A stretch of 64,000 bases of DNA from contig JAPPFD010000011.1 in NCBI GenBank assembly GCA_028823995.1, positions 1 to 64,000 on the forward strand, in the 5' to 3' direction. Origin of the DNA: a bacterium. Lineage in GTDB: Bacteria > Actinomycetota > Acidimicrobiia > Spongiisociales > ZC4RG35. The position numbers and the translations under genes are program-made. Numbering within the stretch: position 1 is the stretch's first letter; every line of letters begins with the position of its first letter. Shown piece after piece: positions 1-64,000 of this stretch. The notes beneath the pieces were generated by a model. The model saw only the letters and a list, made by a program, of their open reading frames with translations. It had not been told where the DNA came from and ran no database searches.

Positions 1-2050
1 ACTCGTAGCGGGTCATGTAGGGGTTCCAGGGTGCGGGCAGGCCGATCCAATCGAGATTGTCAGCAAAGGCCAGCACCGAGTCCACATAGCCGATCGGGAT
101 GCCGAGCATCCGGTCGTATATGTAGTCGAACACAGCGCCTTCGGCTTCCGCCAGATCATCGGGGAAGATCTGTTGCACGCAAGTGTTGATCAGGTCGTTC
201 AACTCTTCAGACTCTCCGGTGTAACTGAAGAAGTCGCCTGTGCGGGTGTAATAGCCCAACAGGACGCAGGGGGTGTCGAAGAACGGCGCCGAGTACACGA
301 AGGCCGCGTAGGCGCCTTCATTGCCCGACAGTGCCTGATAGGTCCGGAAATCGGTCTGGGTGGCTTCGATCTGAACACCTAACGAGGCCTGCCACTGCTG
401 GGCAACCGCCTGCATCACAGCGCCGGTGTAGGTGAGCTGCGGGTGCTCGGCAAAGTCCACCGGGATCACCAACTGGGAGGGATCGGGGTAGCCGGCCTCG
501 GCCAGGAGCGCCTTGGCGGCGTCCGGATCGTAGGCATCGACCTCGCAGTCGGGGTTGTATCCGGCGGTCGTCGGCCAGAACGACTGCACGCAGGCGCCTT
601 CGGTGCTGCCTCGCCCGCCGAACAGGAAGTCGATGATCTCCTGGCGGTCGATGGCCAGCGACAAGGCCTGGCGCACCTTGATGTTGCTTTCATCATCATC
701 GGTGGCCCACGGCGGGGTCTTCTCGGGGTCGTACTTGGGTTCCAGGTACTGGCCGGGAAGATAAACCGACGGGAAGCGCACTCCCGAGAGGGAGACCACC
801 TTCAGGTTTGGATCGGCTTCCAAGCGGGGGATGTCGTCGAACGTGGTGGGCGCCATCTGCGCCTCGCCGGCGTCCATCATGGCCGCCATCGTGGCTTGCT
901 CGTTGACCACACGGACCTCGATGATCTCAATGCCGGGAGTCACTCGCCAGTGGTTGTCCACTGTTTCAAAGGCCACCGAGATATCCAACTCGTGACTGTG
1001 GAACTCGAAGGGCCCGGTACCGATCGGGCGGAAACTGGCCTCGTCTCTCCCCACGGTCTCCACGTAGGTCTTGGAGACGATCGGCATGGCGGGGATCACT
1101 TCATTGAGGAAGTTGGGCATATTCGGATTGGGGTTCTCAAGGTTGAGAATCACCGTGTATTCATCCGGTGTATCGATGCTTGAGATTCCTATGAAGTCCG
1201 GCCGGTTGGGGTTCCTGCTGTCTTCCAACACCGACAATTCGAAGCTGAACTTCACGTCGGCGGAAGTCAACTCACCCCAGCCGTCATGGAACTGCACGCC
1301 CTTGCGCAGTACGAAGGTGAACTGGGTGAAGTCGGCGTTGTGGGACCAGGTCTCGGCAAGCTGGCCGCTGCCCTGCACCACGTCACCGGTCTGGTAGTCG
1401 CGGCACAGCAGGTACTCGTACATGGGCATCACAGTTGCCTGGCTCTGGAACGGAGCTGTTGGGCCGAGCCAGTTCTGGTCGCCGATGCTGCCGAAGGCGA
1501 ACACCACGGTGCCACGGGCGGTCTGATCCGCCGTGGACGGGGGTATGCAGGGATGGCCTTCCTGGGCCAGGTTGGTCCGGGCGGCCGCTTCGGCGGCGGC
1601 GATGGTCGCTTCGGCGTCCATTGCGGCCTGTTCAGCGGCCTTGGCGGCTTCGTCGGCGGCCATCTCGGCCTCTTCGAGGGCCATTGCCGCTTCCTCGGCC
1701 GCTTCCTCGGCTTCGGCCAGCGCTGCCTGGGCTTCCTCGTCGCCCGCCGCGGCGGCTTCCTTGACGGCTTCCAACTCAGCCTGGGCCGCGGCCAGTGCCT
1801 CTGCGGCTGCTGCCTCTGCTTCGGCTGCCATGGCCTCTGCTTCTGCGGCGGCTGCCTGGGCGGCGGCTGCTTCTGCTTCTGCTTCTGCCTGCGCTGCCGC
1901 TGCCGCTTCAGCCTCTGCTTCCGCTGCTGCTGCCTGGGCTGCCGCTGCTGCTGCGGCGTCAGCGTCGGAGGTGTCCTCCGCGCCGCAGGCCGAAGCCACG
2001 AGGGCCAAGGCGGCCAGCACCGCCAATATCCTTAGTTTGGTCTTCCTCAT
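1..2050 (-). CDS. ABC transporter substrate-binding lipoprotein, family 5 (partial, runs off window)
   Basis: The gene reads leftward from ATG at 2050 and has no stop before base 1, so about 683 residues are visible and the C-terminus is missing. An AAAGGAAAA Shine-Dalgarno lies just before the ATG. Residues 1-21 form a signal peptide ending in ASAC, so Cys22 is the likely lipidated residue. From about residue 30 to 157 the chain is almost entirely Ala, Glu and Gln with scattered Lys, Asp and Met, which predicts a long helix or coiled coil. The extracellular-binding domain follows, with family-5 features such as GVQFHDGWGELTSADVKFS. These proteins capture peptides, nickel, sugars or other small solutes for Dpp/Opp-type importers. 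No permease lies beside it in the window, so partners are probably further left. The coiled spacer is unusual for the family. Confidence 0.9.
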   Translation of the reverse strand, partial: MRKTKLRILAVLAALALVASACGAEDTSDADAAAAAAAQAAAAEAEAEAAAAAQAEAEAEAAAAQAAAAEAEAMAAEAEAAAAEALAAAQAELEAVKEAAAAGDEEAQAALAEAEEAAEEAAMALEEAEMAADEAAKAAEQAAMDAEATIAAAEAAARTNLAQEGHPCIPPSTADQTARGTVVFAFGSIGDQNWLGPTAPFQSQATVMPMYEYLLCRDYQTGDVVQGSGQLAETWSHNADFTQFTFVLRKGVQFHDGWGELTSADVKFSFELSVLEDSRNPNRPDFIGISSIDTPDEYTVILNLENPNPNMPNFLNEVIPAMPIVSKTYVETVGRDEASFRPIGTGPFEFHSHELDISVAFETVDNHWRVTPGIEIIEVRVVNEQATMAAMMDAGEAQMAPTTFDDIPRLEADPNLKVVSLSGVRFPSVYLPGQYLEPKYDPEKTPPWATDDDESNIKVRQALSLAIDRQEIIDFLFGGRGSTEGACVQSFWPTTAGYNPDCEVDAYDPDAAKALLAEAGYPDPSQLVIPVDFAEHPQLTYTGAVMQAVAQQWQASLGVQIEATQTDFRTYQALSGNEGAYAAFVYSAPFFDTPCVLLGYYTRTGDFFSYTGESEELNDLINTCVQQIFPDDLAEAEGAVFDYIYDRMLGIPIGYVDSVLAFADNLDWIGLPAPWNPYMTRYE

Positions 2051-2135
2051 TGTTTTCCTTTCCGAGTTGGCCAACTCAAAACGGGTGTTTCCTTGTTGTT
2101 CTTTGCCCAAATAGTAGACGGATGAATTCCGGGGT

Positions 2136-2645
2136 TTACCGGGAGGGCGGGGAGACCGCATGGCCGGTTCCGATGGCGGAGAGATCCTCCCCGACCAGGC
2201 CCAGTTGCTCCAGCCAGCGCATGGAGTCGAATCCCACCCAGTGCTCCACGATCTTTCCGTTCTCCACCCGTTGCACCATAACGGCCTGCACCCGGACCTT
2301 CTTTCCGGTGGGGGGAGCCCCCATCACTTCCCGGACGTGGGTCCCCTCCCAGGTCCACACCATGGTGCCCTTGTCGCCCTCGGCGGTGAGCACGTCGATG
2401 GTCGAGAGGCCGTCGGGGAAGTTCTGGCCGACCGAGACGAACCGTTCGTACCAGGGTCGGTATCCCTGGGTGAGTCCCGGAATGCCGTGCAGGATGATGT
2501 CGGGGTGAACCAACTCCTCGAACAACTCCCAGAGACGGTCCTTCCAGGATTCGTCGGACGGGTCGGTCAGCGGGAAGTCCTTTTCGCAGTCGAGCGTGAA
2601 ACGCTTCACTATCCGGCGGGTCTCTTCGGTCTGGGGATCTGCCAT
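2136..2645 (-). CDS. SnoaL-like ester cyclase-fold protein (paralogue 1)
   Basis: A 169-residue protein of the NTF2-like SnoaL/ester-cyclase fold, a family that includes polyketide cyclases and small hydrolases and isomerases. Family features are the opening TEETRRIVKRF, the central ELVHPDIILHGIPG and the C-terminal GKIVEHWVGFD, followed by a WLEQLG tail. ATG at 2645 is preferred because a GGAG sits 8 bases upstream; a TTG six bases further out would put that GGAG too close. It lies 19 bp downstream of a second, related gene on the same strand and is probably cotranscribed with it and with the phosphotriesterase-family gene above. The substrate is unknown. Confidence 0.85.
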   Translation of the reverse strand: MADPQTEETRRIVKRFTLDCEKDFPLTDPSDESWKDRLWELFEELVHPDIILHGIPGLTQGYRPWYERFVSVGQNFPDGLSTIDVLTAEGDKGTMVWTWEGTHVREVMGAPPTGKKVRVQAVMVQRVENGKIVEHWVGFDSMRWLEQLGLVGEDLSAIGTGHAVSPPSR

Positions 2646-2664
2646 GTCCAATGCTCCTTCTCTT

Positions 2665-3135
2665 TCAGTTGACGGAGAGGTCCGCCGAGATGACTCCCAG
2701 TTGCTGGAGCCAGCTGAGCTGGTCTATCACCGCCCAGTGCTCGACGATCTGTCCGTTCTCGACTCGCTCGATGGTCATTCCCCGGACCGCCAGTTTGATC
2801 CCGGTGGGAGGGATCCCCATCAGCGGCGCCGAGTGGGTGGCCTCCCAGGTCCAGTCGACCGCCGCCTTGTCGTTCTCCACCACCATCACGTTCAGGGTGG
2901 TCGCCGAGTCGGGGAAGGCGATCCCGAGCTTCTCGTAGAAGTCATACCAGACGTCTCTTCCCCGGGGGACGCCGGGGACGCCGTGCAGCACGATGTCGGG
3001 GTGGACCAGTTCTTCGAACAGCGCCCGCAGGTTGGTCTTGAAGACCTCCAGGTTGGCGCCGGTCACGGGAAAGTCCTTCTCTCCCTCGATTATGAAACGC
3101 TCGACGACCGCTCGGGTCTCTTCTGTGGTGGACAT
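2665..3135 (-). CDS. SnoaL-like ester cyclase-fold protein (paralogue 2)
   Basis: A 156-residue NTF2-like protein clearly homologous to the next gene downstream. It shares TEETRAVVERF near the start, ELVHPDIVLHGVPG in the middle and GQIVEHWAVIDQLSWLQQLG at the end. The His of the EHW motif and the following Asp, probably active-site residues by analogy with SnoaL, are both present. ATG at 3135 has AAGGAG seven bases upstream. It starts 22 bp after the stop of the phosphotriesterase-like gene, which suggests one transcript. Together these genes look like a small hydrolase/cyclase cassette with unknown chemistry. Confidence 0.85.
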   Translation of the reverse strand: MSTTEETRAVVERFIIEGEKDFPVTGANLEVFKTNLRALFEELVHPDIVLHGVPGVPRGRDVWYDFYEKLGIAFPDSATTLNVMVVENDKAAVDWTWEATHSAPLMGIPPTGIKLAVRGMTIERVENGQIVEHWAVIDQLSWLQQLGVISADLSVN

Positions 3136-3157
3136 GTCGCTCCTTCGGAGTAGGGGT

Positions 3158-4309
3158 CTAGGCGAACGTCAGCAGGCGCCGGGGGTTCTCGATGAGGATC
3201 CGGTCGATCAGGCCCTGTGAGAATCCCTTGTAGCGCATCAGCTGCTGGACGGTATCGGGGATGTGCTGCCAGCCGAACCCTCCGTAGCGGCGGTACCAGT
3301 GCTGGAGGGCCAGGTCATGGGAGATCAGCAGTTGGTTCTCGTAACCGGCTTCGGCCAGGGTCATGAGGTAGTTGAGCCGCACCGCGTCGTTGGGGTCGTC
3401 GATCGGCCCGCGCTGGCGGTGGGAGGCCTCCCTTCCGAAGCCGTCGAGCAGGAGGGACGCTCCGGTGGCGGCCAGGTCCAGGAATGGCTTGGGGTCGAAG
3501 GAGTGGGGCGCGGGCCGCGACGGCAGCCGGTGCTCGACATGGGAGAAGGCGATCCGGGAGAGGTCGCCCCCCTCCTCCTCGATGATTCTGATGGCGTCCC
3601 ACACCGAGTCGGGGCTGTAGCCGGGATGGATGGAGAGACCGCAGCCGGTCTCGTTCTGCGAGCGGATCGAGGCCCGCAGTGACTTCTCCTCGTTGGGGTG
3701 GAGCGGCCAGGACAACCCGACCTCTCCGATGATTCCCGCCTTGATGCCTCCCGCCACCCCTTCGACGATGTCGCCCGTGATCAGTTCCTGCATGCGTCCG
3801 GCGCTCAGATCCGACATGTTGGACGGATGATGATGCTGGGAGTAGAACCCGGTGCCCATCACGATGTGGACGCCCGTGGCCCGGGCGATCTGCACCAGCC
3901 CTCGGGGGTCGCGGGCCAGGCCGCGAGGGGTCTGGTCCACCAGGCACGACCCGGAGTGGCGCTTGAAGAGGTTCGCCTCGTAGATGACGTCGTCGATGTC
4001 GGTCAGCCGGTAGTTGCCGTAGAAGAACCAGTAACGTTCGATGTCCCCCCGGGTCTCCAATGTGACGGGTTTGCCCCACTTGGCGGTGAACGAAGCGGCC
4101 ACCCCCGGACCGTTCTGTCCCGGCTCGAGCCCCGCCTCGGGTTGAGCCGACGCTCTCTCCACCGACTCGGTCGAACCCAGCAGGGCCGTGGCTGAGGACG
4201 CTCCCATGGTCATGTCGATCAGCACATGCTCGTGAGGGAGGGTGATGCCCACCTGCTCGGGCGAGACCGGTCCCAGCACTGTCTGGATGGCGCCGGATCG
4301 GGTTGGCAT
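3158..4309 (-). CDS. Phosphotriesterase-family metal-dependent hydrolase (paralogue 1)
   Basis: A 383-residue TIM-barrel hydrolase of the phosphotriesterase/PHP family. The first metal-binding motif is HEHVLID near residue 26. KAGIIGEVG supplies a probable bridging Glu in place of a carboxylated Lys, as in PHP-type members. Later ligands are the His of SIHPG, the His residues of SHVEHR and the Asp of SHDLAL. Family members cleave organophosphates, lactones or amides, and the substrate cannot be told from sequence. The ORF extends upstream, but ATG at 4309 matches the start of the paralogue at 8266-9426. No Shine-Dalgarno is visible, so translation may be leaderless. It precedes two SnoaL-like genes at a 22-bp spacing. 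Confidence 0.88.
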   Translation of the reverse strand: MPTRSGAIQTVLGPVSPEQVGITLPHEHVLIDMTMGASSATALLGSTESVERASAQPEAGLEPGQNGPGVAASFTAKWGKPVTLETRGDIERYWFFYGNYRLTDIDDVIYEANLFKRHSGSCLVDQTPRGLARDPRGLVQIARATGVHIVMGTGFYSQHHHPSNMSDLSAGRMQELITGDIVEGVAGGIKAGIIGEVGLSWPLHPNEEKSLRASIRSQNETGCGLSIHPGYSPDSVWDAIRIIEEEGGDLSRIAFSHVEHRLPSRPAPHSFDPKPFLDLAATGASLLLDGFGREASHRQRGPIDDPNDAVRLNYLMTLAEAGYENQLLISHDLALQHWYRRYGGFGWQHIPDTVQQLMRYKGFSQGLIDRILIENPRRLLTFA

Positions 4310-4467
4310 GGCCCAACATTGTAGAGAGGAGCAAGAGACGGTGGCGCCGACGACCTGCACCGGGCCCGGTCTCCGGACACCGGTGTCGTTCCCCATGTAT
4401 TCCACCGGGCGCGGGATTGGGAAGTGGCGACCAGCGGCCGGTAGGCGTCAGTGGCGCCGCGCCGGGA

Positions 4468-5229
4468 TTATTCGGGGACCAGGTCCCTGTGCTTGAGCAG
4501 CCACCCGGTGACGATGACCGAGATGATCGCCAGTGCGGCGGCCTTGGCGACCGCCCCCCCGACGCCGACCTCCACCCGGCCCAGCACCTCGGTGACGGTC
4601 TCCAGATTGTCGGGCGTCAGGGCGGCCAGGTCCGCCCAGGCCGAGACCACGATGCGATAGATCGACGAGGCTTGGATCCCCTCGATCACGTTGCCGAGGG
4701 TCACTTCCCAGATCAGCAGGTAGCCGAGGCCCGCCACGGCGGCACGGCCGACCACCAGGCCCAGGGGAACGAACAGGGCGGCCGACGCCACGCTCTGCAC
4801 CGCCGCCGCCACGGCGGTGGAGACCCCGATCGACCAGTCTCCAGTGACGACGGCGGCCGCTGTCCAGGACGCGATCACGCCGGCCCCCAGAATCACGAAG
4901 GAGGCCAGGGCGGCGGCGGTTATGACCCCCAGAGAGATCGCCCACCGCGACACCGGTTTCAAGAGGAGGAACGGAAGGGTGTGGGACTTTCGCTCCTCCC
5001 CCAGCGCGGCGGTCGACACCACCAGGGCGGCGACCGGGAACAGGATCGAAAACCCGAGTCCCACCGTGATGTCGTTGTAGAAGGTGGCCATCCACTCGCT
5101 CGAGCGCCCGGGGGCCAGCACCAGTAGTAACGGAGCGATGGAACCGGTCAGGACGAAGAGCCCGATCGACCGACGAAGGCCGAGCAGTCGGCCCGTCACC
5201 GACCGCGTGATCAAAAAGAAAGCCCTCAC
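4468..5229 (-). CDS. ABC-2 type transporter permease
   Basis: A 253-residue, strongly hydrophobic protein with about six membrane segments. An ABC-2 permease loop, EERKSHTLPFLLLKP, lies near residue 80 and resembles the gating-helix region of NatB/CcmB-like exporters. It starts at GTG 5229, inside the TGA of the upstream ATPase (GTGA overlap), so the two are translationally coupled. It is the last gene of a four-gene ATPase-permease-ATPase-permease cassette. Such cassettes export drugs, lipids or polymers, or take part in cell-envelope maintenance. Substrate unknown. Confidence 0.82.
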   Translation of the reverse strand: MRAFFLITRSVTGRLLGLRRSIGLFVLTGSIAPLLLVLAPGRSSEWMATFYNDITVGLGFSILFPVAALVVSTAALGEERKSHTLPFLLLKPVSRWAISLGVITAAALASFVILGAGVIASWTAAAVVTGDWSIGVSTAVAAAVQSVASAALFVPLGLVVGRAAVAGLGYLLIWEVTLGNVIEGIQASSIYRIVVSAWADLAALTPDNLETVTEVLGRVEVGVGGAVAKAAALAIISVIVTGWLLKHRDLVPE

Positions 5230-6182
5230 CGCTGCTCCACCAGGTACCGGAACACGCTTTCGAGCGAGTCGTCCTCGGCGGACACGGCCGTCACCACCGA
5301 GTCGGTCTCCCGGGCGGCGACTGCGATGTCATGTCCCAGGGCGCCCGCGTCGCTGGTTCTGATCTCGATCCCGGCTGGATCGACGCGCACCGACTCCACC
5401 CAGTTCCCGGCCAGGAGCCGGCGGGCCAGTCGGCGGGGCCGGTCGGTGTCGATCCGGATCAGGCGTGGAGTGTCTGACATGGCGTCGCGCAGTGCGGATA
5501 CGGACCCCGCCGCGGCCAGTCGGCCGTTGACCATGGCCACCACTCTGGTAGCCATGCGGTCCACCTCGGCCAGCACGTGGGAGGAGACGATGATGGTCCT
5601 GCCCTCCCCACCCAGTTGCACGAACAGGTCGATCAGCCGAGCGCGCTGGACCGGGTCGGTGCCGTTGAGGGGCTCGTCGAGTATCAGGACCTGAGGGTCA
5701 TGGACCAGGGCGGCCGCCACCTTGGCCCGCTGGCGCATGCCCTTCGAGAATCCCAAGAGAGCGCGGTCGGCGTCTTCGCCGAGATGGACCGTGTCCAGCG
5801 CCCGTTGAGCAGCCGACTTCGCATCCTCCACCTTGGAGAGCGCCGCGCTCCATTCGACGAAGCGGCGGGCGCTCATGTGGTTGTATACCGCTTCGTCCTC
5901 GGGTACGAAGCCGACGTGGCGGTAGACACTGTGATGTCTCTTCGGGTTCCGGCCCAGAATGGCGGCCTTGCCCGCCGACGGCGACAGGAGACCGGCCAGC
6001 ACCCTCAACAGCGTGGTCTTACCGGCGCCGTTGGGTCCCAGCAGCCCCGTCACCCCCGGTCCGAAGGAGCAGTTCACTTCTGAGACCGCCACCTTCTGGC
6101 CGAACCACTTCGACAGGTCGGTGGCGACCACCGTGGCGTCGGAGACATCACGCGCGTCCGTGGCTCGGGGCGCTCCGGTCAT
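5226..6182 (-). CDS. ABC transporter ATP-binding protein (ABC-2 exporter, second ATPase)
   Basis: A 318-residue nucleotide-binding subunit. It has Walker A GPNGAGKTT, a degenerate ABC signature FSKGMRQR, Walker B VLILDEP and the switch region SSHVLAEVDR. A C-terminal extension after about residue 225 is typical of DrrA/CcmA-like exporter ATPases. The open frame continues far upstream, but that part overlaps the preceding permease. ATG at 6182 gives the normal family start and overlaps the permease stop by ATGA. It overlaps the next permease start (GTG 5229) as well, so it most likely energises that permease. Confidence 0.9.
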   Translation of the reverse strand: MTGAPRATDARDVSDATVVATDLSKWFGQKVAVSEVNCSFGPGVTGLLGPNGAGKTTLLRVLAGLLSPSAGKAAILGRNPKRHHSVYRHVGFVPEDEAVYNHMSARRFVEWSAALSKVEDAKSAAQRALDTVHLGEDADRALLGFSKGMRQRAKVAAALVHDPQVLILDEPLNGTDPVQRARLIDLFVQLGGEGRTIIVSSHVLAEVDRMATRVVAMVNGRLAAAGSVSALRDAMSDTPRLIRIDTDRPRRLARRLLAGNWVESVRVDPAGIEIRTSDAGALGHDIAVAARETDSVVTAVSAEDDSLESVFRYLVEQR

Positions 6183-7096
6183 GTCAGCCTCCGGTATCGC
6201 CAGCCCACCACCAGCACGCTGACGACGGCCATGCCGATCACCACCATGAGCGAGGCCTCGGGGCCGAAGCCCGCCTGTGCGGGGATGGTGGCGGATGCCT
6301 CCAGGTCGAAGATCCAGTCGCGGACGTGTCGAGGGTGCTGTTCCAGCGCCAGTAGGGAGGTCCACTTCGTGCCGGGCGCCGAACTGGCTTCCTGGAGGAG
6401 GAGCGCCACGAGGTTGAGGCCCAACAGCACAGCGACGAAACCCGCCGCGGCGTTGCCTACCCGCTTGGCGAACGAGGCGGCCAGAAAAGCCAGCGAGGCA
6501 TGCATCGTGAAGTAGACGAGAGCGGCTGCGGGGACTTTCCACAGGATGTCGGTGGTCCCCCCCAGGTAGGAGAGGAAACCGGCCGGCGACAACGCTGCGA
6601 ATCCCAGGTGAAGAAGGAGTTGTGGTACCAGCCAGAAGCTCAGGATGACCGCGCCGAAGGTCGCCCCCTTGGCCACCAGGTAGTCGCGCACGCTCAGAGG
6701 TCTCGAAAAGTAGACGTTCAGCACTCCCTGGGTCCGGTCGGGGACCAGCAACTGGGGGCCGGTGAAGGCGGCGAAGAGCAGGGCCACGGTCGATATGAAG
6801 TCGAAGTATCCGGCGTACCGCGGGAACAGGCCGGAGGTGTCCAGCGAGACGGGCAGGGTGGACGAGACCCACTCGATCGCCACCAGGAGCACCGCCGATC
6901 CCAGCGCCAGGGCGATGAGCGTCCACGGGAACAACTTGCGTTTTGCCTTGCGCCGCAACCCCAGTACGCGCCGGTATCCCTCTTTGACGACAGCCGCCAT
7001 GGCGCCGCCCCGCCCCGTGCTGGGCCCGTCGTAGCTGCGGTAGCCGCGGTCGAGGATGATCGCCGAGTCTTGACCGGTCGTCGGAACCTCAGCCAT
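6179..7096 (-). CDS. ABC-2 type transporter permease with long N-terminal tail
   Basis: A 305-residue membrane protein. Residues 1-50 are hydrophilic and Arg-rich, then about six hydrophobic helices follow. A conserved ABC-2 segment, PDRTQGVLNVYFSRPLS, lies near residue 120. ATG at 7096 overlaps the upstream ATPase stop by 8 bp, and its own stop overlaps the next ATPase start. It pairs with the first ATPase at 7089-8066. The two half-cassettes could make one heteromeric exporter or two separate exporters. Confidence 0.85.
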   Translation of the reverse strand: MAEVPTTGQDSAIILDRGYRSYDGPSTGRGGAMAAVVKEGYRRVLGLRRKAKRKLFPWTLIALALGSAVLLVAIEWVSSTLPVSLDTSGLFPRYAGYFDFISTVALLFAAFTGPQLLVPDRTQGVLNVYFSRPLSVRDYLVAKGATFGAVILSFWLVPQLLLHLGFAALSPAGFLSYLGGTTDILWKVPAAALVYFTMHASLAFLAASFAKRVGNAAAGFVAVLLGLNLVALLLQEASSAPGTKWTSLLALEQHPRHVRDWIFDLEASATIPAQAGFGPEASLMVVIGMAVVSVLVVGWRYRRLT

Positions 7097-8066
7097 TCGA
7101 CTCCCTGGTGGCCGCCATGAACACGTCCTCCAGGCTTCTCAGATCGGTGCCCATCGCCCGGATCGATGAACCGGAGGCCGCCAATGCATCGCGCACCGCG
7201 ACGAACACGTCGTCGGAGGAACTCATGGCCGTCACGACCCGCCCGTCATGGGTGACTTCGACGCCCCTGGCGGTGAGGGCGGTTACCAGCGGCAGGGGAT
7301 CGCCGAACACCTCCACCGAGACCGCGGCGCCGTCGTCGGGAGGATCGAGAGGAGCGGAGCGGAGCAACCGGCCGCCATCCAGCATCACAACCCAGTCGCA
7401 GGTCTGCTCGATGTCGTCCAACAGGTGGGACGAAAAGAGAACGTTCATTCCGAACTCGCGGAAGCGATTGATCACCTCCAGCATCTGGTCGCGCCCTCCG
7501 GGGTCGAGACCGGATGCGGGCTCGTCGAGGAGCACCAACTCGGGATCGTGCACGATGCTCTGGGCCAGTTTGACCCGTTGCTGCATGCCGGTGGAGAAGT
7601 CCCCGAGATAGCGGAATCGCTCCTCGTGCAGTCCCACCAGGAACAGGGTTTCGGAGGCGCGGCGGCGGGCCTCGGCCGGTGGGATGCCGGCCAGTTCGGC
7701 GGCGTACGCCACGAAGTCGGCCGCGGTCTGGTCGCGGGGGAGGCAGCTCCCCTCCGGCATGTAGCCGATCTTGGCCCGCAGTCCGGCGGCGTCCCTGGAA
7801 ACCGGCGTTCCGAACACCGCCACGTCTCCCGAGGTCGGGGCCGTCAGCCCCAGCAGCAGTCTGATCAGAGTGGTCTTGCCCGCCCCGTTGGCGCCCACCA
7901 ACCCTGTTATGCCGGGTGGAACGCTGAGATCGACCCCGGCGAGAGCTCTCACCTGCCCGAAGTGTTTGTGGAGGTCCCGGGTTTCGACGATCGGCGAGTC
8001 TGGGAGTCGCGGACCGGTCGGTCCGTCACTCACGGGAGTCGGCGTCCTGGGGGCACATCTGGCCAA
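7089..8066 (-). CDS. ABC transporter ATP-binding protein (ABC-2 exporter, first ATPase)
   Basis: A nucleotide-binding subunit of up to 325 residues. It shows Walker A GANGAGKTT, signature FSTGMQQR, Walker B LVLLDEP and the His switch SSHLLDDIE, followed by a C-terminal regulatory extension. It heads the ABC-2 cassette running to 4468. The start is uncertain: TTG 8066 has a weak AGAAG upstream, while GTG 8033 would remove 11 Pro/Arg-rich residues and still keep the whole domain, which begins near SPIVETRDL. About 200 bp separates it from the upstream phosphotriesterase-family gene, enough for its own promoter. Confidence 0.88.
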   Translation of the reverse strand: MARCAPRTPTPVSDGPTGPRLPDSPIVETRDLHKHFGQVRALAGVDLSVPPGITGLVGANGAGKTTLIRLLLGLTAPTSGDVAVFGTPVSRDAAGLRAKIGYMPEGSCLPRDQTAADFVAYAAELAGIPPAEARRRASETLFLVGLHEERFRYLGDFSTGMQQRVKLAQSIVHDPELVLLDEPASGLDPGGRDQMLEVINRFREFGMNVLFSSHLLDDIEQTCDWVVMLDGGRLLRSAPLDPPDDGAAVSVEVFGDPLPLVTALTARGVEVTHDGRVVTAMSSSDDVFVAVRDALAASGSSIRAMGTDLRSLEDVFMAATRESNG

Positions 8067-8265
8067 GTGATGTCGTTCTTCTGCTCATGCAATACAAATA
8101 TGGGGCGTCCGAGACGGCCTGTCTATGGGGGATAACCCTGGTTTCTGTGGGGTATCACCCTGAATGCAGGCCCTGTGCCGAGGATTGCCAGCATGGCGTT
8201 GCCCCCAACATGGGGCCGACCCCACGATGCTTCCTGCCTTGACGCCAAGCTGTCGCCGGTCGATG

Positions 8266-9426
8266 CTAGGCAAAGGTCAGCAGGCGCCGGGGGTTCTCGA
8301 TGAGGATCTGGTCGATCAGGTCTTGGTGGAATCCCTTGTAGCGCATCAGTTGCTGGACGGTTTCGGGAATGTGCAGCCATCCGTGTCCGCCGTACTTGCG
8401 CTGCCAGTGCTGGAGGGCCAGGTCGCTGGAGATCAACAATTGCTCGCGGTGGCCGGCCTCGGCCACGGCCATCAGGTAGTTGAGCCGGATGGCGTCGTTG
8501 GCAAAGTCCACGGGCCCGCGCTGGCGATAGGACTGCTCCCAGCCGAAGCAGTCGATTGAGAGGTTGACGCCGGTCTTGGCCAACTCCAGGAAGGGTGCGG
8601 GGTCGAAGGAATGCGGGGCGGGCCTCGAAGGAAGCCGGTGTTCGAGATGGCAGATGACGGTCCGGGAGAGGTCGCCTCCCTCCTCTTCGAGGATCCGCAC
8701 GGTGTCCCATATGGAGTCGGCGCTGAACCCCGGATGGATGGACAGGGGCGCCCCGGTCTCTTTCTGGGAGCGGATCGAGGCTCGCAGCACTTTCTCCTCG
8801 TTGGGGTGCAGGGGCCAGGTCAATCCGACCTCACCGATGATCCCCGCCTTGATGCCTCCCGCCACGCCGGTAACTATGTCGCCGGTGATCAACTCCTGCA
8901 CGCGGGAGACGTCCATCTCCGACATGTTGGAGGGGTGGAACTCATAGGCGTAGAAGCCGGTCCCCATCACCACGTGCACCCCGGTGGCCCGGGAAATCTG
9001 CGCCAGCCCCCGCGGGTCGCGGGCCAGCCCCCGGGGGGTCTGGTCAACCAGGCATGTCCCTCCGTGCCGTTTGAACAGGTTGGCCTCGTAGATGACGTCG
9101 TCGATGTCGGTGATCCGGTAGTCCCCGTAATAGAACCAGTGACGGGCTATGTCGCCGCGGTTCTCCAGGGTGATGGGCTGTCCCCACTTGGCGGTCCAGG
9201 TCGCCGCCACCCCCGGCCCGTCCTGTCCCTTCTCCCACCCCGCCTCGGGGATCTCCGCCGCCTTCTTGGCCGACTCCCCAGAGTTCACGAGCGCGATGGC
9301 AGACGACTGGCCCATCGTCATGTCGATAAGCACATGCTCGTGGGGGAGGGTTATGCCCAGGATGTCGGGGGAGATGGTCCCCAGCACCGTCTGGACGTTG
9401 CCTTTCTGCGTATTCGTAGAAGCCAT
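8266..9426 (-). CDS. Phosphotriesterase-family metal-dependent hydrolase (paralogue 2)
   Basis: A 386-residue paralogue of the gene at 3158-4309, collinear throughout and very similar. Both contain PHEHVLIDMTMG, LVDQTPRGLARDPRGL, GEVGLxWPLHPNEEK, LPSRPAPHSFDP and the tail LIENPRRLLTFA. The metal-ligand set is the same: HEH, Glu of IGEVG, His of SIHPG, His of CHLEH and Asp of SSDLAL. One difference near the metal site is SSDLAL here against SHDLAL in the other copy. ATG at 9426 has no Shine-Dalgarno, since the upstream strand is pyrimidine-rich, so leaderless translation is likely. It is divergent from the proline-racemase-like gene across about 150 bp. Confidence 0.88.
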   Translation of the reverse strand: MASTNTQKGNVQTVLGTISPDILGITLPHEHVLIDMTMGQSSAIALVNSGESAKKAAEIPEAGWEKGQDGPGVAATWTAKWGQPITLENRGDIARHWFYYGDYRITDIDDVIYEANLFKRHGGTCLVDQTPRGLARDPRGLAQISRATGVHVVMGTGFYAYEFHPSNMSEMDVSRVQELITGDIVTGVAGGIKAGIIGEVGLTWPLHPNEEKVLRASIRSQKETGAPLSIHPGFSADSIWDTVRILEEEGGDLSRTVICHLEHRLPSRPAPHSFDPAPFLELAKTGVNLSIDCFGWEQSYRQRGPVDFANDAIRLNYLMAVAEAGHREQLLISSDLALQHWQRKYGGHGWLHIPETVQQLMRYKGFHQDLIDQILIENPRRLLTFA

Positions 9427-9575
9427 GTTGAGGGGAGCGTAACAAGGAGGCGTGGAACTCCTACCGCCCTCGTATGATGATTCTCTGTGGAGTCCCCTTG
9501 GTCGAGGGACCAGTCGGATGTCCCAGGAGGACGCCGGCGACGTCGGAGTCGGAGAGGAACGCCCGGAGCATGAGA

Positions 9576-10625
9576 ATGGAGCGAGAGATCCAGGCGGTTG
9601 ACCTGCACGCCGCCGGAGAGCACGCCCGGGTGATCGTGGGCGGGGTGGCGGATGTGCCGGGCAACTCGATGTTCGAGAAGATGCAGTACCTGGAACGGCA
9701 CGCCGACGGACTCCGGAAGCTCATGCTGCGGGAGCCCCGCGGCTATCCGGCCGCCAACTGCAACCTGGTCCTTCCCCCCACGGTCCCCGAGGCCGACGCT
9801 GGGTTCGTGATCATGGAACAGACCGAGTACCCGCCCATGTCGGGGCACAACACGATGTGCGTCGTCACCGCTCTCATCGAGACCGGCATGGTCGGCTCAC
9901 GGGAGCCGGTGACCCACTTGACCCTGGAGACCCCCGCCGGTCTGATCGAGGTGGAGGCCCGGGTTGAGGGAGGAAAGGTCACCTCGGTCACCCTCGAGAA
10001 CGTTCCCGCCTTTCCGGTCCACCTGGGCGCCAAGGTGGAGATTCCCACCCTGGGAGAGGTGGAGGTGGACGTGTCGTGGGGAGGTATGTTCTTCGCCATC
10101 GCCGACGCCCGGCCCTTCGACGTCTCCATCCGCCCCGAGAACGGCCGCGACCTGGTCCGCCTGGGCGCCATGGTCAAACAGGCCGCCCGGGAGCAGTTGG
10201 AGGCGATCCATCCCGAGAACCCCGAGATCCGCCAGGCCAGCATCGGGATGCTCACCGAGCCCTTCGACCGGGAGAGGGGAGAGGCCAGGACCGCGGTCAC
10301 CCTGGCCACCGGCGACCTCGACTGGGACCGACCCGAGACCTGGACCGGCGCCCTGGACCGCTCCCCGTGCGGCACCGGCACCTCGGCCAGAATGGCCGTC
10401 CTCCACGCTCGCGGCGAGTTGGCCATCGGAGAAGGCTTTCGCCACCACGGCCCGTTGGGCACCGTGTTCACCGGCCGACTAGTCAGGGAGACAACCGTGG
10501 GCGGAGTCCCAGCCGTAGTCCCCACCATCACCGGCACCGCCTGGATCACCGGCAGGGCCCGATACGTGCTAGACCCAACCGATCCCTTCCCCGAGGGCTA
10601 CACCATAGGCGACATCTGGGGTTAA
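9576..10625 (+). CDS. Proline racemase / hydroxyproline epimerase-dehydratase family protein
   Basis: A 349-residue member of the proline racemase superfamily. The C-terminal catalytic motif RSPCGTGTSA retains its Cys. The N-terminal motif reads MSGHNTMC, so the first catalytic Cys of true proline racemases is Ser here. In the known family, replacement of this residue by Thr or Ser marks trans-3-hydroxyproline dehydratases or atypical hydroxyproline epimerases, so racemisation of proline is doubtful. ATG at 9576 is chosen because a GGAG lies 7 bases upstream; ATG at 9570 is too close to it. The gene is transcribed away from the phosphotriesterase-family gene. Confidence 0.88.
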   Translation: MEREIQAVDLHAAGEHARVIVGGVADVPGNSMFEKMQYLERHADGLRKLMLREPRGYPAANCNLVLPPTVPEADAGFVIMEQTEYPPMSGHNTMCVVTALIETGMVGSREPVTHLTLETPAGLIEVEARVEGGKVTSVTLENVPAFPVHLGAKVEIPTLGEVEVDVSWGGMFFAIADARPFDVSIRPENGRDLVRLGAMVKQAAREQLEAIHPENPEIRQASIGMLTEPFDRERGEARTAVTLATGDLDWDRPETWTGALDRSPCGTGTSARMAVLHARGELAIGEGFRHHGPLGTVFTGRLVRETTVGGVPAVVPTITGTAWITGRARYVLDPTDPFPEGYTIGDIWG

Positions 10626-10651
10626 TCCCGAGGGTGGAAAGCCGGGCCCGA

Positions 10652-10674
10652 GCCCGCTCTCGCCCAAGGCGGGC
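10652..10674. terminator. GC-rich hairpin between converging genes
   Basis: GCCCGC and GCGGGC form a perfect 6-bp stem with an 11-base loop, 27 bp after the racemase-like stop and before the end of the converging acetyltransferase gene. No T-run follows, so a terminator role is only suggested by position. Confidence 0.3.
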
Positions 10675-10726
10675 CGTCAGCATTGTGACAACCACATCAG
10701 ACGGAGAATGCATCCGCTGGCGGTTT

Positions 10727-11215
10727 TCAGGGTTGGATGTCTTTGATCAATAGCATGAGCGTCAGGTTGTTGAACGGGGAGGGTTCGAACCCGTAGTGCC
10801 GATAGAACCCAGCGGCTTGGGAATCCTTGGCGTGGACCAGGACCAGCCGTAGGCCGGTGAGTTCGGCTACTTCGAGTGCTTTGAGGAGGAAGTGCTTGAG
10901 CAGCGCTGCGGCAAGGCCCTTACCTTGGTGGTGACGGTCAACTGCCAGCCGACCGAGGAGCATGGCGGGCAGAGGATCGGGTTGATTTCGGGCCGCGCGA
11001 GAAGTGGCCGTTGTGCGGGCCACTACCGCCGTGGCAGACGCGTAGAAGGCGACCACCCGGGTTCCGTGCGTGACAACCCAGGTCCGGCTGGAACCCTCCC
11101 GCTGGTTCCGTGGCGCCCGTCGCTTTAGCCAGTGGTTGAGCGTTTCGTTGCCGCAATCGAATCCGTCAACATCGTGCGACGTAGTGAGAAGCTCTGGCTC
11201 CTGGTATCGGTTCAC
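10727..11215 (-). CDS. GNAT acetyltransferase toxin (TacT-like)
   Basis: A 162-residue GNAT-fold protein. It opens with the TacT-type features of a FDCGNETLNHWL segment, then LGRLAVD, the acetyl-CoA loop HQGKGLA near residue 100, and the C-terminal FYRHYGFEP containing the Tyr used as general acid. In the known family such enzymes acetylate the amino group of aminoacyl-tRNA and stop translation until bound by an RHH antitoxin. The GTG start at 11215 overlaps the antitoxin TGA by GTGA, the normal arrangement for these modules. Expression is probably repressed by the toxin-antitoxin complex at the promoter upstream of 11484. Confidence 0.85.
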   Translation of the reverse strand: MNRYQEPELLTTSHDVDGFDCGNETLNHWLKRRAPRNQREGSSRTWVVTHGTRVVAFYASATAVVARTTATSRAARNQPDPLPAMLLGRLAVDRHHQGKGLAAALLKHFLLKALEVAELTGLRLVLVHAKDSQAAGFYRHYGFEPSPFNNLTLMLLIKDIQP

Positions 11216-11484
11216 TCCGAGTCGAGAACCGAGTCGTTGGCAAGCAACTCCGCGATCTTCGGCTTGGCGGTCGCCGGGCGATCAAGCAAAGCTTGAAGCT
11301 CCTCCCACGCCTCTCCGGACACAACGAAGACCCGACGGTCGGCCAGGTCCTCGACAGCCGAGGCGACTGCACGGCTGACCACGTACTCGCTGAGCGACAT
11401 CCCGCTGGTGCTCACCACCTGGCGCACGATCATGTCCTGGGCCGGTGTCACCCTAAGGGTCCACCGTTTCGTTTTTGCGTCCAT
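11212..11484 (-). CDS. DUF1778-type ribbon-helix-helix antitoxin (TacA-like)
   Basis: A 90-residue protein. Residues 6-50 match the ribbon-helix-helix DNA-binding fold of DUF1778 antitoxins: a basic TLRVT strand, then a helix containing SLSEYVVSRA. The remainder is an acidic, flexible toxin-neutralising tail. It lies directly upstream of and overlaps the GNAT gene. It should bind its own promoter and cap the toxin. ATG at 11484 is the only reasonable start. Confidence 0.85.
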   Translation of the reverse strand: MDAKTKRWTLRVTPAQDMIVRQVVSTSGMSLSEYVVSRAVASAVEDLADRRVFVVSGEAWEELQALLDRPATAKPKIAELLANDSVLDSE

Positions 11485-11629
11485 GAGAACTCAGTGTACG
11501 TCGGACCGACGCACACAGCCCACCGACTTTGCTCTTCTCTTCTCGGTGAGAGGTGGAACTTCGATCTGAAGCGTGACATCAATGAGACGACGTATGACTC
11601 TTCGGCACTGGGACAGTGTGTTCAGTCCA

Positions 11630-11670
11630 TGTGACAGCGTCAACCCTGCTCAGGGAGGTTTATTTCGCGA
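11630..11670. repeat. Imperfect direct repeat, copy 1
   Basis: This copy begins TGTGACAG, continues with GTCAACCC and ends in TTTATTTCGCGA. The copy at 11906-11945 has the same blocks in the same order with small gaps, about 276 bp away. Confidence 0.45.
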
Positions 11671-11905
11671 GGCCGATTGCCACAAACACCAATCTGCGAA
11701 ACCTGTCACTAACCCGCGAAAACCGCGCCAAACCTTCTCACGCCAGGGCCCATCCCCCACCACCGCCTTGCCATTTGGGACACGCTCGGTTAGTCCCGCC
11801 AGGGGAGCGTTTCCCGAGATAAGAACCTCGTCTTTGATGTTTGCGGCCCGAGCGACGTCGGAACGGACCGGCAGGTCTTGTGATGCAAACAGCGTGCTAT
11901 GTGCC

Positions 11906-11945
11906 TGTGACAGGTTCAACCCGTCAATAGCGATTTGTTTCGCGA
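11906..11945. repeat. Imperfect direct repeat, copy 2
   Basis: The copy begins TGTGACAGG, continues with TTCAACCC and ends in TTTGTTTCGCGA, matching 11630-11670 block by block. Its GTGACAGGTT is also the reverse complement of AACCTGTCAC at 11700-11709. Confidence 0.45.
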
Positions 11946-11969
11946 CTGTCTCTGAGGTCGGGTCCGTTC

Positions 11970-12815
11970 CTAGTCGGAGCCGAGGTCTCGGGCGATGGAG
12001 CGGGGGGTCTGGCCTCCCACGTGGTCATCTGAAGTGAGGGCGCTGTGGGCGTGCGCCACCTGGTGCAGGCCGAAGGCGGTTGACATCCCGTCTCGGAGGC
12101 CCATGCGGTCCTCCACCGCGTTCAGGGCCCGCTTGGCGAGCGCCACTCCGAAACGCGGTCGGGCTGCGCACCGCTCCGCCAGACGGGCGGTGGTCTCCCT
12201 CAACTCGTCCAGGGGCACCACCCGGTTGACCATCCCCACCTCGTAGGCGCGGGCGGCGGACATCCGGTCTCCCACGAGCAGGAACTCCCGGGCGATGCGG
12301 GTGGACATCACGTACTGGTGGGCGAAGTACTCGATGCCGGGGATGCCCATCCTCACCACCGGGTCGGCGAAGTAGGCGTCCTCCGACGCCACGATCAGGT
12401 CGGCGGGCCAGATCACGGAGAGTCCTCCCGCCACGCAGGCTCCGTGCACCATGGCGATCAGCGGCTTGGGAAGCTCCCGCCATCGGAGCGGCATGGAGAG
12501 ATAGGCCTCGTCCTCTCTGACCAGGATGGCTTCCGCCCCCTCCTTGTCGGAGTGGTCGTACCAGGTCGTGGCCACCCGCTCGAAAGGCTTCTCCAGATCC
12601 CGACCGGGGCTGCCCAGGTCATGGCCCGAGCAGAAGTGGGGCCCGGCCCCCCCGATCACCACCGCTCCTATCCCGTCGTCGGAAGCGGCCTCCGCCAGGG
12701 CCTGGTCCAGGGCTGTGATGAGGGCGATGTTGAGTGCGTTGCGGTACCGGGGGCGGTTGAGGGTGAGCCACAGCACGGCCCCCTCCCGCTCGGACAGGAG
12801 CACCCCCTCAGGCAT
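11970..12815 (-). CDS. Enoyl-CoA hydratase/isomerase (crotonase family)
   Basis: A 281-residue crotonase-fold protein. The oxyanion-hole segments FCSGHDLG (near residue 61) and GACVAGGLS (near residue 125) are present. The second normally carries catalytic Glu in classical hydratases, and a Glu is not obvious there, so isomerase or other crotonase chemistry is possible. It overlaps the upstream oxidoreductase by 8 bp, and that gene follows a zinc alcohol dehydrogenase, so the three form one operon (14899 to 11970). A role in CoA-ester degradation is inferred. Confidence 0.87.
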   Translation of the reverse strand: MPEGVLLSEREGAVLWLTLNRPRYRNALNIALITALDQALAEAASDDGIGAVVIGGAGPHFCSGHDLGSPGRDLEKPFERVATTWYDHSDKEGAEAILVREDEAYLSMPLRWRELPKPLIAMVHGACVAGGLSVIWPADLIVASEDAYFADPVVRMGIPGIEYFAHQYVMSTRIAREFLLVGDRMSAARAYEVGMVNRVVPLDELRETTARLAERCAARPRFGVALAKRALNAVEDRMGLRDGMSTAFGLHQVAHAHSALTSDDHVGGQTPRSIARDLGSD

Positions 12816-13830
12816 CGGGCGTCAGCCGGATCAGCCGCCGACCCCGATTCTCCCCCCGGAAGAGACCCAGGAAGGCCTCCGGGGCGTTCTCGAAGCCGTC
12901 GATGATCTCCTCTCTGAACACCAGTCGGTCCGAAACCATCCACTCTCTCATTTCGGCCATGGCTTCACGGAACTGGGGGAGAAAGTCCCAGACCACGAAG
13001 CCGGTCATGGTCAGCCGGCGATTGATCATCTCACCAACCGCCCGGATCCCCCGCGGCTCTACGCGGGCGTACTCGCTCACCTGTCCCGAGATCGCCACCC
13101 GTCCTCCGATGTTCATGTTCATCAACGCCGCGTCCAGCGTCTCGGCGCCCACATTGTCGAAGTACACATCCACCCCTCCGGGACAGACCCGGGAGATGGC
13201 GGCCGCCAGGTCGGGCTCTGTCCGGTAGTTGATGCAGTCGTCGACACCCAGTTCGTCGGTGACGAGGGTGCACTTCTCCTCCGATCCGGCTATCCCCACC
13301 GTCCGGCATCCCAGGTTGCGGGCGATCTGGAGAGCGGTGCTTCCCACCGGACCCGCCGCCGAGGAGACCAGCACGGTCTCCCCGTCCCCGGCTTCCGCCA
13401 CCCGCCTGATGCCGAAGTAGGCGGTGAGCCCCGAAACCCCCAGTGCTCCGATCGCCGCTCGCTCCGACAGCGGAGGGCTGAACACTGCGGGATGGAGGCG
13501 GAGCACCCCGCGTCCCGAGGAGACATAGCCCTCCCGCCAGCCGTTGGCGCTGCTGACCCGGTCCCCGACCTCGAAGCGGGGATTCCGGGACTCGGCGACG
13601 ACGCCCACCGAGAAGCCGTCGACCACCTCCCCCGGTTGCAGACGGGGCGCGTAACTGTCCCGGGTCAAGCGGTCCAGCACTCCCGGATCAACCGAGATGT
13701 AGGTGTTGGCGACGCGGATCCCCCCCTCTCGGAGCGGCGGGAGTTCCACCGAGACCATCCGGAAGTTGTCGATGTCCGGCCCGCCTGCGGGGGCGCCGGC
13801 CAGAACCCAGTTGCGACTGACAGTGGTCAT
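12808..13830 (-). CDS. NADP-dependent MDR oxidoreductase (prostaglandin/leukotriene reductase type)
   Basis: A 340-residue medium-chain dehydrogenase/reductase without zinc-binding Cys clusters. The opening SRNWVLAGAPAGGPD and the central VSSAAGPVGSTALQIAR cofactor motif match the double-bond reductases that act on enones. FDNVGAETLDAAL is also characteristic. It begins 7 bp after the zinc dehydrogenase stop and overlaps the crotonase start, so it belongs to the same transcript. It probably reduces an alpha,beta-unsaturated ketone or thioester. Confidence 0.88.
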   Translation of the reverse strand: MTTVSRNWVLAGAPAGGPDIDNFRMVSVELPPLREGGIRVANTYISVDPGVLDRLTRDSYAPRLQPGEVVDGFSVGVVAESRNPRFEVGDRVSSANGWREGYVSSGRGVLRLHPAVFSPPLSERAAIGALGVSGLTAYFGIRRVAEAGDGETVLVSSAAGPVGSTALQIARNLGCRTVGIAGSEEKCTLVTDELGVDDCINYRTEPDLAAAISRVCPGGVDVYFDNVGAETLDAALMNMNIGGRVAISGQVSEYARVEPRGIRAVGEMINRRLTMTGFVVWDFLPQFREAMAEMREWMVSDRLVFREEIIDGFENAPEAFLGLFRGENRGRRLIRLTPDA

Positions 13831-13837
13831 GGCAGAC

Positions 13838-14899
13838 TCATCGCGGGCCGTGGGGGACGATCACTGCTCGCCCTTCCAAGCTTCCTTCCCGAAGCTTCTG
13901 GTAGGCGAGGGAAGCATCCTGCATGGAGAAGGTCTCGGTGTCGCTCTTGACCGCCCCGGTACCGGCCAGTGCGACCACCTCGGCGAGATCGGAGATCGTG
14001 CCCCAGAACACGGTGGAGGCCGAGAGGCCGCGGGGGACCTGGAGGTATCCCATCGGAAACGATCCGGGCCCGATCCCCACCACGGTGATGTGGCCGCGGA
14101 TCGCCGCGGCGGAGACGGCCAGAGACAGGGTGTCGTCGGTGCCCACAATGTCCAGAATCAGGTCCGCACCCCGGCCGGCGGTCATCTCCCGGATGACGCC
14201 CGGGGCGTCCTCACCGGACAGAACGGTCTGATGGGCCCCGTGACGTCTTGCCACTTCCAGGCGGGCCGGGGCGATGTCCACCGCGATCACCTGGGCGCCA
14301 GACAGCGCCCGGAGGATCTGGATCGCCAGCGACCCCAGTCCCCCGACACCGATGACCACCGCGGTCGCTCCCTCATCCAGGTGATCGAGGCTCTGTCGGA
14401 TTGTGTGATAGGTAGTAAGACCCGCGTCGGTGAGAGGGGCGGCTTCAACCGGATCGAGATCGGGGGGGAGAGGGACCAGATGATGGGACATCGGCGCCAG
14501 AAAGAACTCAGCGATCCCGCCATCTCGACCCAGACCCGGCCTACCCGGGCCTGACGCCACCACCTCGGCGGCATTCTCACAGTAATTCTCAGATTGGATG
14601 GCGCACTGGCCGCAGGCGCCACACCCCCAGGCGCCGTAAACCGCCACTGCCGTTCCCGCCTCGAGGTCTGAACCTCCGGGTCCCGTCTCCTCCACCCATC
14701 CGGTGATCTCGTGGCCCACCGTGAAAGGAAGGTCGTAGGAAGGCAGCATCGACCTGGGCCAGTCGCACAGGTACAGGTCGGAGTGGCACACCCCCGCTCC
14801 CGCCACCCGGATCAGGGTCTCTCCCGGGCCCGGCTCGGGAGTGGGGACCTCGCAAAGCTCGAAGTCCTCTTCCCAGGTCGTGAACTGGTAAGCCAACAT
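13838..14899 (-). CDS. Zinc-dependent alcohol dehydrogenase (MDR)
   Basis: A 353-residue enzyme. Catalytic zinc ligands occur in GVCHSDLYLC and GHEITGWVEE. The four-Cys structural zinc site is CGACGQCAIQSENYC, and the NAD-binding motif is GVGGLG. The open frame extends upstream, but ATG 14899 gives the family start (MLAYQF). No Shine-Dalgarno is present upstream. The gene is first of a three-gene minus-strand operon with the MDR reductase and the crotonase. It diverges from the SnoaL-like pair across about 90 bp. Confidence 0.88.
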   Translation of the reverse strand: MLAYQFTTWEEDFELCEVPTPEPGPGETLIRVAGAGVCHSDLYLCDWPRSMLPSYDLPFTVGHEITGWVEETGPGGSDLEAGTAVAVYGAWGCGACGQCAIQSENYCENAAEVVASGPGRPGLGRDGGIAEFFLAPMSHHLVPLPPDLDPVEAAPLTDAGLTTYHTIRQSLDHLDEGATAVVIGVGGLGSLAIQILRALSGAQVIAVDIAPARLEVARRHGAHQTVLSGEDAPGVIREMTAGRGADLILDIVGTDDTLSLAVSAAAIRGHITVVGIGPGSFPMGYLQVPRGLSASTVFWGTISDLAEVVALAGTGAVKSDTETFSMQDASLAYQKLREGSLEGRAVIVPHGPR

Positions 14900-14990
14900 G
14901 TTGCTTTTGGAGGGTAACCGGACAGAGTCCGCTATCTTGAAAAGCTGGCGCCTCATTGGAGAGGCTTGCACCCCGAAGGAAGGAATGATC

Positions 14991-15482
14991 ATGCCGTCAG
15001 GCTTCCCCGATTGGACACCGGAAGGAGACACCGAAGAGACCCGCAGGCTCTTCATGCGTTGGCTGGAGGGACAGGAAGCCGACTTCCCCTACCCTCCCGA
15101 CGACTCGTGGAAAGGGAGGCTTCTGGATCTGGTGGAGGAGTTCGTCCACCCCGATGTGATCCTCCACAACGTGCCGGTCCGCCGCCCGGGACGGGACGGC
15201 TGGGTCGAGTTCCTGATGGGCCTGGGAGAGGCCTATCCCGACTCCAACACCAACTACGACATCATCATGGTGGACGGCAACATGGCGGCCGCCCGCTGGC
15301 ATTACACGGCCACCCAGATGTCCTCCCACTTCGAGCACGAGGCCACCGGGAAGAAGGTCCGGGTGGAAGGGGTGATGTTCGAGCGCTTCGAGAACGGCAA
15401 GATAGTCGAGCACTGGGCGATGATCGACCGGCTCAACTGGCTGCAGCAACTGGGACTGGTCGATGAGGAGATCCAGCTCTGA
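14991..15482 (+). CDS. SnoaL-like ester cyclase-fold protein (paralogue 3)
   Basis: A 163-residue NTF2-like protein related to the genes at 2136 and 2665. It shares GDTEETRRLF, EFVHPDVILHNVPV and GKIVEHWAMIDRLNWLQQLG. The start at 14991 is chosen by alignment with the next gene, which opens in the same way, and by an AAGGAAGG ribosome site 7-14 bases upstream. A longer open frame reaches 14898 but has no such support. It is first of a tandem pair and divergent from the zinc alcohol dehydrogenase. Substrate unknown. Confidence 0.85.
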   Translation: MPSGFPDWTPEGDTEETRRLFMRWLEGQEADFPYPPDDSWKGRLLDLVEEFVHPDVILHNVPVRRPGRDGWVEFLMGLGEAYPDSNTNYDIIMVDGNMAAARWHYTATQMSSHFEHEATGKKVRVEGVMFERFENGKIVEHWAMIDRLNWLQQLGLVDEEIQL

Positions 15483-15515
15483 ACGGCCCGAGTCCAAACC
15501 TAAGAGGAGAAGAAG

Positions 15516-16007
15516 ATGCCTGTTGTATTACCAGAAGGAAACCCCGAGGGTGACACCGAGGAGACCCGGCGGGTCTTCATAGAGTTCATGGTCGCCCAGG
15601 AGCAGGACTTTCCCTACCCGCCCGACGACTCGTGGAAGGGCCGGATGCGGGCCACGGTGGAAAAGTACGTGGACCCCGATGTGGTGGTCCGCAACGTCCC
15701 GGTGCGCAGCCCCGGGCGGGACGGGTACGCGGATTTCCTGGTCGCCCTCGGAAACGCTTACCCGGACGGACAGACCACATTCAACATGATCGTCGCCGAC
15801 GGCGACACCGTCGCCTCCAAATGGACCTTCAACGCCACCCAGCAATCCGCTCACTTCGAGCACGGCGCCTCCGGCCAGAAGATCCACATCGACGGCATGT
15901 CGTTTGCCCGCGTCCGGAACGGAAAGTTCGTGGAATACTATTCGCTTGCCGACAAGCTGGCTTGGGCCAAGCAGTTGGGGATAGTCGACGAATCGGTCCA
16001 GCTTTAA
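15516..16007 (+). CDS. SnoaL-like ester cyclase-fold protein (paralogue 4, altered active site)
   Basis: A 163-residue protein, the same length as its upstream neighbour and a tandem duplicate of it. They share EGDTEETRRVF, DFPYPPDDSWKGR and VPVRSPGRDG. The conserved EHW motif of the other three paralogues reads KFVEYYSLAD here, so His is replaced by Tyr, while the Asp is kept. This may change or abolish catalysis. ATG 15516 has AGAGGAGA 5 bases upstream. The gene converges on the cyclophilin with a 43-bp gap. Confidence 0.83.
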   Translation: MPVVLPEGNPEGDTEETRRVFIEFMVAQEQDFPYPPDDSWKGRMRATVEKYVDPDVVVRNVPVRSPGRDGYADFLVALGNAYPDGQTTFNMIVADGDTVASKWTFNATQQSAHFEHGASGQKIHIDGMSFARVRNGKFVEYYSLADKLAWAKQLGIVDESVQL

Positions 16008-16050
16008 CCCTGGATAAAGCCCGAAGGAACCGCGACTAAAAACACCGGGT

Positions 16051-16611
16051 TCAGTCCGACTCGGTGATCGTTACCGAGTTGATCGTCACGTCCGTCAACG
16101 GCCGGTCGTTGCGGTCGGTCGCAACCTTCTGCATGGCGTCCACGACATCCAGACCGGCCACCACCTTGCCGAACAGGGAGTACTGCGGCGGGAGTCGGCG
16201 ACCGTGGGGCCCGCTGATGATGAAGAACTGGCTGCCGTTGGTGTTGGGCCCGGCGTTGGCCATGGCGAGGGAGCCGACTTCGTAGAGTCCCGGTCTGGGC
16301 AACTCGTCCGCGAAGCGATACCCGGGGCCACCCCGGCCGGTGCCGGTGGGATCGCCGCCCTGGCACACGAACCCCTCGATGATCCGGTGGAAGATCACAC
16401 CCTCGTAATAGTGGTAGCGGGCCAGCACCACGAAGTTGTTCACGGTGAGGGGAGCGGAGATAGCGTCGAGGGCTATGGTCAAAGTCCCCATCGACGTCTC
16501 CATCACCGCGGTATAGGACTTGTCGGGATCGATACACATGGGGGGCGGCGTCGGGAAATTGCGACGGACCGGACTGGATCCGTCCGCCGCTGGGCAAGGC
16601 GTTTCGGCCAC
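16051..16611 (-). CDS. Cyclophilin-type peptidyl-prolyl cis-trans isomerase
   Basis: A 186-residue protein with the complete cyclophilin core. It contains FHRIIEGFVCQGGDP, the GGPGYRF segment, and SLAMANAGPNTNGSQFFI, which holds the Met/Ala/Asn/Gln substrate groove. The enzyme speeds proline isomerisation during protein folding. No signal peptide is visible, so it is probably cytoplasmic. The first 30 residues are a Pro-rich extension. The GTG start at 16611 has AAAGGAG 7 bases upstream. It lies 75 bp after the DUF917 gene but no functional link is evident. Confidence 0.93.
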   Translation of the reverse strand: MAETPCPAADGSSPVRRNFPTPPPMCIDPDKSYTAVMETSMGTLTIALDAISAPLTVNNFVVLARYHYYEGVIFHRIIEGFVCQGGDPTGTGRGGPGYRFADELPRPGLYEVGSLAMANAGPNTNGSQFFIISGPHGRRLPPQYSLFGKVVAGLDVVDAMQKVATDRNDRPLTDVTINSVTITESD

Positions 16612-16686
16612 GGAGGGTCTCCTTTTGTTGCTGTGTCTTCAGGAAGGGACGGGCTAAACCCTAATCACACCTGCCGTCCGAAGAGG

Positions 16687-17760
16687 TCAGATGACCAGCG
16701 GACGGTAATCGATGTCGTAGCCGAAGGCCCGGGGTCCCACCACCTCCAGGGCTTTCGGTGTCTTGAGAAGGTCGGGGCACGGGATCACCAGGACATCGGC
16801 CCGCAACCCGTATCGGACCAGTTCGGTCGTGATCGGTTCGCCCTCGTCGGTGGTCACCAGGGTGATGAGGTCGGGAACGGTGACGGGGACCTCGTCACCC
16901 TCGCGGATCACCAGGTTCTCGTTCTGGAAGTCGATCTCTATCCGGCGTCCGGCGTCGTCATCCAGTCCCTCGACCACCAATCGTCCCTTGGCGAAGCCCC
17001 GCGTGGCCCGCCGCTCCACGTCGACCACCTTCCCCCGGATGTACCGGCGCCCACCCGCCTCCCTCACAATGGCTTCGCCCGGGTCCTGGTGGCGCTTGCG
17101 GGCGTCCAGCACCGCTCTTCCGATCCGGACAGCGAGGGAGAACGTGTTGGGGATTATGGCCCTGCGGCAGAAGGCCCCGTCCATCACCGCGTTGGCCAGG
17201 CCGGCGTGACCCCCCATGTCGATGGTGACCGACCGCATGATTCTCTCCAGCCAGTGGGCGTCCAGGACGCGGTCCAACACGATGCGGTTGCCCCGCTCGT
17301 CGGCCAGAGCGGCCGGGAACGGCGATCCTCCGTAGATGAGGTAGGTGATCATCTGAAGCTCGGGGAAGGCCCTTCCCATTCCGTCGCCGTCCACCACCGG
17401 GATGCCGAGGCGGGCCCCGACCACCAGGGGCACCATCGAGTTCCCCCCGCCCATCTCGAAGGGAGCGATGGCGGTGAATTTCCTGCCCAGGTGACGCTCC
17501 AGCGCCCGGACGGCGTCGGTCTCCTCGTTCCCTCCCGCCACTTTCTCGTATGCAACCACGGGAGAGCCCATCCCGCCCACCGCCACCAGCAGATCGTCGT
17601 CGGCTATTTCCGTCGGATCGATGATTTCGATCCTCCTACCGGCGCGCAACTCCGCACGAGCTCGCAACCTTCCCAGGTAGGGGTTTCCCCCTCCGCCGGT
17701 GCCGAGGATGGCCGCCCCGATCGCTGCGGGAGTCAGATCTTCCTCGGTTACATTCCACAT
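16687..17760 (-). CDS. DUF917 family protein
   Basis: A 357-residue protein of the DUF917 family, which often accompanies or is fused to hydantoinase-A/oxoprolinase-like ATPases. Visible family traits are an N-terminal ILGTGGGGNPYLG glycine loop, APFEMGGGNSMVPL near residue 120, and GRAFPELQM. ATG 17760 is taken as the start; the frame runs 11 codons further without a ribosome site. A hydantoinase-A gene lies about 4 kb away at 21850, in the divergent unit, so a shared pathway is plausible. A role on a cyclic amide or thiohydantoin is inference from family context only. Confidence 0.8.
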   Translation of the reverse strand: MWNVTEEDLTPAAIGAAILGTGGGGNPYLGRLRARAELRAGRRIEIIDPTEIADDDLLVAVGGMGSPVVAYEKVAGGNEETDAVRALERHLGRKFTAIAPFEMGGGNSMVPLVVGARLGIPVVDGDGMGRAFPELQMITYLIYGGSPFPAALADERGNRIVLDRVLDAHWLERIMRSVTIDMGGHAGLANAVMDGAFCRRAIIPNTFSLAVRIGRAVLDARKRHQDPGEAIVREAGGRRYIRGKVVDVERRATRGFAKGRLVVEGLDDDAGRRIEIDFQNENLVIREGDEVPVTVPDLITLVTTDEGEPITTELVRYGLRADVLVIPCPDLLKTPKALEVVGPRAFGYDIDYRPLVI

Positions 17761-17827
17761 CTGCACTGTTCCCGTTCGCGAGACACCACCCAACCCTGTC
17801 AGTCTACGCGCGGGACGGCCCGGCCGT

Positions 17828-18130
17828 TTAGAAGGGCCGTGGTTGGGGAGTCAGCATCCTCAGGTCCTCGCCTGCGATGTAGTCCATCGGGTCGAAGGAC
17901 AACTCGGCCCATCGAGGATCGGCCTCGTATCGCTCTTCGGCCTCCGCGAATGACAGGTCGCCGTCGTAATGCACTATCCAGACGTACTGGCAGGTCTCCT
18001 CCACCAGCCACGGGCCGTCGAGCCGGAAGCCGTGGTCCAGGCGGATCGGCACGATCTCTTCATTCACCTTCCGGGCGAACTCCTGCCAGGTGTCGGGATG
18101 GAGGTTGTAGATACGTAGTTGGGCCGCCAT
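17828..18130 (-). CDS. NIPSNAP-like small protein
   Basis: A roughly 100-residue protein with the pattern of NIPSNAP/dimeric alpha-beta-barrel domains: QLRIYNLHPDTWQEF at the start and a central FRLDGPWLVEE. Such proteins are small and cytoplasmic, with unclear function, and often sit near oxidoreductases. ATG 18130 has AGGA 8 bases upstream; ATG 18139 is an alternative that adds three residues. It is divergent from the molybdenum hydroxylase genes across about 100 bp, which may hold shared regulation. Confidence 0.65.
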   Translation of the reverse strand: MAAQLRIYNLHPDTWQEFARKVNEEIVPIRLDHGFRLDGPWLVEETCQYVWIVHYDGDLSFAEAEERYEADPRWAELSFDPMDYIAGEDLRMLTPQPRPF

Positions 18131-18237
18131 TTTCGGCATCCTAGCAGGTCAGATGGGATAAACCCGGTGCTGCTTCGGGACCACATTTCGCCCTTCTATG
18201 TAGACTTCGGGAACCTGATTTCCTGAGGTGACGATCG

Positions 18238-19095
18238 ATGCAATTCCTGGCGCCGGATACGGTCGAAGAGGCCCTTCGGTTGCTGTCGGACAGGGGAGAT
18301 CTCCGGGTGTTGGCCGGCGGGACGGACGTCATGATTCAACGCATGACCGGTCAGCTGCCTCGTTCCGAGTCGCTCCTGTACATCGGAGGACTGGCCGATC
18401 TGCGGGGGGTTAGCCGCTCGAATGGAATGATCCGGATAGGCGCCCTGACCACCCACCGGGACCTCCGGTGTGATCGGACCATCGTCACCCATTTGCCCTC
18501 GTTTGCCGAGGCCGCCGCCACGGTGGGGGGATGGCAGACCCAGGCGGTCGGAACCATTGGGGGCAATCTCTGCAACGCCTCGCCTGCCGCCGATCTGGCG
18601 CCCCCGATCCTGGTTGCCGATGCGACCATGGTGGTGTCCGCTGCCGATGCCCCGATGCGGATCCCGGCCGACCGTTTCTTCGTGGACAGGCGTCGCACCG
18701 CCCTGCCGGCCGGCCAGATCCTCCTGGAGATTGAGGTGCCGGCGCCCCCCGAAGACACCTGGGAGTCCTATCTCAAGGTGGGACGGAGGGGCGCTATGGA
18801 GGTTGCCCTGGTTGGCTTGGCAGCCCGCTTCAGCATGGTCGGCAACCGGATCACAACCGCCCGACTGGCGGTGTGCTCGGTGGCGCCCACGCCCCGGAGG
18901 CTGCGTCATGCCGAAGAGGCGTTGACGGGCTCCACGCTCGATGAGGAAGCGGCGGCGGAGGCGGCCCGACGGGCGACAGAAGAAGTGGACCCGATCGACG
19001 ACCAGCGGGCCACCGCTACCTACCGGCGGATGCTGGTAGGGCGCCTCATCCGAAAAGCCGCCCGCCTGGCGCGCCAGAGCCTGGAGATCCGATGA
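18238..19095 (+). CDS. Molybdenum hydroxylase FAD-binding subunit (CoxM/XdhB type)
   Basis: A 285-residue medium subunit. It has the FAD-binding loops LAGGTDVM (residues about 25-32) and TIGGNLCNASPAAD (about 100-114). A C-terminal CO dehydrogenase flavoprotein domain begins near residue 175. It passes electrons from the iron-sulfur subunit to an acceptor. ATG 18238 has a GAGGTG upstream. Its stop overlaps the next start by ATGA. The subunit order M-S-L matches aerobic CO dehydrogenase-like and purine or heterocycle hydroxylases. Confidence 0.92.
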   Translation: MQFLAPDTVEEALRLLSDRGDLRVLAGGTDVMIQRMTGQLPRSESLLYIGGLADLRGVSRSNGMIRIGALTTHRDLRCDRTIVTHLPSFAEAAATVGGWQTQAVGTIGGNLCNASPAADLAPPILVADATMVVSAADAPMRIPADRFFVDRRRTALPAGQILLEIEVPAPPEDTWESYLKVGRRGAMEVALVGLAARFSMVGNRITTARLAVCSVAPTPRRLRHAEEALTGSTLDEEAAAEAARRATEEVDPIDDQRATATYRRMLVGRLIRKAARLARQSLEIR

Positions 19096-19565
19096 CGCAG
19101 GAACTCAGCATGGAGGTCAACGGGATCCGCCGGACAGTGGAGGTCGCCGGCGACGAGGTCCTCCTGGACACGCTCCGGGACCGCCTGTATCTGACCGGGA
19201 CCAAGCGGGGCTGCGACGAGGGCGAATGCGGAGCCTGCACGGTGATCGTCGACGGTGCGCCCGTCCATTCCTGCATTTTCCCGGCTCTGGCGGCCGAAGG
19301 CGCCGAGGTCAGGACTGTGGAGGGCCTGGCCGGCTCGGCGGGACGACTGAACCCCCTCCAGAGAGCCTTCGTCGACCAGGCGGCCGTGCAGTGCGGTTTC
19401 TGCACGCCGGGCTTTTTGATGACGCTGACCGCGCTGCTCGAAACCAATTCATCCGCCTCCGACTGCGAAGTCGACGACGCCATCGCGGGCAACATCTGCC
19501 GCTGCACCGGATACACCGCCATCCGGGCCGCGGTCAGGTCTCTGGTAAGGGAGGGCGGGGCGTGA
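19092..19565 (+). CDS. Molybdenum hydroxylase 2Fe-2S subunit (CoxS type)
   Basis: A 157-residue iron-sulfur subunit with all eight Cys. The plant-ferredoxin cluster uses GCDEGECGACTV and the later Cys of HSCIF. The second cluster uses QCGFCTPG and NICRCTGY. It carries electrons from the Mo centre to FAD. Both ends overlap neighbours (ATGA before, GTGA after), showing tight coupling for stoichiometric assembly. The length is normal for the family. Confidence 0.95.
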   Translation: MTQELSMEVNGIRRTVEVAGDEVLLDTLRDRLYLTGTKRGCDEGECGACTVIVDGAPVHSCIFPALAAEGAEVRTVEGLAGSAGRLNPLQRAFVDQAAVQCGFCTPGFLMTLTALLETNSSASDCEVDDAIAGNICRCTGYTAIRAAVRSLVREGGA

Positions 19566-21847
19566 CGGCCGTGGGCATGGGAACGTCGCGGTCCGACGCC
19601 GACGCCAAGGTGCGGGGCCTGGCCGTATACGGTGTCGACTACCGGGAGGCGGGGATGCTCCATGCCCGGCTGCTGCGGTCCCCGGTTCCGGCCGGAAGAA
19701 TCATCCGGCTCGACGTGACCGAAGCTCGCTCCAGCCCCGGAGTCCACGCGGTGATTACCGCCGCCGATGCGCCCGAGCACCGAAACGGCCTGGTCCTCCT
19801 GGACACGCCCTTCTTCGCCGACGACATGGTGCTCTACGAAGGGGAACCCATCGCAATGGTGGTGGCCGACACCGCCACACAAGCCCAGTCGGCGATCGAG
19901 ACCATCGAACTGGAGATAGAAGAGCTGGAGCCGGTCTCCAACGTGGCCGAAGCGCTTGCGCCCGGCGCCAGGCTCCTCCACCCCGATCTGGACTCCTATG
20001 AGATCCTTCCCGGGACCGCACCCTGGCCGAAGGGAGGGAACTGTGGGGGGGTGATGTCATCCGACCCCGGGGACGTAGACGAGGCGTTCGAGGAAGCCGA
20101 CGTCATCGTGGAGGACGTCTACACCGTTCCCCGCCAGTACCAGGCCTATCTAGAGCCCAAGTCGGCCACCGCCTCCTATGACGGCTGGCGGTGGACCCTG
20201 AACGTGTCCCATCAATTCCCCTACAAGGCGCGCAGCAGGGTGGCCCAGTCGCTGGGAGTAGCCGAGTCCCGGATCCGGGTGGTCGGACATCACATCGGAG
20301 GCGGTTTCGGGGCCCGTCTCGACCTCGGCATCGAGCATTACGCGGCGATCGGCGCCTCCCTCACCGGCAGGACCGTCCAACTTCTCAACGACCGGGAAGA
20401 AGACCTCCTCTCCTGCATGTCCCGCGAGAACGCCACCATCAGGGTGCGCTCGGGGCTGACGAACCAGGGTCGGATCGTCGCCCGGGAGTTCGAATGCCTG
20501 ATGGATTCCGGCGCCTACGCGGGAGACACGCCCTATCTGACCAGCATCGTGCTCTTGATGGCCGGCTCGGTGTACCGGGTCGGGCCCACCCGGGTGACGG
20601 CCAAGAGCGTCTACACCAACACCGCGCCATCGGGAGCCTTCCGGGGAGTCTGCGGAACCTATCTCTGTTTCGCACTGGAAAGGCACACCGACCGACTGGC
20701 CCAGGCGATCGGCATGGACCGGCGAGAGTTCAGGATGCGCAACCTCTTCGAGCCTGGCGACTCCATGCTCAACGGACAGACCCTGGAGGACGCCGACATC
20801 CTGCGGGAGGCCTTCGACCGGGTCGAGGATGCAGCCCCCTGGGATAAGGCGGGGAAAGGTCCCCTGCGGGGGGTGGGGTCCGCCGCGGTCATCTGGCTCA
20901 CCAACCCCCTGGCCGGTTCCGCCACGCTGGGAATCCAGGAGGACGGTTCCCTGGGAGTCTCGACCGCCGCCACCGAGAACGGCAGCGGCGCTGTGACCAT
21001 GGGTCTTCGACAGATCGCCGCCGCCGAGTTCGGCCTGGACGCCGACCAGGTGTACGTGACCTCTCCTGACACCGACACCCAGGCCTACGACGCCGGATCG
21101 CAGGGGAGCAGGACCACCCACGTGGTGGGGATGGCCATCGAAGCGGCCGCCAGGCAGATGAAACCACGCCTCTTCAACATCGCCTCGGGCCTCCTGGCAG
21201 TACCTCCCGACGACCTGGAACTGGGCGGGGGCAGAGTATCCGTGCGCGCCGACCCGTCCCGAGCGGTCTCTCTGGCGGAGGTGGCCCGCACCGCCCTGGG
21301 CGCCGGGGGGCCGCTCAGCGCGACGGGGACCTACAGCGTCCCCCTTCCCAAATGGGACCCCGATTCGGCCGAGGGCCTTTTGTTTCCGGTCTTCCCGGTC
21401 CCCACCTATCACGTCCACCAGGCCGAGGTGGAAGTCGATCCCGACGACGGCTCGGTCCGGGTCACCCGGTATGTCGTAGCCCAGGAGGTGGGGCGGATGA
21501 TCAACCCGGACGGCGTCTACGGCCAGATCCAGGGAGGAGTCGCCCAGGGAATGGGATACGCACTATGGGAGGGTCTGGAAAGCCACAGGGGTCGCTACAC
21601 CCGCCGCACCCTGGAATCGTACGGGTTGCCCCTGGCGGTGGACATACCCGATGTGGAGGTAATCATTCTCGAGCATCCCTGCGAGGCGGGTCCCTTCGGG
21701 GCGAAGGGGGTTGCCGAGCCGCCCATCGTGCCGGTCGCCGCGGCCATCGCCAACGCCGTCTCAGACGCCACCGGCGCCGACGTCACCAGCCTCCCGATAG
21801 ACCCCGAGGAGTTGCTGGCGGCCATTGACAGACTGCAGGAAGGCTGA
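19562..21847 (+). CDS. Molybdenum hydroxylase large (Mo-cofactor) subunit
   Basis: A 761-residue catalytic subunit of the xanthine dehydrogenase/aldehyde oxidase family. GTG 19562 overlaps the small-subunit stop; an earlier open frame is a shadow inside that gene. Mo-cofactor features are HHIGGGFGAR near residue 240 and the active-site Glu in GAKGVAEPP near the C-terminus. The form I CO dehydrogenase active-site signature (AYRCSFR) is absent. The equivalent region reads GAFRGVCGTYLCF, where most relatives have GAFRGFGGPQ, so the cofactor-contacting PQ is lost. The substrate is therefore probably a heterocycle or aldehyde, possibly an unusual one. Confidence 0.92.
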   Translation: MTAVGMGTSRSDADAKVRGLAVYGVDYREAGMLHARLLRSPVPAGRIIRLDVTEARSSPGVHAVITAADAPEHRNGLVLLDTPFFADDMVLYEGEPIAMVVADTATQAQSAIETIELEIEELEPVSNVAEALAPGARLLHPDLDSYEILPGTAPWPKGGNCGGVMSSDPGDVDEAFEEADVIVEDVYTVPRQYQAYLEPKSATASYDGWRWTLNVSHQFPYKARSRVAQSLGVAESRIRVVGHHIGGGFGARLDLGIEHYAAIGASLTGRTVQLLNDREEDLLSCMSRENATIRVRSGLTNQGRIVAREFECLMDSGAYAGDTPYLTSIVLLMAGSVYRVGPTRVTAKSVYTNTAPSGAFRGVCGTYLCFALERHTDRLAQAIGMDRREFRMRNLFEPGDSMLNGQTLEDADILREAFDRVEDAAPWDKAGKGPLRGVGSAAVIWLTNPLAGSATLGIQEDGSLGVSTAATENGSGAVTMGLRQIAAAEFGLDADQVYVTSPDTDTQAYDAGSQGSRTTHVVGMAIEAAARQMKPRLFNIASGLLAVPPDDLELGGGRVSVRADPSRAVSLAEVARTALGAGGPLSATGTYSVPLPKWDPDSAEGLLFPVFPVPTYHVHQAEVEVDPDDGSVRVTRYVVAQEVGRMINPDGVYGQIQGGVAQGMGYALWEGLESHRGRYTRRTLESYGLPLAVDIPDVEVIILEHPCEAGPFGAKGVAEPPIVPVAAAIANAVSDATGADVTSLPIDPEELLAAIDRLQEG

Positions 21848-21849
21848 CA

Positions 21850-23400
21850 TTGCGCCTCGGCATCGACGTCGGAGGCACTAACACCGACGCGGTCCTGATG
21901 CGGGGCCGCCATGTCGTTTCGTCCTGCAAGACCCCGACCACCCCCGATGTCTCATCCGGCATAGGCGCTGCGCTCCGGCAGGTACTCGCCTCCCCGACGG
22001 TCGATCCCCGGGAGATCCAGGCGGTGATGATCGGCACCACCCACTTCACCAACGCAGTCGTAGAGGCTCGGCAGTTGGCGGCCACCGCCGCCGTCCGTCT
22101 CGGCGCGCCGGCCACTCTGGCTGTACCTCCCATGACCGACTGGCCGGACCGCCTGCGCCGGGCCCTGGGGGACCACACCTATGTGTGCCGCGGCGGCCAC
22201 GAGTTCGACGGACGGGAGATATCTGCCCTCGACGTCGATGAACTCAGACGCGTCGCATCGGAGATCGGCGAAGCCGGCGTCACCTCGGTGGCCGTGACCT
22301 CGGTGTTCTCGCCGGTCAACCCTGAGATGGAGACCGCTGCTGCCGCCGTCCTCACCGAGGAGTTGCCCGGGGCAAAGGTCTCCCTCTCCAGGGAAATCGG
22401 ACGGGTGGGCCTCTTCGAAAGGGAGAACGCCACCATCCTGAACGCCTCTCTGCGCCCCCTCGCAGACCGTGTGTTCGACGGTTTCGAAGAGGTGGTGGCC
22501 CAAGCCGGAGTGCGCGCTCCGGTGTTCATCTCGCAGAACGACGGCACCCTGCTGGGCCTCGACTACGCCCGCCGCTATCCGGTCGCCACGTTCGCGTCGG
22601 GGCCCACCAACTCGATGCGGGGCGCCGCTTTCCTGAGCGGCGTCGAGAACGGCGTCGTGATAGATGTGGGAGGGACGACCACCGACGTGGGAATCCTGGT
22701 GGGGGGTTTTCCCAGGGAAGCCTCGGTGGTGGTTCACGTCAGCGGGGTGATGACCAACTTCCGGATGCCCGACGTGCTGTCGCTGGGCATCGGCGGCGGT
22801 TCGCTGGTCCGGTCTGAAGGGAATCAGGTAACGGTCGGTCCCGAAAGCGTCGGATACCGGCTCGACGAGCGAGCGCTGGTCTTCGGGGGACCGGATCTCA
22901 CCGCCACCGACATCGCAGTAGCCGGAGGCCTGGCCTCCATCGGAGATCGGGAAGCTGTCGACCGGGTGGAAACAGATGTGGTCAAGCGGGCACTGGACCG
23001 GATCCGCCAGGAGGTGGCGGGAGCCGTCGACCGGTTGAAGACGAGCCCCGACCCCGTGTCGGCGATCGTGGTGGGCGGGGGGTCGATTCTCCTGGAGGAC
23101 GATCTCCGGGGTGTCAGCGAGATGGTCCGACCGGCCCATTTCGCGGTGGCCAACGCCATCGGGGCGGCGATCGCCCAGGTGGGGGGAGAGGTGGACAGGA
23201 TCTATTCACTCGACGACACAGGTCGGGAGGAAGCCTTGGAATCCGCCCGTGCCGAAGCGGTGGACAGAGCGATCGTGGCGGGCGCCGACCCCGCCACCGT
23301 GGAGGTGGTGGACATCGAGGAGGTGCCGCTCGCCTACCTTCCCTCCAATGCGGTACGGATCAGGATGAAGGCGGTTGGCGACCTGGAGTTGTCGGTCTGA
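21850..23400 (+). CDS. Hydantoinase A/oxoprolinase-family protein (short form)
   Basis: A 516-residue protein with an actin-like ATPase fold. N-terminal Hydant_A_N features are GIDVGGTNTDAVL and GTTHFTNAVV, and the Hydantoinase_A domain has VIDVGGTTTDVGIL near residue 275. It is shorter than full-length HyuA (about 700 residues) and has no HyuB partner adjacent, a form often found near DUF917 proteins such as the one at 16687. The TTG start has AGGAAGG 7 bases upstream. It begins 2 bp after the Mo subunit stop. ATP-dependent opening or activation of a cyclic amide is the likely role. Confidence 0.87.
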   Translation: MRLGIDVGGTNTDAVLMRGRHVVSSCKTPTTPDVSSGIGAALRQVLASPTVDPREIQAVMIGTTHFTNAVVEARQLAATAAVRLGAPATLAVPPMTDWPDRLRRALGDHTYVCRGGHEFDGREISALDVDELRRVASEIGEAGVTSVAVTSVFSPVNPEMETAAAAVLTEELPGAKVSLSREIGRVGLFERENATILNASLRPLADRVFDGFEEVVAQAGVRAPVFISQNDGTLLGLDYARRYPVATFASGPTNSMRGAAFLSGVENGVVIDVGGTTTDVGILVGGFPREASVVVHVSGVMTNFRMPDVLSLGIGGGSLVRSEGNQVTVGPESVGYRLDERALVFGGPDLTATDIAVAGGLASIGDREAVDRVETDVVKRALDRIRQEVAGAVDRLKTSPDPVSAIVVGGGSILLEDDLRGVSEMVRPAHFAVANAIGAAIAQVGGEVDRIYSLDDTGREEALESARAEAVDRAIVAGADPATVEVVDIEEVPLAYLPSNAVRIRMKAVGDLELSV

Positions 23401-23691
23401 TCTCCGGAGTACATATTCGCATACATCCCGGTGGTTGCGCCCGCGGCGTTGTAAGAAGGGGTGAACGAAGGACTGCCCTTCCCCCCGCTTGAACGCCACT
23501 CGCCCCCCAACCAAATTTTCTTGGCTCTCGCACAGAGAAACCCCTGCTCAGCCCGCGCGAAACGGGATCTGGGGGTAGCCTTAACAGGGTATTCGACCGA
23601 TGCCACGGTACATGCGTTATGTCTGATTGGTTAGTTGATAGGGCAATTTCACGCCTGAGAGTATGAGTTGAGAAGAGGCAAGGAGGTCTTT
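23401..23691. other. Intergenic region upstream of importer operon
   Basis: No gene seen in this 291-bp stretch. It is less GC-rich near the right end and probably contains the promoter for the binding-protein gene. No known riboswitch was recognised. Confidence 0.5.
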
Positions 23692-25452
23692 ATGCAAAAC
23701 ACGCGACTGTGGCTGCTTACACCCAAGAGGATTGCAATCCTGTTGGCTTTCACTCTTGTCGCAGCGGGGTGCGGAGGCGACGACGAGGAGACGGCTGCAA
23801 CCACTGCTACCACCGCGGCCCAAGAGGCCACAACCACGGCGGCGCCGGAGGCGCCGGCCACGACCGCCGCCGAAGAAGACGAGCCCGAGGAGGCGCCGAC
23901 CACCACCGAAGCGATGGAGGAGCCAGTAGAGAAGCCCGTGATCGTGGCGTCGCTGGCCGACACGCCCAACCTGATCGAGCTGCACACGTTCCGGACCACG
24001 TCCGCCTATGCGGTGACCAACGCGGTCTACGAGCCTCTGATCAAACAGGTCCTCGAGGAACAGCCCAACGGCTTGTTGCAGGGATCGTTTGTCGACCATC
24101 ACGGCGCGGGGGCCGAGTCCTTCGAGATCACAGAGACGGCCGACGGCGGCTTCCTGGCCACCTTCACGATCCGACAGGGCCAGACCTTCTCGGACGGCAC
24201 CCCGGTGACCGCGGCCGACTACAAGTACGTGTTCGACCGCTCCATCGAGGGTCCCGGATACATAGGGCTGCTGCTCCCGTTCGTGGGCATCTCCAGCACC
24301 GACCAGATCAGGGTGACCGGCGACTACACCTTCGAGGTGGAGACCACAGTGCAATCTCCCCTGTTCCGCAGGTTCCTCACCTTCCAGGTGTTCGGAGCCA
24401 TGAACAAGGCCGAGGCCGAGGCGAACGCCACCGAGGATGACCCCTGGTCATTCGCGTACTACAACGACAAGGGCGGCGGATCGGGTCCCTACTGGGTATC
24501 CAAGTTCGACCCCGACAACGAAGTGGTGCTCGAGCCCAATCCCGGCTACTGGAACGCCGACGCCCTGCCCAACGCAGGCGTGATCATCAGGCCCATCCCC
24601 GACGCCAACGAGAAGGCGCGGTTGATCGCGGCAGGTGAGATCGACGTGGCGACCGGCATCCCGCCCAAGCTGTTGGCGGTTCTGGAGGATGACCCCAACG
24701 TCACCATCTGGGCCAGCCAGACCACCGGGGTCCACTACCTGGCCATGAACCAGACCATCGCGCCGATGGACAACCTCCATCTGCGCCAGGCCATCGTCAG
24801 CGCGGTGCCCTACCAGGCGCTGATCGACAACGTGATGTTCGGGTTCGCATCTCCTGCCAAGGGAGTCGTGACCTCCAACATGGAGACCCACGACTCCTCG
24901 ATCGGAGCCAACTTCAGCCAGGACCTCGATGCGGCCCGTGCCCATCTGGAAGCCTCCGGTGTGGGTGATCTCACCCTGGTACTCGGAGTTCGCGAGTCCC
25001 GCCTGGGCGACCAGGAGGCTGCGGTGCTGATCCAGGACGCTCTCCGCCAGGTCGGACTCACGGTCGACGTGCAGATCCTGCCCGACGGTGACTTCTCCGG
25101 TCGGATCAACGCCAACGAGTTGCCGTTGTTCATCCACGACTGGTTCTCCTGGGGCGAGGATCCCTTCTACCAGATGAGGTTCCTCACCACCTGCGGCCAG
25201 TTCGTCAACTACGCCCGGTTTTGCAACGAGGCGTATGACGCTCTCGTCAACGAAGGCACTTTCACCACCGACCCGGCGGTCCGCCAGGACGTCTCGTCCC
25301 AGGCACAGCAGATCTTCTTGGATCAGGCTGTCTGGGCGCCGCTCTGGTCCTCGGATCGGACTTACGTGACTCACAAGTGCGTCACCGGTGTTGTGCAGGA
25401 CTACACCCGGATACCGGTCTTCACCGAGATGTCGAAGATCCCGGGCTGCTGA
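23692..25452 (+). CDS. ABC transporter substrate-binding lipoprotein, family 5 (Dpp/Opp type)
   Basis: A 586-residue precursor. The signal peptide ends in LVAAGC, giving a strong lipobox, then an Ala/Thr/Glu-rich linker of about 50 residues tethers the binding domain. The family-5 domain shows IRQGQTFSDGTPVTAADYKY and later GYWNADALP. Four Cys near the C-terminus may make disulphides. ATG 23692 has AAGGAGG 5 bases upstream; an in-frame start 8 codons earlier is less likely. It is followed by permease and ATPase genes, so it delivers substrate to that importer. Confidence 0.93.
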   Translation: MQNTRLWLLTPKRIAILLAFTLVAAGCGGDDEETAATTATTAAQEATTTAAPEAPATTAAEEDEPEEAPTTTEAMEEPVEKPVIVASLADTPNLIELHTFRTTSAYAVTNAVYEPLIKQVLEEQPNGLLQGSFVDHHGAGAESFEITETADGGFLATFTIRQGQTFSDGTPVTAADYKYVFDRSIEGPGYIGLLLPFVGISSTDQIRVTGDYTFEVETTVQSPLFRRFLTFQVFGAMNKAEAEANATEDDPWSFAYYNDKGGGSGPYWVSKFDPDNEVVLEPNPGYWNADALPNAGVIIRPIPDANEKARLIAAGEIDVATGIPPKLLAVLEDDPNVTIWASQTTGVHYLAMNQTIAPMDNLHLRQAIVSAVPYQALIDNVMFGFASPAKGVVTSNMETHDSSIGANFSQDLDAARAHLEASGVGDLTLVLGVRESRLGDQEAAVLIQDALRQVGLTVDVQILPDGDFSGRINANELPLFIHDWFSWGEDPFYQMRFLTTCGQFVNYARFCNEAYDALVNEGTFTTDPAVRQDVSSQAQQIFLDQAVWAPLWSSDRTYVTHKCVTGVVQDYTRIPVFTEMSKIPGC

Positions 25453-25464
25453 ATCAAACGAGAA

Positions 25465-25499
25465 AGGGCGGGGGCGGCCAGTCCGTCCCCGTCCGCCCT
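25465..25499 (+). terminator. Intercistronic stem-loop
   Basis: AGGGCGG pairs with CCGCCCT, and the inner GC-rich bases pair partly. It sits between the binding-protein stop and the first permease, with no T-run after it. Such hairpins usually lower downstream expression or protect the upstream mRNA, so that the binding protein is made in excess. Confidence 0.5.
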
Positions 25500-25520
25500 C
25501 GGTAGGGTTTATCCCGTCTG

Positions 25521-26546
25521 ATGTGGACGTACCTGGGAAGAAGGCTGCTGGTCTCGGTGGTCACCGTGGCCGGCATCGTGGTGGTGGTCTTCTTCATCAT
25601 GCGGGTCCTGCCCGGCGACGCCGCCGCGGTACGCGCCGGCCCCTATGCCTCCGAGGAGAAGCTTGAACAGATAAGGGAACAGTTCGGCCTGAGCGATCCC
25701 GTGCCGGTCCAGTTCGTCAACTATGTGACCGATGCGGTCACAGGCGACCTGGGAACCTCGATCAGGACCGGCGGCGAAGTAACCGAGGAACTCCTCATCC
25801 GCCTGCCCGCCTCCCTGGAGCTTGCCTTCTACGCGGTCCTGCTGGCGGTGCTGGCCGGAGTCCCGGTGGGGGTGGCCGCCGCCGCCCGGCGGGACACCTG
25901 GCTCGATCGGGCGGCGAGGGTGGTGGCGGTGCTCGGATCGTCCATGGCCTTCTTCTGGCTGGGACTGATCCTGACTTTCGTCTTCTTCTTCAAGCTGGGC
26001 TGGTTTCCCGGTCCGGTCGGCCGCCTGGGCATCACCACCCAGCCACCCGAGACCATCACCGGCTTCTTCACTATCGACGCGGCTCTGGTAGGGGATTGGG
26101 GTCTCGTGTGGGAGGCCTTCACGTACCTGGCCCTTCCGGCGGTGACCGTCGGGTTCGTGCTGTCGGCGCCGATCATCAAGATCGTCCGCTCCTCGATGAT
26201 CGAGACCCTGGACTCTGAATACGTCCGCACCGCCCGAGCCGTGGGAGTCCCCGGGCGTCAGGTGCTGTTCCGTGACGGCTTCCGCAACGCCCTGGTTCCC
26301 GTCACCACCGCCATCGGCATCATCTTCGGTTACATGCTGGGCGGCAACATCATCGTCGAGTTGATCTTTGCCTGGCCGGGCGTCGGTCGCTACGCATACG
26401 AGGCGTTGCGGGTCAACGACCTAGAGGCTCTGCAGGGTTTCGTGATCGTGGTGGGGTTGCTGTACATCGTCCTTAACGTCGTCATCGACTTCGTCTACAG
26501 CTGGATCGACCCGCGCATCAAACTGGGACAGAAAGTGGTGGCGTGA
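25521..26546 (+). CDS. ABC transporter permease, DppB/OppB type
   Basis: A 341-residue integral membrane protein. It has an N-terminal membrane helix (WTYLGRRLLVSVVTV), a periplasmic loop containing GLSDPVPVQFVNY, and the binding-protein-dependent permease domain from about residue 95. The EAA-loop is near RTARAVGVPGRQVLFRDG. About six membrane segments are present. It pairs with the downstream DppC-like permease. The end overlaps the next start by GTGA. Confidence 0.93.
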   Translation: MWTYLGRRLLVSVVTVAGIVVVVFFIMRVLPGDAAAVRAGPYASEEKLEQIREQFGLSDPVPVQFVNYVTDAVTGDLGTSIRTGGEVTEELLIRLPASLELAFYAVLLAVLAGVPVGVAAAARRDTWLDRAARVVAVLGSSMAFFWLGLILTFVFFFKLGWFPGPVGRLGITTQPPETITGFFTIDAALVGDWGLVWEAFTYLALPAVTVGFVLSAPIIKIVRSSMIETLDSEYVRTARAVGVPGRQVLFRDGFRNALVPVTTAIGIIFGYMLGGNIIVELIFAWPGVGRYAYEALRVNDLEALQGFVIVVGLLYIVLNVVIDFVYSWIDPRIKLGQKVVA

Positions 26547-27427
26547 ACCCGATGCCAACTGAGCCCGGCACCGGCGGCACTGAGCGTTTCGTTCCGCCCC
26601 GGATCGACGGCGGCCGAGAGGTCCTGCCACTCGCCTCCCGAAAGCCCCTGGCGGTGGTGGGGATGGTCATTCTTTCCGTCTACATCCTGCTGGCCGCAGT
26701 CGGCCCCTTCTTCGTGGCCGACCCCGTGGCGACCGATCCGGCCAACGCGCTGCTTCCTCCCTCCCTGGACCATCTCATGGGAACCGACAACTTCGGCCGC
26801 GACGTCTTCGCCAGGGCGGTCCACAGCGCCCGTCTCGACCTGACCCTGGGGGTTGTCATCGCCATCTGCGCGATGGTGATCGGATCCGCCATCGGGGTGG
26901 TGGCCGGTTACTGGGGAGGCGCCATCGATGAGGCATTGATGCGACTCACCGACATCGTGCTGGCCTTCCCCGGCTTCGTGCTCGCCCTGATCCTGGTGGC
27001 GGTGTTGGGGAACAGCACCCTCAACGTCGGGATAGCGGTAACCGCCGCCTTCGTGCCTTACTTCATCCGTCTCACCCGCGCCCAGGCGCTGTCGGAGAGG
27101 GAACTCGAATACGTGGACGGCGCCAAACTGGCCGGGAACCGCTCGGGACGGGTGGCCTTCATCCATGTCCTGCCCAACTCGCTCCAGCCGTCTCTTGTCA
27201 CGGCCACCCTGGTAGCCGGCTGGGCGATCCTGACGGTGTCGGGGTTGGCGTTCCTGGGAGTGGGGATCAAGCCTCCCACCGCCGAATGGGGCGTGATGGT
27301 CAGCGAGGGCGCCCGGGACATCGACGCCGGACACTGGTGGACCTCCCTCTTCCCGGGGGGAATGATCGTCCTGGCGTCCATGGCGTTCCACTTCATCGGC
27401 GACGAGTTCGGGGGCCGGGAGGCATGA
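26543..27427 (+). CDS. ABC transporter permease, DppC/OppC type
   Basis: A 294-residue membrane protein with the OppC N-terminal domain, the family motif [18 protein letters not shown] near residue 75, and an EAA-loop at [11 protein letters not shown]. About six membrane helices are present. GTG 26543 overlaps the DppB stop, and the stop overlaps the ATPase ATG. It is the second half of the importer channel. Confidence 0.93.
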
Positions 27428-28377
27428 ACCTCTTGGAAGTGGACGGGCTGACGGTGGGGCTGGAGCGCAGCCCGACCTCGATACTGGCCAACGTCGCCTT
27501 CAGTGTGCCCGAGGGAAAGATCGTCGGACTGGTGGGGGAGTCGGGTTCGGGAAAGACCATGGCCGCTCTCACCATGATGGGCCTCCTCCCCGACGGGATA
27601 GAGGTGCGGTCCGGGAGCGTGCGCATCGACGGCCGCCAACTCATGGACCCCGACACGATGACCGTCGAGCGCCGGGCCGGCGACATGGCCATGATCTTCC
27701 AGCACCCCCAGGCTGCCCTGAATCCGACCATGAGAGTGGGGCGCCAGATCGCCCGGGTCTTCTCCCTGCAGCAGGGCTGTGGCCGGGACGAGGCGACATC
27801 GCTGGCTATCGAGATGCTGAGCCGGGTGGGTATCCCTGGAGCCGAGCGGGTCGCCCGCGCCTATCCGCATCAGTTGTCCGGCGGTATGTGCCAGCGGGTG
27901 ATGATCGCTATGGCGCTTGCCTGCCGCCCCCGCATCCTGATCGCCGACGAACCCACCACCGCCCTGGACGTGACCATTCAGGCCCAGATCTTCGATCTGA
28001 TCCGGGACCTTGTGGAAGAGACCGGGGCAGGGGTCCTGTTCATAACCCATGACCTGGCGGCGGTGGCCGAGATGTGCGACACCGTCACTGTCCTGTTCGG
28101 GGGTCAGGTCATGGAAGAGGGTTCCCGGGACGACATATTCCGGCGCCCTCGCAATCCTTACACCACCTACCTGCTGGATTCGGTGCAAAAGGAGGTGGAT
28201 CCCCACGTCATCGAAGCCGGGGTGGACTTCGAGTTGGTGGGATGCCGGTTCGGCCATCGGTGCCGCTACGCATGGGAGGAGTGCGGCGGGGTGCCGGATA
28301 TGTTCTCTGTGGGCGCGGGCCACCGCTCGGCCTGCTTCCTGCACGCCATGGAGGAAAACGGTGCCGGCGCTCCTTGA
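27424..28377 (+). CDS. ABC transporter ATP-binding protein, DppD/OppD type
   Basis: A 317-residue ATPase. It has Walker A GESGSGKT, signature LSGGMCQR, Walker [10 protein letters not shown] and the His switch ITHDLAAV. The C-terminal oligopeptide-ABC extension keeps the Cys cluster ([14 protein letters not shown] and a later Cys) that can hold an iron-sulfur cluster in some relatives. An upstream extension of the frame is a shadow of the permease; ATG 27424 is the coupled start. It overlaps the next ATPase by 17 bp. Confidence 0.93.
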
Positions 28378-29314
28378 GGTAAGGGGGCTCCAGAAGACCT
28401 TCGGCCGCGGACGTGGGGCCCTGCCCGCGGTCCGGGGGGTGGACCTCGATGTGGAGAGGGGAGAGACAGTGGGAGTGGTGGGCGAATCCGGTTGCGGCAA
28501 GACCACCCTGGCCAGGATGGTGGCGGGCCTCACCCGGGCCACCGACGGCCACATCCGCTTCGACGGGTCGGTCTTGGACGGATCCTCGGCGTCGATGGAG
28601 AACCGGCGGCGGATCCAAATGGTGTTCCAGCATCCCGCCCAGTCCCTGAACCGCCGCATGTCGGTCGGCGCCATGCTGGCCGAGCCTCTCCGCCTCCTGG
28701 CCGGGGTCCCCAGATGGGAGACGACCGACCGCATCGAGGAGATGCTGGGTCTGGTGGGCCTGGACCCGGCATTCCGAACCCGCCGCCCCAGACAGCTCTC
28801 CGGGGGCCAGCAGCAGCGGGTGGCGATTGCCCGGGCACTGATGCCCGATCCCGACCTGGTGGTGCTCGACGAGCCCACCTCCAGCCTGGACCAGTCGCTC
28901 CGGGGCCGCATGATTGCCCTGCTCCGCAGGATTCAGGAGATCAGGGACGTGTCCTACCTGTTCATCAGCCACGACCTGGGCACCGTGCGCCGCATCGCCG
29001 ACCGGGTGGCCGTCATGTACCTAGGCAGGATCGTGGAGATCGCCCCGACAGGGGAACTGTTCGACGACCCTCGCCATCCCTACACCAAGGCTTTGCTGTC
29101 GGTGGCCCCGACCATGGACCTGGACAGTGCGAGAGAGAGGATCGTCCTCGAAGGGGAGACTCCCAGTCCCACCGACCTGCCGACCGGCTGTTCCTTCCAG
29201 GACCGGTGCCCGTTGGTGTTCGATCGCTGCCGAGAAGAGTCCCCGGTCCTGGCTCCGGTGGGGGATTACCGTGAAGTGGAATGCTTCGCCGTGACACACC
29301 CATCCCACTCATGA
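28361..29314 (+). CDS. ABC transporter ATP-binding protein, DppF/OppF type
   Basis: A 317-residue ATPase. It shows Walker [10 protein letters not shown], signature LSGGQQQR, Walker [10 protein letters not shown] and His switch ISHDLGTV, with the C-terminal Cys cluster ([14 protein letters not shown], then ECF). GTG 28361 is preferred: GGAGG lies about 5-7 bases upstream inside the DppD end, and it gives the usual family N-terminus. The longer frame upstream is not coding. It completes a five-gene importer. Confidence 0.92.
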
Positions 29315-29333
29315 TGCCGCCTGGCAGGTCCCC

Positions 29334-30335
29334 ATGCCAGTAGATAGGGCGATCGGCCTGGTCCTGGGCAGCGCCATAGCCCCCTCGGATCTGTCTTCGG
29401 CAGCGCGACTAGCCGAACAGGGAGGCTTCGACGAGATATGGCTGGCGGAGGACTACTTCTTCACCGGCGGCATCTCCGGAGCTTCGCTGGTGCTGTCCGC
29501 CACCGAACGGACCACGGTTGGCCTCGGGGTCGTGTCGGCCATGGTGAGACACCCGGCGCTCCTAGCTATGGAAATCTCGACCATCTCCGCCGCCTACCCA
29601 GGTCGGTTGATCGCCGGTCTCGGGCTGGGCGTGCCGGGATGGATACGCCAGATGGGCCTCCACCCCCGCTCCCCGCTGGCTGCGATGCGAGAGAGCGTCA
29701 CGTCCGTGAGACGCCTGCTAGCCGGAGGGACCCTCGACCAGCGGGGAGGTGTATTCGACTTCCACGATGTGACCCTCACCTATCCCGAACAGGGAACCCC
29801 CACCCCGATCCACATGGGAGTGACCGGCCCGAAGATGCTCGGCCTCTCAGGAGAGATCGCCGATGGGACGGTGCTGTCGGTGGCGGCCGGCCATGACTAC
29901 GTGCGCTGGGCCCGGGAACGGATCGACGAGGGACGGCGCCTGGGGGGACGGTCCGACCAACACCGGATGACCGTGTTCGCAATCTGTTCAGTCGCCGATG
30001 ATCCCCGGGAAGCTCGCCGGGCGGTCCGCGATCCCCTGGCCTTCTACAAGTCCCTCGGCACTAACGCCCTCACAGACGTCTACGGGATTTCAGACCAACT
30101 CCGCGGCCTCATCGACCGCGGTGGCTATGAAGCAGTGCGCCAGGGGATGCCGGGCCAGTGGATAGAGGACCTCACCATCGCCGGCTCACCCGAGGAAGTG
30201 GCCGCCAAGATCAAGGACTTCTACGAGATCGGCGCCGACAGCGTGGCGCTCTTTCCAATGCCCAGCGACCAGGTCGACCGCATCGTCCAACTAACCGCCG
30301 AGCAAGTCCTGCCCCTGCTGGGAACCCGAGGCTGA
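29334..30335 (+). CDS. LLM-class oxidoreductase (F420- or FMN-dependent)
   Basis: A 333-residue TIM-barrel protein of the luciferase-like monooxygenase family. Family traits are RLAEQGGFDEIWLAED near the N-terminus, VGLGVVSAMVRHPALLAMEI, GLGLGVPGW, and IHMGVTGPKMLGLSGEIADG in the cofactor-binding half. It begins 19 bp after the DppF stop on the same strand and is probably the last gene of the importer operon. It could oxidise or reduce the imported substrate. F420 versus FMN cannot be decided from sequence alone. Confidence 0.88.
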   Translation: MPVDRAIGLVLGSAIAPSDLSSAARLAEQGGFDEIWLAEDYFFTGGISGASLVLSATERTTVGLGVVSAMVRHPALLAMEISTISAAYPGRLIAGLGLGVPGWIRQMGLHPRSPLAAMRESVTSVRRLLAGGTLDQRGGVFDFHDVTLTYPEQGTPTPIHMGVTGPKMLGLSGEIADGTVLSVAAGHDYVRWARERIDEGRRLGGRSDQHRMTVFAICSVADDPREARRAVRDPLAFYKSLGTNALTDVYGISDQLRGLIDRGGYEAVRQGMPGQWIEDLTIAGSPEEVAAKIKDFYEIGADSVALFPMPSDQVDRIVQLTAEQVLPLLGTRG

Positions 30336-30386
30336 ATTGGGGACCGACTCCCTCGGTTCGGTTGTGGAATCCTGGCTTCGGTGTCT

Positions 30387-30502
30387 CTACCCGCCTCGTT
30401 CAGCCATCAACCTTCGCACAGCAGGGACCAGTTCCTGAGGGATCTCCATCACCGTTCCTTCGGAACGCTCAAAGCAGCTTCGTCCTCGGCAACTGCTTCA
30501 TC
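30387..30502 (-). pseudogene. Relic of a small antitoxin-like protein (copy A, truncated and frameshifted)
   Basis: Reading leftward, the DNA encodes DEAVAEDEAA, then after a one-base frameshift in a T-run FERSEGTVMEIPQELVP and a tail ending AERGG before TAG. This matches the C-terminal half of a small family often found beside toxins (acidic AEDEAAFE segment, then MEIPxELVPxVR). The N-terminal half is absent. The T-run has three T where the second copy at 32713-32909 has four, which locates the frameshift. It lies immediately after the LLM gene and before a converging LLM gene. Confidence 0.65.
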
Positions 30503-30560
30503 GTGGGATGTCGGTGACGGAGATCGCAACGTGGTGTACCGGTCCCAGGGGCATGGCGAG

Positions 30561-31538
30561 CTAGCGGTACCGGGGAAGGACTTCTGCAGCCATCAGCCGG
30601 AGGTTCTTCATGGTGAGCGAGAAAGGCATCCCCAGCCAGGACATCCTGAAGATAAAGTGATCGAACCCGGCCGTTGCCAACTGGTTGATCCCGGAAGCGA
30701 TGTCGTCGGGCGAACCCCACAGGAAGGCCTTCCGGCGCAGGTCGTCGAACATGGCGCCGAAGAACTCCAGGTATCGGGAGTAGTCCAGGTACTCGTCCCT
30801 GATATAGCGCCCCGCCTCCTCCTCGGCCCGGTCACGGCTGGTGGACACGTAGGTCTCCCGGACGATTGGGTAGCTCCGTATCTCCTGCAAACGACCGTGA
30901 GCGGCGGCCTCTTGGCGGAAGCTCTCCAGGTTTCCGGTGGCGTACCGCGGTTTTGCATTGGGAGGCGCGAGCCAGGCGTCACCGATCCGGGCGGCCCGGA
31001 GGATGGTTGCGGGAACCCCGGCGCCCACCCAGATGGGGGGCCCTTTCGGCCGAGCGGGCGGCACCCCGATGACCTGGTCCTCCAGCTGGAAGAACTCCCC
31101 TTGGTAGGAAACCCTACGACCGGACCACAGCGCCCGGATGACCTCAACGGATTCGACCAACCGGCGGCCCGCGGCCCCGGGGTTCACGCCGAAGCTCTGG
31201 AATTCGTGTTGGCGGTATCCGGCGCCCAATCCCAGGATGACCCGGCCTCCCGAGAGTTGGTCCAGGGTGGCCACCTCTTCGGCGATGTGGACGGGATGAG
31301 CCAGGGTTCCGATGAAGACGCCGGTTCCCAACTCCATCTTGCCCGAAACCGGGATGAGGCGCGCCAGTAGGGTCAGGGGCTGGGGGACCACCAGGTCACC
31401 GAGGTAGTGATGGACTCCGAAAACCGAGTCGAACCCCAGTTCCGAGGCGGCCGCGACCAACTCCAGGGTCTCTTCAAGACGGGAGGCCAAGGGGTCGGTG
31501 CGCCTGTACTGGAAACTGAGAAGCAGACCGAACTTCAT
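30561..31538 (-). CDS. LLM-class oxidoreductase
   Basis: A 325-residue luciferase-like flavin/F420 enzyme. It opens MKFGLLLSFQYRR and contains AASELGFDSVFGVHHYLGD, ELGTGVFIGTLAHP, LGLGAGYRQHEF and IWVGAGVPATILRAARIGD. The start at 31538 is chosen from the family N-terminus, since the open frame upstream is not coding. It ends with the characteristic FRMSWLGMPFSLTMK segment, which is also found in the gene stump directly upstream. It is isolated from operons and sits in a decayed region. Confidence 0.87.
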   Translation of the reverse strand: MKFGLLLSFQYRRTDPLASRLEETLELVAAASELGFDSVFGVHHYLGDLVVPQPLTLLARLIPVSGKMELGTGVFIGTLAHPVHIAEEVATLDQLSGGRVILGLGAGYRQHEFQSFGVNPGAAGRRLVESVEVIRALWSGRRVSYQGEFFQLEDQVIGVPPARPKGPPIWVGAGVPATILRAARIGDAWLAPPNAKPRYATGNLESFRQEAAAHGRLQEIRSYPIVRETYVSTSRDRAEEEAGRYIRDEYLDYSRYLEFFGAMFDDLRRKAFLWGSPDDIASGINQLATAGFDHFIFRMSWLGMPFSLTMKNLRLMAAEVLPRYR

Positions 31539-31549
31539 CGGCACCGAGG

Positions 31550-31683
31550 TTAGAGAGGGCTGTGGGGTGGTGATTTCCGGGAGTAGGGGAAAAGGACCTC
31601 CCGGGCCATGATCTCGAGGCTCTTCATGGTGAGGGAGAGGGGCATGCCGACCCATGACATGCGGAACATGAAGTGGTCGAAAG
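31550..31683 (-). pseudogene. C-terminal stump of a second LLM oxidoreductase gene
   Basis: Forty-odd codons read FDHFMFRMSWVGMPLSL, then TMKSLEIMAREV and a short divergent tail to TAA. This aligns with the last 35 residues of the intact LLM gene just downstream, so it is the 3' end of a tandem homologue. Upstream of 31683 the similarity stops abruptly within one codon and unrelated AT-richer DNA begins. The rest of the gene was probably lost by insertion or deletion at that junction. Confidence 0.75.
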
Positions 31684-31687
31684 AGCA

Positions 31688-31980
31688 CTAGGTGTAGTGG
31701 GCATGAAAGATCAAGCACTCATAGTCGGTTATCCTGTTGACATCTTTCCGCAGACCTAGCGTCACCAGAACCTCGTCTCTAGTCATTCCTGTTCCGAAGA
31801 CACTGCGGCTCCCAAAGAAACGATCATGATCCTCGTTCCTTTTGCCATATTCAATTGATTCCAAGTGGCGGGTGTGGAGAGCCGCCACGTCCAAAATGTG
31901 CCTTCGAGAGACACGACGAGATGCTGATGGCGCGGTGAAGATCTCTTCTTCCGACAGGCCTGTGGACAGTATTTCGCCAC
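31688..31980 (-). pseudogene. Unrecognised ORF remnant, possibly frameshifted tail of the next upstream ORF
   Basis: The reading frame contains a protein-like stretch, LSEEEIFTAPSASRRV, later DVAALHTRHLESIEYGK and a C-terminus RKDVNRITDYECLIFH. No ATG, GTG or TTG start exists in this frame near its beginning. The upstream ORF (31981-32322) stops exactly where this begins, so one frameshift could have split a single gene of about 205 residues. The family is not recognised. Base composition is lower in GC than the flanking operons. Confidence 0.4.
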
Positions 31981-32322
31981 TCAGGCAACGCCTGTGCGGG
32001 TCGTTGCCTCCAGTAGGGGAACTTTGCCATTGATGGGACCCTTGTAATAACTGAGCCTGTATTCCGCAAGCCGCCGATGGATCTCGGCAAGTCGGGCTCT
32101 GGCGCTCTCGGGGTACCCGCACTGGGTGATGATGTCATCGACAGTGACCGTGAGAAGATCGAACTCGACTTCCCCATCCCCATGTTGGTGTGGGACTGAG
32201 TAGGTCGTGTCGGAGGGGTCCATGGGTCCATTCTCGTCCCATTCAGCGGACTCGTCCTCCTGCATGCGTAGAACGTTGTCGCTTGGAGGGGCCTTCCCCG
32301 TGACGGCGTTCGGGTCTCGCAT
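31981..32322 (-). CDS. Hypothetical protein
   Basis: A 113-residue ORF starting MRDPNAVTGKAPP with an ordered-looking C-terminal half (DLLTVTVDDIITQCGYPE and ARLAEIHRRLAEYRL). The N-terminal half is acidic and probably disordered. I do not recognise it. It lies in the low-GC patch and may be truncated by a frameshift, because another protein-like frame continues immediately downstream. No clear partner is beside it. Confidence 0.45.
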   Translation of the reverse strand: MRDPNAVTGKAPPSDNVLRMQEDESAEWDENGPMDPSDTTYSVPHQHGDGEVEFDLLTVTVDDIITQCGYPESARARLAEIHRRLAEYRLSYYKGPINGKVPLLEATTRTGVA

Positions 32323-32712
32323 CTACCTTCAGAGCGTACATCGGAGGCACAGTTAGAGGTAGGGCCTCCCAGTGGTCCGTCCGGTTTGGTGCCGTCTGAA
32401 ATGGATCGGGACGTGAACGCCGCCAGTGGTTTGTCTGCTATGTAGTCGCGGGTGGTGTCGAGCCGTTCCCAACGGGAACGCCCATCCACCCGGGCCGATC
32501 AAACGAAGAGACAGGGCACTAGCAGGGGCAGCAAGAGGCATGTTTCGCGGTCTCTTGAGCGCGCGGCCGGATGGCGTCGGTACGGCTGTGGTCATCAACC
32601 CACCGGCACACAAGCCGTCAAACAAGTCCAGCCTCTCTGCAAGAATCCCTCGGGTTGACTGCGAACTTGCTCTTGGATCAGTCAATCCTGTGTCCGATGT
32701 CTCCTCGATGCT
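32323..32712. other. 390-bp region without a convincing gene
   Basis: Open frames on the minus strand here have no recognisable domains or ribosome sites. A perfect short palindrome, GTTCCC-AAC-GGGAAC, lies at 32465-32479. The stretch looks like decayed coding DNA between the unrecognised ORFs and the antitoxin-like relic. Confidence 0.45.
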
Positions 32713-32909
32713 CTACCCGCCTCCTTCGGCAAGCAGCGTTCGCACCGTCGGGACCAGTTCCTGGGGGATCACCATCACCGTTCCCTTGGACTCCTCAAAA
32801 GCAGACTCGTCCTACGACCGTTCACCTTCGGAGAGGGTCTCGTAGTGATCGAGGACTCGCCGGACGCGCTCCTGATCCCATCGTGCGGGAAATCCTCTCC
32901 GTACTTCAT
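32713..32909 (-). pseudogene. Relic of a small antitoxin-like protein (copy B)
   Basis: ATG 32909 is preceded by GGAGAGG and begins MKYGEDFP. After a one-base frameshift near residue 9 it continues RWDQERVRRVLDHYETLSEGE, then hits an in-frame TAG, then DESAFEESKGTVMVIPQELVP and a tail ending AEGGG before TAG. Two lesions therefore disable it. It is homologous to the fragment at 30387-30502 and supplies the missing N-terminal half of the family. Any toxin partner appears to be lost. Confidence 0.7.
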
Positions 32910-33005
32910 CTTCCTCTCCTGCTCAAACGCCTTCTGAACGCTACGTCAGGTCGGTCGAGAACGAGAATGCCCCTGATCGAGACCTCCTGCAACCACGCTA
33001 TTGCG

Positions 33006-34163
33006 TCAACCCAGCTCCCGCGCCAGGTCGAGCAGTGGGACAGCTTCGGTGTCCGGTGTGATCCTGTAGCGCTCCGCTCCCGGATAGACGACGAATTTGC
33101 TCTCCGGGCGCACGTCGTTGCAGCCGCTGTGGAAGCCCTTGCGAGGCCGGGGGTTGAGGCTCCTCTTCACCTCGATCGCCCAGGGGCGACAACCGGGCAA
33201 TGTCAGGACCAGATCGATCTCCGCTCCGCCCGACGAGCGGTAGTAGCTCGCTTCGCTCCCGTCCGGTAGCCGTGACACGAGGGTTTCGATGACAAACCCC
33301 TCCCAGCTTGCCCCGACTACGGGATGGCCGAGGAGATCCTCCTTGGAGGTCAGACCCAGCAGGGCATGCACGATCCCGCTGTCGCGAACATAGACCTTTG
33401 GGGACTTGACAAGACGCTTTCCTACATTTCTGCGCCAAGGTGGCAGGCGCCGTACCAGCAGCAGGTCGGTCATGAGGTCCAAGTAGCGGGAGACGGTCTT
33501 GCCGTCCACTCCGAGGCCGCGTGAAAGCGCCGCCGCGTTGAGCAATCCTCCCTGGGCGTGGGCCAGCATCACCCAGAATCGTCTGAGCGTCTCAGCGGGG
33601 ATACGCCGACCGAACTGGGGAATGTCACGCTCGAGATACGTCCGGATAAAGTTCTGTCGCCAGACGAAGCTTCTGCGGTCATCGGCCGACAGGAAGCTGT
33701 CGGGGAACCCCCCTCGCACCCATAGGGGAGACCAGTTGCTTGACCCGACCTCCGTCACGTCCAGGGGACCGAGTTCAAGGTAGGCGATGCGTCCGGCCAG
33801 GCTCTCGCCTGACTGCCGCAGTAGCTCCATCGAGGCGGACCCCAGCAGAAGAAACCGCCCCACTCCTCGCCCGCTGCGCCTTCCCCGATCTATTAGGCCG
33901 CGCAGAGCTTGGAAAAGGTCCGGTGTCCTATGCACCTCATCGAGGATGACCAGCCTGTGCTGATGGTCGGCCAGATAAAGCTCGGGGTCGGACAGCTTCG
34001 CCAGGTCAGATGGCGATTCCAAGTCGAGATAGACAGAGTCCAGTGCGCCACCGATCTGCCAAGCCAGCGTGGTCTTCCCCACCTGCCGGGGCCCGATCAA
34101 GGCAACGGCGGGATACTCCGAGAGGAGATCGTGCACCCGTGAATGCAAGCGGCGCGGAATCAT
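33006..34163 (-). CDS. DUF4143-containing AAA ATPase
   Basis: A complete 385-residue protein. The N-terminal AAA domain has Walker A GPRQVGKTT and a Walker B-like RLVILDEV. A central winged-helix-like region precedes the C-terminal DUF4143 domain, with a restriction-endonuclease-like core AEIDLVL followed by AIEVKRS (E-x-D and E-x-K). Proteins of this family are widespread, stand alone and are of uncertain role, perhaps a selfish or defence-related ATPase. Its ATG is inside one arm of a perfect inverted repeat, so expression may be self-controlled. It is downstream of the 16-gene operon but separated by 106 bp. Confidence 0.88.
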   Translation of the reverse strand: MIPRRLHSRVHDLLSEYPAVALIGPRQVGKTTLAWQIGGALDSVYLDLESPSDLAKLSDPELYLADHQHRLVILDEVHRTPDLFQALRGLIDRGRRSGRGVGRFLLLGSASMELLRQSGESLAGRIAYLELGPLDVTEVGSSNWSPLWVRGGFPDSFLSADDRRSFVWRQNFIRTYLERDIPQFGRRIPAETLRRFWVMLAHAQGGLLNAAALSRGLGVDGKTVSRYLDLMTDLLLVRRLPPWRRNVGKRLVKSPKVYVRDSGIVHALLGLTSKEDLLGHPVVGASWEGFVIETLVSRLPDGSEASYYRSSGGAEIDLVLTLPGCRPWAIEVKRSLNPRPRKGFHSGCNDVRPESKFVVYPGAERYRITPDTEAVPLLDLARELG

Positions 34164-34205
34164 CCTTGCAATTATGGCACAGGATTCCAGAATTGCAAGG
34201 ATGAT
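34159..34205. promoter_or_regulatory. Perfect 15-bp inverted repeat covering the DUF4143 gene start
   Basis: ATCATCCTTGCAATT at 34159-34173 and its exact reverse complement at 34191-34205 are separated by 17 bp. The left arm includes the start codon of the DUF4143 ATPase. It could be an operator, an mRNA hairpin that hides the start, or a recombination/target site. Confidence 0.7.
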
Positions 34206-34269
34206 CGGGTAGGATTCGACCCATGCCGACCACTCTGACTTGCTTTCGGATTGGTTGGGAACAGTCCGG

Positions 34270-35856
34270 TCAGGTTCTCTGGCTCCTCAGCGAGCGGCCT
34301 GGATTGGCGTCGGTTCGCCGAGAGTCTTTGATAACGGGCACGCCGTTGACGATCACGTGGGGAATGCCGGTGGGGAACTGGCAGGGATTCGGCAAAGAGG
34401 CCGCGCTGCCCACCGAATCGGGGTCGAACACCACGAGGTCGGCTTGGGCACCGTCTCGGATTATGCCGCGGTCTGGAATGCCTAGCAGGCCAGCAGGGTA
34501 GGAGGTCATCTTGCGGATGGCTTCTTCGATCGTCATCAGGCCTTCATCTCTTACGAGGCTGCCGAGCATTTTGGGGAAGGTGCCATAGGTTCGCGGGCTT
34601 GGTGCTGAGCCGACTAGCAGGGCATCGCTTCCGACGGCGCACAGGTCGTGGCTGAGCACTTGGCGCACCGTTTTCATGTTGTTGGAGTCGTGGCCGACAT
34701 AGGATAGGCCGAGGCTCTCCGCCAGGAGCAGGTCACAGAGGGCATCCAGTGGATCGAGGCCCATGGCAGCGGCGATCTGGTCCAGGGGGACACCCTCGAA
34801 ATGTCGGTAGTCGGGGTGTTCGAATCCGCTTAGATGCCAGTCGCCGGGGTATCTCCAACGGCTCTGGCGGGGATCTGTCTCTTTGCGCATCCTGGCTCGG
34901 GAGGTGGGACTGGAGAGATGCTCGAGAATCCGGTCCGGTCCGCCTTCCTCGATCCAGTCGGAGACGGCCACGATCGCCCGCGTGCCTCCTTGGTTGTAGG
35001 GGTAGGCGTCGAAGGACACTTGGAGACCCTCCTGTCGGGCTTTCTCTACCAAGTCAAGGAGATCGTGGAACTCGCCTTCCTTCTTGGAGAGCGATGCGTA
35101 GTGGGAGATGTGCAATGGGACGCCGGTGCGGCGGGTGACTTCGATCACCTCCCGGAATGGGTCGATGAAGGTGGGGCCTGCTCCGTAACGGACGTGGGAC
35201 ACGTGTATGGCGCCGTTCCGGGCCGCCACCTCGGCCAGTTTGGTGAGTTCGTCGATGTCGGCGAAGCTGCCGGGCGGGTAGGTCAGGCCTGTCGAGAAGC
35301 CGAAGGCGCCTTGGTCGAGGCCTTCCTGCAACAGATGTCTTTGTGCGGCCACGTCCTCGTCGGTAAGTTCGACGTCCGACCAGCCGACGGTGGCTACTCG
35401 CAGTGGCGTATTGCCGATGACATAGGCGATGTTCACGGGTACCGACCTGTCGTAGAGGTCGAGGTATTCGGCCACCGTGTTCCACGCCAGTCCCGGCGGG
35501 CGGCGTCCGTCGAGGCCGGCGTTCATGACGCTCCAGCCGTCGAGGTCGTGGGAGGACGGGAAGGGTGCGTAGGAGTTGCCGTCGACTCCGATCAACTCGG
35601 TGGTGACGCCCTGCCGCACCTTCGGCTCATGGGCTGGGTCGGCCAGGATCGCCATCGTCGAGTGAGCGTGCATGTCGATGAAACCGGGGCATACGGCCAG
35701 GCCGCTGGCGTCGATCACGCGACCGGCTTCCAGGTGGCTCGTGTCGCCGCGGAAGAGGACGAGGGTGTCTTCATCAACGCCGACGTCCGCTTTGATCCAC
35801 GATGATCCGGTCCCGTCGTAGACGCGGCCGCCGCGGATCAGCAGGTCGAGGCTCAT
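34270..35856 (-). CDS. N-acyl-D-amino-acid deacylase (D-aminoacylase) family amidohydrolase
   Basis: A 528-residue amidohydrolase. The metal-binding HxH motif is GFIDMHAHST near residue 60. Later conserved segments are TGLTYPPGSFAD, IHVSHVRYGAG, the His of LHISHYAS and the Asp of AVGSDALLVG. Length and segment order match D-aminoacylases, which remove acyl groups from N-acyl-D-amino acids; related members act on other amides. ATG 35856 overlaps the hydantoinase stop by ATGA. It is the last gene of the 16-gene operon. With hydantoinases upstream it may finish release of an amino acid from a cyclic ureide or amide. Confidence 0.87.
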   Translation of the reverse strand: MSLDLLIRGGRVYDGTGSSWIKADVGVDEDTLVLFRGDTSHLEAGRVIDASGLAVCPGFIDMHAHSTMAILADPAHEPKVRQGVTTELIGVDGNSYAPFPSSHDLDGWSVMNAGLDGRRPPGLAWNTVAEYLDLYDRSVPVNIAYVIGNTPLRVATVGWSDVELTDEDVAAQRHLLQEGLDQGAFGFSTGLTYPPGSFADIDELTKLAEVAARNGAIHVSHVRYGAGPTFIDPFREVIEVTRRTGVPLHISHYASLSKKEGEFHDLLDLVEKARQEGLQVSFDAYPYNQGGTRAIVAVSDWIEEGGPDRILEHLSSPTSRARMRKETDPRQSRWRYPGDWHLSGFEHPDYRHFEGVPLDQIAAAMGLDPLDALCDLLLAESLGLSYVGHDSNNMKTVRQVLSHDLCAVGSDALLVGSAPSPRTYGTFPKMLGSLVRDEGLMTIEEAIRKMTSYPAGLLGIPDRGIIRDGAQADLVVFDPDSVGSAASLPNPCQFPTGIPHVIVNGVPVIKDSRRTDANPGRSLRSQRT

Positions 35857-37214
35857 GCCTGTCCGGACCGAGCCAGATACCGGCCGTTCTCGGGTCCAAC
35901 CAACTCGCCGTCCGAGAGGACCACCGAGCCGCCTCGTACCACGAGACTCGGCATGCCATTGGTGGAGATTGACTCGTACAACGAGTAACCGGCGGCCGGT
36001 TCGAGATTGTGGTGGGTTAGCCGGGTGTCGGGCTGCTCCTCGGGAATGACCACCAGGTCCGCATCCGAGCCTTCGGCCAGGATGCCTTTCTGCGGGTAGA
36101 TCCCGTAGATCTGCGCCGCTCTGGTGGAGGTGACTTCTGCAAGGCGCTCGATGGTCAACTGTCCTTTCTTGAAACCCTCGCTGAAGGCGAGAGGCAGCAT
36201 GATCCCGGTGCCGGCGATGCCGCCGAAAGTGGCGTCCAGGATGTTGTCGGTTGCCAGCTTCACTCCGAGGGTCTTGGGCGAGTGGTCCGAGGAAAGGTGA
36301 TCGATCCGGCCGTCGGCCAGGGCGTCCCACAGGGGAGCGAGGTGCCCGGAATCTCGCAGGGGCGGGCCGACCTTGCCCAGCGGTCCCCGTTCGAGGACCT
36401 CGTCGTTGGTGAGCAGCAGGTAGTGGATCTGCGTCTCGGCAGTCACCGATGCTCCGGAGTTCTTCAGAGTCCCCAGCATGGCCGCTCCCGGCGCCGAGGT
36501 GCAGTGGACGAAGTGGAGACGAGAACCGGTCAGGGCTGCGAACACGGCGGTGCGGTTCATGCCTTCGGGTTCCAGTTCGACCGGCTGGCTGCGCAGGTAG
36601 CTGGCGTTGGTGACTCCCCGCCTGCGTTCCACGGCGTCCAGGTAGTCGATGGCGCCGCCGTTTTCGGCGTGGACCAGGGTGACGCCTCCCACCGCCGCCG
36701 CCCGCTCCATGAGGAGGCAGATCGAAGCGTCGTCCAGCATCTGCCCCCGCTGGGCGTAGGCGACCATCGTCTTGAAGGAGGTGACTCCGACCTGGGCGCT
36801 TCGAGCCACGGTCCCTTCGATGTCATCACCGGGCAGAAAGAGGGCGTTGATGAAGTAGTCGGCGGCGACGCCGTCACGCTCCCGCTCGATCTCCGCCTCG
36901 ACGGATTCGGCGACCGTGGTCACCGGGGTTCGCTGCGCGTAAACCCCGATGGTGGTCACGCCGCCCCGAAGGGCCGCACGCGCCGCCTGGTGCAGGTCGT
37001 GCAGGAGCGGTTCGGTGATGGAGTGTCCGCCCAGAGAGACGTGGAGGTGTGGGTCCACGGCGCCGGGCAGCACCCAGGCGCCGTTCACGTCGGCGATAGT
37101 CTCGCCTTCCAGGCCGGTTCCGATCTCTTCGATGACACCGTCCCGGAACGAGATGTCGCCTTCCAGGACGCCGTCCGCGGTGACCAGGCGTCCGTTGCGG
37201 ACTACTGTGGTCAT
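35853..37214 (-). CDS. Dihydropyrimidinase/hydantoinase-like cyclic amidohydrolase (1)
   Basis: A 453-residue binuclear metal amidohydrolase. The full ligand set is visible: HxH in DPHLHVS, carboxylated Lys in TSFKTMVAY, His in LVHAENG, His in HFVHCTS and Asp in SSDHSPKT. This is the pattern of dihydropyrimidinases, hydantoinases and allantoinases, which open cyclic amides. ATG 37214 overlaps the crotonase stop. It is one of two such enzymes in the operon and the two are only distantly alike, so they probably act at different steps or on different rings. Confidence 0.9.
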   Translation of the reverse strand: MTTVVRNGRLVTADGVLEGDISFRDGVIEEIGTGLEGETIADVNGAWVLPGAVDPHLHVSLGGHSITEPLLHDLHQAARAALRGGVTTIGVYAQRTPVTTVAESVEAEIERERDGVAADYFINALFLPGDDIEGTVARSAQVGVTSFKTMVAYAQRGQMLDDASICLLMERAAAVGGVTLVHAENGGAIDYLDAVERRRGVTNASYLRSQPVELEPEGMNRTAVFAALTGSRLHFVHCTSAPGAAMLGTLKNSGASVTAETQIHYLLLTNDEVLERGPLGKVGPPLRDSGHLAPLWDALADGRIDHLSSDHSPKTLGVKLATDNILDATFGGIAGTGIMLPLAFSEGFKKGQLTIERLAEVTSTRAAQIYGIYPQKGILAEGSDADLVVIPEEQPDTRLTHHNLEPAAGYSLYESISTNGMPSLVVRGGSVVLSDGELVGPENGRYLARSGQA

Positions 37215-37957
37215 GCGTCTCCCAACCGGGCGGCGATCCGTTGCTGGGTGGCGGCCGACGTAACCGCCTCCAGGGTCGCAGCCCACGATTCCTCGTTCCA
37301 CGCCACGTCTCCGAGCGTGTTCAGGTGCGCCTTCATCGCCGCCAAGGCCGGGCCGTCAAGTGCGGCGATCTCTGCTGCAAGGTCCATCGCCGCGGCGTCG
37401 AGTTCGTCGGGGGAGTGGACCGAGCGGACGAAGCCAATCTGCTGGGCTTCGGCGGCGGTCAGTCGGCGGCCGGTCAGCAGCATGTCGCGAGCTAATGAGT
37501 CCCCGACCCCTCGGACCAAACGGGCGATGTCGCTTCGGGTGATGACGATCCCCAGGATGGCGGCCGGGATCGAGAACCAGGCTCGATCGGAGGCGATCCG
37601 GACGTCGCAGGCCGCCGCAACCTCGGTCCCGGCGCCTACCGCGGCGCCGCTGACGACGGCGATCACCGGCTTCGGGCAAGCCTCGATTGACGCCATGACC
37701 GACTCGACTCCCTCCAGTGATTCTCGCACAACCGCTGCGTCCGCCCCTCCGAACTGTTCGAGGTCGGCGCCTGCGCTGAACACCCGGTCACCGGTCGAGG
37801 TCACCAGGACAACCCGGACCGAGTCGTCTTCGGCGCACTCGCCCATCAGGCGGGCCATATCGCTCCACATTGTTGCCGACCAGGCGTGCTTGCGCTCCGG
37901 GCGGTCGATGGTCACCCGGGCCACGCCGTCATGGCGGGCCAGGCTCAGTTCGGGCAT
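37211..37957 (-). CDS. Enoyl-CoA hydratase/isomerase (crotonase family)
   Basis: A 248-residue crotonase-fold enzyme. Oxyanion-hole motifs are FSAGADLEQFGG near residue 60 and SGAAVGAGTEVAAACD near residue 105; the Glu of GAGTE occupies a position used for catalysis in some members. The long frame upstream belongs to the SDR in another frame. ATG 37957 overlaps the SDR stop by one base and gives MPELSLARHDGV, a normal family start. It probably hydrates or isomerises the CoA thioester made by the PaaK-like ligase of this operon. Confidence 0.88.
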   Translation of the reverse strand: MPELSLARHDGVARVTIDRPERKHAWSATMWSDMARLMGECAEDDSVRVVLVTSTGDRVFSAGADLEQFGGADAAVVRESLEGVESVMASIEACPKPVIAVVSGAAVGAGTEVAAACDVRIASDRAWFSIPAAILGIVITRSDIARLVRGVGDSLARDMLLTGRRLTAAEAQQIGFVRSVHSPDELDAAAMDLAAEIAALDGPALAAMKAHLNTLGDVAWNEESWAATLEAVTSAATQQRIAARLGDA

Positions 37958-38748
37958 CAGAACACCCCGCTGGCAGACGCTCCGTCCAACTGGATTGCCG
38001 ACCCGGTGACAGGAGAGGCGGCGTCCGAGCAGAGGTAGGCGATCGCCTCGGCCACGTCCTCGGGGGTTGTGAAACGACCCACAGGAACCCTCTCCTCCAG
38101 GTAGGCGGTCCGGAACTCCTCGTTGGTCATCCCGGCGTCTTTGGCCCAGACCTCGATGGCCTCCTCCATGCGATCGGTGGTCGTCAGTCCGGGATTCACC
38201 GCCATCACCCGGATGCCGTGCGGGCCTCCCAGTTCCGCCACCGACTTGGTGAAGTGGAGCAGGGCGGCGTTCAGCGAGCCGAGCACGTAGGCGGGTGAGG
38301 CCGAGCGCCCGGCCATCCCGACCACGTTGACGATCACGCCGCCTCCGCCCTCCTTCATGATTCCGAAGACCGCGCGGGTGCACCGAACGTAACCCATCAG
38401 CTTCAGGTCGATCGATGACATCCAGTCGCTGTCGGTGATCGCTTCGAGAGTGCCGAACGGCGAGGATCCGGCGTTGTTGACCAGGATGTCGATCCCGCCG
38501 AGGGCATCCGCTGCTTGTTCCACCACTCGACCAGGTGTGTCCGGCAGGGAGAGGTCGGCAACTATCTGGGCCACGTCCACTCCGTGGGTTTCGGCGATTT
38601 GGGCCCGCGCTTGGGACAACCTCGATTCGTTTCGGGCCACGAGCGCCAGACTCACCCCTTCGGAAGCCAGCCGATCGGCCGTTGCAAAACCGATGCCGGC
38701 GCTTCCTCCGGTGACCAGGGCCCGGCGGCCGCTGAGTCCTCGGGTCAT
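37957..38748 (-). CDS. Short-chain dehydrogenase/reductase with altered catalytic Lys
   Basis: A 263-residue SDR. The cofactor motif TGGSAGIG, NNAGSS, and the Tyr-containing SPAYVLGSLNAALLHFT are visible. The usual catalytic YxxxK reads Y-VLG-S here, so the Lys is replaced by Ser. This variant is seen in a subgroup of SDRs whose activity is less certain. ATG 38748 overlaps the cupin stop by ATGA. It probably oxidises or reduces a hydroxyl or keto group in the pathway, or has become a non-classical member. Confidence 0.87.
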   Translation of the reverse strand: MTRGLSGRRALVTGGSAGIGFATADRLASEGVSLALVARNESRLSQARAQIAETHGVDVAQIVADLSLPDTPGRVVEQAADALGGIDILVNNAGSSPFGTLEAITDSDWMSSIDLKLMGYVRCTRAVFGIMKEGGGGVIVNVVGMAGRSASPAYVLGSLNAALLHFTKSVAELGGPHGIRVMAVNPGLTTTDRMEEAIEVWAKDAGMTNEEFRTAYLEERVPVGRFTTPEDVAEAIAYLCSDAASPVTGSAIQLDGASASGVF

Positions 38749-39107
38749 TGGGGGTCCTCGAACACCATTGTCTGGTTGTGGCTGAAATTGACCCGGGGAG
38801 GCGAGAAGGCCTCGAGGGTGATACACGGATCTTCCGACGCCACCCGTCCACCGTGCTCGACGCCTGACGGAGCGTGGATCACCTGCCCCGGGCCGACGAT
38901 CCGCGTCTCCCCGTCCACTGTGAACTCGAGCTGTCCGGACAGCACGCAGATGATCTGTTCCTGGTGATGGGTGTGGAGGCCGAAATCGGTCCCAGGCGCC
39001 ATCTCGGCGCGGATCACCTGGACGTCCTTTCCGGTGACGTTCCACACGAAGTCTCCCGGGAATGCCTCGAACCCGTCCTGTTCGTTCCAATCGGTGAAGC
39101 TTGCCAT
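38745..39107 (-). CDS. Small cupin-domain protein
   Basis: A 120-residue single-domain cupin. Metal-binding motifs are GLHTHHQEQIICVLSG (His, His, Glu) and the second-motif His in APSGVEHGG. It opens MASFTDWNEQDGFEAF. AGGAG lies 6 bases before the ATG. Such proteins may be isomerases, dioxygenases or small-molecule sensors; which applies here is unknown. It sits between the metallo-beta-lactamase and the SDR with a 9-bp gap and an ATGA overlap. Confidence 0.87.
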   Translation of the reverse strand: MASFTDWNEQDGFEAFPGDFVWNVTGKDVQVIRAEMAPGTDFGLHTHHQEQIICVLSGQLEFTVDGETRIVGPGQVIHAPSGVEHGGRVASEDPCITLEAFSPPRVNFSHNQTMVFEDPQ

Positions 39108-39116
39108 GGCGTTCTC

Positions 39117-39887
39117 CTACTCGTAGTAGCCGTCCGGTGATTTGATGATGGTCTTCCACTGCTCGATGTCGTGCGCCACCAGGATGGTTGCGCCGTCGCG
39201 GTCTTCGAAGCCCTTGAGCCGAGCGAGAGACCTGATGGCTGCGAACTCGTCGGTGGTGGTCGGCGGCGGGAGGCCACGGTCGATGTTGTCCCGCCGGTAG
39301 GCCGCATCGCCGGTGAGCACGAACCGACCCGACGGCAGGTCGACCACCAGCGATTGGTGCCCGGGCGTGTGGCCGTCGGTCAACACCGCATGAACGCCCG
39401 GGACGACCTGGGCGTCGCCCTCGTGGTACCGGTAGGTGATCTCGGGGCGGTCGAAGTCCTTGCTGATGAATCCGGGCGCACCGAACCGGTCCGGGAACTG
39501 GGCCCACCTGCGCTCGGCCACCTGCAGATGCACCGTGGCGTCGGGGAAGAGGCGGATGCCGCCGGCGTGGTCCATGTGCAGGTGCGATACGACCACGTGT
39601 GCGACATCGGCGATGGCGATACCGGCCTCCGCCAGGCGCGCCAGCGGATGGTCGGCGTCTGACATCTCGAGTCGGAACGCCTTCGCCAGCCGTCCCCAGG
39701 TCCCCACCGGATCGGTGGCCGCATCCGGATCGCACCCCGTGTCGAACACCACCCAGCCGTCGTCGGTCTCGATTGCGAACATGGGAAGCGGGACGCCGAC
39801 CTCTTCGTTCGACCCGCCGAACTTGGTCCGGAACTCGGCCATGTAGCAGGTGCCGGTGGGCAGGACGAACATCCGGTGAGCGGCCAC
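39117..39887 (-). CDS. Metallo-beta-lactamase-fold hydrolase (lactonase-like)
   Basis: A 256-residue hydrolase with the zinc motif SHLHMDHAGG, then His in LTDGHTPGH, Asp in LTGDAAYRR and a final His in VAHDIEQW. The spacing resembles N-acyl-homoserine lactonases and related lactone-opening enzymes. GTG 39887 overlaps the upstream TAG by one base (TAGTG); no ATG is better placed, and the frame upstream is not coding. In this operon it may open a lactone or cleave a thioester. Substrate unknown. Confidence 0.85.
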   Translation of the reverse strand: MAAHRMFVLPTGTCYMAEFRTKFGGSNEEVGVPLPMFAIETDDGWVVFDTGCDPDAATDPVGTWGRLAKAFRLEMSDADHPLARLAEAGIAIADVAHVVVSHLHMDHAGGIRLFPDATVHLQVAERRWAQFPDRFGAPGFISKDFDRPEITYRYHEGDAQVVPGVHAVLTDGHTPGHQSLVVDLPSGRFVLTGDAAYRRDNIDRGLPPPTTTDEFAAIRSLARLKGFEDRDGATILVAHDIEQWKTIIKSPDGYYE

Positions 39888-41269
39888 TAATGCACCGGCA
39901 TGGCGTCGGGGGGAACGGTGACCAGGGTTCCGCGGTGGCTCGTGCCGCGGTCGACCTCGCCGTCCTCGTACAGCACGTGGCCTCCGGCGATTGTTATCCG
40001 GGGCCAACCCCGCATCACCATGCCCTCGAAGGGCGTGTAGTCCGAGTGTCCGTTGAGTACGTCCGCGTCGATGGTGACTTCCTTCTCGAGGTCGATCATC
40101 ACCAGGTCGGCGTCGCTGCCCACGGCGATAGTCCCCTTACGGGGCGAGGCTCCGATCAGGCGGGCGAAGTTCGCCGAAGTCACTTCCACCACCCGCTCCA
40201 GCGTCAGCCGTCCCTTGTTGACTCCCTCCGACAACAGGACGGGGAGGATCATGGTCATGCCGCCCGGGAGGCCGGGTCCGACGTCCCAGATGTTGCCCTG
40301 GCGGGTCGGCAGGTCGTAGTCGCAGTGGTCGGACCCCATCCAGTCGATGCTCCCGTCGGCGAGGCCGGCCCACAGCAATTCCTGGTCGGTCTTGGTCCGA
40401 AGCGGCGGGTTGACCTTGCCCCAGGTGCCCAGGGGCATGTCCATGTCCAGCACCAGATATTGGGGACAGGTCTCCATGTAGAGGGGCGGGTAGCGGTCTC
40501 TCCCCGCGCGGATGAGTTCGGGTCCCCGGCCGACGCTGGTGTGGATCACACAGAGCGGCGCCCCGGCGTTCTCGGCGAAGATCGAGGAGCGGATGATCGC
40601 CTCCTCCTCGGTGAAGTGGGGGCGGTGATTGCTCCAGGTGGCGGTGTCGGTGGCGTCCGGGTCGGCTGCTATGCCCAGTTCGCGGTTGTGGAGGATCACG
40701 TCGATGTTCTCGGCGTGGATCAGGGCCATGACGCCCGGGCGGGTGGCCACCTGGCGCATGCCCTCGAAGATCAGCCCGTCGTCGAGTCCCACTATGCCGT
40801 ACCCCGCTTCGGGTCCCTTCATGGCCATGTGGAACTTGTAGGAAGTGAGGCGCAGTTCGTCGACGGTCTCAGGGATCTCCCAGACCTGCTGGGCGTTGGT
40901 GACCAGGCCGTGAAAGCCCTGGTCTACGATGCTGTGCGCCTCGAGGTCGGCGACATGCTGGGCGTGGGTGTCCTTGAAGGAGCCGGGCGACAGCAGGTAG
41001 TGCCACATGGTCGTCACGCCCCCGGTCACCGCTGCGGCGCTCTCCTCCCGGCACGAGTCCGCATATGGCAGGATCACCCCGAGATGCACGTGCGCATCGA
41101 TGGCGCCGGGTATCACATAGGCGCCCTTGGCGTCGATGACCCGGTCGGCGGAGGGAGCGTCGCCCGGGGGAAGGAGCGCCTGGATGACTCCCTCGTTGCA
41201 ATGGACGGTGGCTCTTGTTTGACCGGCCGGGCTGACCAGGGTGGCGTCTTTGACCGTTAATGACGTCAT
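39887..41269 (-). CDS. Dihydropyrimidinase/hydantoinase-like cyclic amidohydrolase (2)
   Basis: A 460-residue amidohydrolase with HxH in DAHVHLG, carboxylated Lys in TSYKFHMAMKG, His in LIHAEN, His in VIHTSVG and Asp in GSDHCDYD. The pattern is that of the dihydropyrimidinase/allantoinase group. ATG 41269 overlaps the PaaK-like gene stop by ATGA. It is distinct from the other hydantoinase-like enzyme of the operon at 35853. Ring opening of a cyclic imide, ureide or lactam is likely. Confidence 0.9.
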   Translation of the reverse strand: MTSLTVKDATLVSPAGQTRATVHCNEGVIQALLPPGDAPSADRVIDAKGAYVIPGAIDAHVHLGVILPYADSCREESAAAVTGGVTTMWHYLLSPGSFKDTHAQHVADLEAHSIVDQGFHGLVTNAQQVWEIPETVDELRLTSYKFHMAMKGPEAGYGIVGLDDGLIFEGMRQVATRPGVMALIHAENIDVILHNRELGIAADPDATDTATWSNHRPHFTEEEAIIRSSIFAENAGAPLCVIHTSVGRGPELIRAGRDRYPPLYMETCPQYLVLDMDMPLGTWGKVNPPLRTKTDQELLWAGLADGSIDWMGSDHCDYDLPTRQGNIWDVGPGLPGGMTMILPVLLSEGVNKGRLTLERVVEVTSANFARLIGASPRKGTIAVGSDADLVMIDLEKEVTIDADVLNGHSDYTPFEGMVMRGWPRITIAGGHVLYEDGEVDRGTSHRGTLVTVPPDAMPVH

Positions 41270-42600
41270 GTCTCGTACACCTTCTCGATGATCCGGACCT
41301 TCTTGCGCCCGGGTGACGGATATGTGCCGAAGGATACGACCTCGACCCTCGCCCTGACCCTGCACATGTCGGAGATGGCCTGCGCCAGCTTGGACCGCAG
41401 TTCGTCGTCTTCATCGGCCGAGCGCTCCTCGCCTCGCTCCACCCGGACGTGCAGGGGACCGGGCCACGCGTACTCCGGCTCGTGCTTGATGATCCGGACC
41501 GAGCCGGAGGTGGCGGGCCGGAAGCCCAGGACGATGTCCTGGAGGGCGGTGGGGAAGACGTTGACCCCCTTGATGATCATCATGTCGTCGGTGCGCCCGA
41601 AACAGCGGATCTTGGGGGTGGTCCGCCCGCAGCAGCACTCGGTGTCGAGCACCTCGACGATGTCGCTGTGCCGGAATCTAAGCACCGGAGTCGCCTCCCG
41701 GTCGAGGTGGGTATAGACCAACTCTCCCGTCGCCCCCGTGGTGATCTCCACGGGGTCGCCGGCCCCGTCGATCAACTCCCAGTAGATGAACTCGTGGGCC
41801 ACGAAGTGCATGCCGCTCTGGTCCTCGCATTCGGCCCACATCACGGGGGAGAGGTCGGTGCCGCCCATCACCTCATGCATCTTCGCCCCCCAAAGCTCCT
41901 CTGCATGCCGGCGGAACTCCGGGATGCCGCCCCCGGGCTCGCCGCCCACGTAGATCCGCTCGATCGACAGTTCCCGGGCGTCGACGCCCAATACGTCTTT
42001 GGCCTGGTTGCCCAGGTACACGGCGAAGTTCGGGGTGGCGACCAGCCCGTTGGGACTCAGGTCGGAAATGGTGTGGAGGAGCCACGTGGTCCCCGGCTCG
42101 GCGCCCGCCGGGATGCACGCCGCCCCCAGGGCTTCGAGGCCTTGGATGACCGGCACGCCGCCCACCCAGCAGCGGGACATGCCCAGAGCCTGCAGGACCC
42201 GGTCGGAGGGGCGGAAGCCGTGCGCCCAGAGTGTCCGGCGGGTGATCTCGGCCCAGTTTGCTCGGTCGCGGGCGGTGAGGGCGACATAGGAGGGGCGTCC
42301 GGTCGTCCCCCCGGATGCCTGGAATTGAACGATGTCTTCCGGGTCGGCGGCGAGATGGTACCCCAACGGGGGTCTCGCCGCCAAGGACTTGCGGATTTCA
42401 TCCTTCACCGTGAAGGGAACCCGGGTCAGGTCCTCGACGCGCCTCACCGAGTCGGGCCCGAGCCCGGCGGCGCGCATCTTCTCCTGGTAGAAGGGGGATC
42501 TTGCCCAGAGGTATGCCCACTGTGCGGCCAGGCGCTCGCTCTGGATCGCCCGGATCTCGGCGGGCGCCAGGCCTTCGATGGCTGCGCCGAGTTCAGCCAT
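41266..42600 (-). CDS. Phenylacetate-CoA ligase (PaaK)-like adenylate-forming enzyme
   Basis: A 444-residue ANL-superfamily ligase of the PaaK branch. The phosphate-binding loop is ASGGTTGRPSYVAL and the adenylate motif is MGGTDLSPVMWAE. The C-terminal domain carries CCCGRTTPKIRCFGRTDDM followed by KGVNVFPTALQDIVL. The family joins aromatic or related carboxylic acids to CoA with ATP. Its presence with a crotonase and an SDR implies that the pathway passes through CoA thioesters. It overlaps the upstream LLM gene by 8 bp. Confidence 0.9.
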   Translation of the reverse strand: MAELGAAIEGLAPAEIRAIQSERLAAQWAYLWARSPFYQEKMRAAGLGPDSVRRVEDLTRVPFTVKDEIRKSLAARPPLGYHLAADPEDIVQFQASGGTTGRPSYVALTARDRANWAEITRRTLWAHGFRPSDRVLQALGMSRCWVGGVPVIQGLEALGAACIPAGAEPGTTWLLHTISDLSPNGLVATPNFAVYLGNQAKDVLGVDARELSIERIYVGGEPGGGIPEFRRHAEELWGAKMHEVMGGTDLSPVMWAECEDQSGMHFVAHEFIYWELIDGAGDPVEITTGATGELVYTHLDREATPVLRFRHSDIVEVLDTECCCGRTTPKIRCFGRTDDMMIIKGVNVFPTALQDIVLGFRPATSGSVRIIKHEPEYAWPGPLHVRVERGEERSADEDDELRSKLAQAISDMCRVRARVEVVSFGTYPSPGRKKVRIIEKVYET

Positions 42601-43597
42601 TGGCCATCGCCGGTGAGCGGTCTGCGAAGGCGGCGCCGAGCGCCAGCACCGCGTCGGGGTCGAGCGCGTGATGAGCCGCCACCCTGTCCAGGCCTGCATC
42701 GCCCAGCCGGGACAGGCGTCCGGCTACATCGTCGGGAGTGCCGGCCACCGCCAGGAGGTCTACCAAGTCATCGGTGAGAACCGCGGCAGCCGCTTCCAAG
42801 CCGTCGGTCGCCTTTGCCTCCAGGATCTGAGCGCGGACCGACAGGAGGTCGTCTCGGGATATGTCCGTCCCGACCAGACGGGGCGAGACGTCGGGGATCT
42901 CCGCCAGGTAGTACGCCACCGACCTTCGCACCCGATCCCGGGCGTCGGCGGGATCGTCGGCCACCGCGGTGAGCACCAGTGCGCCCAAGGAGTAATCCTC
43001 CCTGGAGCGCCCGGCCTTGGCCAGCGCCGCGTCGATCAGGTCGGCTCGTGAGGCAATGAATGTCGGGGAGCACATCACCCCCAGCAGCGCTCCGTCGTAG
43101 TGGGCGGCCGACATCCGGAGCGACTGGGGGCCCATCGAACCCAGGTAGATCGGTGTGGGCGGCGGGGGAGAGGAGAGTCGCGCCCCGTTGTAGGCGGTGT
43201 CCCCCCTGAGGAGAGCGCGGGTGGCCGTGGCGGCGTCCCGCAGGCCGGTCACCTGGTTGGCCGGGATGGTTCCCAGCCGGGACGAGCCTCCATGCGCCAC
43301 CCCGTATCCAAGCGCGAACCGGTCGCCGTATCGCTCGGTGAGAGATGACAACTCCATCGCCACCGATGCCGGGTGACGGATGAAAGGGCTCAGGACGCCG
43401 AAGCCGATCCTCACCGAGGAGGTGGCCTCGGCGGCTGCCGCGGCGATGGTGAAGACTCCCCGATAGAAGTGCTGCTCGGCGATCCAGATGGTCCCGAAAC
43501 CGCCCCGTTCCGCCGCCCGGGCCACGGAGACGATCTCTTCCACCGTCCTGGCGTTGTCCAGGCCTACGTCGAAGCTCGGTACGGATCGGACCGTCAT
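42593..43597 (-). CDS. LLM-class oxidoreductase
   Basis: A 334-residue luciferase-like enzyme with ARAAERGGFGTIWIAEQHFY near residue 30, IGFGVLSPFIRHPASVAMEL, and a cofactor half containing TPIYLGSMGPQSLRMS. ATG 43597 overlaps the small membrane-protein stop by ATGA. It is one of two LLM enzymes in the operon and they are divergent. Known LLM enzymes in catabolism include RutA, which opens the uracil ring, so oxidative ring opening is a reasonable but unproven role here. Confidence 0.87.
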   Translation of the reverse strand: MTVRSVPSFDVGLDNARTVEEIVSVARAAERGGFGTIWIAEQHFYRGVFTIAAAAAEATSSVRIGFGVLSPFIRHPASVAMELSSLTERYGDRFALGYGVAHGGSSRLGTIPANQVTGLRDAATATRALLRGDTAYNGARLSSPPPPTPIYLGSMGPQSLRMSAAHYDGALLGVMCSPTFIASRADLIDAALAKAGRSREDYSLGALVLTAVADDPADARDRVRRSVAYYLAEIPDVSPRLVGTDISRDDLLSVRAQILEAKATDGLEAAAAVLTDDLVDLLAVAGTPDDVAGRLSRLGDAGLDRVAAHHALDPDAVLALGAAFADRSPAMANG

Positions 43598-43728
43598 TGG
43601 GGCCACAACGATGCAACGTAGAGGAGCAGGGATATCGCGCCCAGCACCACCCATAAGAATCGGGTCCTGGCGCGGCGGCACTTGTAGCACCCGAAGGGAA
43701 CGGAGCAGTCGCAGCGTTGGGCGGTCAT
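43594..43728 (-). CDS. 44-residue Cys-rich single-helix membrane protein
   Basis: The ORF reads MTAQRCDCSVPFGCYKC, then a basic RRARTR stretch, then one hydrophobic helix (FLWVVLGAISLLLYVASLW). Four Cys at positions 6, 8, 14 and 17 form two pairs that could bind zinc. Its start overlaps the amidohydrolase stop by ATGA, and its stop overlaps the LLM start by ATGA, so it is embedded in the operon's translational coupling. The basic stretch before the helix predicts a cytoplasmic N-terminus. It has no family I recognise. It could anchor or regulate pathway enzymes or the importer. Confidence 0.8.
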   Translation of the reverse strand: MTAQRCDCSVPFGCYKCRRARTRFLWVVLGAISLLLYVASLWPQ

Positions 43729-44975
43729 GGCCTGGTGATGCGGGTCTCACCCCCGATCATGACCCGCTTGATCCGATGACGCTCCTGGAGGATGCGGACA
43801 TCGTCGAGCGGGTTGCCGTTGATGATCAGAAGGTCGGCGACCTTGCCTGCCTCGAGCGTCCCGAAGTCGTCGTCGATCCGGAAGAATTCGGCGTTGCCCC
43901 TGGTGGCGGTGACCAGGGCGTCCATGTTGGAGAGGCCGAGACGGGTCTGCACCTCCAGTTCGTAGGCCTCCTCACCGTGCGGATCGGCCGGGGTGCCCAG
44001 GAAGTCCGACCCGATGGCCCGCTTGACGCCGATCGACTGGGCGCGGGGGAGGGTGTCTGCGTAGGAGTCGAGCGCCATCTGGCAGCGTTCGACGTACACC
44101 GGGTTGAGATCCAGGTCATCGGCACGTTCGACCGCCCGCGACAGGTACCCGACATTGGGATTCCAGGTGACGCCGTGGGTTGCCATCATCTCGAGGGTCT
44201 CTGTGTCGATCCAGTACCCGTGCTCGATCGAGTCGGCTCCCGCCTTGATGGCCCGCTGCATCCCGACGCACGACTCCCCGATGAGGGTGTTGCTGTGGCA
44301 GGAGAGGAGGGCCCCCACGTTGTGGGCGACGTGCGCCGCCGCCTCGATCTCGGCGCCGGTCCACGCCGATTCGGCGCGGATGAACGACGGGTCTATACCG
44401 CCGGTGACGCCCATCTTGATGTCGGTGGCGCCGCCGCGGATCTGCTCCCGAGCCGCCTTGGCCACCTCGCCCACGCCGTCGGCCAGTCGGACGAACCCGG
44501 GAGGCTCGGGACCCTGCATCCACTCCAGGCGGATGAACGGCAGGTCCGGTATTCCCCCGGTCTCGGCGATGAACCGCCCCACCGCCCGCATGCGGGGGCC
44601 GTTGACCTTGCCTTCCTCTATCGCCTTCTTCACCTGGAGGCTGTTGTCGCTCCCGCAGTCCCGGATGAGGGTGAAACCGGCCCCCAGTATCTCCTGGACC
44701 TCGATCGCCGAGCGGATGGCATGGAGCATGGGGGACTCCATGGCCCATGAAAGGAAGTCATAGCCCGGGATGCCGAACAGGTGGAGGTGGGAGTCGATCA
44801 GGCCGGGCAGCACATGGGCCCCGGCCGCGTCGATCACCTCGGCGCCCAGTGGGACCTCCACACCGGCGCCGACGGCGGTGATGCGGTCGTCCTCGATGAC
44901 CAGACTTGCCGGGCCGTATGGCTCGGCCCCTGTCCCGTCGAAGATCGAGGCGTTGGTGATTGCTGTGGTGCCCAT
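43725..44975 (-). CDS. Amidohydrolase (imidazolonepropionase/prolidase-like)
   Basis: A 416-residue amidohydrolase. HxH lies in GLIDSHLHLFG, a probable carboxylated Lys in TDIKMGVTGG, His in LLSCHSN, His in SIEHGYW and Asp in IGSDFLG. This ligand arrangement is typical of the Xaa-Pro/Xaa-Arg dipeptidase and imidazolonepropionase-like group. ATG 44975 has AGAGGAG 7 bases upstream. It is the third ring- or amide-cleaving enzyme of the operon. Confidence 0.88.
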   Translation of the reverse strand: MGTTAITNASIFDGTGAEPYGPASLVIEDDRITAVGAGVEVPLGAEVIDAAGAHVLPGLIDSHLHLFGIPGYDFLSWAMESPMLHAIRSAIEVQEILGAGFTLIRDCGSDNSLQVKKAIEEGKVNGPRMRAVGRFIAETGGIPDLPFIRLEWMQGPEPPGFVRLADGVGEVAKAAREQIRGGATDIKMGVTGGIDPSFIRAESAWTGAEIEAAAHVAHNVGALLSCHSNTLIGESCVGMQRAIKAGADSIEHGYWIDTETLEMMATHGVTWNPNVGYLSRAVERADDLDLNPVYVERCQMALDSYADTLPRAQSIGVKRAIGSDFLGTPADPHGEEAYELEVQTRLGLSNMDALVTATRGNAEFFRIDDDFGTLEAGKVADLLIINGNPLDDVRILQERHRIKRVMIGGETRITRP

Positions 44976-44986
44976 GCGCTTCTCCT

Positions 44987-45976
44987 CTAGCCCTGCGGCG
45001 CCAGTTCCTCGATGCCGCGTTCGATGTCGCCGATGGCGGTGATGATCGGGTGCTCGACTCCGGCGTCGATGTAGCGTTGCATGCCCTCGAGGCAGTCGTC
45101 CCGGGTGCCGTTGAGGGTGAGATCATCGATCACCTCGTCGCTGATGAGGTGCTGGCCGCCCTCGCCTCCTCCCTCGTCCACGGCGGCCACCAACTGCTTC
45201 CAACCGGCGCCGTCGGGTCCCCACACCGAGGTCCGCCTGGTGATGTCGGGAAGGCGGGCCAGGTACAGGGCCAGCAGGGGACGCAGGAAGGCCCGTGCTG
45301 CCTCCTTGGAGTCGTCGACGCAGGCCACCAGCATCATTCCAATCTCCACGTCGTCGAGGGTGCGGCCGCCCCGCTCGGCGCCTTTGTGGAGGTGTTCCAG
45401 CGCCCAGGTGACGTATTCGGTGCCCAGGAACGCATTGAGCGAAGCGCCTTCGGCGATCTCACCGGTCAACTGGCATGCCAGCGGGCCGGTCGGGCCCAGC
45501 CACACGGGGAGGTCGCGGCGCACCGGCTCGAAGTCGAGTTCGGCGTTGTCGAGGTGGACCATCTCCCCGTGGTAGTCGAAGTGGGAACCGTGGGCGTTCC
45601 ACACCTTCCGGCAGGCCTCCACGTACTCGCGGAGCGCCTTGAGCGGCTTCACGAAGTTGATGCCCTGGGCTTTGATGAGCACCCGGGAACCGGCGCCGAT
45701 GCCGGCTACGAACCGGCCTTCGGAGAGCTCGTCGAGAGCGGCGAAGGTGGTGGCCATCAGAAGCGGGCTGCGGGTGAAGATCGGGCAGACGCTCGGGCCG
45801 ATGGTTATGCGCTCGGTCACCGCCGCGGCCGCCGCGCAGGCGGTGACGCCGTCGCGGGAGAAGTTGTGCTCGGCGTACCACACCGAGTCGTATCCGAGTT
45901 CCTCCACCCGCTTGGTCAGCCGGACGGTCTCCGGTAAGGGGGTGTTCTGCAAGAGGCCGATGCCGGTCTTGATCAT
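44987..45976 (-). CDS. LLM-class oxidoreductase
   Basis: A 329-residue luciferase-like enzyme. It opens MIKTGIGLLQNTPLP, contains RVEELGYDSVWYAEHNF, a cofactor-binding PVWLGPTGPLACQLTGEIAEG, and AGIGAGSRVLIK. ATG 45976 has AAGGAGAG upstream. It follows the importer genes directly (19-bp gap), so it may carry out the first enzymatic step after uptake. F420 or FMN cofactor is expected from the family. Confidence 0.88.
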   Translation of the reverse strand: MIKTGIGLLQNTPLPETVRLTKRVEELGYDSVWYAEHNFSRDGVTACAAAAAVTERITIGPSVCPIFTRSPLLMATTFAALDELSEGRFVAGIGAGSRVLIKAQGINFVKPLKALREYVEACRKVWNAHGSHFDYHGEMVHLDNAELDFEPVRRDLPVWLGPTGPLACQLTGEIAEGASLNAFLGTEYVTWALEHLHKGAERGGRTLDDVEIGMMLVACVDDSKEAARAFLRPLLALYLARLPDITRRTSVWGPDGAGWKQLVAAVDEGGGEGGQHLISDEVIDDLTLNGTRDDCLEGMQRYIDAGVEHPIITAIGDIERGIEELAPQG

Positions 45977-45995
45977 GTTCTCTCCTTGGGTTGTT

Positions 45996-46778
45996 TCAGT
46001 CGAGGTAGGGGCGGAGTATGACTTTCTGTAGGCGTTGGAAAAGGGCGCCGAAGATCAGGCCGAGGACGCCGACCATCAGGATCGCTCCGTACATCTCGGC
46101 GGGGAAGAGGCTGCGGCGCATGAAGAGGATGAACCAGCCGAGCCCGTCGGTGGAGAGGATGAGCTCGGACGCCACCATCAGTACCAGCGCCACGCCGACC
46201 GCCTGGCGCGCGCCGGCCACGATCTGGGGCACAGCCAGGCCGATCACGGCCCGTCGCAGCACCAGCGTCTCGGTGCCGCCGAAACTTCTCACCACGTCTG
46301 GCAACAGCGCCTGCTTGGCGGTTCGGACGCCGAAGATGGTATTGATCGCCACGAAGATGAACGACGCCCAGGCGATCACGATGATGCGGGACAGGTCACC
46401 GATGCCGACCACCAGCACCAGCACGGGAAGGAAGAGGATGACCGGGATGGGCCGGAGGAACTCGAGAAGCGAGGTCGCCACCGATCCGGGCTTGTTCCAC
46501 CATTCGACGACCACTCCGAACACGACGCCGACGACCACTCCGATGATCCAGCCTGCGACCGCCCGGTAGACGCTCTTTCCGATCTGGAACAACAGGTTGT
46601 CGCCCGACCGGTAGGGAGGGTCGGTGAAGGCGGTGAAGGTGTCGGCGAACACCTGTGTCGGCGGGGGGAAGAGGAACTGGTTGACCATCTCGGCGCGGCT
46701 CACGTACTCCCAGGCGCCGAAGATGGCGGCCAGCACGACGAGGGTCTTCAACCACCGGGTCCACACCGACGCGGTCAT
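45996..46778 (-). CDS. ABC transporter permease (SsuC/TauC/ThiX type) (1)
   Basis: A 260-residue membrane protein with about six helices and a binding-protein-dependent transport domain. The EAA-loop is around DVVRSFGGTETLVLRRAV, and the final helix region reads ILMVGVLGLIFGALFQRLQ. ATG 46778 overlaps the ATPase stop by ATGA. It works with the second permease at 47569, the ATPase between them and the lipoprotein at 48349. Confidence 0.9.
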   Translation of the reverse strand: MTASVWTRWLKTLVVLAAIFGAWEYVSRAEMVNQFLFPPPTQVFADTFTAFTDPPYRSGDNLLFQIGKSVYRAVAGWIIGVVVGVVFGVVVEWWNKPGSVATSLLEFLRPIPVILFLPVLVLVVGIGDLSRIIVIAWASFIFVAINTIFGVRTAKQALLPDVVRSFGGTETLVLRRAVIGLAVPQIVAGARQAVGVALVLMVASELILSTDGLGWFILFMRRSLFPAEMYGAILMVGVLGLIFGALFQRLQKVILRPYLD

Positions 46779-47572
46779 GCCTGCCCTCTCCCGCCTTGAA
46801 GGAGGCTCCAGACCTCGTTGTATCTTGCCCGGAACTGGTCGGAGGCCGTGAACTCCTCATAGCTTGAGGTCCGCTCGCCCTGCTCGAAATCGCTGAGCAC
46901 GCGAGCCGGGCGGTGATCGAGGACCACGGTGCGATCGCCGAGATAGAGCGACTCCTCGATGTCGTGGGTGACGAACAGGACCGTTCGGTCGAGGGTCTCG
47001 AGGATCCTGCGGAGCTCTTCTTGCATGACGCGCCGGATCTGCGCGTCGAGCGATCCGAACGGCTCGTCCATCAAGAGCACGTCGGGCTCGTAGGCGAGCA
47101 CGCGGGCCAGTTGCACCCGCTGCTGCATGCCGCCCGAGAGTTCCCGCGGATAGGCCGTCTCGAAACCTTGGAGACCGACCATCTCTATGTAGCGGGCGGC
47201 CGCCTCGGCTCGCTCGGTCCGGGAGGCGGCGCCCTCGATCTCCAGGCCGAACTCGACGTTCTTCTGGACGGTCCTCCAGGGCGCAAGCGCGTTGGCGTAG
47301 TCCTGGAAAACGAAGCCCATACGGGGCTTGGGAGAGCTGGGCTCGAAGCTGATGGACCCACTGGTCAACGGTGTCAACCCGTCGATCATCTTCAAAATCG
47401 TCGACTTGCCGCAGCCCGAAGGCCCGACGATCGTCACCAGTTCACCCGGCCGGAAGGAGAGGTCGAGGCTGTCGATGATCCTGAGGTCCTCGTCGTGGCC
47501 GCGCCGGGGGTAGGTCTTGGTGACGCCCCTCAGGTGGATGGCCGGGCTGGAGGAGGTCTTCTGGCCGGTCAT
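46775..47572 (-). CDS. ABC transporter ATP-binding protein (SsuB/TauB type)
   Basis: A 265-residue ATPase. It has Walker A GPSGCGKST, signature LSGGMQQR, Walker B VLLMDEPFG and His switch VTHDIEES. The start is either ATG 47572, which overlaps the permease stop by ATGA, or ATG 47596, which has GGAGG 8 bases upstream and adds eight residues. The former is given because ATGA coupling is the rule in this operon. It energises the two permeases on either side. Confidence 0.9.
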   Translation of the reverse strand: MTGQKTSSSPAIHLRGVTKTYPRRGHDEDLRIIDSLDLSFRPGELVTIVGPSGCGKSTILKMIDGLTPLTSGSISFEPSSPKPRMGFVFQDYANALAPWRTVQKNVEFGLEIEGAASRTERAEAAARYIEMVGLQGFETAYPRELSGGMQQRVQLARVLAYEPDVLLMDEPFGSLDAQIRRVMQEELRRILETLDRTVLFVTHDIEESLYLGDRTVVLDHRPARVLSDFEQGERTSSYEEFTASDQFRARYNEVWSLLQGGRGQA

Positions 47573-48327
47573 GCCAGAGAGGTCTCCGACCACCATGGGA
47601 AGAGCCTCCGCTGTGCCTCCTCAAGTACGCGGAAGGCCACGTACCCGATGACTGCGATCAAGGCTATGGAGGCATACATCCGTCCGAACAGGGCGTTGCT
47701 CTGCGTGCGGAGGATGTAGAAGCCGAGCCCGGACAGCCCGATCACCATGTCGGCGACCACGATCACGATCAGCGCCACCGACACGTTCTGTCGAAGGCTC
47801 GAGAGGAAGTAGGGGAGGAGACTCGGTATCCCGACCTTGCGGAGCACCTTCACCTCGCCGGCGCCGAAGCTTCGGGCCGCGTCCTGCAAGGTGTTGGGGA
47901 TGTGTTTCACGCCGGAGATCACGTTGATCACAGCCAGGAAGAAGCACCCCCACGCCACGGCGAAGGCGCCCACCAGGAACGAGTCGGCGAGTATCAGGAG
48001 CGCCATGGGGACTATGGCGACCGCCGGGATGGCCCGGAAGAAGTCGAGCGGCCCGCTCAACCAGGAGTCAACCGAGGCATACCTGCCCACCGCCATCCCG
48101 ATGACAACGGCTGCGCCGAACCCGACCGCGTAGCCGACCAGGGCGGTCCACATGCTTTCGATCGTGGCGGAGCCCAGGTTCGTCCAGTCCTCGATCCCCG
48201 CCGCCAGGACCTCGCCGGGTGGCGGGATGAACTCGGAGTTGACGAACCCGGTGGCCGTCGCCGTCACCCACGCTGCGAGGATGACGGCGACGGCAGTGAG
48301 TCCAGGGAACCGCAGGGCTCCTGTCAC
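47569..48327 (-). CDS. ABC transporter permease (SsuC/TauC/ThiX type) (2)
   Basis: A 252-residue membrane protein with about six helices and an EAA-loop at QDAARSFGAGEVKVLRKVG. It is homologous in plan to the permease at 45996, so the channel is probably a heterodimer, whereas most SsuC/TauC systems are homodimers. GTG 48327 has AGGAAA upstream. It follows the binding lipoprotein with a 21-bp gap. Confidence 0.9.
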   Translation of the reverse strand: MTGALRFPGLTAVAVILAAWVTATATGFVNSEFIPPPGEVLAAGIEDWTNLGSATIESMWTALVGYAVGFGAAVVIGMAVGRYASVDSWLSGPLDFFRAIPAVAIVPMALLILADSFLVGAFAVAWGCFFLAVINVISGVKHIPNTLQDAARSFGAGEVKVLRKVGIPSLLPYFLSSLRQNVSVALIVIVVADMVIGLSGLGFYILRTQSNALFGRMYASIALIAVIGYVAFRVLEEAQRRLFPWWSETSLA

Positions 48328-48348
48328 GTTATTTCCTGTTTGGGTCGG

Positions 48349-49569
48349 TTAGGGCAGTTGGCTCGGGTCCCAGGGGAAGAAGCGGCCGTTCTCGACCATC
48401 TCGTCCTCAGAGAACGGGAGGTCCGAGATGAAGGCTCCGACGTCCAGCCCTTCTCCGAGCAGGTCCGCCTCGACCATCATGTCCGCAACACGCTGCATCT
48501 GTTCGACGAGGTTCTCCGGCCAGGTCACGTACATGTGCGGCGGGTTGTTCCTCTGCGCTTCAGCCGGGACACCCGAGATGGCCACGGAGATGTCCAGGGC
48601 CTCGGCCGGGTTGTCGACGATCCACGCGGAGGCGTCGCGGATGGCCAGCGCCCAAGCCCTGATGGTGTTGGGGTTCTCCGCCACGAACTCGGGAGAGGCC
48701 GCCATCGGGAACATGCCGGCGCCGCGGGGTCCCAGCATCTCGGGGATGCCGTCCGCGCCGCCGATGTAGGGGTCGCCGATCGAGCGGAAGCCGTTGCCCG
48801 CGGTCTGGCCATAGGGGATGATGCCCGTGATGAACGGGTAGATCATGTAGCCGACGTCGATCTCGCCCGACGTGAGAAGATCCGGGTGCGCGCCCCAGAA
48901 CGCCTCGATGAGTTCGACGCTGTCGGGATCGACGCCCACCTGGAGCAGGATCGAGGTGAGGAATGCCTCTTCGTTCGACCCTCGGGCAATCACGCCGATG
49001 CGGGCGCCTTCCATGTCTGCGACCGACTGGATCGGGGAGTCCTCGGTGACGATCAGCCGATGCGTGCTGTAGTCGACTCCGTCAACCACTGCGTAGTACG
49101 CATGGGTGGTGATGAACTTGAGTTGCTGCCCGCGCTCGGCCAGAGAGAAGGCCAGAGGCCAGCTCGTGTAGCCCATGTGAGCCTCACCGGACAATGCCGC
49201 CTCGGTGGCGCGGCCTGCGCCGCCCTCGAAGGCGAGGATCTCCGGATTCAGCCCGTATTCGGCGAAGAAGCCCTTTTCCTGGGCCACGTAGAGGGGTAGG
49301 AACTGGGCGAGGGTGGCCGGCATCACCTTGATGTCCGGCGTCTCGGGCGTCATATCGACCATGGCCTCGGTAGTGGTCGTGGTCGGCGCCGCCGTCGTAG
49401 TGGGCGCTGCAGTAGTGGTGGGAGCGGCCGTGGTGGCCGGCGCTGCGGTCGTGGTTGGGGCCGCCGTGGTGGCGGGTGCCTCTTCGGCGTCGTCGGCTCC
49501 ACACGCGGCTAACACGAGTGCGAGGGCGGCGAGAAGTACCAACGGGCCTCTGTTCCGGATCCTGAGCAT
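48349..49569 (-). CDS. NMT1/THI5-like substrate-binding lipoprotein
   Basis: A 406-residue precursor. The signal peptide ends LVLAAC. It is followed by about 45 residues of Ala/Thr/Pro repeats (units such as AAPTTT), then an NMT1/THI5/SsuA-type domain with LPLYVAQEKGFFAEYGL and ARIGVIARGSNEEAF. Domains of this type bind thiamine precursors, riboflavin, sulfonates, taurine or other small heterocycles and acids. ATG 49569 has AAGGAG upstream. It is the first gene of the 16-gene operon and defines its substrate entry point. Confidence 0.92.
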   Translation of the reverse strand: MLRIRNRGPLVLLAALALVLAACGADDAEEAPATTAAPTTTAAPATTAAPTTTAAPTTTAAPTTTTTEAMVDMTPETPDIKVMPATLAQFLPLYVAQEKGFFAEYGLNPEILAFEGGAGRATEAALSGEAHMGYTSWPLAFSLAERGQQLKFITTHAYYAVVDGVDYSTHRLIVTEDSPIQSVADMEGARIGVIARGSNEEAFLTSILLQVGVDPDSVELIEAFWGAHPDLLTSGEIDVGYMIYPFITGIIPYGQTAGNGFRSIGDPYIGGADGIPEMLGPRGAGMFPMAASPEFVAENPNTIRAWALAIRDASAWIVDNPAEALDISVAISGVPAEAQRNNPPHMYVTWPENLVEQMQRVADMMVEADLLGEGLDVGAFISDLPFSEDEMVENGRFFPWDPSQLP

Positions 49570-49600
49570 GCTCTCTCCTTATTAGATGAAATCAAACGCA

Positions 49601-49620
49601 AATGCGAACGAATGCGACTG
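49601..49620. promoter_or_regulatory. Tandem 10-bp repeats upstream of the 16-gene operon
   Basis: AATGCGAACG is followed directly by AATGCGACTG, 32-51 bp before the lipoprotein ATG. One repeat per helical turn could be a regulator-binding site. The operon promoter must lie in 49570-49785, since the next gene upstream ends at 49786. Confidence 0.3.
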
Positions 49621-49785
49621 AACTTGGCTCGGAGTCTAAGTCACCAGGGCAGTGTCAGGGTGGGTAAGACGCGAAATTCTCGCGGCCAGAAAGCGGGCTC
49701 CCAGCCACGAATATGACTCGTTTCCGACTGTTGACGGTTGGGAAAGACCCACACTCCTAGACGAGGATGTCGGGCGCATCCTGCT

Positions 49786-50169
49786 CTATTCCTGGTAGAT
49801 GAGTATCAGGTTCCCACAGGTGTCGTTGAAGACGGCCCGGATGACTGGCCCCGCCGGGGTTGGCTCCATCGTGAACACCACGCCGAGCCCCTTCAACCGT
49901 TCGTACTCTTCATGAATGTCATGCACGGCAAACGCCGCATGCGGTATGCCCTGTTCGAAGATCGCTTCCTGGTAAGCCTGGGCAGCCGGGTTGTCGTTTG
50001 GTTCGAGAAGCATCTCGATGTCATCCGGCCCCTCGGGGGAGACGACGGTTAGCCACTTGAACTCTCCCACAGGAAAGTCGTGCTTCTTAATGAAACCCAG
50101 GGTCTCTGTGTAAAACTTGAGCGCCTCGTCCTGGTCGTTTACATGAATGCTGGTAAGGCTGATCCTCAT
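49786..50169 (-). CDS. VOC (glyoxalase/bleomycin-resistance) family protein
   Basis: A 127-residue vicinal-oxygen-chelate protein with paired beta-alpha-beta-beta-beta modules. It opens MRISLTSIHVNDQDEALKF and ends DTCGNLILIYQE. VOC members are dioxygenases, isomerases, lyases or binding proteins. ATG 50169 is preferred because GGGGGAAAA lies upstream; an earlier in-frame start lacks support. It lies upstream of the 16-gene operon on the same strand, separated by 216 bp, and is divergent from an LLM gene. Confidence 0.88.
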   Translation of the reverse strand: MRISLTSIHVNDQDEALKFYTETLGFIKKHDFPVGEFKWLTVVSPEGPDDIEMLLEPNDNPAAQAYQEAIFEQGIPHAAFAVHDIHEEYERLKGLGVVFTMEPTPAGPVIRAVFNDTCGNLILIYQE

Positions 50170-50396
50170 CGGTTTTCCCCCTTTTCTGGGGAATAGCATA
50201 GACCACTTTTGGAGGGGAACCGGCGAAGTCGGCCATCACGGTTCCCGTTTTCGCCGAGCCTCCCAGAGGACTTTGACCTGCCTTTGAAGACCCTCAACTG
50301 CTTGGTACAGCGCATCGCCAGGACGAGGTGCCAGGATGAGGTCGGGGGTGTCTCTACCATTGCGGGGGTGACCCGCACCTAGACAGAGGAATGTGC

Positions 50397-51416
50397 ATGG
50401 AGGCTCCCATTTCCAGGGTGGGGATCTGCTTTCTGGATCGCCCCGACGCTCGTAGCCAGGTGGCTCTTTCCCGGCAAGCCGAGTCTCTGGGGTATGAGTC
50501 GGTCTGGATCTGTGAGACCCGCACGGCTCGGGACGCCATCTCGGTGATGGGGGCCGTGGCCCACCAGACGGACCGGATCAAGATCGGTGCCGGGGTGGTG
50601 AACACCTGGACTCGGCCTGCCTCTCTAATGGCCTTGACCTTCGCCACCCTCGACGAGTTGGCCCCCGCCCGGATGCTGATGGGACTGGGCGCCTATTGGG
50701 ATCCTCTGGCATGGAAGCAGGGGGTGATCCGGAGCCGGCCGATCACACAGATGCGGGAGTACGTGGAGGTGTGCCGGAGACTTCTGGCTCTCGAGACCGT
50801 GACCCACGAGGGCGATCTGGTGCAGGTGCGGGATCTGAGGCTGGAACTGGGGGAAGGCGCCTCGGACGCCCCCAGGGATGTGCCCATCTACATCGGCGCC
50901 ACCGGTCCCCAGATGCTTGTCCTCTCGGGAGAGATCGCCGACGGGGTGCTGCTCAACGGGTTCACCTCCCTGGCCTACCAGGCCCAGGCCTTCGACCGGA
51001 TGGCCGCTGGCGCCGCCCGGGCGGGCAAGTCGCTCGACGATCTCGACCTTCCCCAGGTGATAGTGGTGAGCGCCGACGACCGGAACCCAGAGCGGGCTCT
51101 GGAAATAGCCCTCCGTATGACCACCATGTATCTGGGACAGCAGCCCCACATCGCCCGGGCGAGCGGCGTCTCCCAGGATCTGCTCGACGAAGTCAGCGAG
51201 GAGATGGGCGGTTGGCCTCCCCGGGATGGTGGGATTGAGGCGGCGATGCCGTTGGTACCGGTCGAAGTGGTCAGTTCTCTATGCGTATGGGGAGACCTGG
51301 CAACCTGTCGGGATGGACTCGCTGCCTACGCCACCCGCCCCAACGTGTATCCGGTACCCCTTCCCGTCACCGAAAACTACGCCGAGATGATCGAGGCTTT
51401 CGCTCCGGATGCTTAG
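50397..51416 (+). CDS. LLM-class oxidoreductase
   Basis: A 339-residue luciferase-like enzyme opening MEAPISRVGICFLDRP. It contains RQAESLGYESVWICETRTARD and a cofactor half VPIYIGATGPQMLVLSGEIADG. ATG 50397 is preferred over ATG 50391, because AGAGGA ends right at 50390 and has proper spacing only for the later codon. It is divergent from the VOC gene, and the 227-bp spacer should hold both promoters. It is not part of an evident operon. Confidence 0.87.
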   Translation: MEAPISRVGICFLDRPDARSQVALSRQAESLGYESVWICETRTARDAISVMGAVAHQTDRIKIGAGVVNTWTRPASLMALTFATLDELAPARMLMGLGAYWDPLAWKQGVIRSRPITQMREYVEVCRRLLALETVTHEGDLVQVRDLRLELGEGASDAPRDVPIYIGATGPQMLVLSGEIADGVLLNGFTSLAYQAQAFDRMAAGAARAGKSLDDLDLPQVIVVSADDRNPERALEIALRMTTMYLGQQPHIARASGVSQDLLDEVSEEMGGWPPRDGGIEAAMPLVPVEVVSSLCVWGDLATCRDGLAAYATRPNVYPVPLPVTENYAEMIEAFAPDA

Positions 51417-51448
51417 AAGGAAGGGGGAGCCCCAACTCCCGGACGGAG

Positions 51449-51598
51449 CTACTTCTTCTTGGAATCCTTAGGGGCCTTAGAGGCTCCTGGTCCCGGTCCC
51501 TTCGGCAACTTCGACACCGCAACGGTCTTGTCTGTCGTGTATCCCCCGCGGTCGATGACGTATGCTTCCCTCTGCGACCTCCGCCGTTTAACTTTCAT
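51449..51598 (-). CDS. 49-residue Lys-rich small protein
   Basis: The ORF begins MKVKRRRSQREAYVIDRGG, has a middle TVAVSKLPKGPGPG and ends in KDSKKK. ATG 51598 has GGAG 8 bases upstream, and the start lies inside the end of the DUF6338 gene (11-bp overlap). The strong net positive charge suggests nucleic-acid, membrane or partner binding. No family is recognised. Overlap with the upstream gene argues that it is real and cotranslated. Confidence 0.65.
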   Translation of the reverse strand: MKVKRRRSQREAYVIDRGGYTTDKTVAVSKLPKGPGPGASKAPKDSKKK

Positions 51599-52247
51599 GG
51601 GTTCGCTCCTCTTCGGCAGCTTCGGTGAACTCTAGGTATTCAATCTCCTCCCATCGTATAAGAATGCCGGAATCCATTATCTCCGGATTTCCATCTGCAT
51701 TGGTGTTTATCTCCCCACTGTCGGGATCCAAGGAAAGGATCGCGGGTAAGTAGAGATCCTGCGACTCGGGGTACCCCGCGGCAAAAGGCCGGCGCCCATC
51801 AATCTGTCCGAAAATCCCCCCAATCCAAGTGCCGGATTTCAGTTTGCAACGAACCCCGCCCGCGGGCCGGTCTTGGAACAGGTGATCCCAGGCGCGAGGC
51901 GTCCTGTCCCTCCCGCTTACAAACCGCGCCCACGACCAGTTGTTTTTCCACCCGTACCCCAGCACACCGCCTCCGACCAGGGGCGCAACTGTGTAGAGAA
52001 TGGGGATGGTCCACATCCATCCGGGTAAGACCTGCCGGCTAGCGAAGTCGTCCCAATGGTTCGCATAGAGCCAGTAAATCGGTCCAGCCGAGATCGACAG
52101 AAACACCGCTGATCCTCCCGCGAATCGGAGGGCGCGGTCCTGCAGTCCGATTCCGTAACGGCCCGCCCATCGCTCAAAACTCCAAACAAGCAGAGCGCCT
52201 GGGAGAAGAGCTGCGAGAACAAATGAGGCTGCTCCCAACCCCGTCAT
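51588..52247 (-). CDS. DUF6338-like membrane protein
   Basis: A 219-residue protein. Three hydrophobic segments occupy about residues 5-25, 40-62 and 78-100. A cytoplasmic C-terminal domain contains PRAWDHLFQDRP, which fits the DUF6338 family, then LKSGTWIGGIFG and an acidic end. Function unknown; the family often sits in accessory or defence-associated loci. ATG 52247 has only a weak ribosome site. It forms a two-gene unit with the 49-residue basic protein. Confidence 0.7.
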   Translation of the reverse strand: MTGLGAASFVLAALLPGALLVWSFERWAGRYGIGLQDRALRFAGGSAVFLSISAGPIYWLYANHWDDFASRQVLPGWMWTIPILYTVAPLVGGGVLGYGWKNNWSWARFVSGRDRTPRAWDHLFQDRPAGGVRCKLKSGTWIGGIFGQIDGRRPFAAGYPESQDLYLPAILSLDPDSGEINTNADGNPEIMDSGILIRWEEIEYLEFTEAAEEERTHES

Positions 52248-52414
52248 TTCACTTCATCCACAATCACACCTCCACGTCCTCTAAAAACTGTAAACCAATG
52301 CTGTGACACTCTGGTCGAGGCGGTGAGTCCCGCGGTGCCTGTGGGAAGATCGGCCTCCTTGACGGGAGGGACTTTCGGTCTCAGCCGGCCGCCTGGTCCT
52401 TATTTGGTATATTC

Positions 52415-52428
52415 TATAGATATCTATA
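52415..52428. promoter_or_regulatory. Perfect palindrome before the GntR/LacI regulator
   Basis: TATAGATATCTATA is an exact 14-bp palindrome 14-27 bp before the regulator ATG, in a markedly AT-rich patch. It is a good candidate autoregulatory operator overlapping the core promoter. No Shine-Dalgarno follows, so the mRNA may be leaderless. Confidence 0.55.
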
Positions 52429-52441
52429 TACTTACCTTTTT

Positions 52442-53584
52442 ATGCTCGACTCTTGTGATCCTGATCCCTACATAGTCGGTCGAATCAACATCGATCGACG
52501 CAGCCGAGTCTCCATCTCTGCTCAGATAGCCCGTCAGCTCACCTGGCTAATTGCCACCGGCGTGGCCAAACGCGACAGCTTCCTGCCGACGATTGCCAAC
52601 CTGGCTCAGCACCTCGGGGTCAACGTCCACACCGTACGAGCGGCCTACCGCCAGCTTGCCGACGGTGGGTTGGTCTCTATGCGCCGGGGGTCTCGGACTC
52701 TGGTCTTGGGCTACGACCGGGATCAGGCATGGTCTCGTAGAGAGAATCGTCAGTCGAGCTTCACCATCGGGGTCCTGGTGCCGTCCTTTACCGACTATTA
52801 CGCGGAGTTTCTCGACGCGGTTTCCAACGCCTCTGAGATCGAGGGATGGCTGCCGGTGATATGCCAGACCCGACACTACGACCCGAAGGTGGTTTCCCGC
52901 GACCTCGATCAGCTGTTCAGCCGGAATGTGGACGGGATCGTGGTGATTCACTTCGATCGGCCTGACGAGAAAACCTCCGAGCTCTTCAGGTCGGCGTCAG
53001 AACTACGGCCCTTCGTGTTCGTGGACAGCAACTGCGCCGACAGTGGCTCACGGATCGTGGTTGATGAGGCGGCGGCCGGGTTCAAGGCCGTCAACCATCT
53101 GATCGGTCACGGCCACCGTCGCATCGGCTTCGTCGATCCGGCGGCGGGTTGGGGGAAGTCGAGGTTTATGGAGGGATCGTTGCCGGCTCTGGCCGAGGTC
53201 GGGGCGCCCGTCGAGGACGGGTTGGTGGTGGCAGCTTCCGATTGGAGCTTGGAAGCAGGCGCGAAAGCTGCGACTCACCTCCTTCAGCGCGACGATCCTC
53301 CAACCGCCATCTTCTGCGCCGGAGATGTTCTGGCACTTGGTGCGATCAGCGCCATAAGAGCGCTTGGAGGGCGAGTTCCCCACGACGTTGCCGTCATGGG
53401 TTACGGGGAGATTCCGTTCGCCGCGCTGGCCGCGCCGTCGCTGTCCACAACCCGCCTGCCCGCCGATGCCCTCGGCTACGAGGCTGTCCGGACTCTTCGT
53501 CGAGCCATCGCCAGCGGGGCGGCCCAGCCCTCGGTCACCTTTGAGACCAGCCTGGTGCCCCGCCAGTCCTGCGACTGTTCCTGA
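52442..53584 (+). CDS. GntR-LacI hybrid transcriptional regulator
   Basis: A 380-residue regulator. An N-terminal GntR winged helix-turn-helix (about 22-90) contains ISAQIARQLTWLIATG and LAQHLGVNVHTVRAAYRQLADGG. A LacI/GalR-type periplasmic-binding sensor domain follows (about 105-375), with FTIGVLVPSFTDYYAEF and GHGHRRIGFVDP. This architecture usually senses sugars or nucleosides and represses the adjacent operon. The importer with a nucleoside phosphorylase starts 49 bp downstream on the same strand, so it is the likely target. ATG 52442 has no ribosome site. Confidence 0.9.
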   Translation: MLDSCDPDPYIVGRINIDRRSRVSISAQIARQLTWLIATGVAKRDSFLPTIANLAQHLGVNVHTVRAAYRQLADGGLVSMRRGSRTLVLGYDRDQAWSRRENRQSSFTIGVLVPSFTDYYAEFLDAVSNASEIEGWLPVICQTRHYDPKVVSRDLDQLFSRNVDGIVVIHFDRPDEKTSELFRSASELRPFVFVDSNCADSGSRIVVDEAAAGFKAVNHLIGHGHRRIGFVDPAAGWGKSRFMEGSLPALAEVGAPVEDGLVVAASDWSLEAGAKAATHLLQRDDPPTAIFCAGDVLALGAISAIRALGGRVPHDVAVMGYGEIPFAALAAPSLSTTRLPADALGYEAVRTLRRAIASGAAQPSVTFETSLVPRQSCDCS

Positions 53585-53633
53585 CCCGTTGGCATCGGCC
53601 AGGAGATCGCTGACACCTAAAGGAGAGAGAACT

Positions 53634-54743
53634 ATGAGGATTTCCAGTCGCACCACAGGGCATTTACTTGCCCTACTTGTCACCACAGCCATACTCGCCG
53701 CGGCTTGCGCAGATGATGAAGGCTCAACAACCACCGCGGCGTCCGCTCCGGAAACCACGGCCGCGTCTGTGACTACCGCCGCTCCGGAAACCACGGCCGC
53801 ACCCGAAACGACCGCTGCACCCGAGACAACGGCTGCGCCTGAACCCGTCGCTGTGTCCCTCCGGCTCCCGTGGTTTCTCGGGTCCCAGTTTGCCGGGGAA
53901 CTCGTAGCGCAGGAGAAGGGCTATTTCGCAGAAGAAGGACTGGACGTGACCATCAATCCCGGCGGCTTCGACACCAACAGCATCACTCTGGTGGCCGCGG
54001 GGACCGACACTTTCGGTCTGCACGATATGAACTCATTGGTGTTTGCGGCATCGGAGGATATCCCGCTGATAACCGCGGCTGCGTTCCTGCAGAAGCACCC
54101 GGGGGCCGTGATGGCGCGAGCCGACTCGGGAATCGACACCCTTGCTGACTTCGCCGGCGCCACCGTCGGCTTCCATGAGGGCGGTCCCTGGATGCTGACC
54201 CAGGCGATGCTGGTCAAGAACGGCGTTGATCTCGACTCCCTCGACAAGATGACAGTCGGGTTTGATCTGACGCCCCTGCTCGAAGGCGACATCGATCTCT
54301 ACACCGTCTTCGCAACCAACGAGCCCATCCTTGCGGGACTTCAAGGCGTCGAGACCAACGTGTGGGTCCCGTTTGATTTCGGTGTGGAGACGTCGGCCAA
54401 CGCACTCTTCACAACCAAGAGTTACCTCGAGGAGAACCCGGACGTTGTCTGTGGGATGGTTCGAGCAATCGCCCGCGGCTGGGAATATGCCTACGAAAAT
54501 CCCGACGAGACCACCGACATTGTGGTCGCCTCGGACCCGGACAATCTTGACCGTGACACGCAACGACTTGTCCTGGACGCCACGCTCGTTCACGTACGTA
54601 CTCCCGGCGCCGTTGAACACGGCATCGGCTACATGACGGCAGGTCGGTGGGAAACGGTCGTCGACGTTCTCCAGGCCTATGGGGGGCTGACGGTGGACGT
54701 GGATGTGAACAGCCTGTTTACGGACGCCTGCTTCTCCTCCTGA
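53634..54743 (+). CDS. NMT1/THI5-like substrate-binding lipoprotein
   Basis: A 369-residue precursor. The signal peptide ends LAAAC; residues about 25-70 are an Ala/Thr/Pro/Glu linker built of AAPETT-like units; the binding domain then shows GELVAQEKGYFAEEGLDV and ATVGFHEGGPW. ATG 53634 has AAAGGAGAGA upstream; the long frame before it overlaps the regulator and is not coding. It is first of a lipoprotein-phosphorylase-ATPase-permease operon. A nucleoside or pyrimidine-like ligand is suggested by the neighbouring phosphorylase. Confidence 0.92.
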   Translation: MRISSRTTGHLLALLVTTAILAAACADDEGSTTTAASAPETTAASVTTAAPETTAAPETTAAPETTAAPEPVAVSLRLPWFLGSQFAGELVAQEKGYFAEEGLDVTINPGGFDTNSITLVAAGTDTFGLHDMNSLVFAASEDIPLITAAAFLQKHPGAVMARADSGIDTLADFAGATVGFHEGGPWMLTQAMLVKNGVDLDSLDKMTVGFDLTPLLEGDIDLYTVFATNEPILAGLQGVETNVWVPFDFGVETSANALFTTKSYLEENPDVVCGMVRAIARGWEYAYENPDETTDIVVASDPDNLDRDTQRLVLDATLVHVRTPGAVEHGIGYMTAGRWETVVDVLQAYGGLTVDVDVNSLFTDACFSS

Positions 54744-54801
54744 CCTCAAACAGGAGGCACTTCTCGGAGAGCCTTCTTTCGATCTCCAAGAAAGGACGAG
54801 C

Positions 54802-55581
54802 ATGGACTTGTTTGACAACACGGCCGGGAATTTGGGGAAGATGCAGTATCACCTGCGAGTCAAGCCTGGAGACGTGGCTGACTACGTGTTGCTGCCCGGA
54901 GATCCGGGCCGGACGCGGTTGATCGCCGAGCATCTGGACGATCCGAGAGAGGTCGCCCATCACAGGGAGTATCGCACCGTCACCGGCCGATATCGCGGCA
55001 TCGGAGTGAGCGGCACGTCGACCGGCATCGGATGTCCTTCGGCAGCGATTGCGGTGGAGGAGTTGGCGAACGTGGGCGTTTCTCACTTCATCCGCGTCGG
55101 GAGCAGCGCGGCTTTCGTGCCGGGAATCCGCAAGGGTGACATCCTCATCAACGTCGCTTCGATGAGGGAGGACGGCACTACCGCCGCTCTGGTCGACGAT
55201 GGATTTCCCGCGGTGGCAGATCACTTTCTCACCGCCGCCCTCATCGAGGCAGCCCAAGAGCTCAGCGCGGAACGCGGATTCAGGTTTTATGTGGGTATCA
55301 ATGCCTCCGCGGATGCCTTCTACGCTGAGACCGAGGATCGCGTAAAGAACCGGATCAGACAGAGGATTCTGAATATCGAGATGGAGAGTGCCGCGATTTT
55401 CACCATTGCCCACCTCCGTGGCCTCAAGGCGGCCTCGGTCTGTGCGGTGTCGTATAACTACACGGCACCGGAGGAGATAAATTACGAGGGGGTCAATCAA
55501 GCCCTCTTCCAGGGTTGGCACAACGCCATCGATGTCGCCCTGGAGGGAATCCGAAAGTACGAGGCCAAGCGAATCACGTAA
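54802..55581 (+). CDS. Nucleoside phosphorylase (uridine/purine phosphorylase family)
   Basis: A 259-residue PNP/UDP-family enzyme. It has LLPGDPGRTRLI for phosphate binding, STGIGCPSAAIAVEEL, RVGSSAA and the nucleoside-binding NIEMESAAIF near residue 194. It cleaves nucleosides with phosphate to a base and ribose or deoxyribose 1-phosphate, in the cytoplasm. Its place between a binding lipoprotein and its ATPase is unusual and points to an imported nucleoside or nucleoside analogue. The stop overlaps the ATPase start (TAATG). Confidence 0.92.
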   Translation: MDLFDNTAGNLGKMQYHLRVKPGDVADYVLLPGDPGRTRLIAEHLDDPREVAHHREYRTVTGRYRGIGVSGTSTGIGCPSAAIAVEELANVGVSHFIRVGSSAAFVPGIRKGDILINVASMREDGTTAALVDDGFPAVADHFLTAALIEAAQELSAERGFRFYVGINASADAFYAETEDRVKNRIRQRILNIEMESAAIFTIAHLRGLKAASVCAVSYNYTAPEEINYEGVNQALFQGWHNAIDVALEGIRKYEAKRIT

Positions 55582-56396
55582 TGAGCCAACCTCGGGTCAT
55601 GAGCCCACGCGATGTTGGGTCCGGCATAGTGCTCGACTCGGTTGGCGTGACCTTCGGCGGCGAGAACCCGGTCATTGCCTTGGAGGATGTGAGCCTGGAG
55701 ATACCGGCCGGAGAATTCCTGGCGATCGTGGGGCCGTCGGGGTGCGGCAAGTCCACCCTGCTGCGGGTTGTCTCCGGTTTGCTCGAACCAACGGTTGGGA
55801 CGGTCTCGGTGCACGGCAAGACCGCGGAGCAGGCGCGCAGTGATGTCGAGTTCGGATTCGTCTTTCAAGACCCTGTCCTCTTTCCGTGGCTGCGGGCGCT
55901 GGGAAACGTCCTTCTCCCGGACAAGATCCTCGGGAAACGAAACCCGACCCATGGACCTCAAACCGAGGAGTTGGCTCGCCGGCTGATGAGGGACGTGGGT
56001 CTGGCGGGATTCGAAGAACACTATCCCGCGCAGTTGTCGGGCGGGATGCAGTCGCGAGTCGCCCTGGCGCGGGTGTTGATTTACGAGGCGTCGACTCTCC
56101 TGATGGACGAACCGTTCGGTGCTCTTGACGAGTTCACGCGTGACCGTCTCAATCTTCAACTGCTCGACGTGTGGGCCAGGGCGCGAACCACCGTGCTCTT
56201 TGTCACACACAGCATCCAGGAGGCGATATTCCTCGCTGATCGGGTGGTGGTGCTGAGCCCGAGGCCGGGTCGGATCGTGCACGTGGCCACCGTCCCATTC
56301 ACACGACCCAGGCCGTTGGAACTGCGTTACGAACCTGCATTCGGATCTCTGACGAGTCGGCTGCGATCCCTTCTCGAAACAGACGGTGAATCTTGA
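55581..56396 (+). CDS. ABC transporter ATP-binding protein (SsuB/TauB/ThiZ type)
   Basis: A 271-residue ATPase. It has Walker A GPSGCGKST, signature LSGGMQSR, Walker B LLMDEPFG and His switch VTHSIQEAI. ATG 55581 overlaps the phosphorylase stop by one base; the stop overlaps the permease TTG. It energises the single permease that follows, in the usual NMT1-type importer plan. Confidence 0.92.
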   Translation: MSQPRVMSPRDVGSGIVLDSVGVTFGGENPVIALEDVSLEIPAGEFLAIVGPSGCGKSTLLRVVSGLLEPTVGTVSVHGKTAEQARSDVEFGFVFQDPVLFPWLRALGNVLLPDKILGKRNPTHGPQTEELARRLMRDVGLAGFEEHYPAQLSGGMQSRVALARVLIYEASTLLMDEPFGALDEFTRDRLNLQLLDVWARARTTVLFVTHSIQEAIFLADRVVVLSPRPGRIVHVATVPFTRPRPLELRYEPAFGSLTSRLRSLLETDGES

Positions 56397-57211
56397 AGCG
56401 CAATGAGTGGACAGCGATCAGGGCGAACCTGTTCAAGAGGCGTTGGATCACCACGTCGAAGGGATTCATCCCTGCCGCGCTTCTGGCCCTCCTCGCGGTT
56501 GCTATCTGGCAGATCGTGGTAGTGGCGGCGGACGTGCCCGCCTACATCGTTCCGAGTCCCGCCGAGATAATGGCCGAGTTGCTTGCTGAAAGTTCCTGGC
56601 TGGCTGCCGATCTGGGATGGACCATGCTTGAGGCGGTACTGGGTTTCCTGATAGGAAGCTGCACAGCCTTCATTACCGCGGTCTTGTTCGTCCATGTCCG
56701 GGTGGTTGAGCGCGCCGCGTTTCCCTGGGCCATTGTTCTCCAAACCATCCCGATTGTTGCAATAGCGCCGCTGCTGACAATCTGGTTCGGGTACACGCTC
56801 GTTCCCAAGGTGATAATCGCAGCCATTATCTGCTTCTTCCCGGTCCTTGTCAACACGACACGCGGGCTGCGAGCTGTGAGCAACCAGGCGATGGAACTGA
56901 TGAACGTGCTGTCGGCGCGGAAGGCTTCGATCTTCTGGAGGCTGCGCCTGCCAAGCTCGCTTCCGTACGTATTCGCCGGACTGCGGGTAGCAGCCACCCT
57001 GTCGGTGATCGGCTCGATAGTGGCGGAGTTCACCGGCGCCGATCGGGGCATTGGTTACGTCATCGTGCAGGCAAGCTACCGGATCGACACCAGGTTGATG
57101 TTCGCAGCCATCGCGCTCTCATCCCTGGCCGGCATTGTCTTCTTCCATGTGATCGGCTGGATCGAGAAGGCCACCTTACGCTGGCCCGAAGCCAGGTTGG
57201 ACGAGGATTAG
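56393..57211 (+). CDS. ABC transporter permease (SsuC/TauC/ThiX type)
   Basis: A 272-residue membrane protein with about six helices and an EAA-loop at NVLSARKASIFWRLRLP. TTG 56393 overlaps the ATPase stop (TTGA), and no better ATG is near. It is the only permease of this importer and is presumably homodimeric. It closes the regulator-led operon beginning at 52442. Confidence 0.91.
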   Translation: MKRNEWTAIRANLFKRRWITTSKGFIPAALLALLAVAIWQIVVVAADVPAYIVPSPAEIMAELLAESSWLAADLGWTMLEAVLGFLIGSCTAFITAVLFVHVRVVERAAFPWAIVLQTIPIVAIAPLLTIWFGYTLVPKVIIAAIICFFPVLVNTTRGLRAVSNQAMELMNVLSARKASIFWRLRLPSSLPYVFAGLRVAATLSVIGSIVAEFTGADRGIGYVIVQASYRIDTRLMFAAIALSSLAGIVFFHVIGWIEKATLRWPEARLDED

Positions 57212-57234
57212 GTTGTTGCTACTACTGCTGAGGT

Positions 57235-57255
57235 GCGGAGTCCGTGGCGCTCCGC
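57235..57255. terminator. Hairpin after the nucleoside importer operon
   Basis: GCGGAG and CTCCGC form a 6-bp stem with a 9-base loop 24 bp after the permease stop. There is no T-run, so its terminator role is tentative. Confidence 0.3.
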
Positions 57256-57425
57256 CGAACGGTAGGGACAGCTATGTGACTTGCAACGGTGGCCCGATGT
57301 TTCGTCTACGCTGCCGAGATAGAGGGACTGGCCGTCTATGCCACGCGCCCTCCCCACTCATTTTCGAGGAGCCTCTATAGTAACTGGCACACCAAAGCCG
57401 GACTGCGGGTCGGCAGGGGAGAGAA

Positions 57426-58790
57426 ATGGTCCACAGGGCAGGTCGAGAGCTACGGACTCTAGTCCCTACGGGCATGCTGGGTTTCGGATTCCCTGATGAC
57501 AGCTTCGAAATGAACATAGCTCTGAACCCCCACGTCATGGGAATTGATGCAGGCTCAACAGACAACGGTCCACACAATCTGGGTGGGGGCATTGTGGAGG
57601 CAGCACGATCCACAACGGCCGACGACCTGCGCAGGATTCTGACTGCCAGCCGCTCACGGCGTATTCCCGTGGTTATCGGCTCCGCTGGAACGTCCGGGTC
57701 TGACTCTGGGGTCGAATGGATGCTTGACATCGCCCACGAAATTGCTCGTGAGTGTGGATGGAGCCTCCGCATCGCAACCGTTCGTTCAGAACTGCACAAG
57801 GATTACGTCAAACGAAAACTCCGTGCCGGCAAGATAAGAAGTCTGGGGCCGGAGGAGCCACTCTCTGTCCAAACGATCGAAGAAACGACTCACATAGTCG
57901 GCCTAATGGGTGTCGAACAAATAGTGGATGCACTCGATCTCGAACCAGATCTGGTGATCGCTGGCCGAAGCTGCGATGCTGCAATTTTTGCTTCTTTGGC
58001 GATTAGGGAAGGCTATCCCAAGGGCCTAGCTTGGCACATGGGTCAGATTCTCGAATGTGGCGCCATGTGTTCTGAGGCAGACCATGGTGCCGCCGAGCCC
58101 ATGACGGGAATAATCAGGGAAGACCATTTCACGGTCGGCTCGCCCAAACGCTCCACCGTCTGCTCACCCAGTTCTGTCGCCGCCCAAAGCTTTTATGAGG
58201 AATCAGACCCAGCCAGATTGAACTTGCCTGGTGGGCACGTCTGGATGGGAAACAGCAGGTTCGAGCAGGCCCAGGATGGGTGGGTCAACATCTCCGGGAG
58301 CGAATGGCGCGAGAGCGATCGGTATGAAGTGCTCATCGAGGGCGCCACCCAGCGTGGATATCGTTCGATCACTATTGCCGGCGCACGCGATCCCTATTTC
58401 ATATCCAGTATTGATTTGATCCTCGACGCCGTCCACGAGACTACCGCCCGGCGGTTTAGTGACGACTTTGATCTCGATTTTGTCGTGTATGGACGAGATG
58501 GAGTGATGGGACATCTGGAACCCACCCCAATCCCCGCTCACGAAGTGGGCCTCCTAATCAGGGTTGTCGCTGGGTCGCAAACGCTGGCAGATACCATCAT
58601 TGCCTTCGTCCGGTCATCGATCGACCACTTCAAGTATCCTGGCATCAAGGCAACTGCGGCTAACTTGGCATACCCTCTTGCGCCGGGAACCCTATCGTGC
58701 GGGCCGGTCTATGAGTTCAGCGTGCATCACTTGATGACTCTCGACTCGCCAGACGAATGTTTTGAAGTGGATGTTGGGAGCTATAGCTGA
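57426..58790 (+). CDS. AtuA-like (DUF1446) family protein
   Basis: A 454-residue protein of the acyclic terpene utilisation AtuA/DUF1446 family. Family features are LVPTGMLGFGFP, VMGIDAGSTDNGPHNLG, VVIGSAGTSG and PGGHVWMG. Biochemistry of the family is unclear. It heads an operon with DUF4387, HyuB and HyuA genes. GGGGAGAG lies close before ATG 57426. Base composition and codon use are visibly lower in GC than in the operons to the left, a sign of different origin. Confidence 0.87.
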   Translation: MVHRAGRELRTLVPTGMLGFGFPDDSFEMNIALNPHVMGIDAGSTDNGPHNLGGGIVEAARSTTADDLRRILTASRSRRIPVVIGSAGTSGSDSGVEWMLDIAHEIARECGWSLRIATVRSELHKDYVKRKLRAGKIRSLGPEEPLSVQTIEETTHIVGLMGVEQIVDALDLEPDLVIAGRSCDAAIFASLAIREGYPKGLAWHMGQILECGAMCSEADHGAAEPMTGIIREDHFTVGSPKRSTVCSPSSVAAQSFYEESDPARLNLPGGHVWMGNSRFEQAQDGWVNISGSEWRESDRYEVLIEGATQRGYRSITIAGARDPYFISSIDLILDAVHETTARRFSDDFDLDFVVYGRDGVMGHLEPTPIPAHEVGLLIRVVAGSQTLADTIIAFVRSSIDHFKYPGIKATAANLAYPLAPGTLSCGPVYEFSVHHLMTLDSPDECFEVDVGSYS

Positions 58791-58791
58791 T

Positions 58792-59115
58792 ATGAGCACG
58801 ACCCTGGGCGAGGTCGCGAGCATCCTCAGAAGCAAGAATGCTGGGCCGTATCTGCTGACTCTTGATGTGTTTTTTGATAGCACCGAGGCGTTTAATCAAG
58901 TGAAGATGTCGGGCATCATTACCGATTCTTTGGTTTCGCGGTGCTACGGAATCGACGAGAGCGACGTAATCAACCTTGGATGGCACGATTCAGCTCGGGG
59001 CCTCAAGATCACAATCGTACGACCAGCGGTTTCTGGTAGCCCCGGGGATCGGGATGTGTACGGTTGTCAGCAACACGCTCCACTCCTCGGAGTTAAGATC
59101 CCTATCGATATATGA
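58792..59115 (+). CDS. DUF4387 family protein
   Basis: A 107-residue protein opening MSTTLGEVASILRSKNAGP, with TLDVFFDSTEAFNQV and IVRPAVSGSPGDRDVYGCQQHAPL. The pattern fits DUF4387, which is nearly always encoded beside or fused to AtuA-like proteins. ATG 58792 starts right after the AtuA stop. The stop overlaps the HyuB start by ATGA. It is probably a subunit or partner of the AtuA-like protein. Confidence 0.85.
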   Translation: MSTTLGEVASILRSKNAGPYLLTLDVFFDSTEAFNQVKMSGIITDSLVSRCYGIDESDVINLGWHDSARGLKITIVRPAVSGSPGDRDVYGCQQHAPLLGVKIPIDI

Positions 59116-60836
59116 GGCTAGACCCGATTCAGTTTGAGGTGATTCGAAATGCCCTGCTCGAGATCACCGAAGAAATGAGCGCCACCGTTAGGCGTAGCGC
59201 GTATTCCACGAACATCAAGACGAGAGCCGATTTCTCATGTGCCCTGTATGACGGGCACCTTCGCGTCGTCGCTCAGTCGTTCGCCCAGGCGACCCACCTT
59301 GGATCGGCCGTCGAAGTCGTGCCCAACGCCATCCGCGAATACGGCGCTGACAACATTGGACCTGGCGATGGCATCGTCCTGAATCACCCTTACATCGGTG
59401 GAGGACACCTAAACGATGTGACCCTCATCTCTCCGGTGTGGTACAAGAATCGTCGACTCGGATATCTAGCCACCATCGCCCATCACGTTGACGTCGGCGG
59501 GGGAGCTCCATCCAGTATCGGAGCATTCACGGAGTTGTTCCAGGAGGGGGTGATCATCCCTCCTCTGAAATTGGTGCGTAACGGAGAGGTCGTTGACGAG
59601 ATCTTCCAACTCATTCTGGCTCAGATACGCTCGAAGCGGGAGGTGGCGGGCGACTTTCGTGCCCAGATCGCCTCAAATCAAGCTGGAATCCATAGGCTAA
59701 CGGCATTACTGGACCGTTTCGGCGCTGAAGTAGTCGAGACCGGGATCGAACAGCTCCTGTCCTACACGGCACAGCGTATTCGAGTCGAGGTGGGAGCTCT
59801 TCCGCGTGGCGTCTTCACGGCAGAGGGCTACGTGGACACTGACGGGTACACGGCTGATCCTGTTCGACTTGCTGTCAAGGTTGTCGTCGATGACGACGGT
59901 GTGCTATTTGATTTCGATGGCTCGGATCGTCAGCGGAAGGCGCCAGTGAACGCTACGTTCGCGATGACGTTCGCGACCTGTGCGTACGTCCTCAAGGCAT
60001 TGACCGATCCCGACGTGCCAGTGAATGCGGGATTCTACGGCGCAGTACGCATAAACGCACCAGCTGGGTCCGTCGTGAATTGCGTGTATCCCGCTCCTGT
60101 AGTGGGGGGATGGGAAACGCAGATGAGACTCACCGACATCATTTTCAAGGCGTTGTCTCCCGCACTGCCTGAGATGATTCCCGCAGGTACAGAGGGGATG
60201 ATCTGCCATGCTGGTTTTGGCGGGGAGGACCCTCGTACCGGCGAGTATTACTGCTTCCTTGAGACGCTCGCTGGCGGTTATGGGGGTAGGGCCAAGAGTG
60301 ACGGTCCCGACGCAGTCCAATGCCATGGGAAGAACACCGAGAACGCTCCAATCGAGGAGACCGAATCGAGTTACCCCGTCAGGATCGTTCGTTATGAGTT
60401 GGTAGAGAACTCAGAAGGTGCGGGAAGACACAGGGGGGGACTTGGGCTACGACGTGACTATCTTTTTCCCGATCATGAAGCGTCCTTCACAGTCCTCGCT
60501 GACCGGGATCGCTGGGGGCCACACGGGCTGTTCGGAGGACTTCCGGGAGCTAAGGCTGAGTACGTTCTCGTCTCGAAAGGCGAGACCAGCACGGTCGGCG
60601 CCAAGTCGACTTTGCAGTTGCAGCCAGGGGACCTCGTCAGTTACCGAACCTGTGGCGGCGGGGGCTATGGCCCGCCGAGTGAGAGGGACCCGGTCAGTGT
60701 TCTTGCCGACGTAAGAGATGGAAAAGTCAGTGCCGAGAGAGCACGAGAGGTCTACCGCGTGGCGATTGATCCCAAGGAACTGGTCATAGACGAAGAGCAG
60801 ACCCGTGTTCTTAGGGGTTCCAATGGCGTGGATTAG
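59112..60836 (+). CDS. Hydantoinase B/oxoprolinase-family subunit
   Basis: A 574-residue HyuB protein. It opens DPIQFEVIRNALLEITEEM, contains RADFSCALYDG, NHPYIGGGHLNDVTLI, HHVDVGGGAPSSIGAF and a Gly-rich C-terminus GGGGYGPP. With HyuA it forms ATP-dependent ring-opening enzymes such as N-methylhydantoinase, 5-oxoprolinase and acetophenone or acetone carboxylases. ATG 59112 is coupled to the DUF4387 stop. HyuA follows at 60886. Confidence 0.92.
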   Translation: MRLDPIQFEVIRNALLEITEEMSATVRRSAYSTNIKTRADFSCALYDGHLRVVAQSFAQATHLGSAVEVVPNAIREYGADNIGPGDGIVLNHPYIGGGHLNDVTLISPVWYKNRRLGYLATIAHHVDVGGGAPSSIGAFTELFQEGVIIPPLKLVRNGEVVDEIFQLILAQIRSKREVAGDFRAQIASNQAGIHRLTALLDRFGAEVVETGIEQLLSYTAQRIRVEVGALPRGVFTAEGYVDTDGYTADPVRLAVKVVVDDDGVLFDFDGSDRQRKAPVNATFAMTFATCAYVLKALTDPDVPVNAGFYGAVRINAPAGSVVNCVYPAPVVGGWETQMRLTDIIFKALSPALPEMIPAGTEGMICHAGFGGEDPRTGEYYCFLETLAGGYGGRAKSDGPDAVQCHGKNTENAPIEETESSYPVRIVRYELVENSEGAGRHRGGLGLRRDYLFPDHEASFTVLADRDRWGPHGLFGGLPGAKAEYVLVSKGETSTVGAKSTLQLQPGDLVSYRTCGGGGYGPPSERDPVSVLADVRDGKVSAERAREVYRVAIDPKELVIDEEQTRVLRGSNGVD

Positions 60837-60885
60837 CAGTAAAGCCGCGCCCTTCACGACCTGATTGGATGGGAGCAAGGCGAGC

Positions 60886-62982
60886 ATGACAAGCCGGATT
60901 GGAATAGACATTGGTGGCACGTTCACAGATGCAACGGTGATCAACGAAGCAACTGGCGAGATTTTCATCGACAAGGTCACTTCCACTCCTCGTGATCCAT
61001 CGATTGGCTTTCTGCAGGCAACCAATCGGATATTGGAACGCAATGAGCTGGACCCAAGTTCTATGGCATACCTAGTTCATGGTACGACTGTTGCCACCAA
61101 TGCAATTATTGAGAACAGTCTGGCGAGATCCGCGTTTATCACGACCGATGGATTCAGGGACATGCTTGAGATTGGACGGCAGAACCGCCCCGTTCTGTAT
61201 GACCTTGGGTTTGAGAAACTTCGACCCCTGGTACCCCGCTATTTGTGTTTTGAGATACGAGAGCGCCTCGATGCCTCGGGCAATGTTGTCGTTCCAATTC
61301 ATGTGGAAGATGTCAAATCAGTGGCCCGAAAGATAAGGGAGGAGGAAGTCGAGTCAATCGCTGTGTGTCTTCTGCATGCACATATCAATCCGGTTCATGA
61401 GATAACCGTTGGGGAAATACTACGGTCCATGCTTCCAGAGACGTCCGTTTCGCTTTCGAGCGAGGTGGCACCAGAATTTCGGGAGTATTTCCGCGCCAGC
61501 ACCACAACGATCAATGCTGGCATTCGCCCAGTCGTTTCCCGATATCTTGAGAGTATCGAGAGTCGCCTTCGAGCTGAAGGCATGACAGGTGAGCTTCTTG
61601 TGATGCAAAGCAATGGGGGACTGCAGACGTTCGAGGTCGCGGCCGAGAAGCCGGTATTCATGGTGGAGTCGGGGCCCGCCGCCGGAGTCATGGCGGCGAC
61701 CTACCTCGGAGAGTCGCTCGGGTTCAGCAACATGATCTCGCTGGATATGGGCGGGACCACGGCAAAAGTCGGCCTGATTCTGGATGGCGTACCGAACGTG
61801 ACAAAGGATTACGAGGTGGGCGCAACCGCCCGACCAGGAATGGGGAGTGGTCGCGGTTCTGGCTATCCGATTCGCACTCCTGTCATTGACCTGGTTGAGA
61901 TCGGAGCCGGAGGTGGATCAATCGCCTGGGTGGATTCAGGCGGAGCACTGAGGGTGGGGCCGAGAAGTGCTGGCGCTGATCCGGGCCCAGCGTGCTACGG
62001 CTGGGGCGGCCTGGAGCCGACGGTGACTGATGCCAACCTCGTCCTCGGACGGCTGAACCCCGGGTACTTCCTCGGCGGCGAGATCGAGCTCGACGGCGAG
62101 AAGGCTACGGAGGCGATCGAAGGATTGGCATCCCGGTTAGGCATGGATCTAATCGATGCAGCCTATGGAATCTTGGAGATTGCCAATGCCGCAATGGTGA
62201 ATGCCCTGAGGTTGATCTCCATACAACGTGGATATGACCCGCGTGAATTCGCTCTTGTCGCCTTCGGCGGAGCCGGTCCTTTGCACAGTGGAAGAATCGC
62301 CATCGAACTCGGATTCTCTCACACCATCGTTCCGCTTAGCCCTGGCATCTTCTCGGCACTAGGACTTCTCGTGACTGACCTGAGGCACGACTTTTCGAGA
62401 ACGGTTCTGCAGAACGTCGAAAGACTTGATCTGACGATCATCGAAGGGCTTTTTCAAGAGCTGGAAGAAGAGGGCCGTGACCTACTTGGGCGTGAAGGCG
62501 TCAAGGAGGAGGATGTTCAAATTCGACGTTACGCTGAGATGCGCTACGTCGGTCAGAGCTATGAGCTCTCCCTCGACCTTCCGGATGGCGTTCTCAGTCA
62601 TAGCGACTTGGATCAGATCCTCGACCAGTTCGCCATGGAGCATGATCGGGTTTACGGGTTCAGCGTCCCAGGCGAACCCGTAGAGATCGTCAACATACGC
62701 TTGAGTGCCCTCGGCGACATTCGCAAGCCTCGACTGAGAGAGATCGGGAACAGTGGAACCGGGTCGGAATCTGCACACAAGGGAGCCCGATCTGTCTATT
62801 TCGCCGAGAGCGGCGGATACATTGACTGCCCCATATTCGACCGTTACAAGCTTGCTCAAGGCATTTCAATGATCGGTCCAGCAATAATCGAAGAACCGGA
62901 TTCTACGACGGTTGTGCATCCCGGTTACAGCGTGAACATCGATCAATATGGAAACCTGTTGTTGACCTCGGATGACGGATAG
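60886..62982 (+). CDS. Hydantoinase A/oxoprolinase-family subunit (full length)
   Basis: A 698-residue HyuA protein. N-terminal domain features are GIDIGGTFTDATV and VHGTTVATNAII; the central ATPase-like domain has SLDMGGTTAKVGL and EIGAGGGSIAWVD; RSAGADPGPACYG and FGGAGPLHS follow. It uses ATP to activate a cyclic amide or ketone for the HyuB subunit. ATG 60886 has AAGG upstream; an in-frame start seven codons earlier is less likely. It ends the AtuA-DUF4387-HyuB-HyuA operon. Confidence 0.92.
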   Translation: MTSRIGIDIGGTFTDATVINEATGEIFIDKVTSTPRDPSIGFLQATNRILERNELDPSSMAYLVHGTTVATNAIIENSLARSAFITTDGFRDMLEIGRQNRPVLYDLGFEKLRPLVPRYLCFEIRERLDASGNVVVPIHVEDVKSVARKIREEEVESIAVCLLHAHINPVHEITVGEILRSMLPETSVSLSSEVAPEFREYFRASTTTINAGIRPVVSRYLESIESRLRAEGMTGELLVMQSNGGLQTFEVAAEKPVFMVESGPAAGVMAATYLGESLGFSNMISLDMGGTTAKVGLILDGVPNVTKDYEVGATARPGMGSGRGSGYPIRTPVIDLVEIGAGGGSIAWVDSGGALRVGPRSAGADPGPACYGWGGLEPTVTDANLVLGRLNPGYFLGGEIELDGEKATEAIEGLASRLGMDLIDAAYGILEIANAAMVNALRLISIQRGYDPREFALVAFGGAGPLHSGRIAIELGFSHTIVPLSPGIFSALGLLVTDLRHDFSRTVLQNVERLDLTIIEGLFQELEEEGRDLLGREGVKEEDVQIRRYAEMRYVGQSYELSLDLPDGVLSHSDLDQILDQFAMEHDRVYGFSVPGEPVEIVNIRLSALGDIRKPRLREIGNSGTGSESAHKGARSVYFAESGGYIDCPIFDRYKLAQGISMIGPAIIEEPDSTTVVHPGYSVNIDQYGNLLLTSDDG

Positions 62983-63333
62983 CCGGAGAGGCTTGTCACC
63001 TCGCACAGAGGGCTGACTGCTTCGTCAAGGTTGATCTAACTTCGTCAACGGTTGTTCTACCGCAAATCACGCGCACGCCGGAAACAGTTGGTCTGCGTGG
63101 AAAATGTGGCTTTGGGTGGATTTAAAACCTTGGATTCGCTTGCGGGTGACAGTGTGCCATATGTAGGGTTCAGGTGTACGACTAGGACGGTTGCGGCGGA
63201 GGCGTCTCGAGCAGGACACCAGACCGGCCGACAATCCAATGGCATCTGAGTCGTTCTATTCCCTGCGGTAGATCCACCTCTTCCAGACCGTCGAGTTGAA
63301 GGAAGCGTCCGGAATCGGAGAAGAGGAGTCGCT
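62983..63333. other. 351-bp intergenic region upstream of a binding-protein gene
   Basis: No gene is apparent on either strand. It contains a 20-bp-spaced direct repeat CTTCGTCAA (63020 and 63040) and probably the promoter for the lipoprotein at 63334. No riboswitch was recognised. Confidence 0.5.
63020..63054. promoter_or_regulatory. Two direct CTTCGTCAA repeats exactly 20 bp apart
   Basis: CTTCGTCAAGGTTG and CTTCGTCAACGGTTG occur two helical turns apart, about 290 bp before the next ATG. Same-face spacing suggests a binding site for a regulator. Confidence 0.3.
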
Positions 63334-64000
63334 ATGAAGTCACTACGCAAGTGGTACGTCGTTCTGCTAGCTGTGTCCATGTTGGTCGCAAGTTGCGGGG
63401 ATGAAACAACGGAGACCGCTGAAACCACGTCGGCGCCCGCAGAGACGACGGCGGCTCCTGAGACGACAGCGGCTCCTGAGACCACGGCCGCCCCTGAGAC
63501 CACGGCCGCTCCTGAGACCACGGCGCCCGCCGATCCCGGGCCTCAGCAGGGAGGGACTCTCGTAGTGGCGCTGGAAGCAACGATTAGCACTCTCGATCCA
63601 CATCGGAGTTCGGGAGGACAGACGCATGAAGTCAACGAGCAGATCTTTGAGAAGCTCATTACTGCCGATTACACCGCTCCAAACGATGGCGGCCCGCCCG
63701 AGATCGTGCCACGGCTAGCCACCAAGTGGGAATCGAGCGCGGATGGCTTGACTCACACATTCTCACTGCGCGAGGGTGTGACCTTCCATGATGGGACGCC
63801 CTTCAATGCGGAAGCTGTCGAGTTCAATGTGCGCAGGGTGTGGGATCCAAGCTTCGATCATTACATCGGAGAAGGACTGTCAGGTCTTGCCGGGACAGTA
63901 TTCCAGAATCTTGAGACCGTTGAAGTCGTTGATGAATTCACGGTTCAGTTCGTCCTGTCAAAACCCTTCGGGTTCTTCATTGAGAAGTTCGCCACCACAA
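63334..64000 (+). CDS. ABC transporter substrate-binding lipoprotein, family 5 (partial, runs off window)
   Basis: ATG 63334 has AAGAGGAG upstream and the frame is open to the window end, giving 222 visible residues. The signal peptide ends LVASC, with Cys21 the probable lipid site. An AAPETT repeat linker follows (about residues 30-66), then the family-5 binding domain starting GGTLVVALEATISTLDPH and containing LREGVTFHDGTPFNAEAV. Permeases would be expected to the right. It may serve the HyuAB operon beside it, but the 351-bp gap makes this uncertain. Confidence 0.92.
   Translation, partial: MKSLRKWYVVLLAVSMLVASCGDETTETAETTSAPAETTAAPETTAAPETTAAPETTAAPETTAPADPGPQQGGTLVVALEATISTLDPHRSSGGQTHEVNEQIFEKLITADYTAPNDGGPPEIVPRLATKWESSADGLTHTFSLREGVTFHDGTPFNAEAVEFNVRRVWDPSFDHYIGEGLSGLAGTVFQNLETVEVVDEFTVQFVLSKPFGFFIEKFATT
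63451..63522 (+). repeat. Four tandem 18-bp repeats in a lipoprotein linker
   Basis: Units such as GCGGCTCCTGAGACCACG are repeated four times in frame, encoding AAPETT copies. They join the lipidated Cys to the binding domain and could vary in number by slippage. Confidence 0.8.

Follow-up and report, generated by a model that had tools for sequence, protein, structure and literature searches.

Several described systems invite comparison with the locus considered here, an operon lying within a 64,000-nucleotide stretch of DNA (the window) from an uncultured bacterium of the class Acidimicrobiia. The Pyd route of reductive pyrimidine catabolism, like hydantoin utilisation, resembles it in opening a ring with an enzyme of the dihydropyrimidinase fold and then cleaving an amide; the Rut pathway (RutA-RutG) does so in placing a luciferase-fold enzyme in an N-heterocycle operon. 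The closest architecture encountered is that of clusters in the haloarchaea Halomarina BND7 and Halorubrum ezzemoulense, in which a luciferase-like (LLM) enzyme stands beside a hydantoinase-like hydrolase of the dihydropyrimidinase fold and CoA chemistry, together with isochorismatase-like and LeuCD-like proteins and a CoA lyase/transferase. The marine Chloroflexi of the SAR202 group likewise carry many LLM paralogues: their expansions of FMN/F420 LLM enzymes have been proposed to serve in the breakdown of resistant organic matter, as Baeyer-Villiger oxygenases acting on alicyclics (PMC5395668).

Set against each of these, the operon deviates. In comparison with Pyd, LLM enzymes replace dihydropyrimidine dehydrogenase and the operon is devoid of a carbon-nitrogen hydrolase; it adds a CoA ligase, a lactonase and a prolidase-like enzyme, and its two dihydropyrimidinase-fold hydrolases, HYD1 and HYD2, fall under the dihydropyrimidinase cut-off. 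In comparison with Rut, its LLM enzymes are Mer-like, genes of the RutB and RutC type are absent, and an ABC importer replaces the RutG permease. The haloarchaeal clusters, whose hydrolases are 33-38% identical to those of the operon, differ by an isochorismatase-family amide step and by CoA transferase and hydratase genes, and are without PaaK, lactonase and D-aminoacylase-like genes. Unlike the SAR202 expansions, the LLM genes of the operon sit in a single genus-specific operon with amide hydrolases. Judged by membership, the operon lies outside the Rut, Pyd and hydantoin-utilisation systems. The earlier note knew of no described pathway with this combination of genes, and none was found in the literature searched; within a kind already known, the catabolic operon, the combination is an unusual one.

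The operon is real as a coupled gene set. Fifteen large ORFs and one of 44 aa fill positions 34270-49569, all on the minus strand (Table 1). In transcription order the junctions are +21, -4, -4, +19, +11, -4, -4, -8, -4, -1, +9, -4, -1, -4 and -4 bp: 11 of the 15 are overlaps, eight of these being 4-bp ATGA overlaps, and the largest gap is 21 bp. The earlier count of 16 minus-strand genes with gaps no larger than this is exact once the 44-aa ORF is included, and the family labels given then are right at the level of superfamilies (Pfam matches), although none of the operon enzymes scanned reaches an NCBIfam cut-off. The 16 genes are presumably carried on one transcript.

Table 1. Operon genes in order of transcription, followed by the adjoining divergent gene and the leader (window positions)
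Feature	Position	Strand	Evidence
NMT1/THI5-like lipoprotein, ABC substrate-binding protein, 406 aa	48349..49569	-	PF09084 1.3e-25
ABC permease 1, 252 aa	47569..48327	-	PF00528 7.2e-18
ABC ATPase, 265 aa	46775..47572	-	PF00005 4.1e-30; 4-bp overlaps at both ends
ABC permease 2, 260 aa	45996..46778	-	PF00528 2.3e-8
LLM1, Mer-like luciferase-like enzyme, probably F420-dependent, 329 aa	44987..45976	-	PF00296 1e-63
Amidohydrolase, prolidase/ochratoxin-hydrolase type, 416 aa	43725..44975	-	PF01979 3e-36; 8ihq 2.3e-45
CxC...CxxC single-helix membrane peptide (predicted), 44 aa	43594..43728	-	sister alignment
LLM2, Mer-like luciferase-like enzyme, 334 aa	42593..43597	-	PF00296 2.7e-49; Mer model 136 bits
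PaaK-like AMP-forming acyl-CoA ligase, 444 aa	41266..42600	-	PF00501, PF14535; 4r1l 7.9e-57
HYD1, dihydropyrimidinase-fold hydrolase nearest L-hydantoinase, 460 aa	39887..41269	-	1gkr 4.4e-60
Metallo-beta-lactamase-fold lactonase-like enzyme, 256 aa	39117..39887	-	PF00753 3.1e-25; 9khq 1.6e-41
Small cupin, 120 aa	38745..39107	-	PF07883 3.6e-19
SDR, PRK06125 type, 263 aa	37957..38748	-	PF13561 8.6e-46; PRK06125 239 bits (cut-off 261)
Crotonase-family protein, 248 aa	37211..37957	-	PF00378 3.6e-46
HYD2, dihydropyrimidinase-fold hydrolase nearest D-hydantoinase/allantoinase, 453 aa	35853..37214	-	1k1d 1.2e-59
D-aminoacylase-like amidohydrolase, altered metal site, 528 aa	34270..35856	-	3gip 6.5e-70
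LLM3, divergent Mer-like gene adjoining the operon	50391..51416	+	PF00296 1.2e-57; Mer model 155 bits
Leader upstream of the operon (candidate promoter/operator)	49570..49720	-	alignable in four genus genomes; sequence further upstream diverges

That the arrangement exceeds chance follows from three observations: sister genomes share the gene order, every large gene has a dN/dS well under 1, and variation in the 44-aa ORF is concentrated at third codon positions. The 15 large genes all follow one order across six genomes of the genus (that of the window, G000, and five congeners), some being cut by contig ends; retention in relatives, which had been proposed as a check, thus holds within the genus. 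The operon is complete in G005, and contig ends truncate it in G001, G003 and G004; G002 has all 15 large genes, with a gene for a 426-aa AAA ATPase inserted between those of the SDR and the crotonase (L035:15424-16704) and the downstream genes intact. Three comparisons, made without the D-aminoacylase-like gene of G004 (a fragment), give dN/dS of 0.03-0.22 for every large gene, a measure by which these genes are under purifying selection. In the permease 1 gene of G005 (L031:4901-5653), at a point where the sequence diverges locally, a TGA interrupts the frame at about codon 33, perhaps through an assembly fault or as the mark of a pseudogene.

The smallest gene (43594-43728; MTAQRCDCSVPFGCYKCRRARTRFLWVVLGAISLLLYVASLWPQ) is joined by ATGA overlaps to the preceding amidohydrolase gene and the following LLM2 gene, and its product is a Cys-rich peptide with a single predicted membrane helix. 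(A technical note: ORF lists with a floor of 55 aa omit this gene, leaving an apparent hole of 127 bp between the amidohydrolase and LLM2 genes. An operon of 15 genes with a 127-bp gap was rejected when alignment of the sister genomes revealed the ORF; an N-terminal extension of LLM2 across the gap was rejected as well, because LLM2 directly abuts the amidohydrolase in G002, which is without the 44-aa gene, and because the gap codes in a different reading frame.) Length and all four Cys are kept in five species, and changes fall mostly at third codon positions (31, as against 16 at first and second positions, in four non-independent pairwise comparisons with G000); on this comparative evidence the ORF is a real gene, and an example, within a coupled operon, of one missed by a length-floored ORF list. 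The peptide has no match in Pfam, and among 99 relatives searched its significant matches are confined to five members of the genus, the window genome included, with the next best at E 0.011.

At the head of the operon, an NMT1-type importer with two permeases, as originally proposed, is borne out (PF09084, PF00528 twice and PF00005), and the direction of transport would be inward. The binding lipoprotein offers little by which to guess its ligand: its nearest NCBIfam entry is the SsuA family (71 bits, cut-off 163.5), its other matches are distant, and its predicted structure (pLDDT 39.8) is too poor for use.

The best solved relative of LLM1 is Mer, at 2.9e-41, as against an E value of 6e-4 for RutA; for both LLM1 and LLM2, Mer models give the top NCBIfam scores, and the best F420 model reaches 136-175 bits where FMN-type models stay below 50 bits. 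The nearest characterised relative is F420-dependent for LLM1 by PDB and NCBIfam, and for LLM2 by NCBIfam. LLM3 behaves in the same way, with F420 models, that of Mer included, far above the FMN models; a divergent LLM gene adjoins the operon in all four sister genomes that cover the place (L031, L033, L034, L035). The genome probably makes F420, since cofH, the F420 gene searched for, scores 473.5 bits against a cut-off of 374.1, and we infer that LLM1 and LLM2 use it. A review of F420 enzymes names this group luciferase-like hydride transferases, with roles in oxidation or reduction (PMC8498797). The comparison with RutA-type oxidation drawn in the earlier note does not survive: RutA is not the closest homologue, and LLM2 also lies closest to Mer. 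A pathway of the RutA sort, in which FMN-dependent LLM oxygenation opens the ring and the hydrolases come after, can appeal to the luciferase fold common to LLM enzymes and to RutA as a weak match, but the gap in E values and bit scores between the two cofactor types, and an operon without RutB-like and RutC-like genes, make it very improbable. (Another technical note: the 28 LLM copies of this genome, a high number, are close to what other genomes of the family hold, and LLM enrichment was not counted as evidence.)

HYD1 and HYD2 have the fold that the label "hydantoinase-like ring openers" implied, and both keep the metal motifs: in HYD1 all six ligands of the fold (H60, H62, K145, H185, H243, D314) are invariant in six species, and in HYD2 the motifs are conserved. 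Neither passes TIGR02033, the dihydropyrimidinase model (cut-off 393 bits; HYD1 275, HYD2 253), while another gene of the same genome, serving as positive control, scores 564; by this standard neither is a dihydropyrimidinase. The 564-bit gene adjoins that of a carbon-nitrogen hydrolase beyond the window (contig C34, L059:11782-14062), and in G004 and G005 a dihydropyrimidinase and carbon-nitrogen hydrolase pair stands just upstream of the operon. HYD1 and HYD2 being below the cut-off, and a gene well above it lying beside a carbon-nitrogen hydrolase elsewhere, the standard reductive pyrimidine route is probably separate from the operon. An operon for degradation of pyrimidines or plain hydantoins, of the reductive Pyd type, would explain the fold shared by HYD1 and HYD2; with both under the cut-off, the standard route probably present already elsewhere in the genome and no carbon-nitrogen hydrolase in the operon, it is barely plausible.

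Three further hydrolases accompany HYD1 and HYD2. The amidohydrolase, whose metal residues (H63, H65, K187, H227, H252, D324) are invariant in six species, groups with prolidase-like and ochratoxin-hydrolysing enzymes. The D-aminoacylase label holds for the superfamily, with two His ligands (H221, H252) and the catalytic D411 kept, but not for the rest of the active site: D92 replaces the Cys metal ligand, as Asp also does in a paralogue, and A254 replaces the carboxylate-binding Lys (in PpOngB, the subtype V D-aminoacylase reference, these are Cys97, a zinc ligand, and Lys254; PMC12017989). The lactonase-like enzyme contains the HxHxDH motif, as HLHMDH, scores below the AttM/AiiA cut-offs (169 versus 390 and 138.5 versus 375), and has an N-acylhomoserine lactonase (9khq) as its solved relative. 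These affinities, to quorum-quenching lactonases and to the ochratoxinase group, are what one would expect if the operon served not nutrition but detoxification, inactivating a metabolite of host or competitor (a cyclic peptide, a lactone signal or a mycotoxin-like amide), and one member of the genus does inhabit a metabolite-rich sponge; an importer of its own and a CoA ligase are more in keeping with nutrition, and we consider detoxification quite unlikely.

The CoA ligase has its AMP-binding domains and is far from PaaK proper (TIGR02155, 204 bits versus a cut-off of 646). Enoyl-CoA hydratases use two catalytic glutamates, and the canonical SDR catalytic motif is YxxxK. The crotonase keeps the first glutamate (GTEVA), while the second has become Ala (FSIPAAILG in place of FGQPEI); the SDR reads YVLGS where YxxxK is expected, its lysine missing. 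The families named for the crotonase/SDR finish are present, but with canonical catalytic residues lost from both proteins a beta-oxidation ending is doubtful.

Catabolic import with amide and lactone hydrolysis is the best reading of the operon. Its fuller form, a single catabolic operon taking an N-heterocycle from import through F420 hydride transfer and ring opening to CoA activation, seems to us only slightly on the probable side, and the exact order of reactions, a conjecture, much less so: 1) The ABC importer would take up a small N-containing cyclic compound of ureide, imide or lactam type. 2) The F420-dependent LLM enzymes would put hydride onto it, or take hydride off. 3) HYD1 and HYD2 would open ring amides. 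4) The prolidase-like and D-aminoacylase-like amidohydrolases would cleave the amide bonds thereby exposed. 5) The lactonase-like enzyme would open a lactone or ester. 6) The PaaK-like ligase would join the resulting acid to CoA. 7) SDR, crotonase and cupin would supply finishing steps. Relative to the pathway sketched from the sequence at the outset, the coupled set, the importer, the many amide/lactone hydrolases and the catabolic logic stand; the RutA-type oxidation is lost and the crotonase/SDR finish weakened. A more specific version, tentative and doubtful as a whole, has F420H2-dependent LLM enzymes reducing an unsaturated ring compound (a cyclic ureide, imide or lactam) and paired L- and D-type hydantoinase-fold enzymes hydrolysing the products. 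Such a pathway would mirror reductive pyrimidine degradation but be adapted to some compound of the sponge environment, and the Cys-rich membrane peptide of 44 aa would be a new accessory to it.

Is it one pathway or two? Paralogues of HYD2 (44%) and the D-aminoacylase-like enzyme (58%) stand next to each other on contig C1 of the same genome, their order reversed, beside an LLM gene, a Dpp-type ABC system and another gene for a metal-dependent hydrolase. Recurrence of the pair beside a different importer supports its being a reusable module tied to uptake, in which a hydantoinase-fold enzyme and an amide deacylase work together. It also lends itself to the proposal that at least two catabolic modules, directed at different compounds, share one transcript (importer, LLM, amidohydrolase, CoA ligase and HYD1 on the one hand; HYD2 and the D-aminoacylase-like enzyme on the other), to which the AAA ATPase gene between SDR and crotonase in G002 adds weight. 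Apart from that insertion, however, all members of the genus keep the gene order, with tight overlaps, and this division of the operon is unlikely. (Contigs C1 and C4 of G000 share a stretch of some 20 kb, essentially identical and in opposite orientation, which is either a true duplication or redundant assembly.)

So far the operon is known from one Acidimicrobiia genus only; the sampling does not imply absence beyond the class. Strict thresholds were applied in the marker searches, and other phyla were covered by one limited scan and by plasmid collections. Among 149 relatives, HYD1 orthologues (at least 91% identity) are confined to the genus, the next best being 39% identical; neither HYD2 nor the amidohydrolase is matched beyond the window's own genome among 296 genomes of the phylum, a sample without the congeners; CoA ligase and lactonase find matches in the six genus genomes only, among 345 of the class, bar one 40% homologue of the CoA ligase; and the D-aminoacylase-like gene is matched in the genus only, among 247 class genomes. 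A non-exhaustive scan of the whole collection with two CoA-ligase peptide patterns returned the sister genomes and homologues of about 50% in Hoeflea and a Dehalococcoidia bin, in neighbourhoods without other operon enzymes, and plasmid collections yielded only homologues of 31-39%. G002 is bin76 from the marine sponge Aplysina aerophoba, of the Acidimicrobiia OM1 clade (MPNA00000000; PMC5649159). Finding the substrate would name a flow of nutrient or toxin between sponges and a symbiont genus, and would give Mer-like LLM enzymes a physiological role in Acidimicrobiia along with new ring-opening amide hydrolases.

The leader upstream of the operon is a candidate promoter/operator by its alignment among relatives. 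It contains no match to the sigma-70 consensus, a promoter/terminator scan gave no excess over shuffles, and Rfam has no match anywhere in the 64-kb window. Just upstream of the operon lies a glyoxalase/VOC-family gene (49786-50199, minus strand), where sister genomes align poorly. Elsewhere in the window, a second NMT1 importer is followed by AtuA-like, DUF4387, HyuB and HyuA genes (57426-62982, plus strand), the last two of the ATP-dependent hydantoinase/oxoprolinase type, making another cyclic-amide island; positions 23668-31538 hold a separate uptake/LLM island, in which one LLM gene comes after a Dpp-type ABC system and another lies on the opposite strand. Two paralogous genes of the phosphotriesterase family (3158-4405 and 8266-9426, minus strand) lie about 4 kb apart with ABC export-type genes between them.
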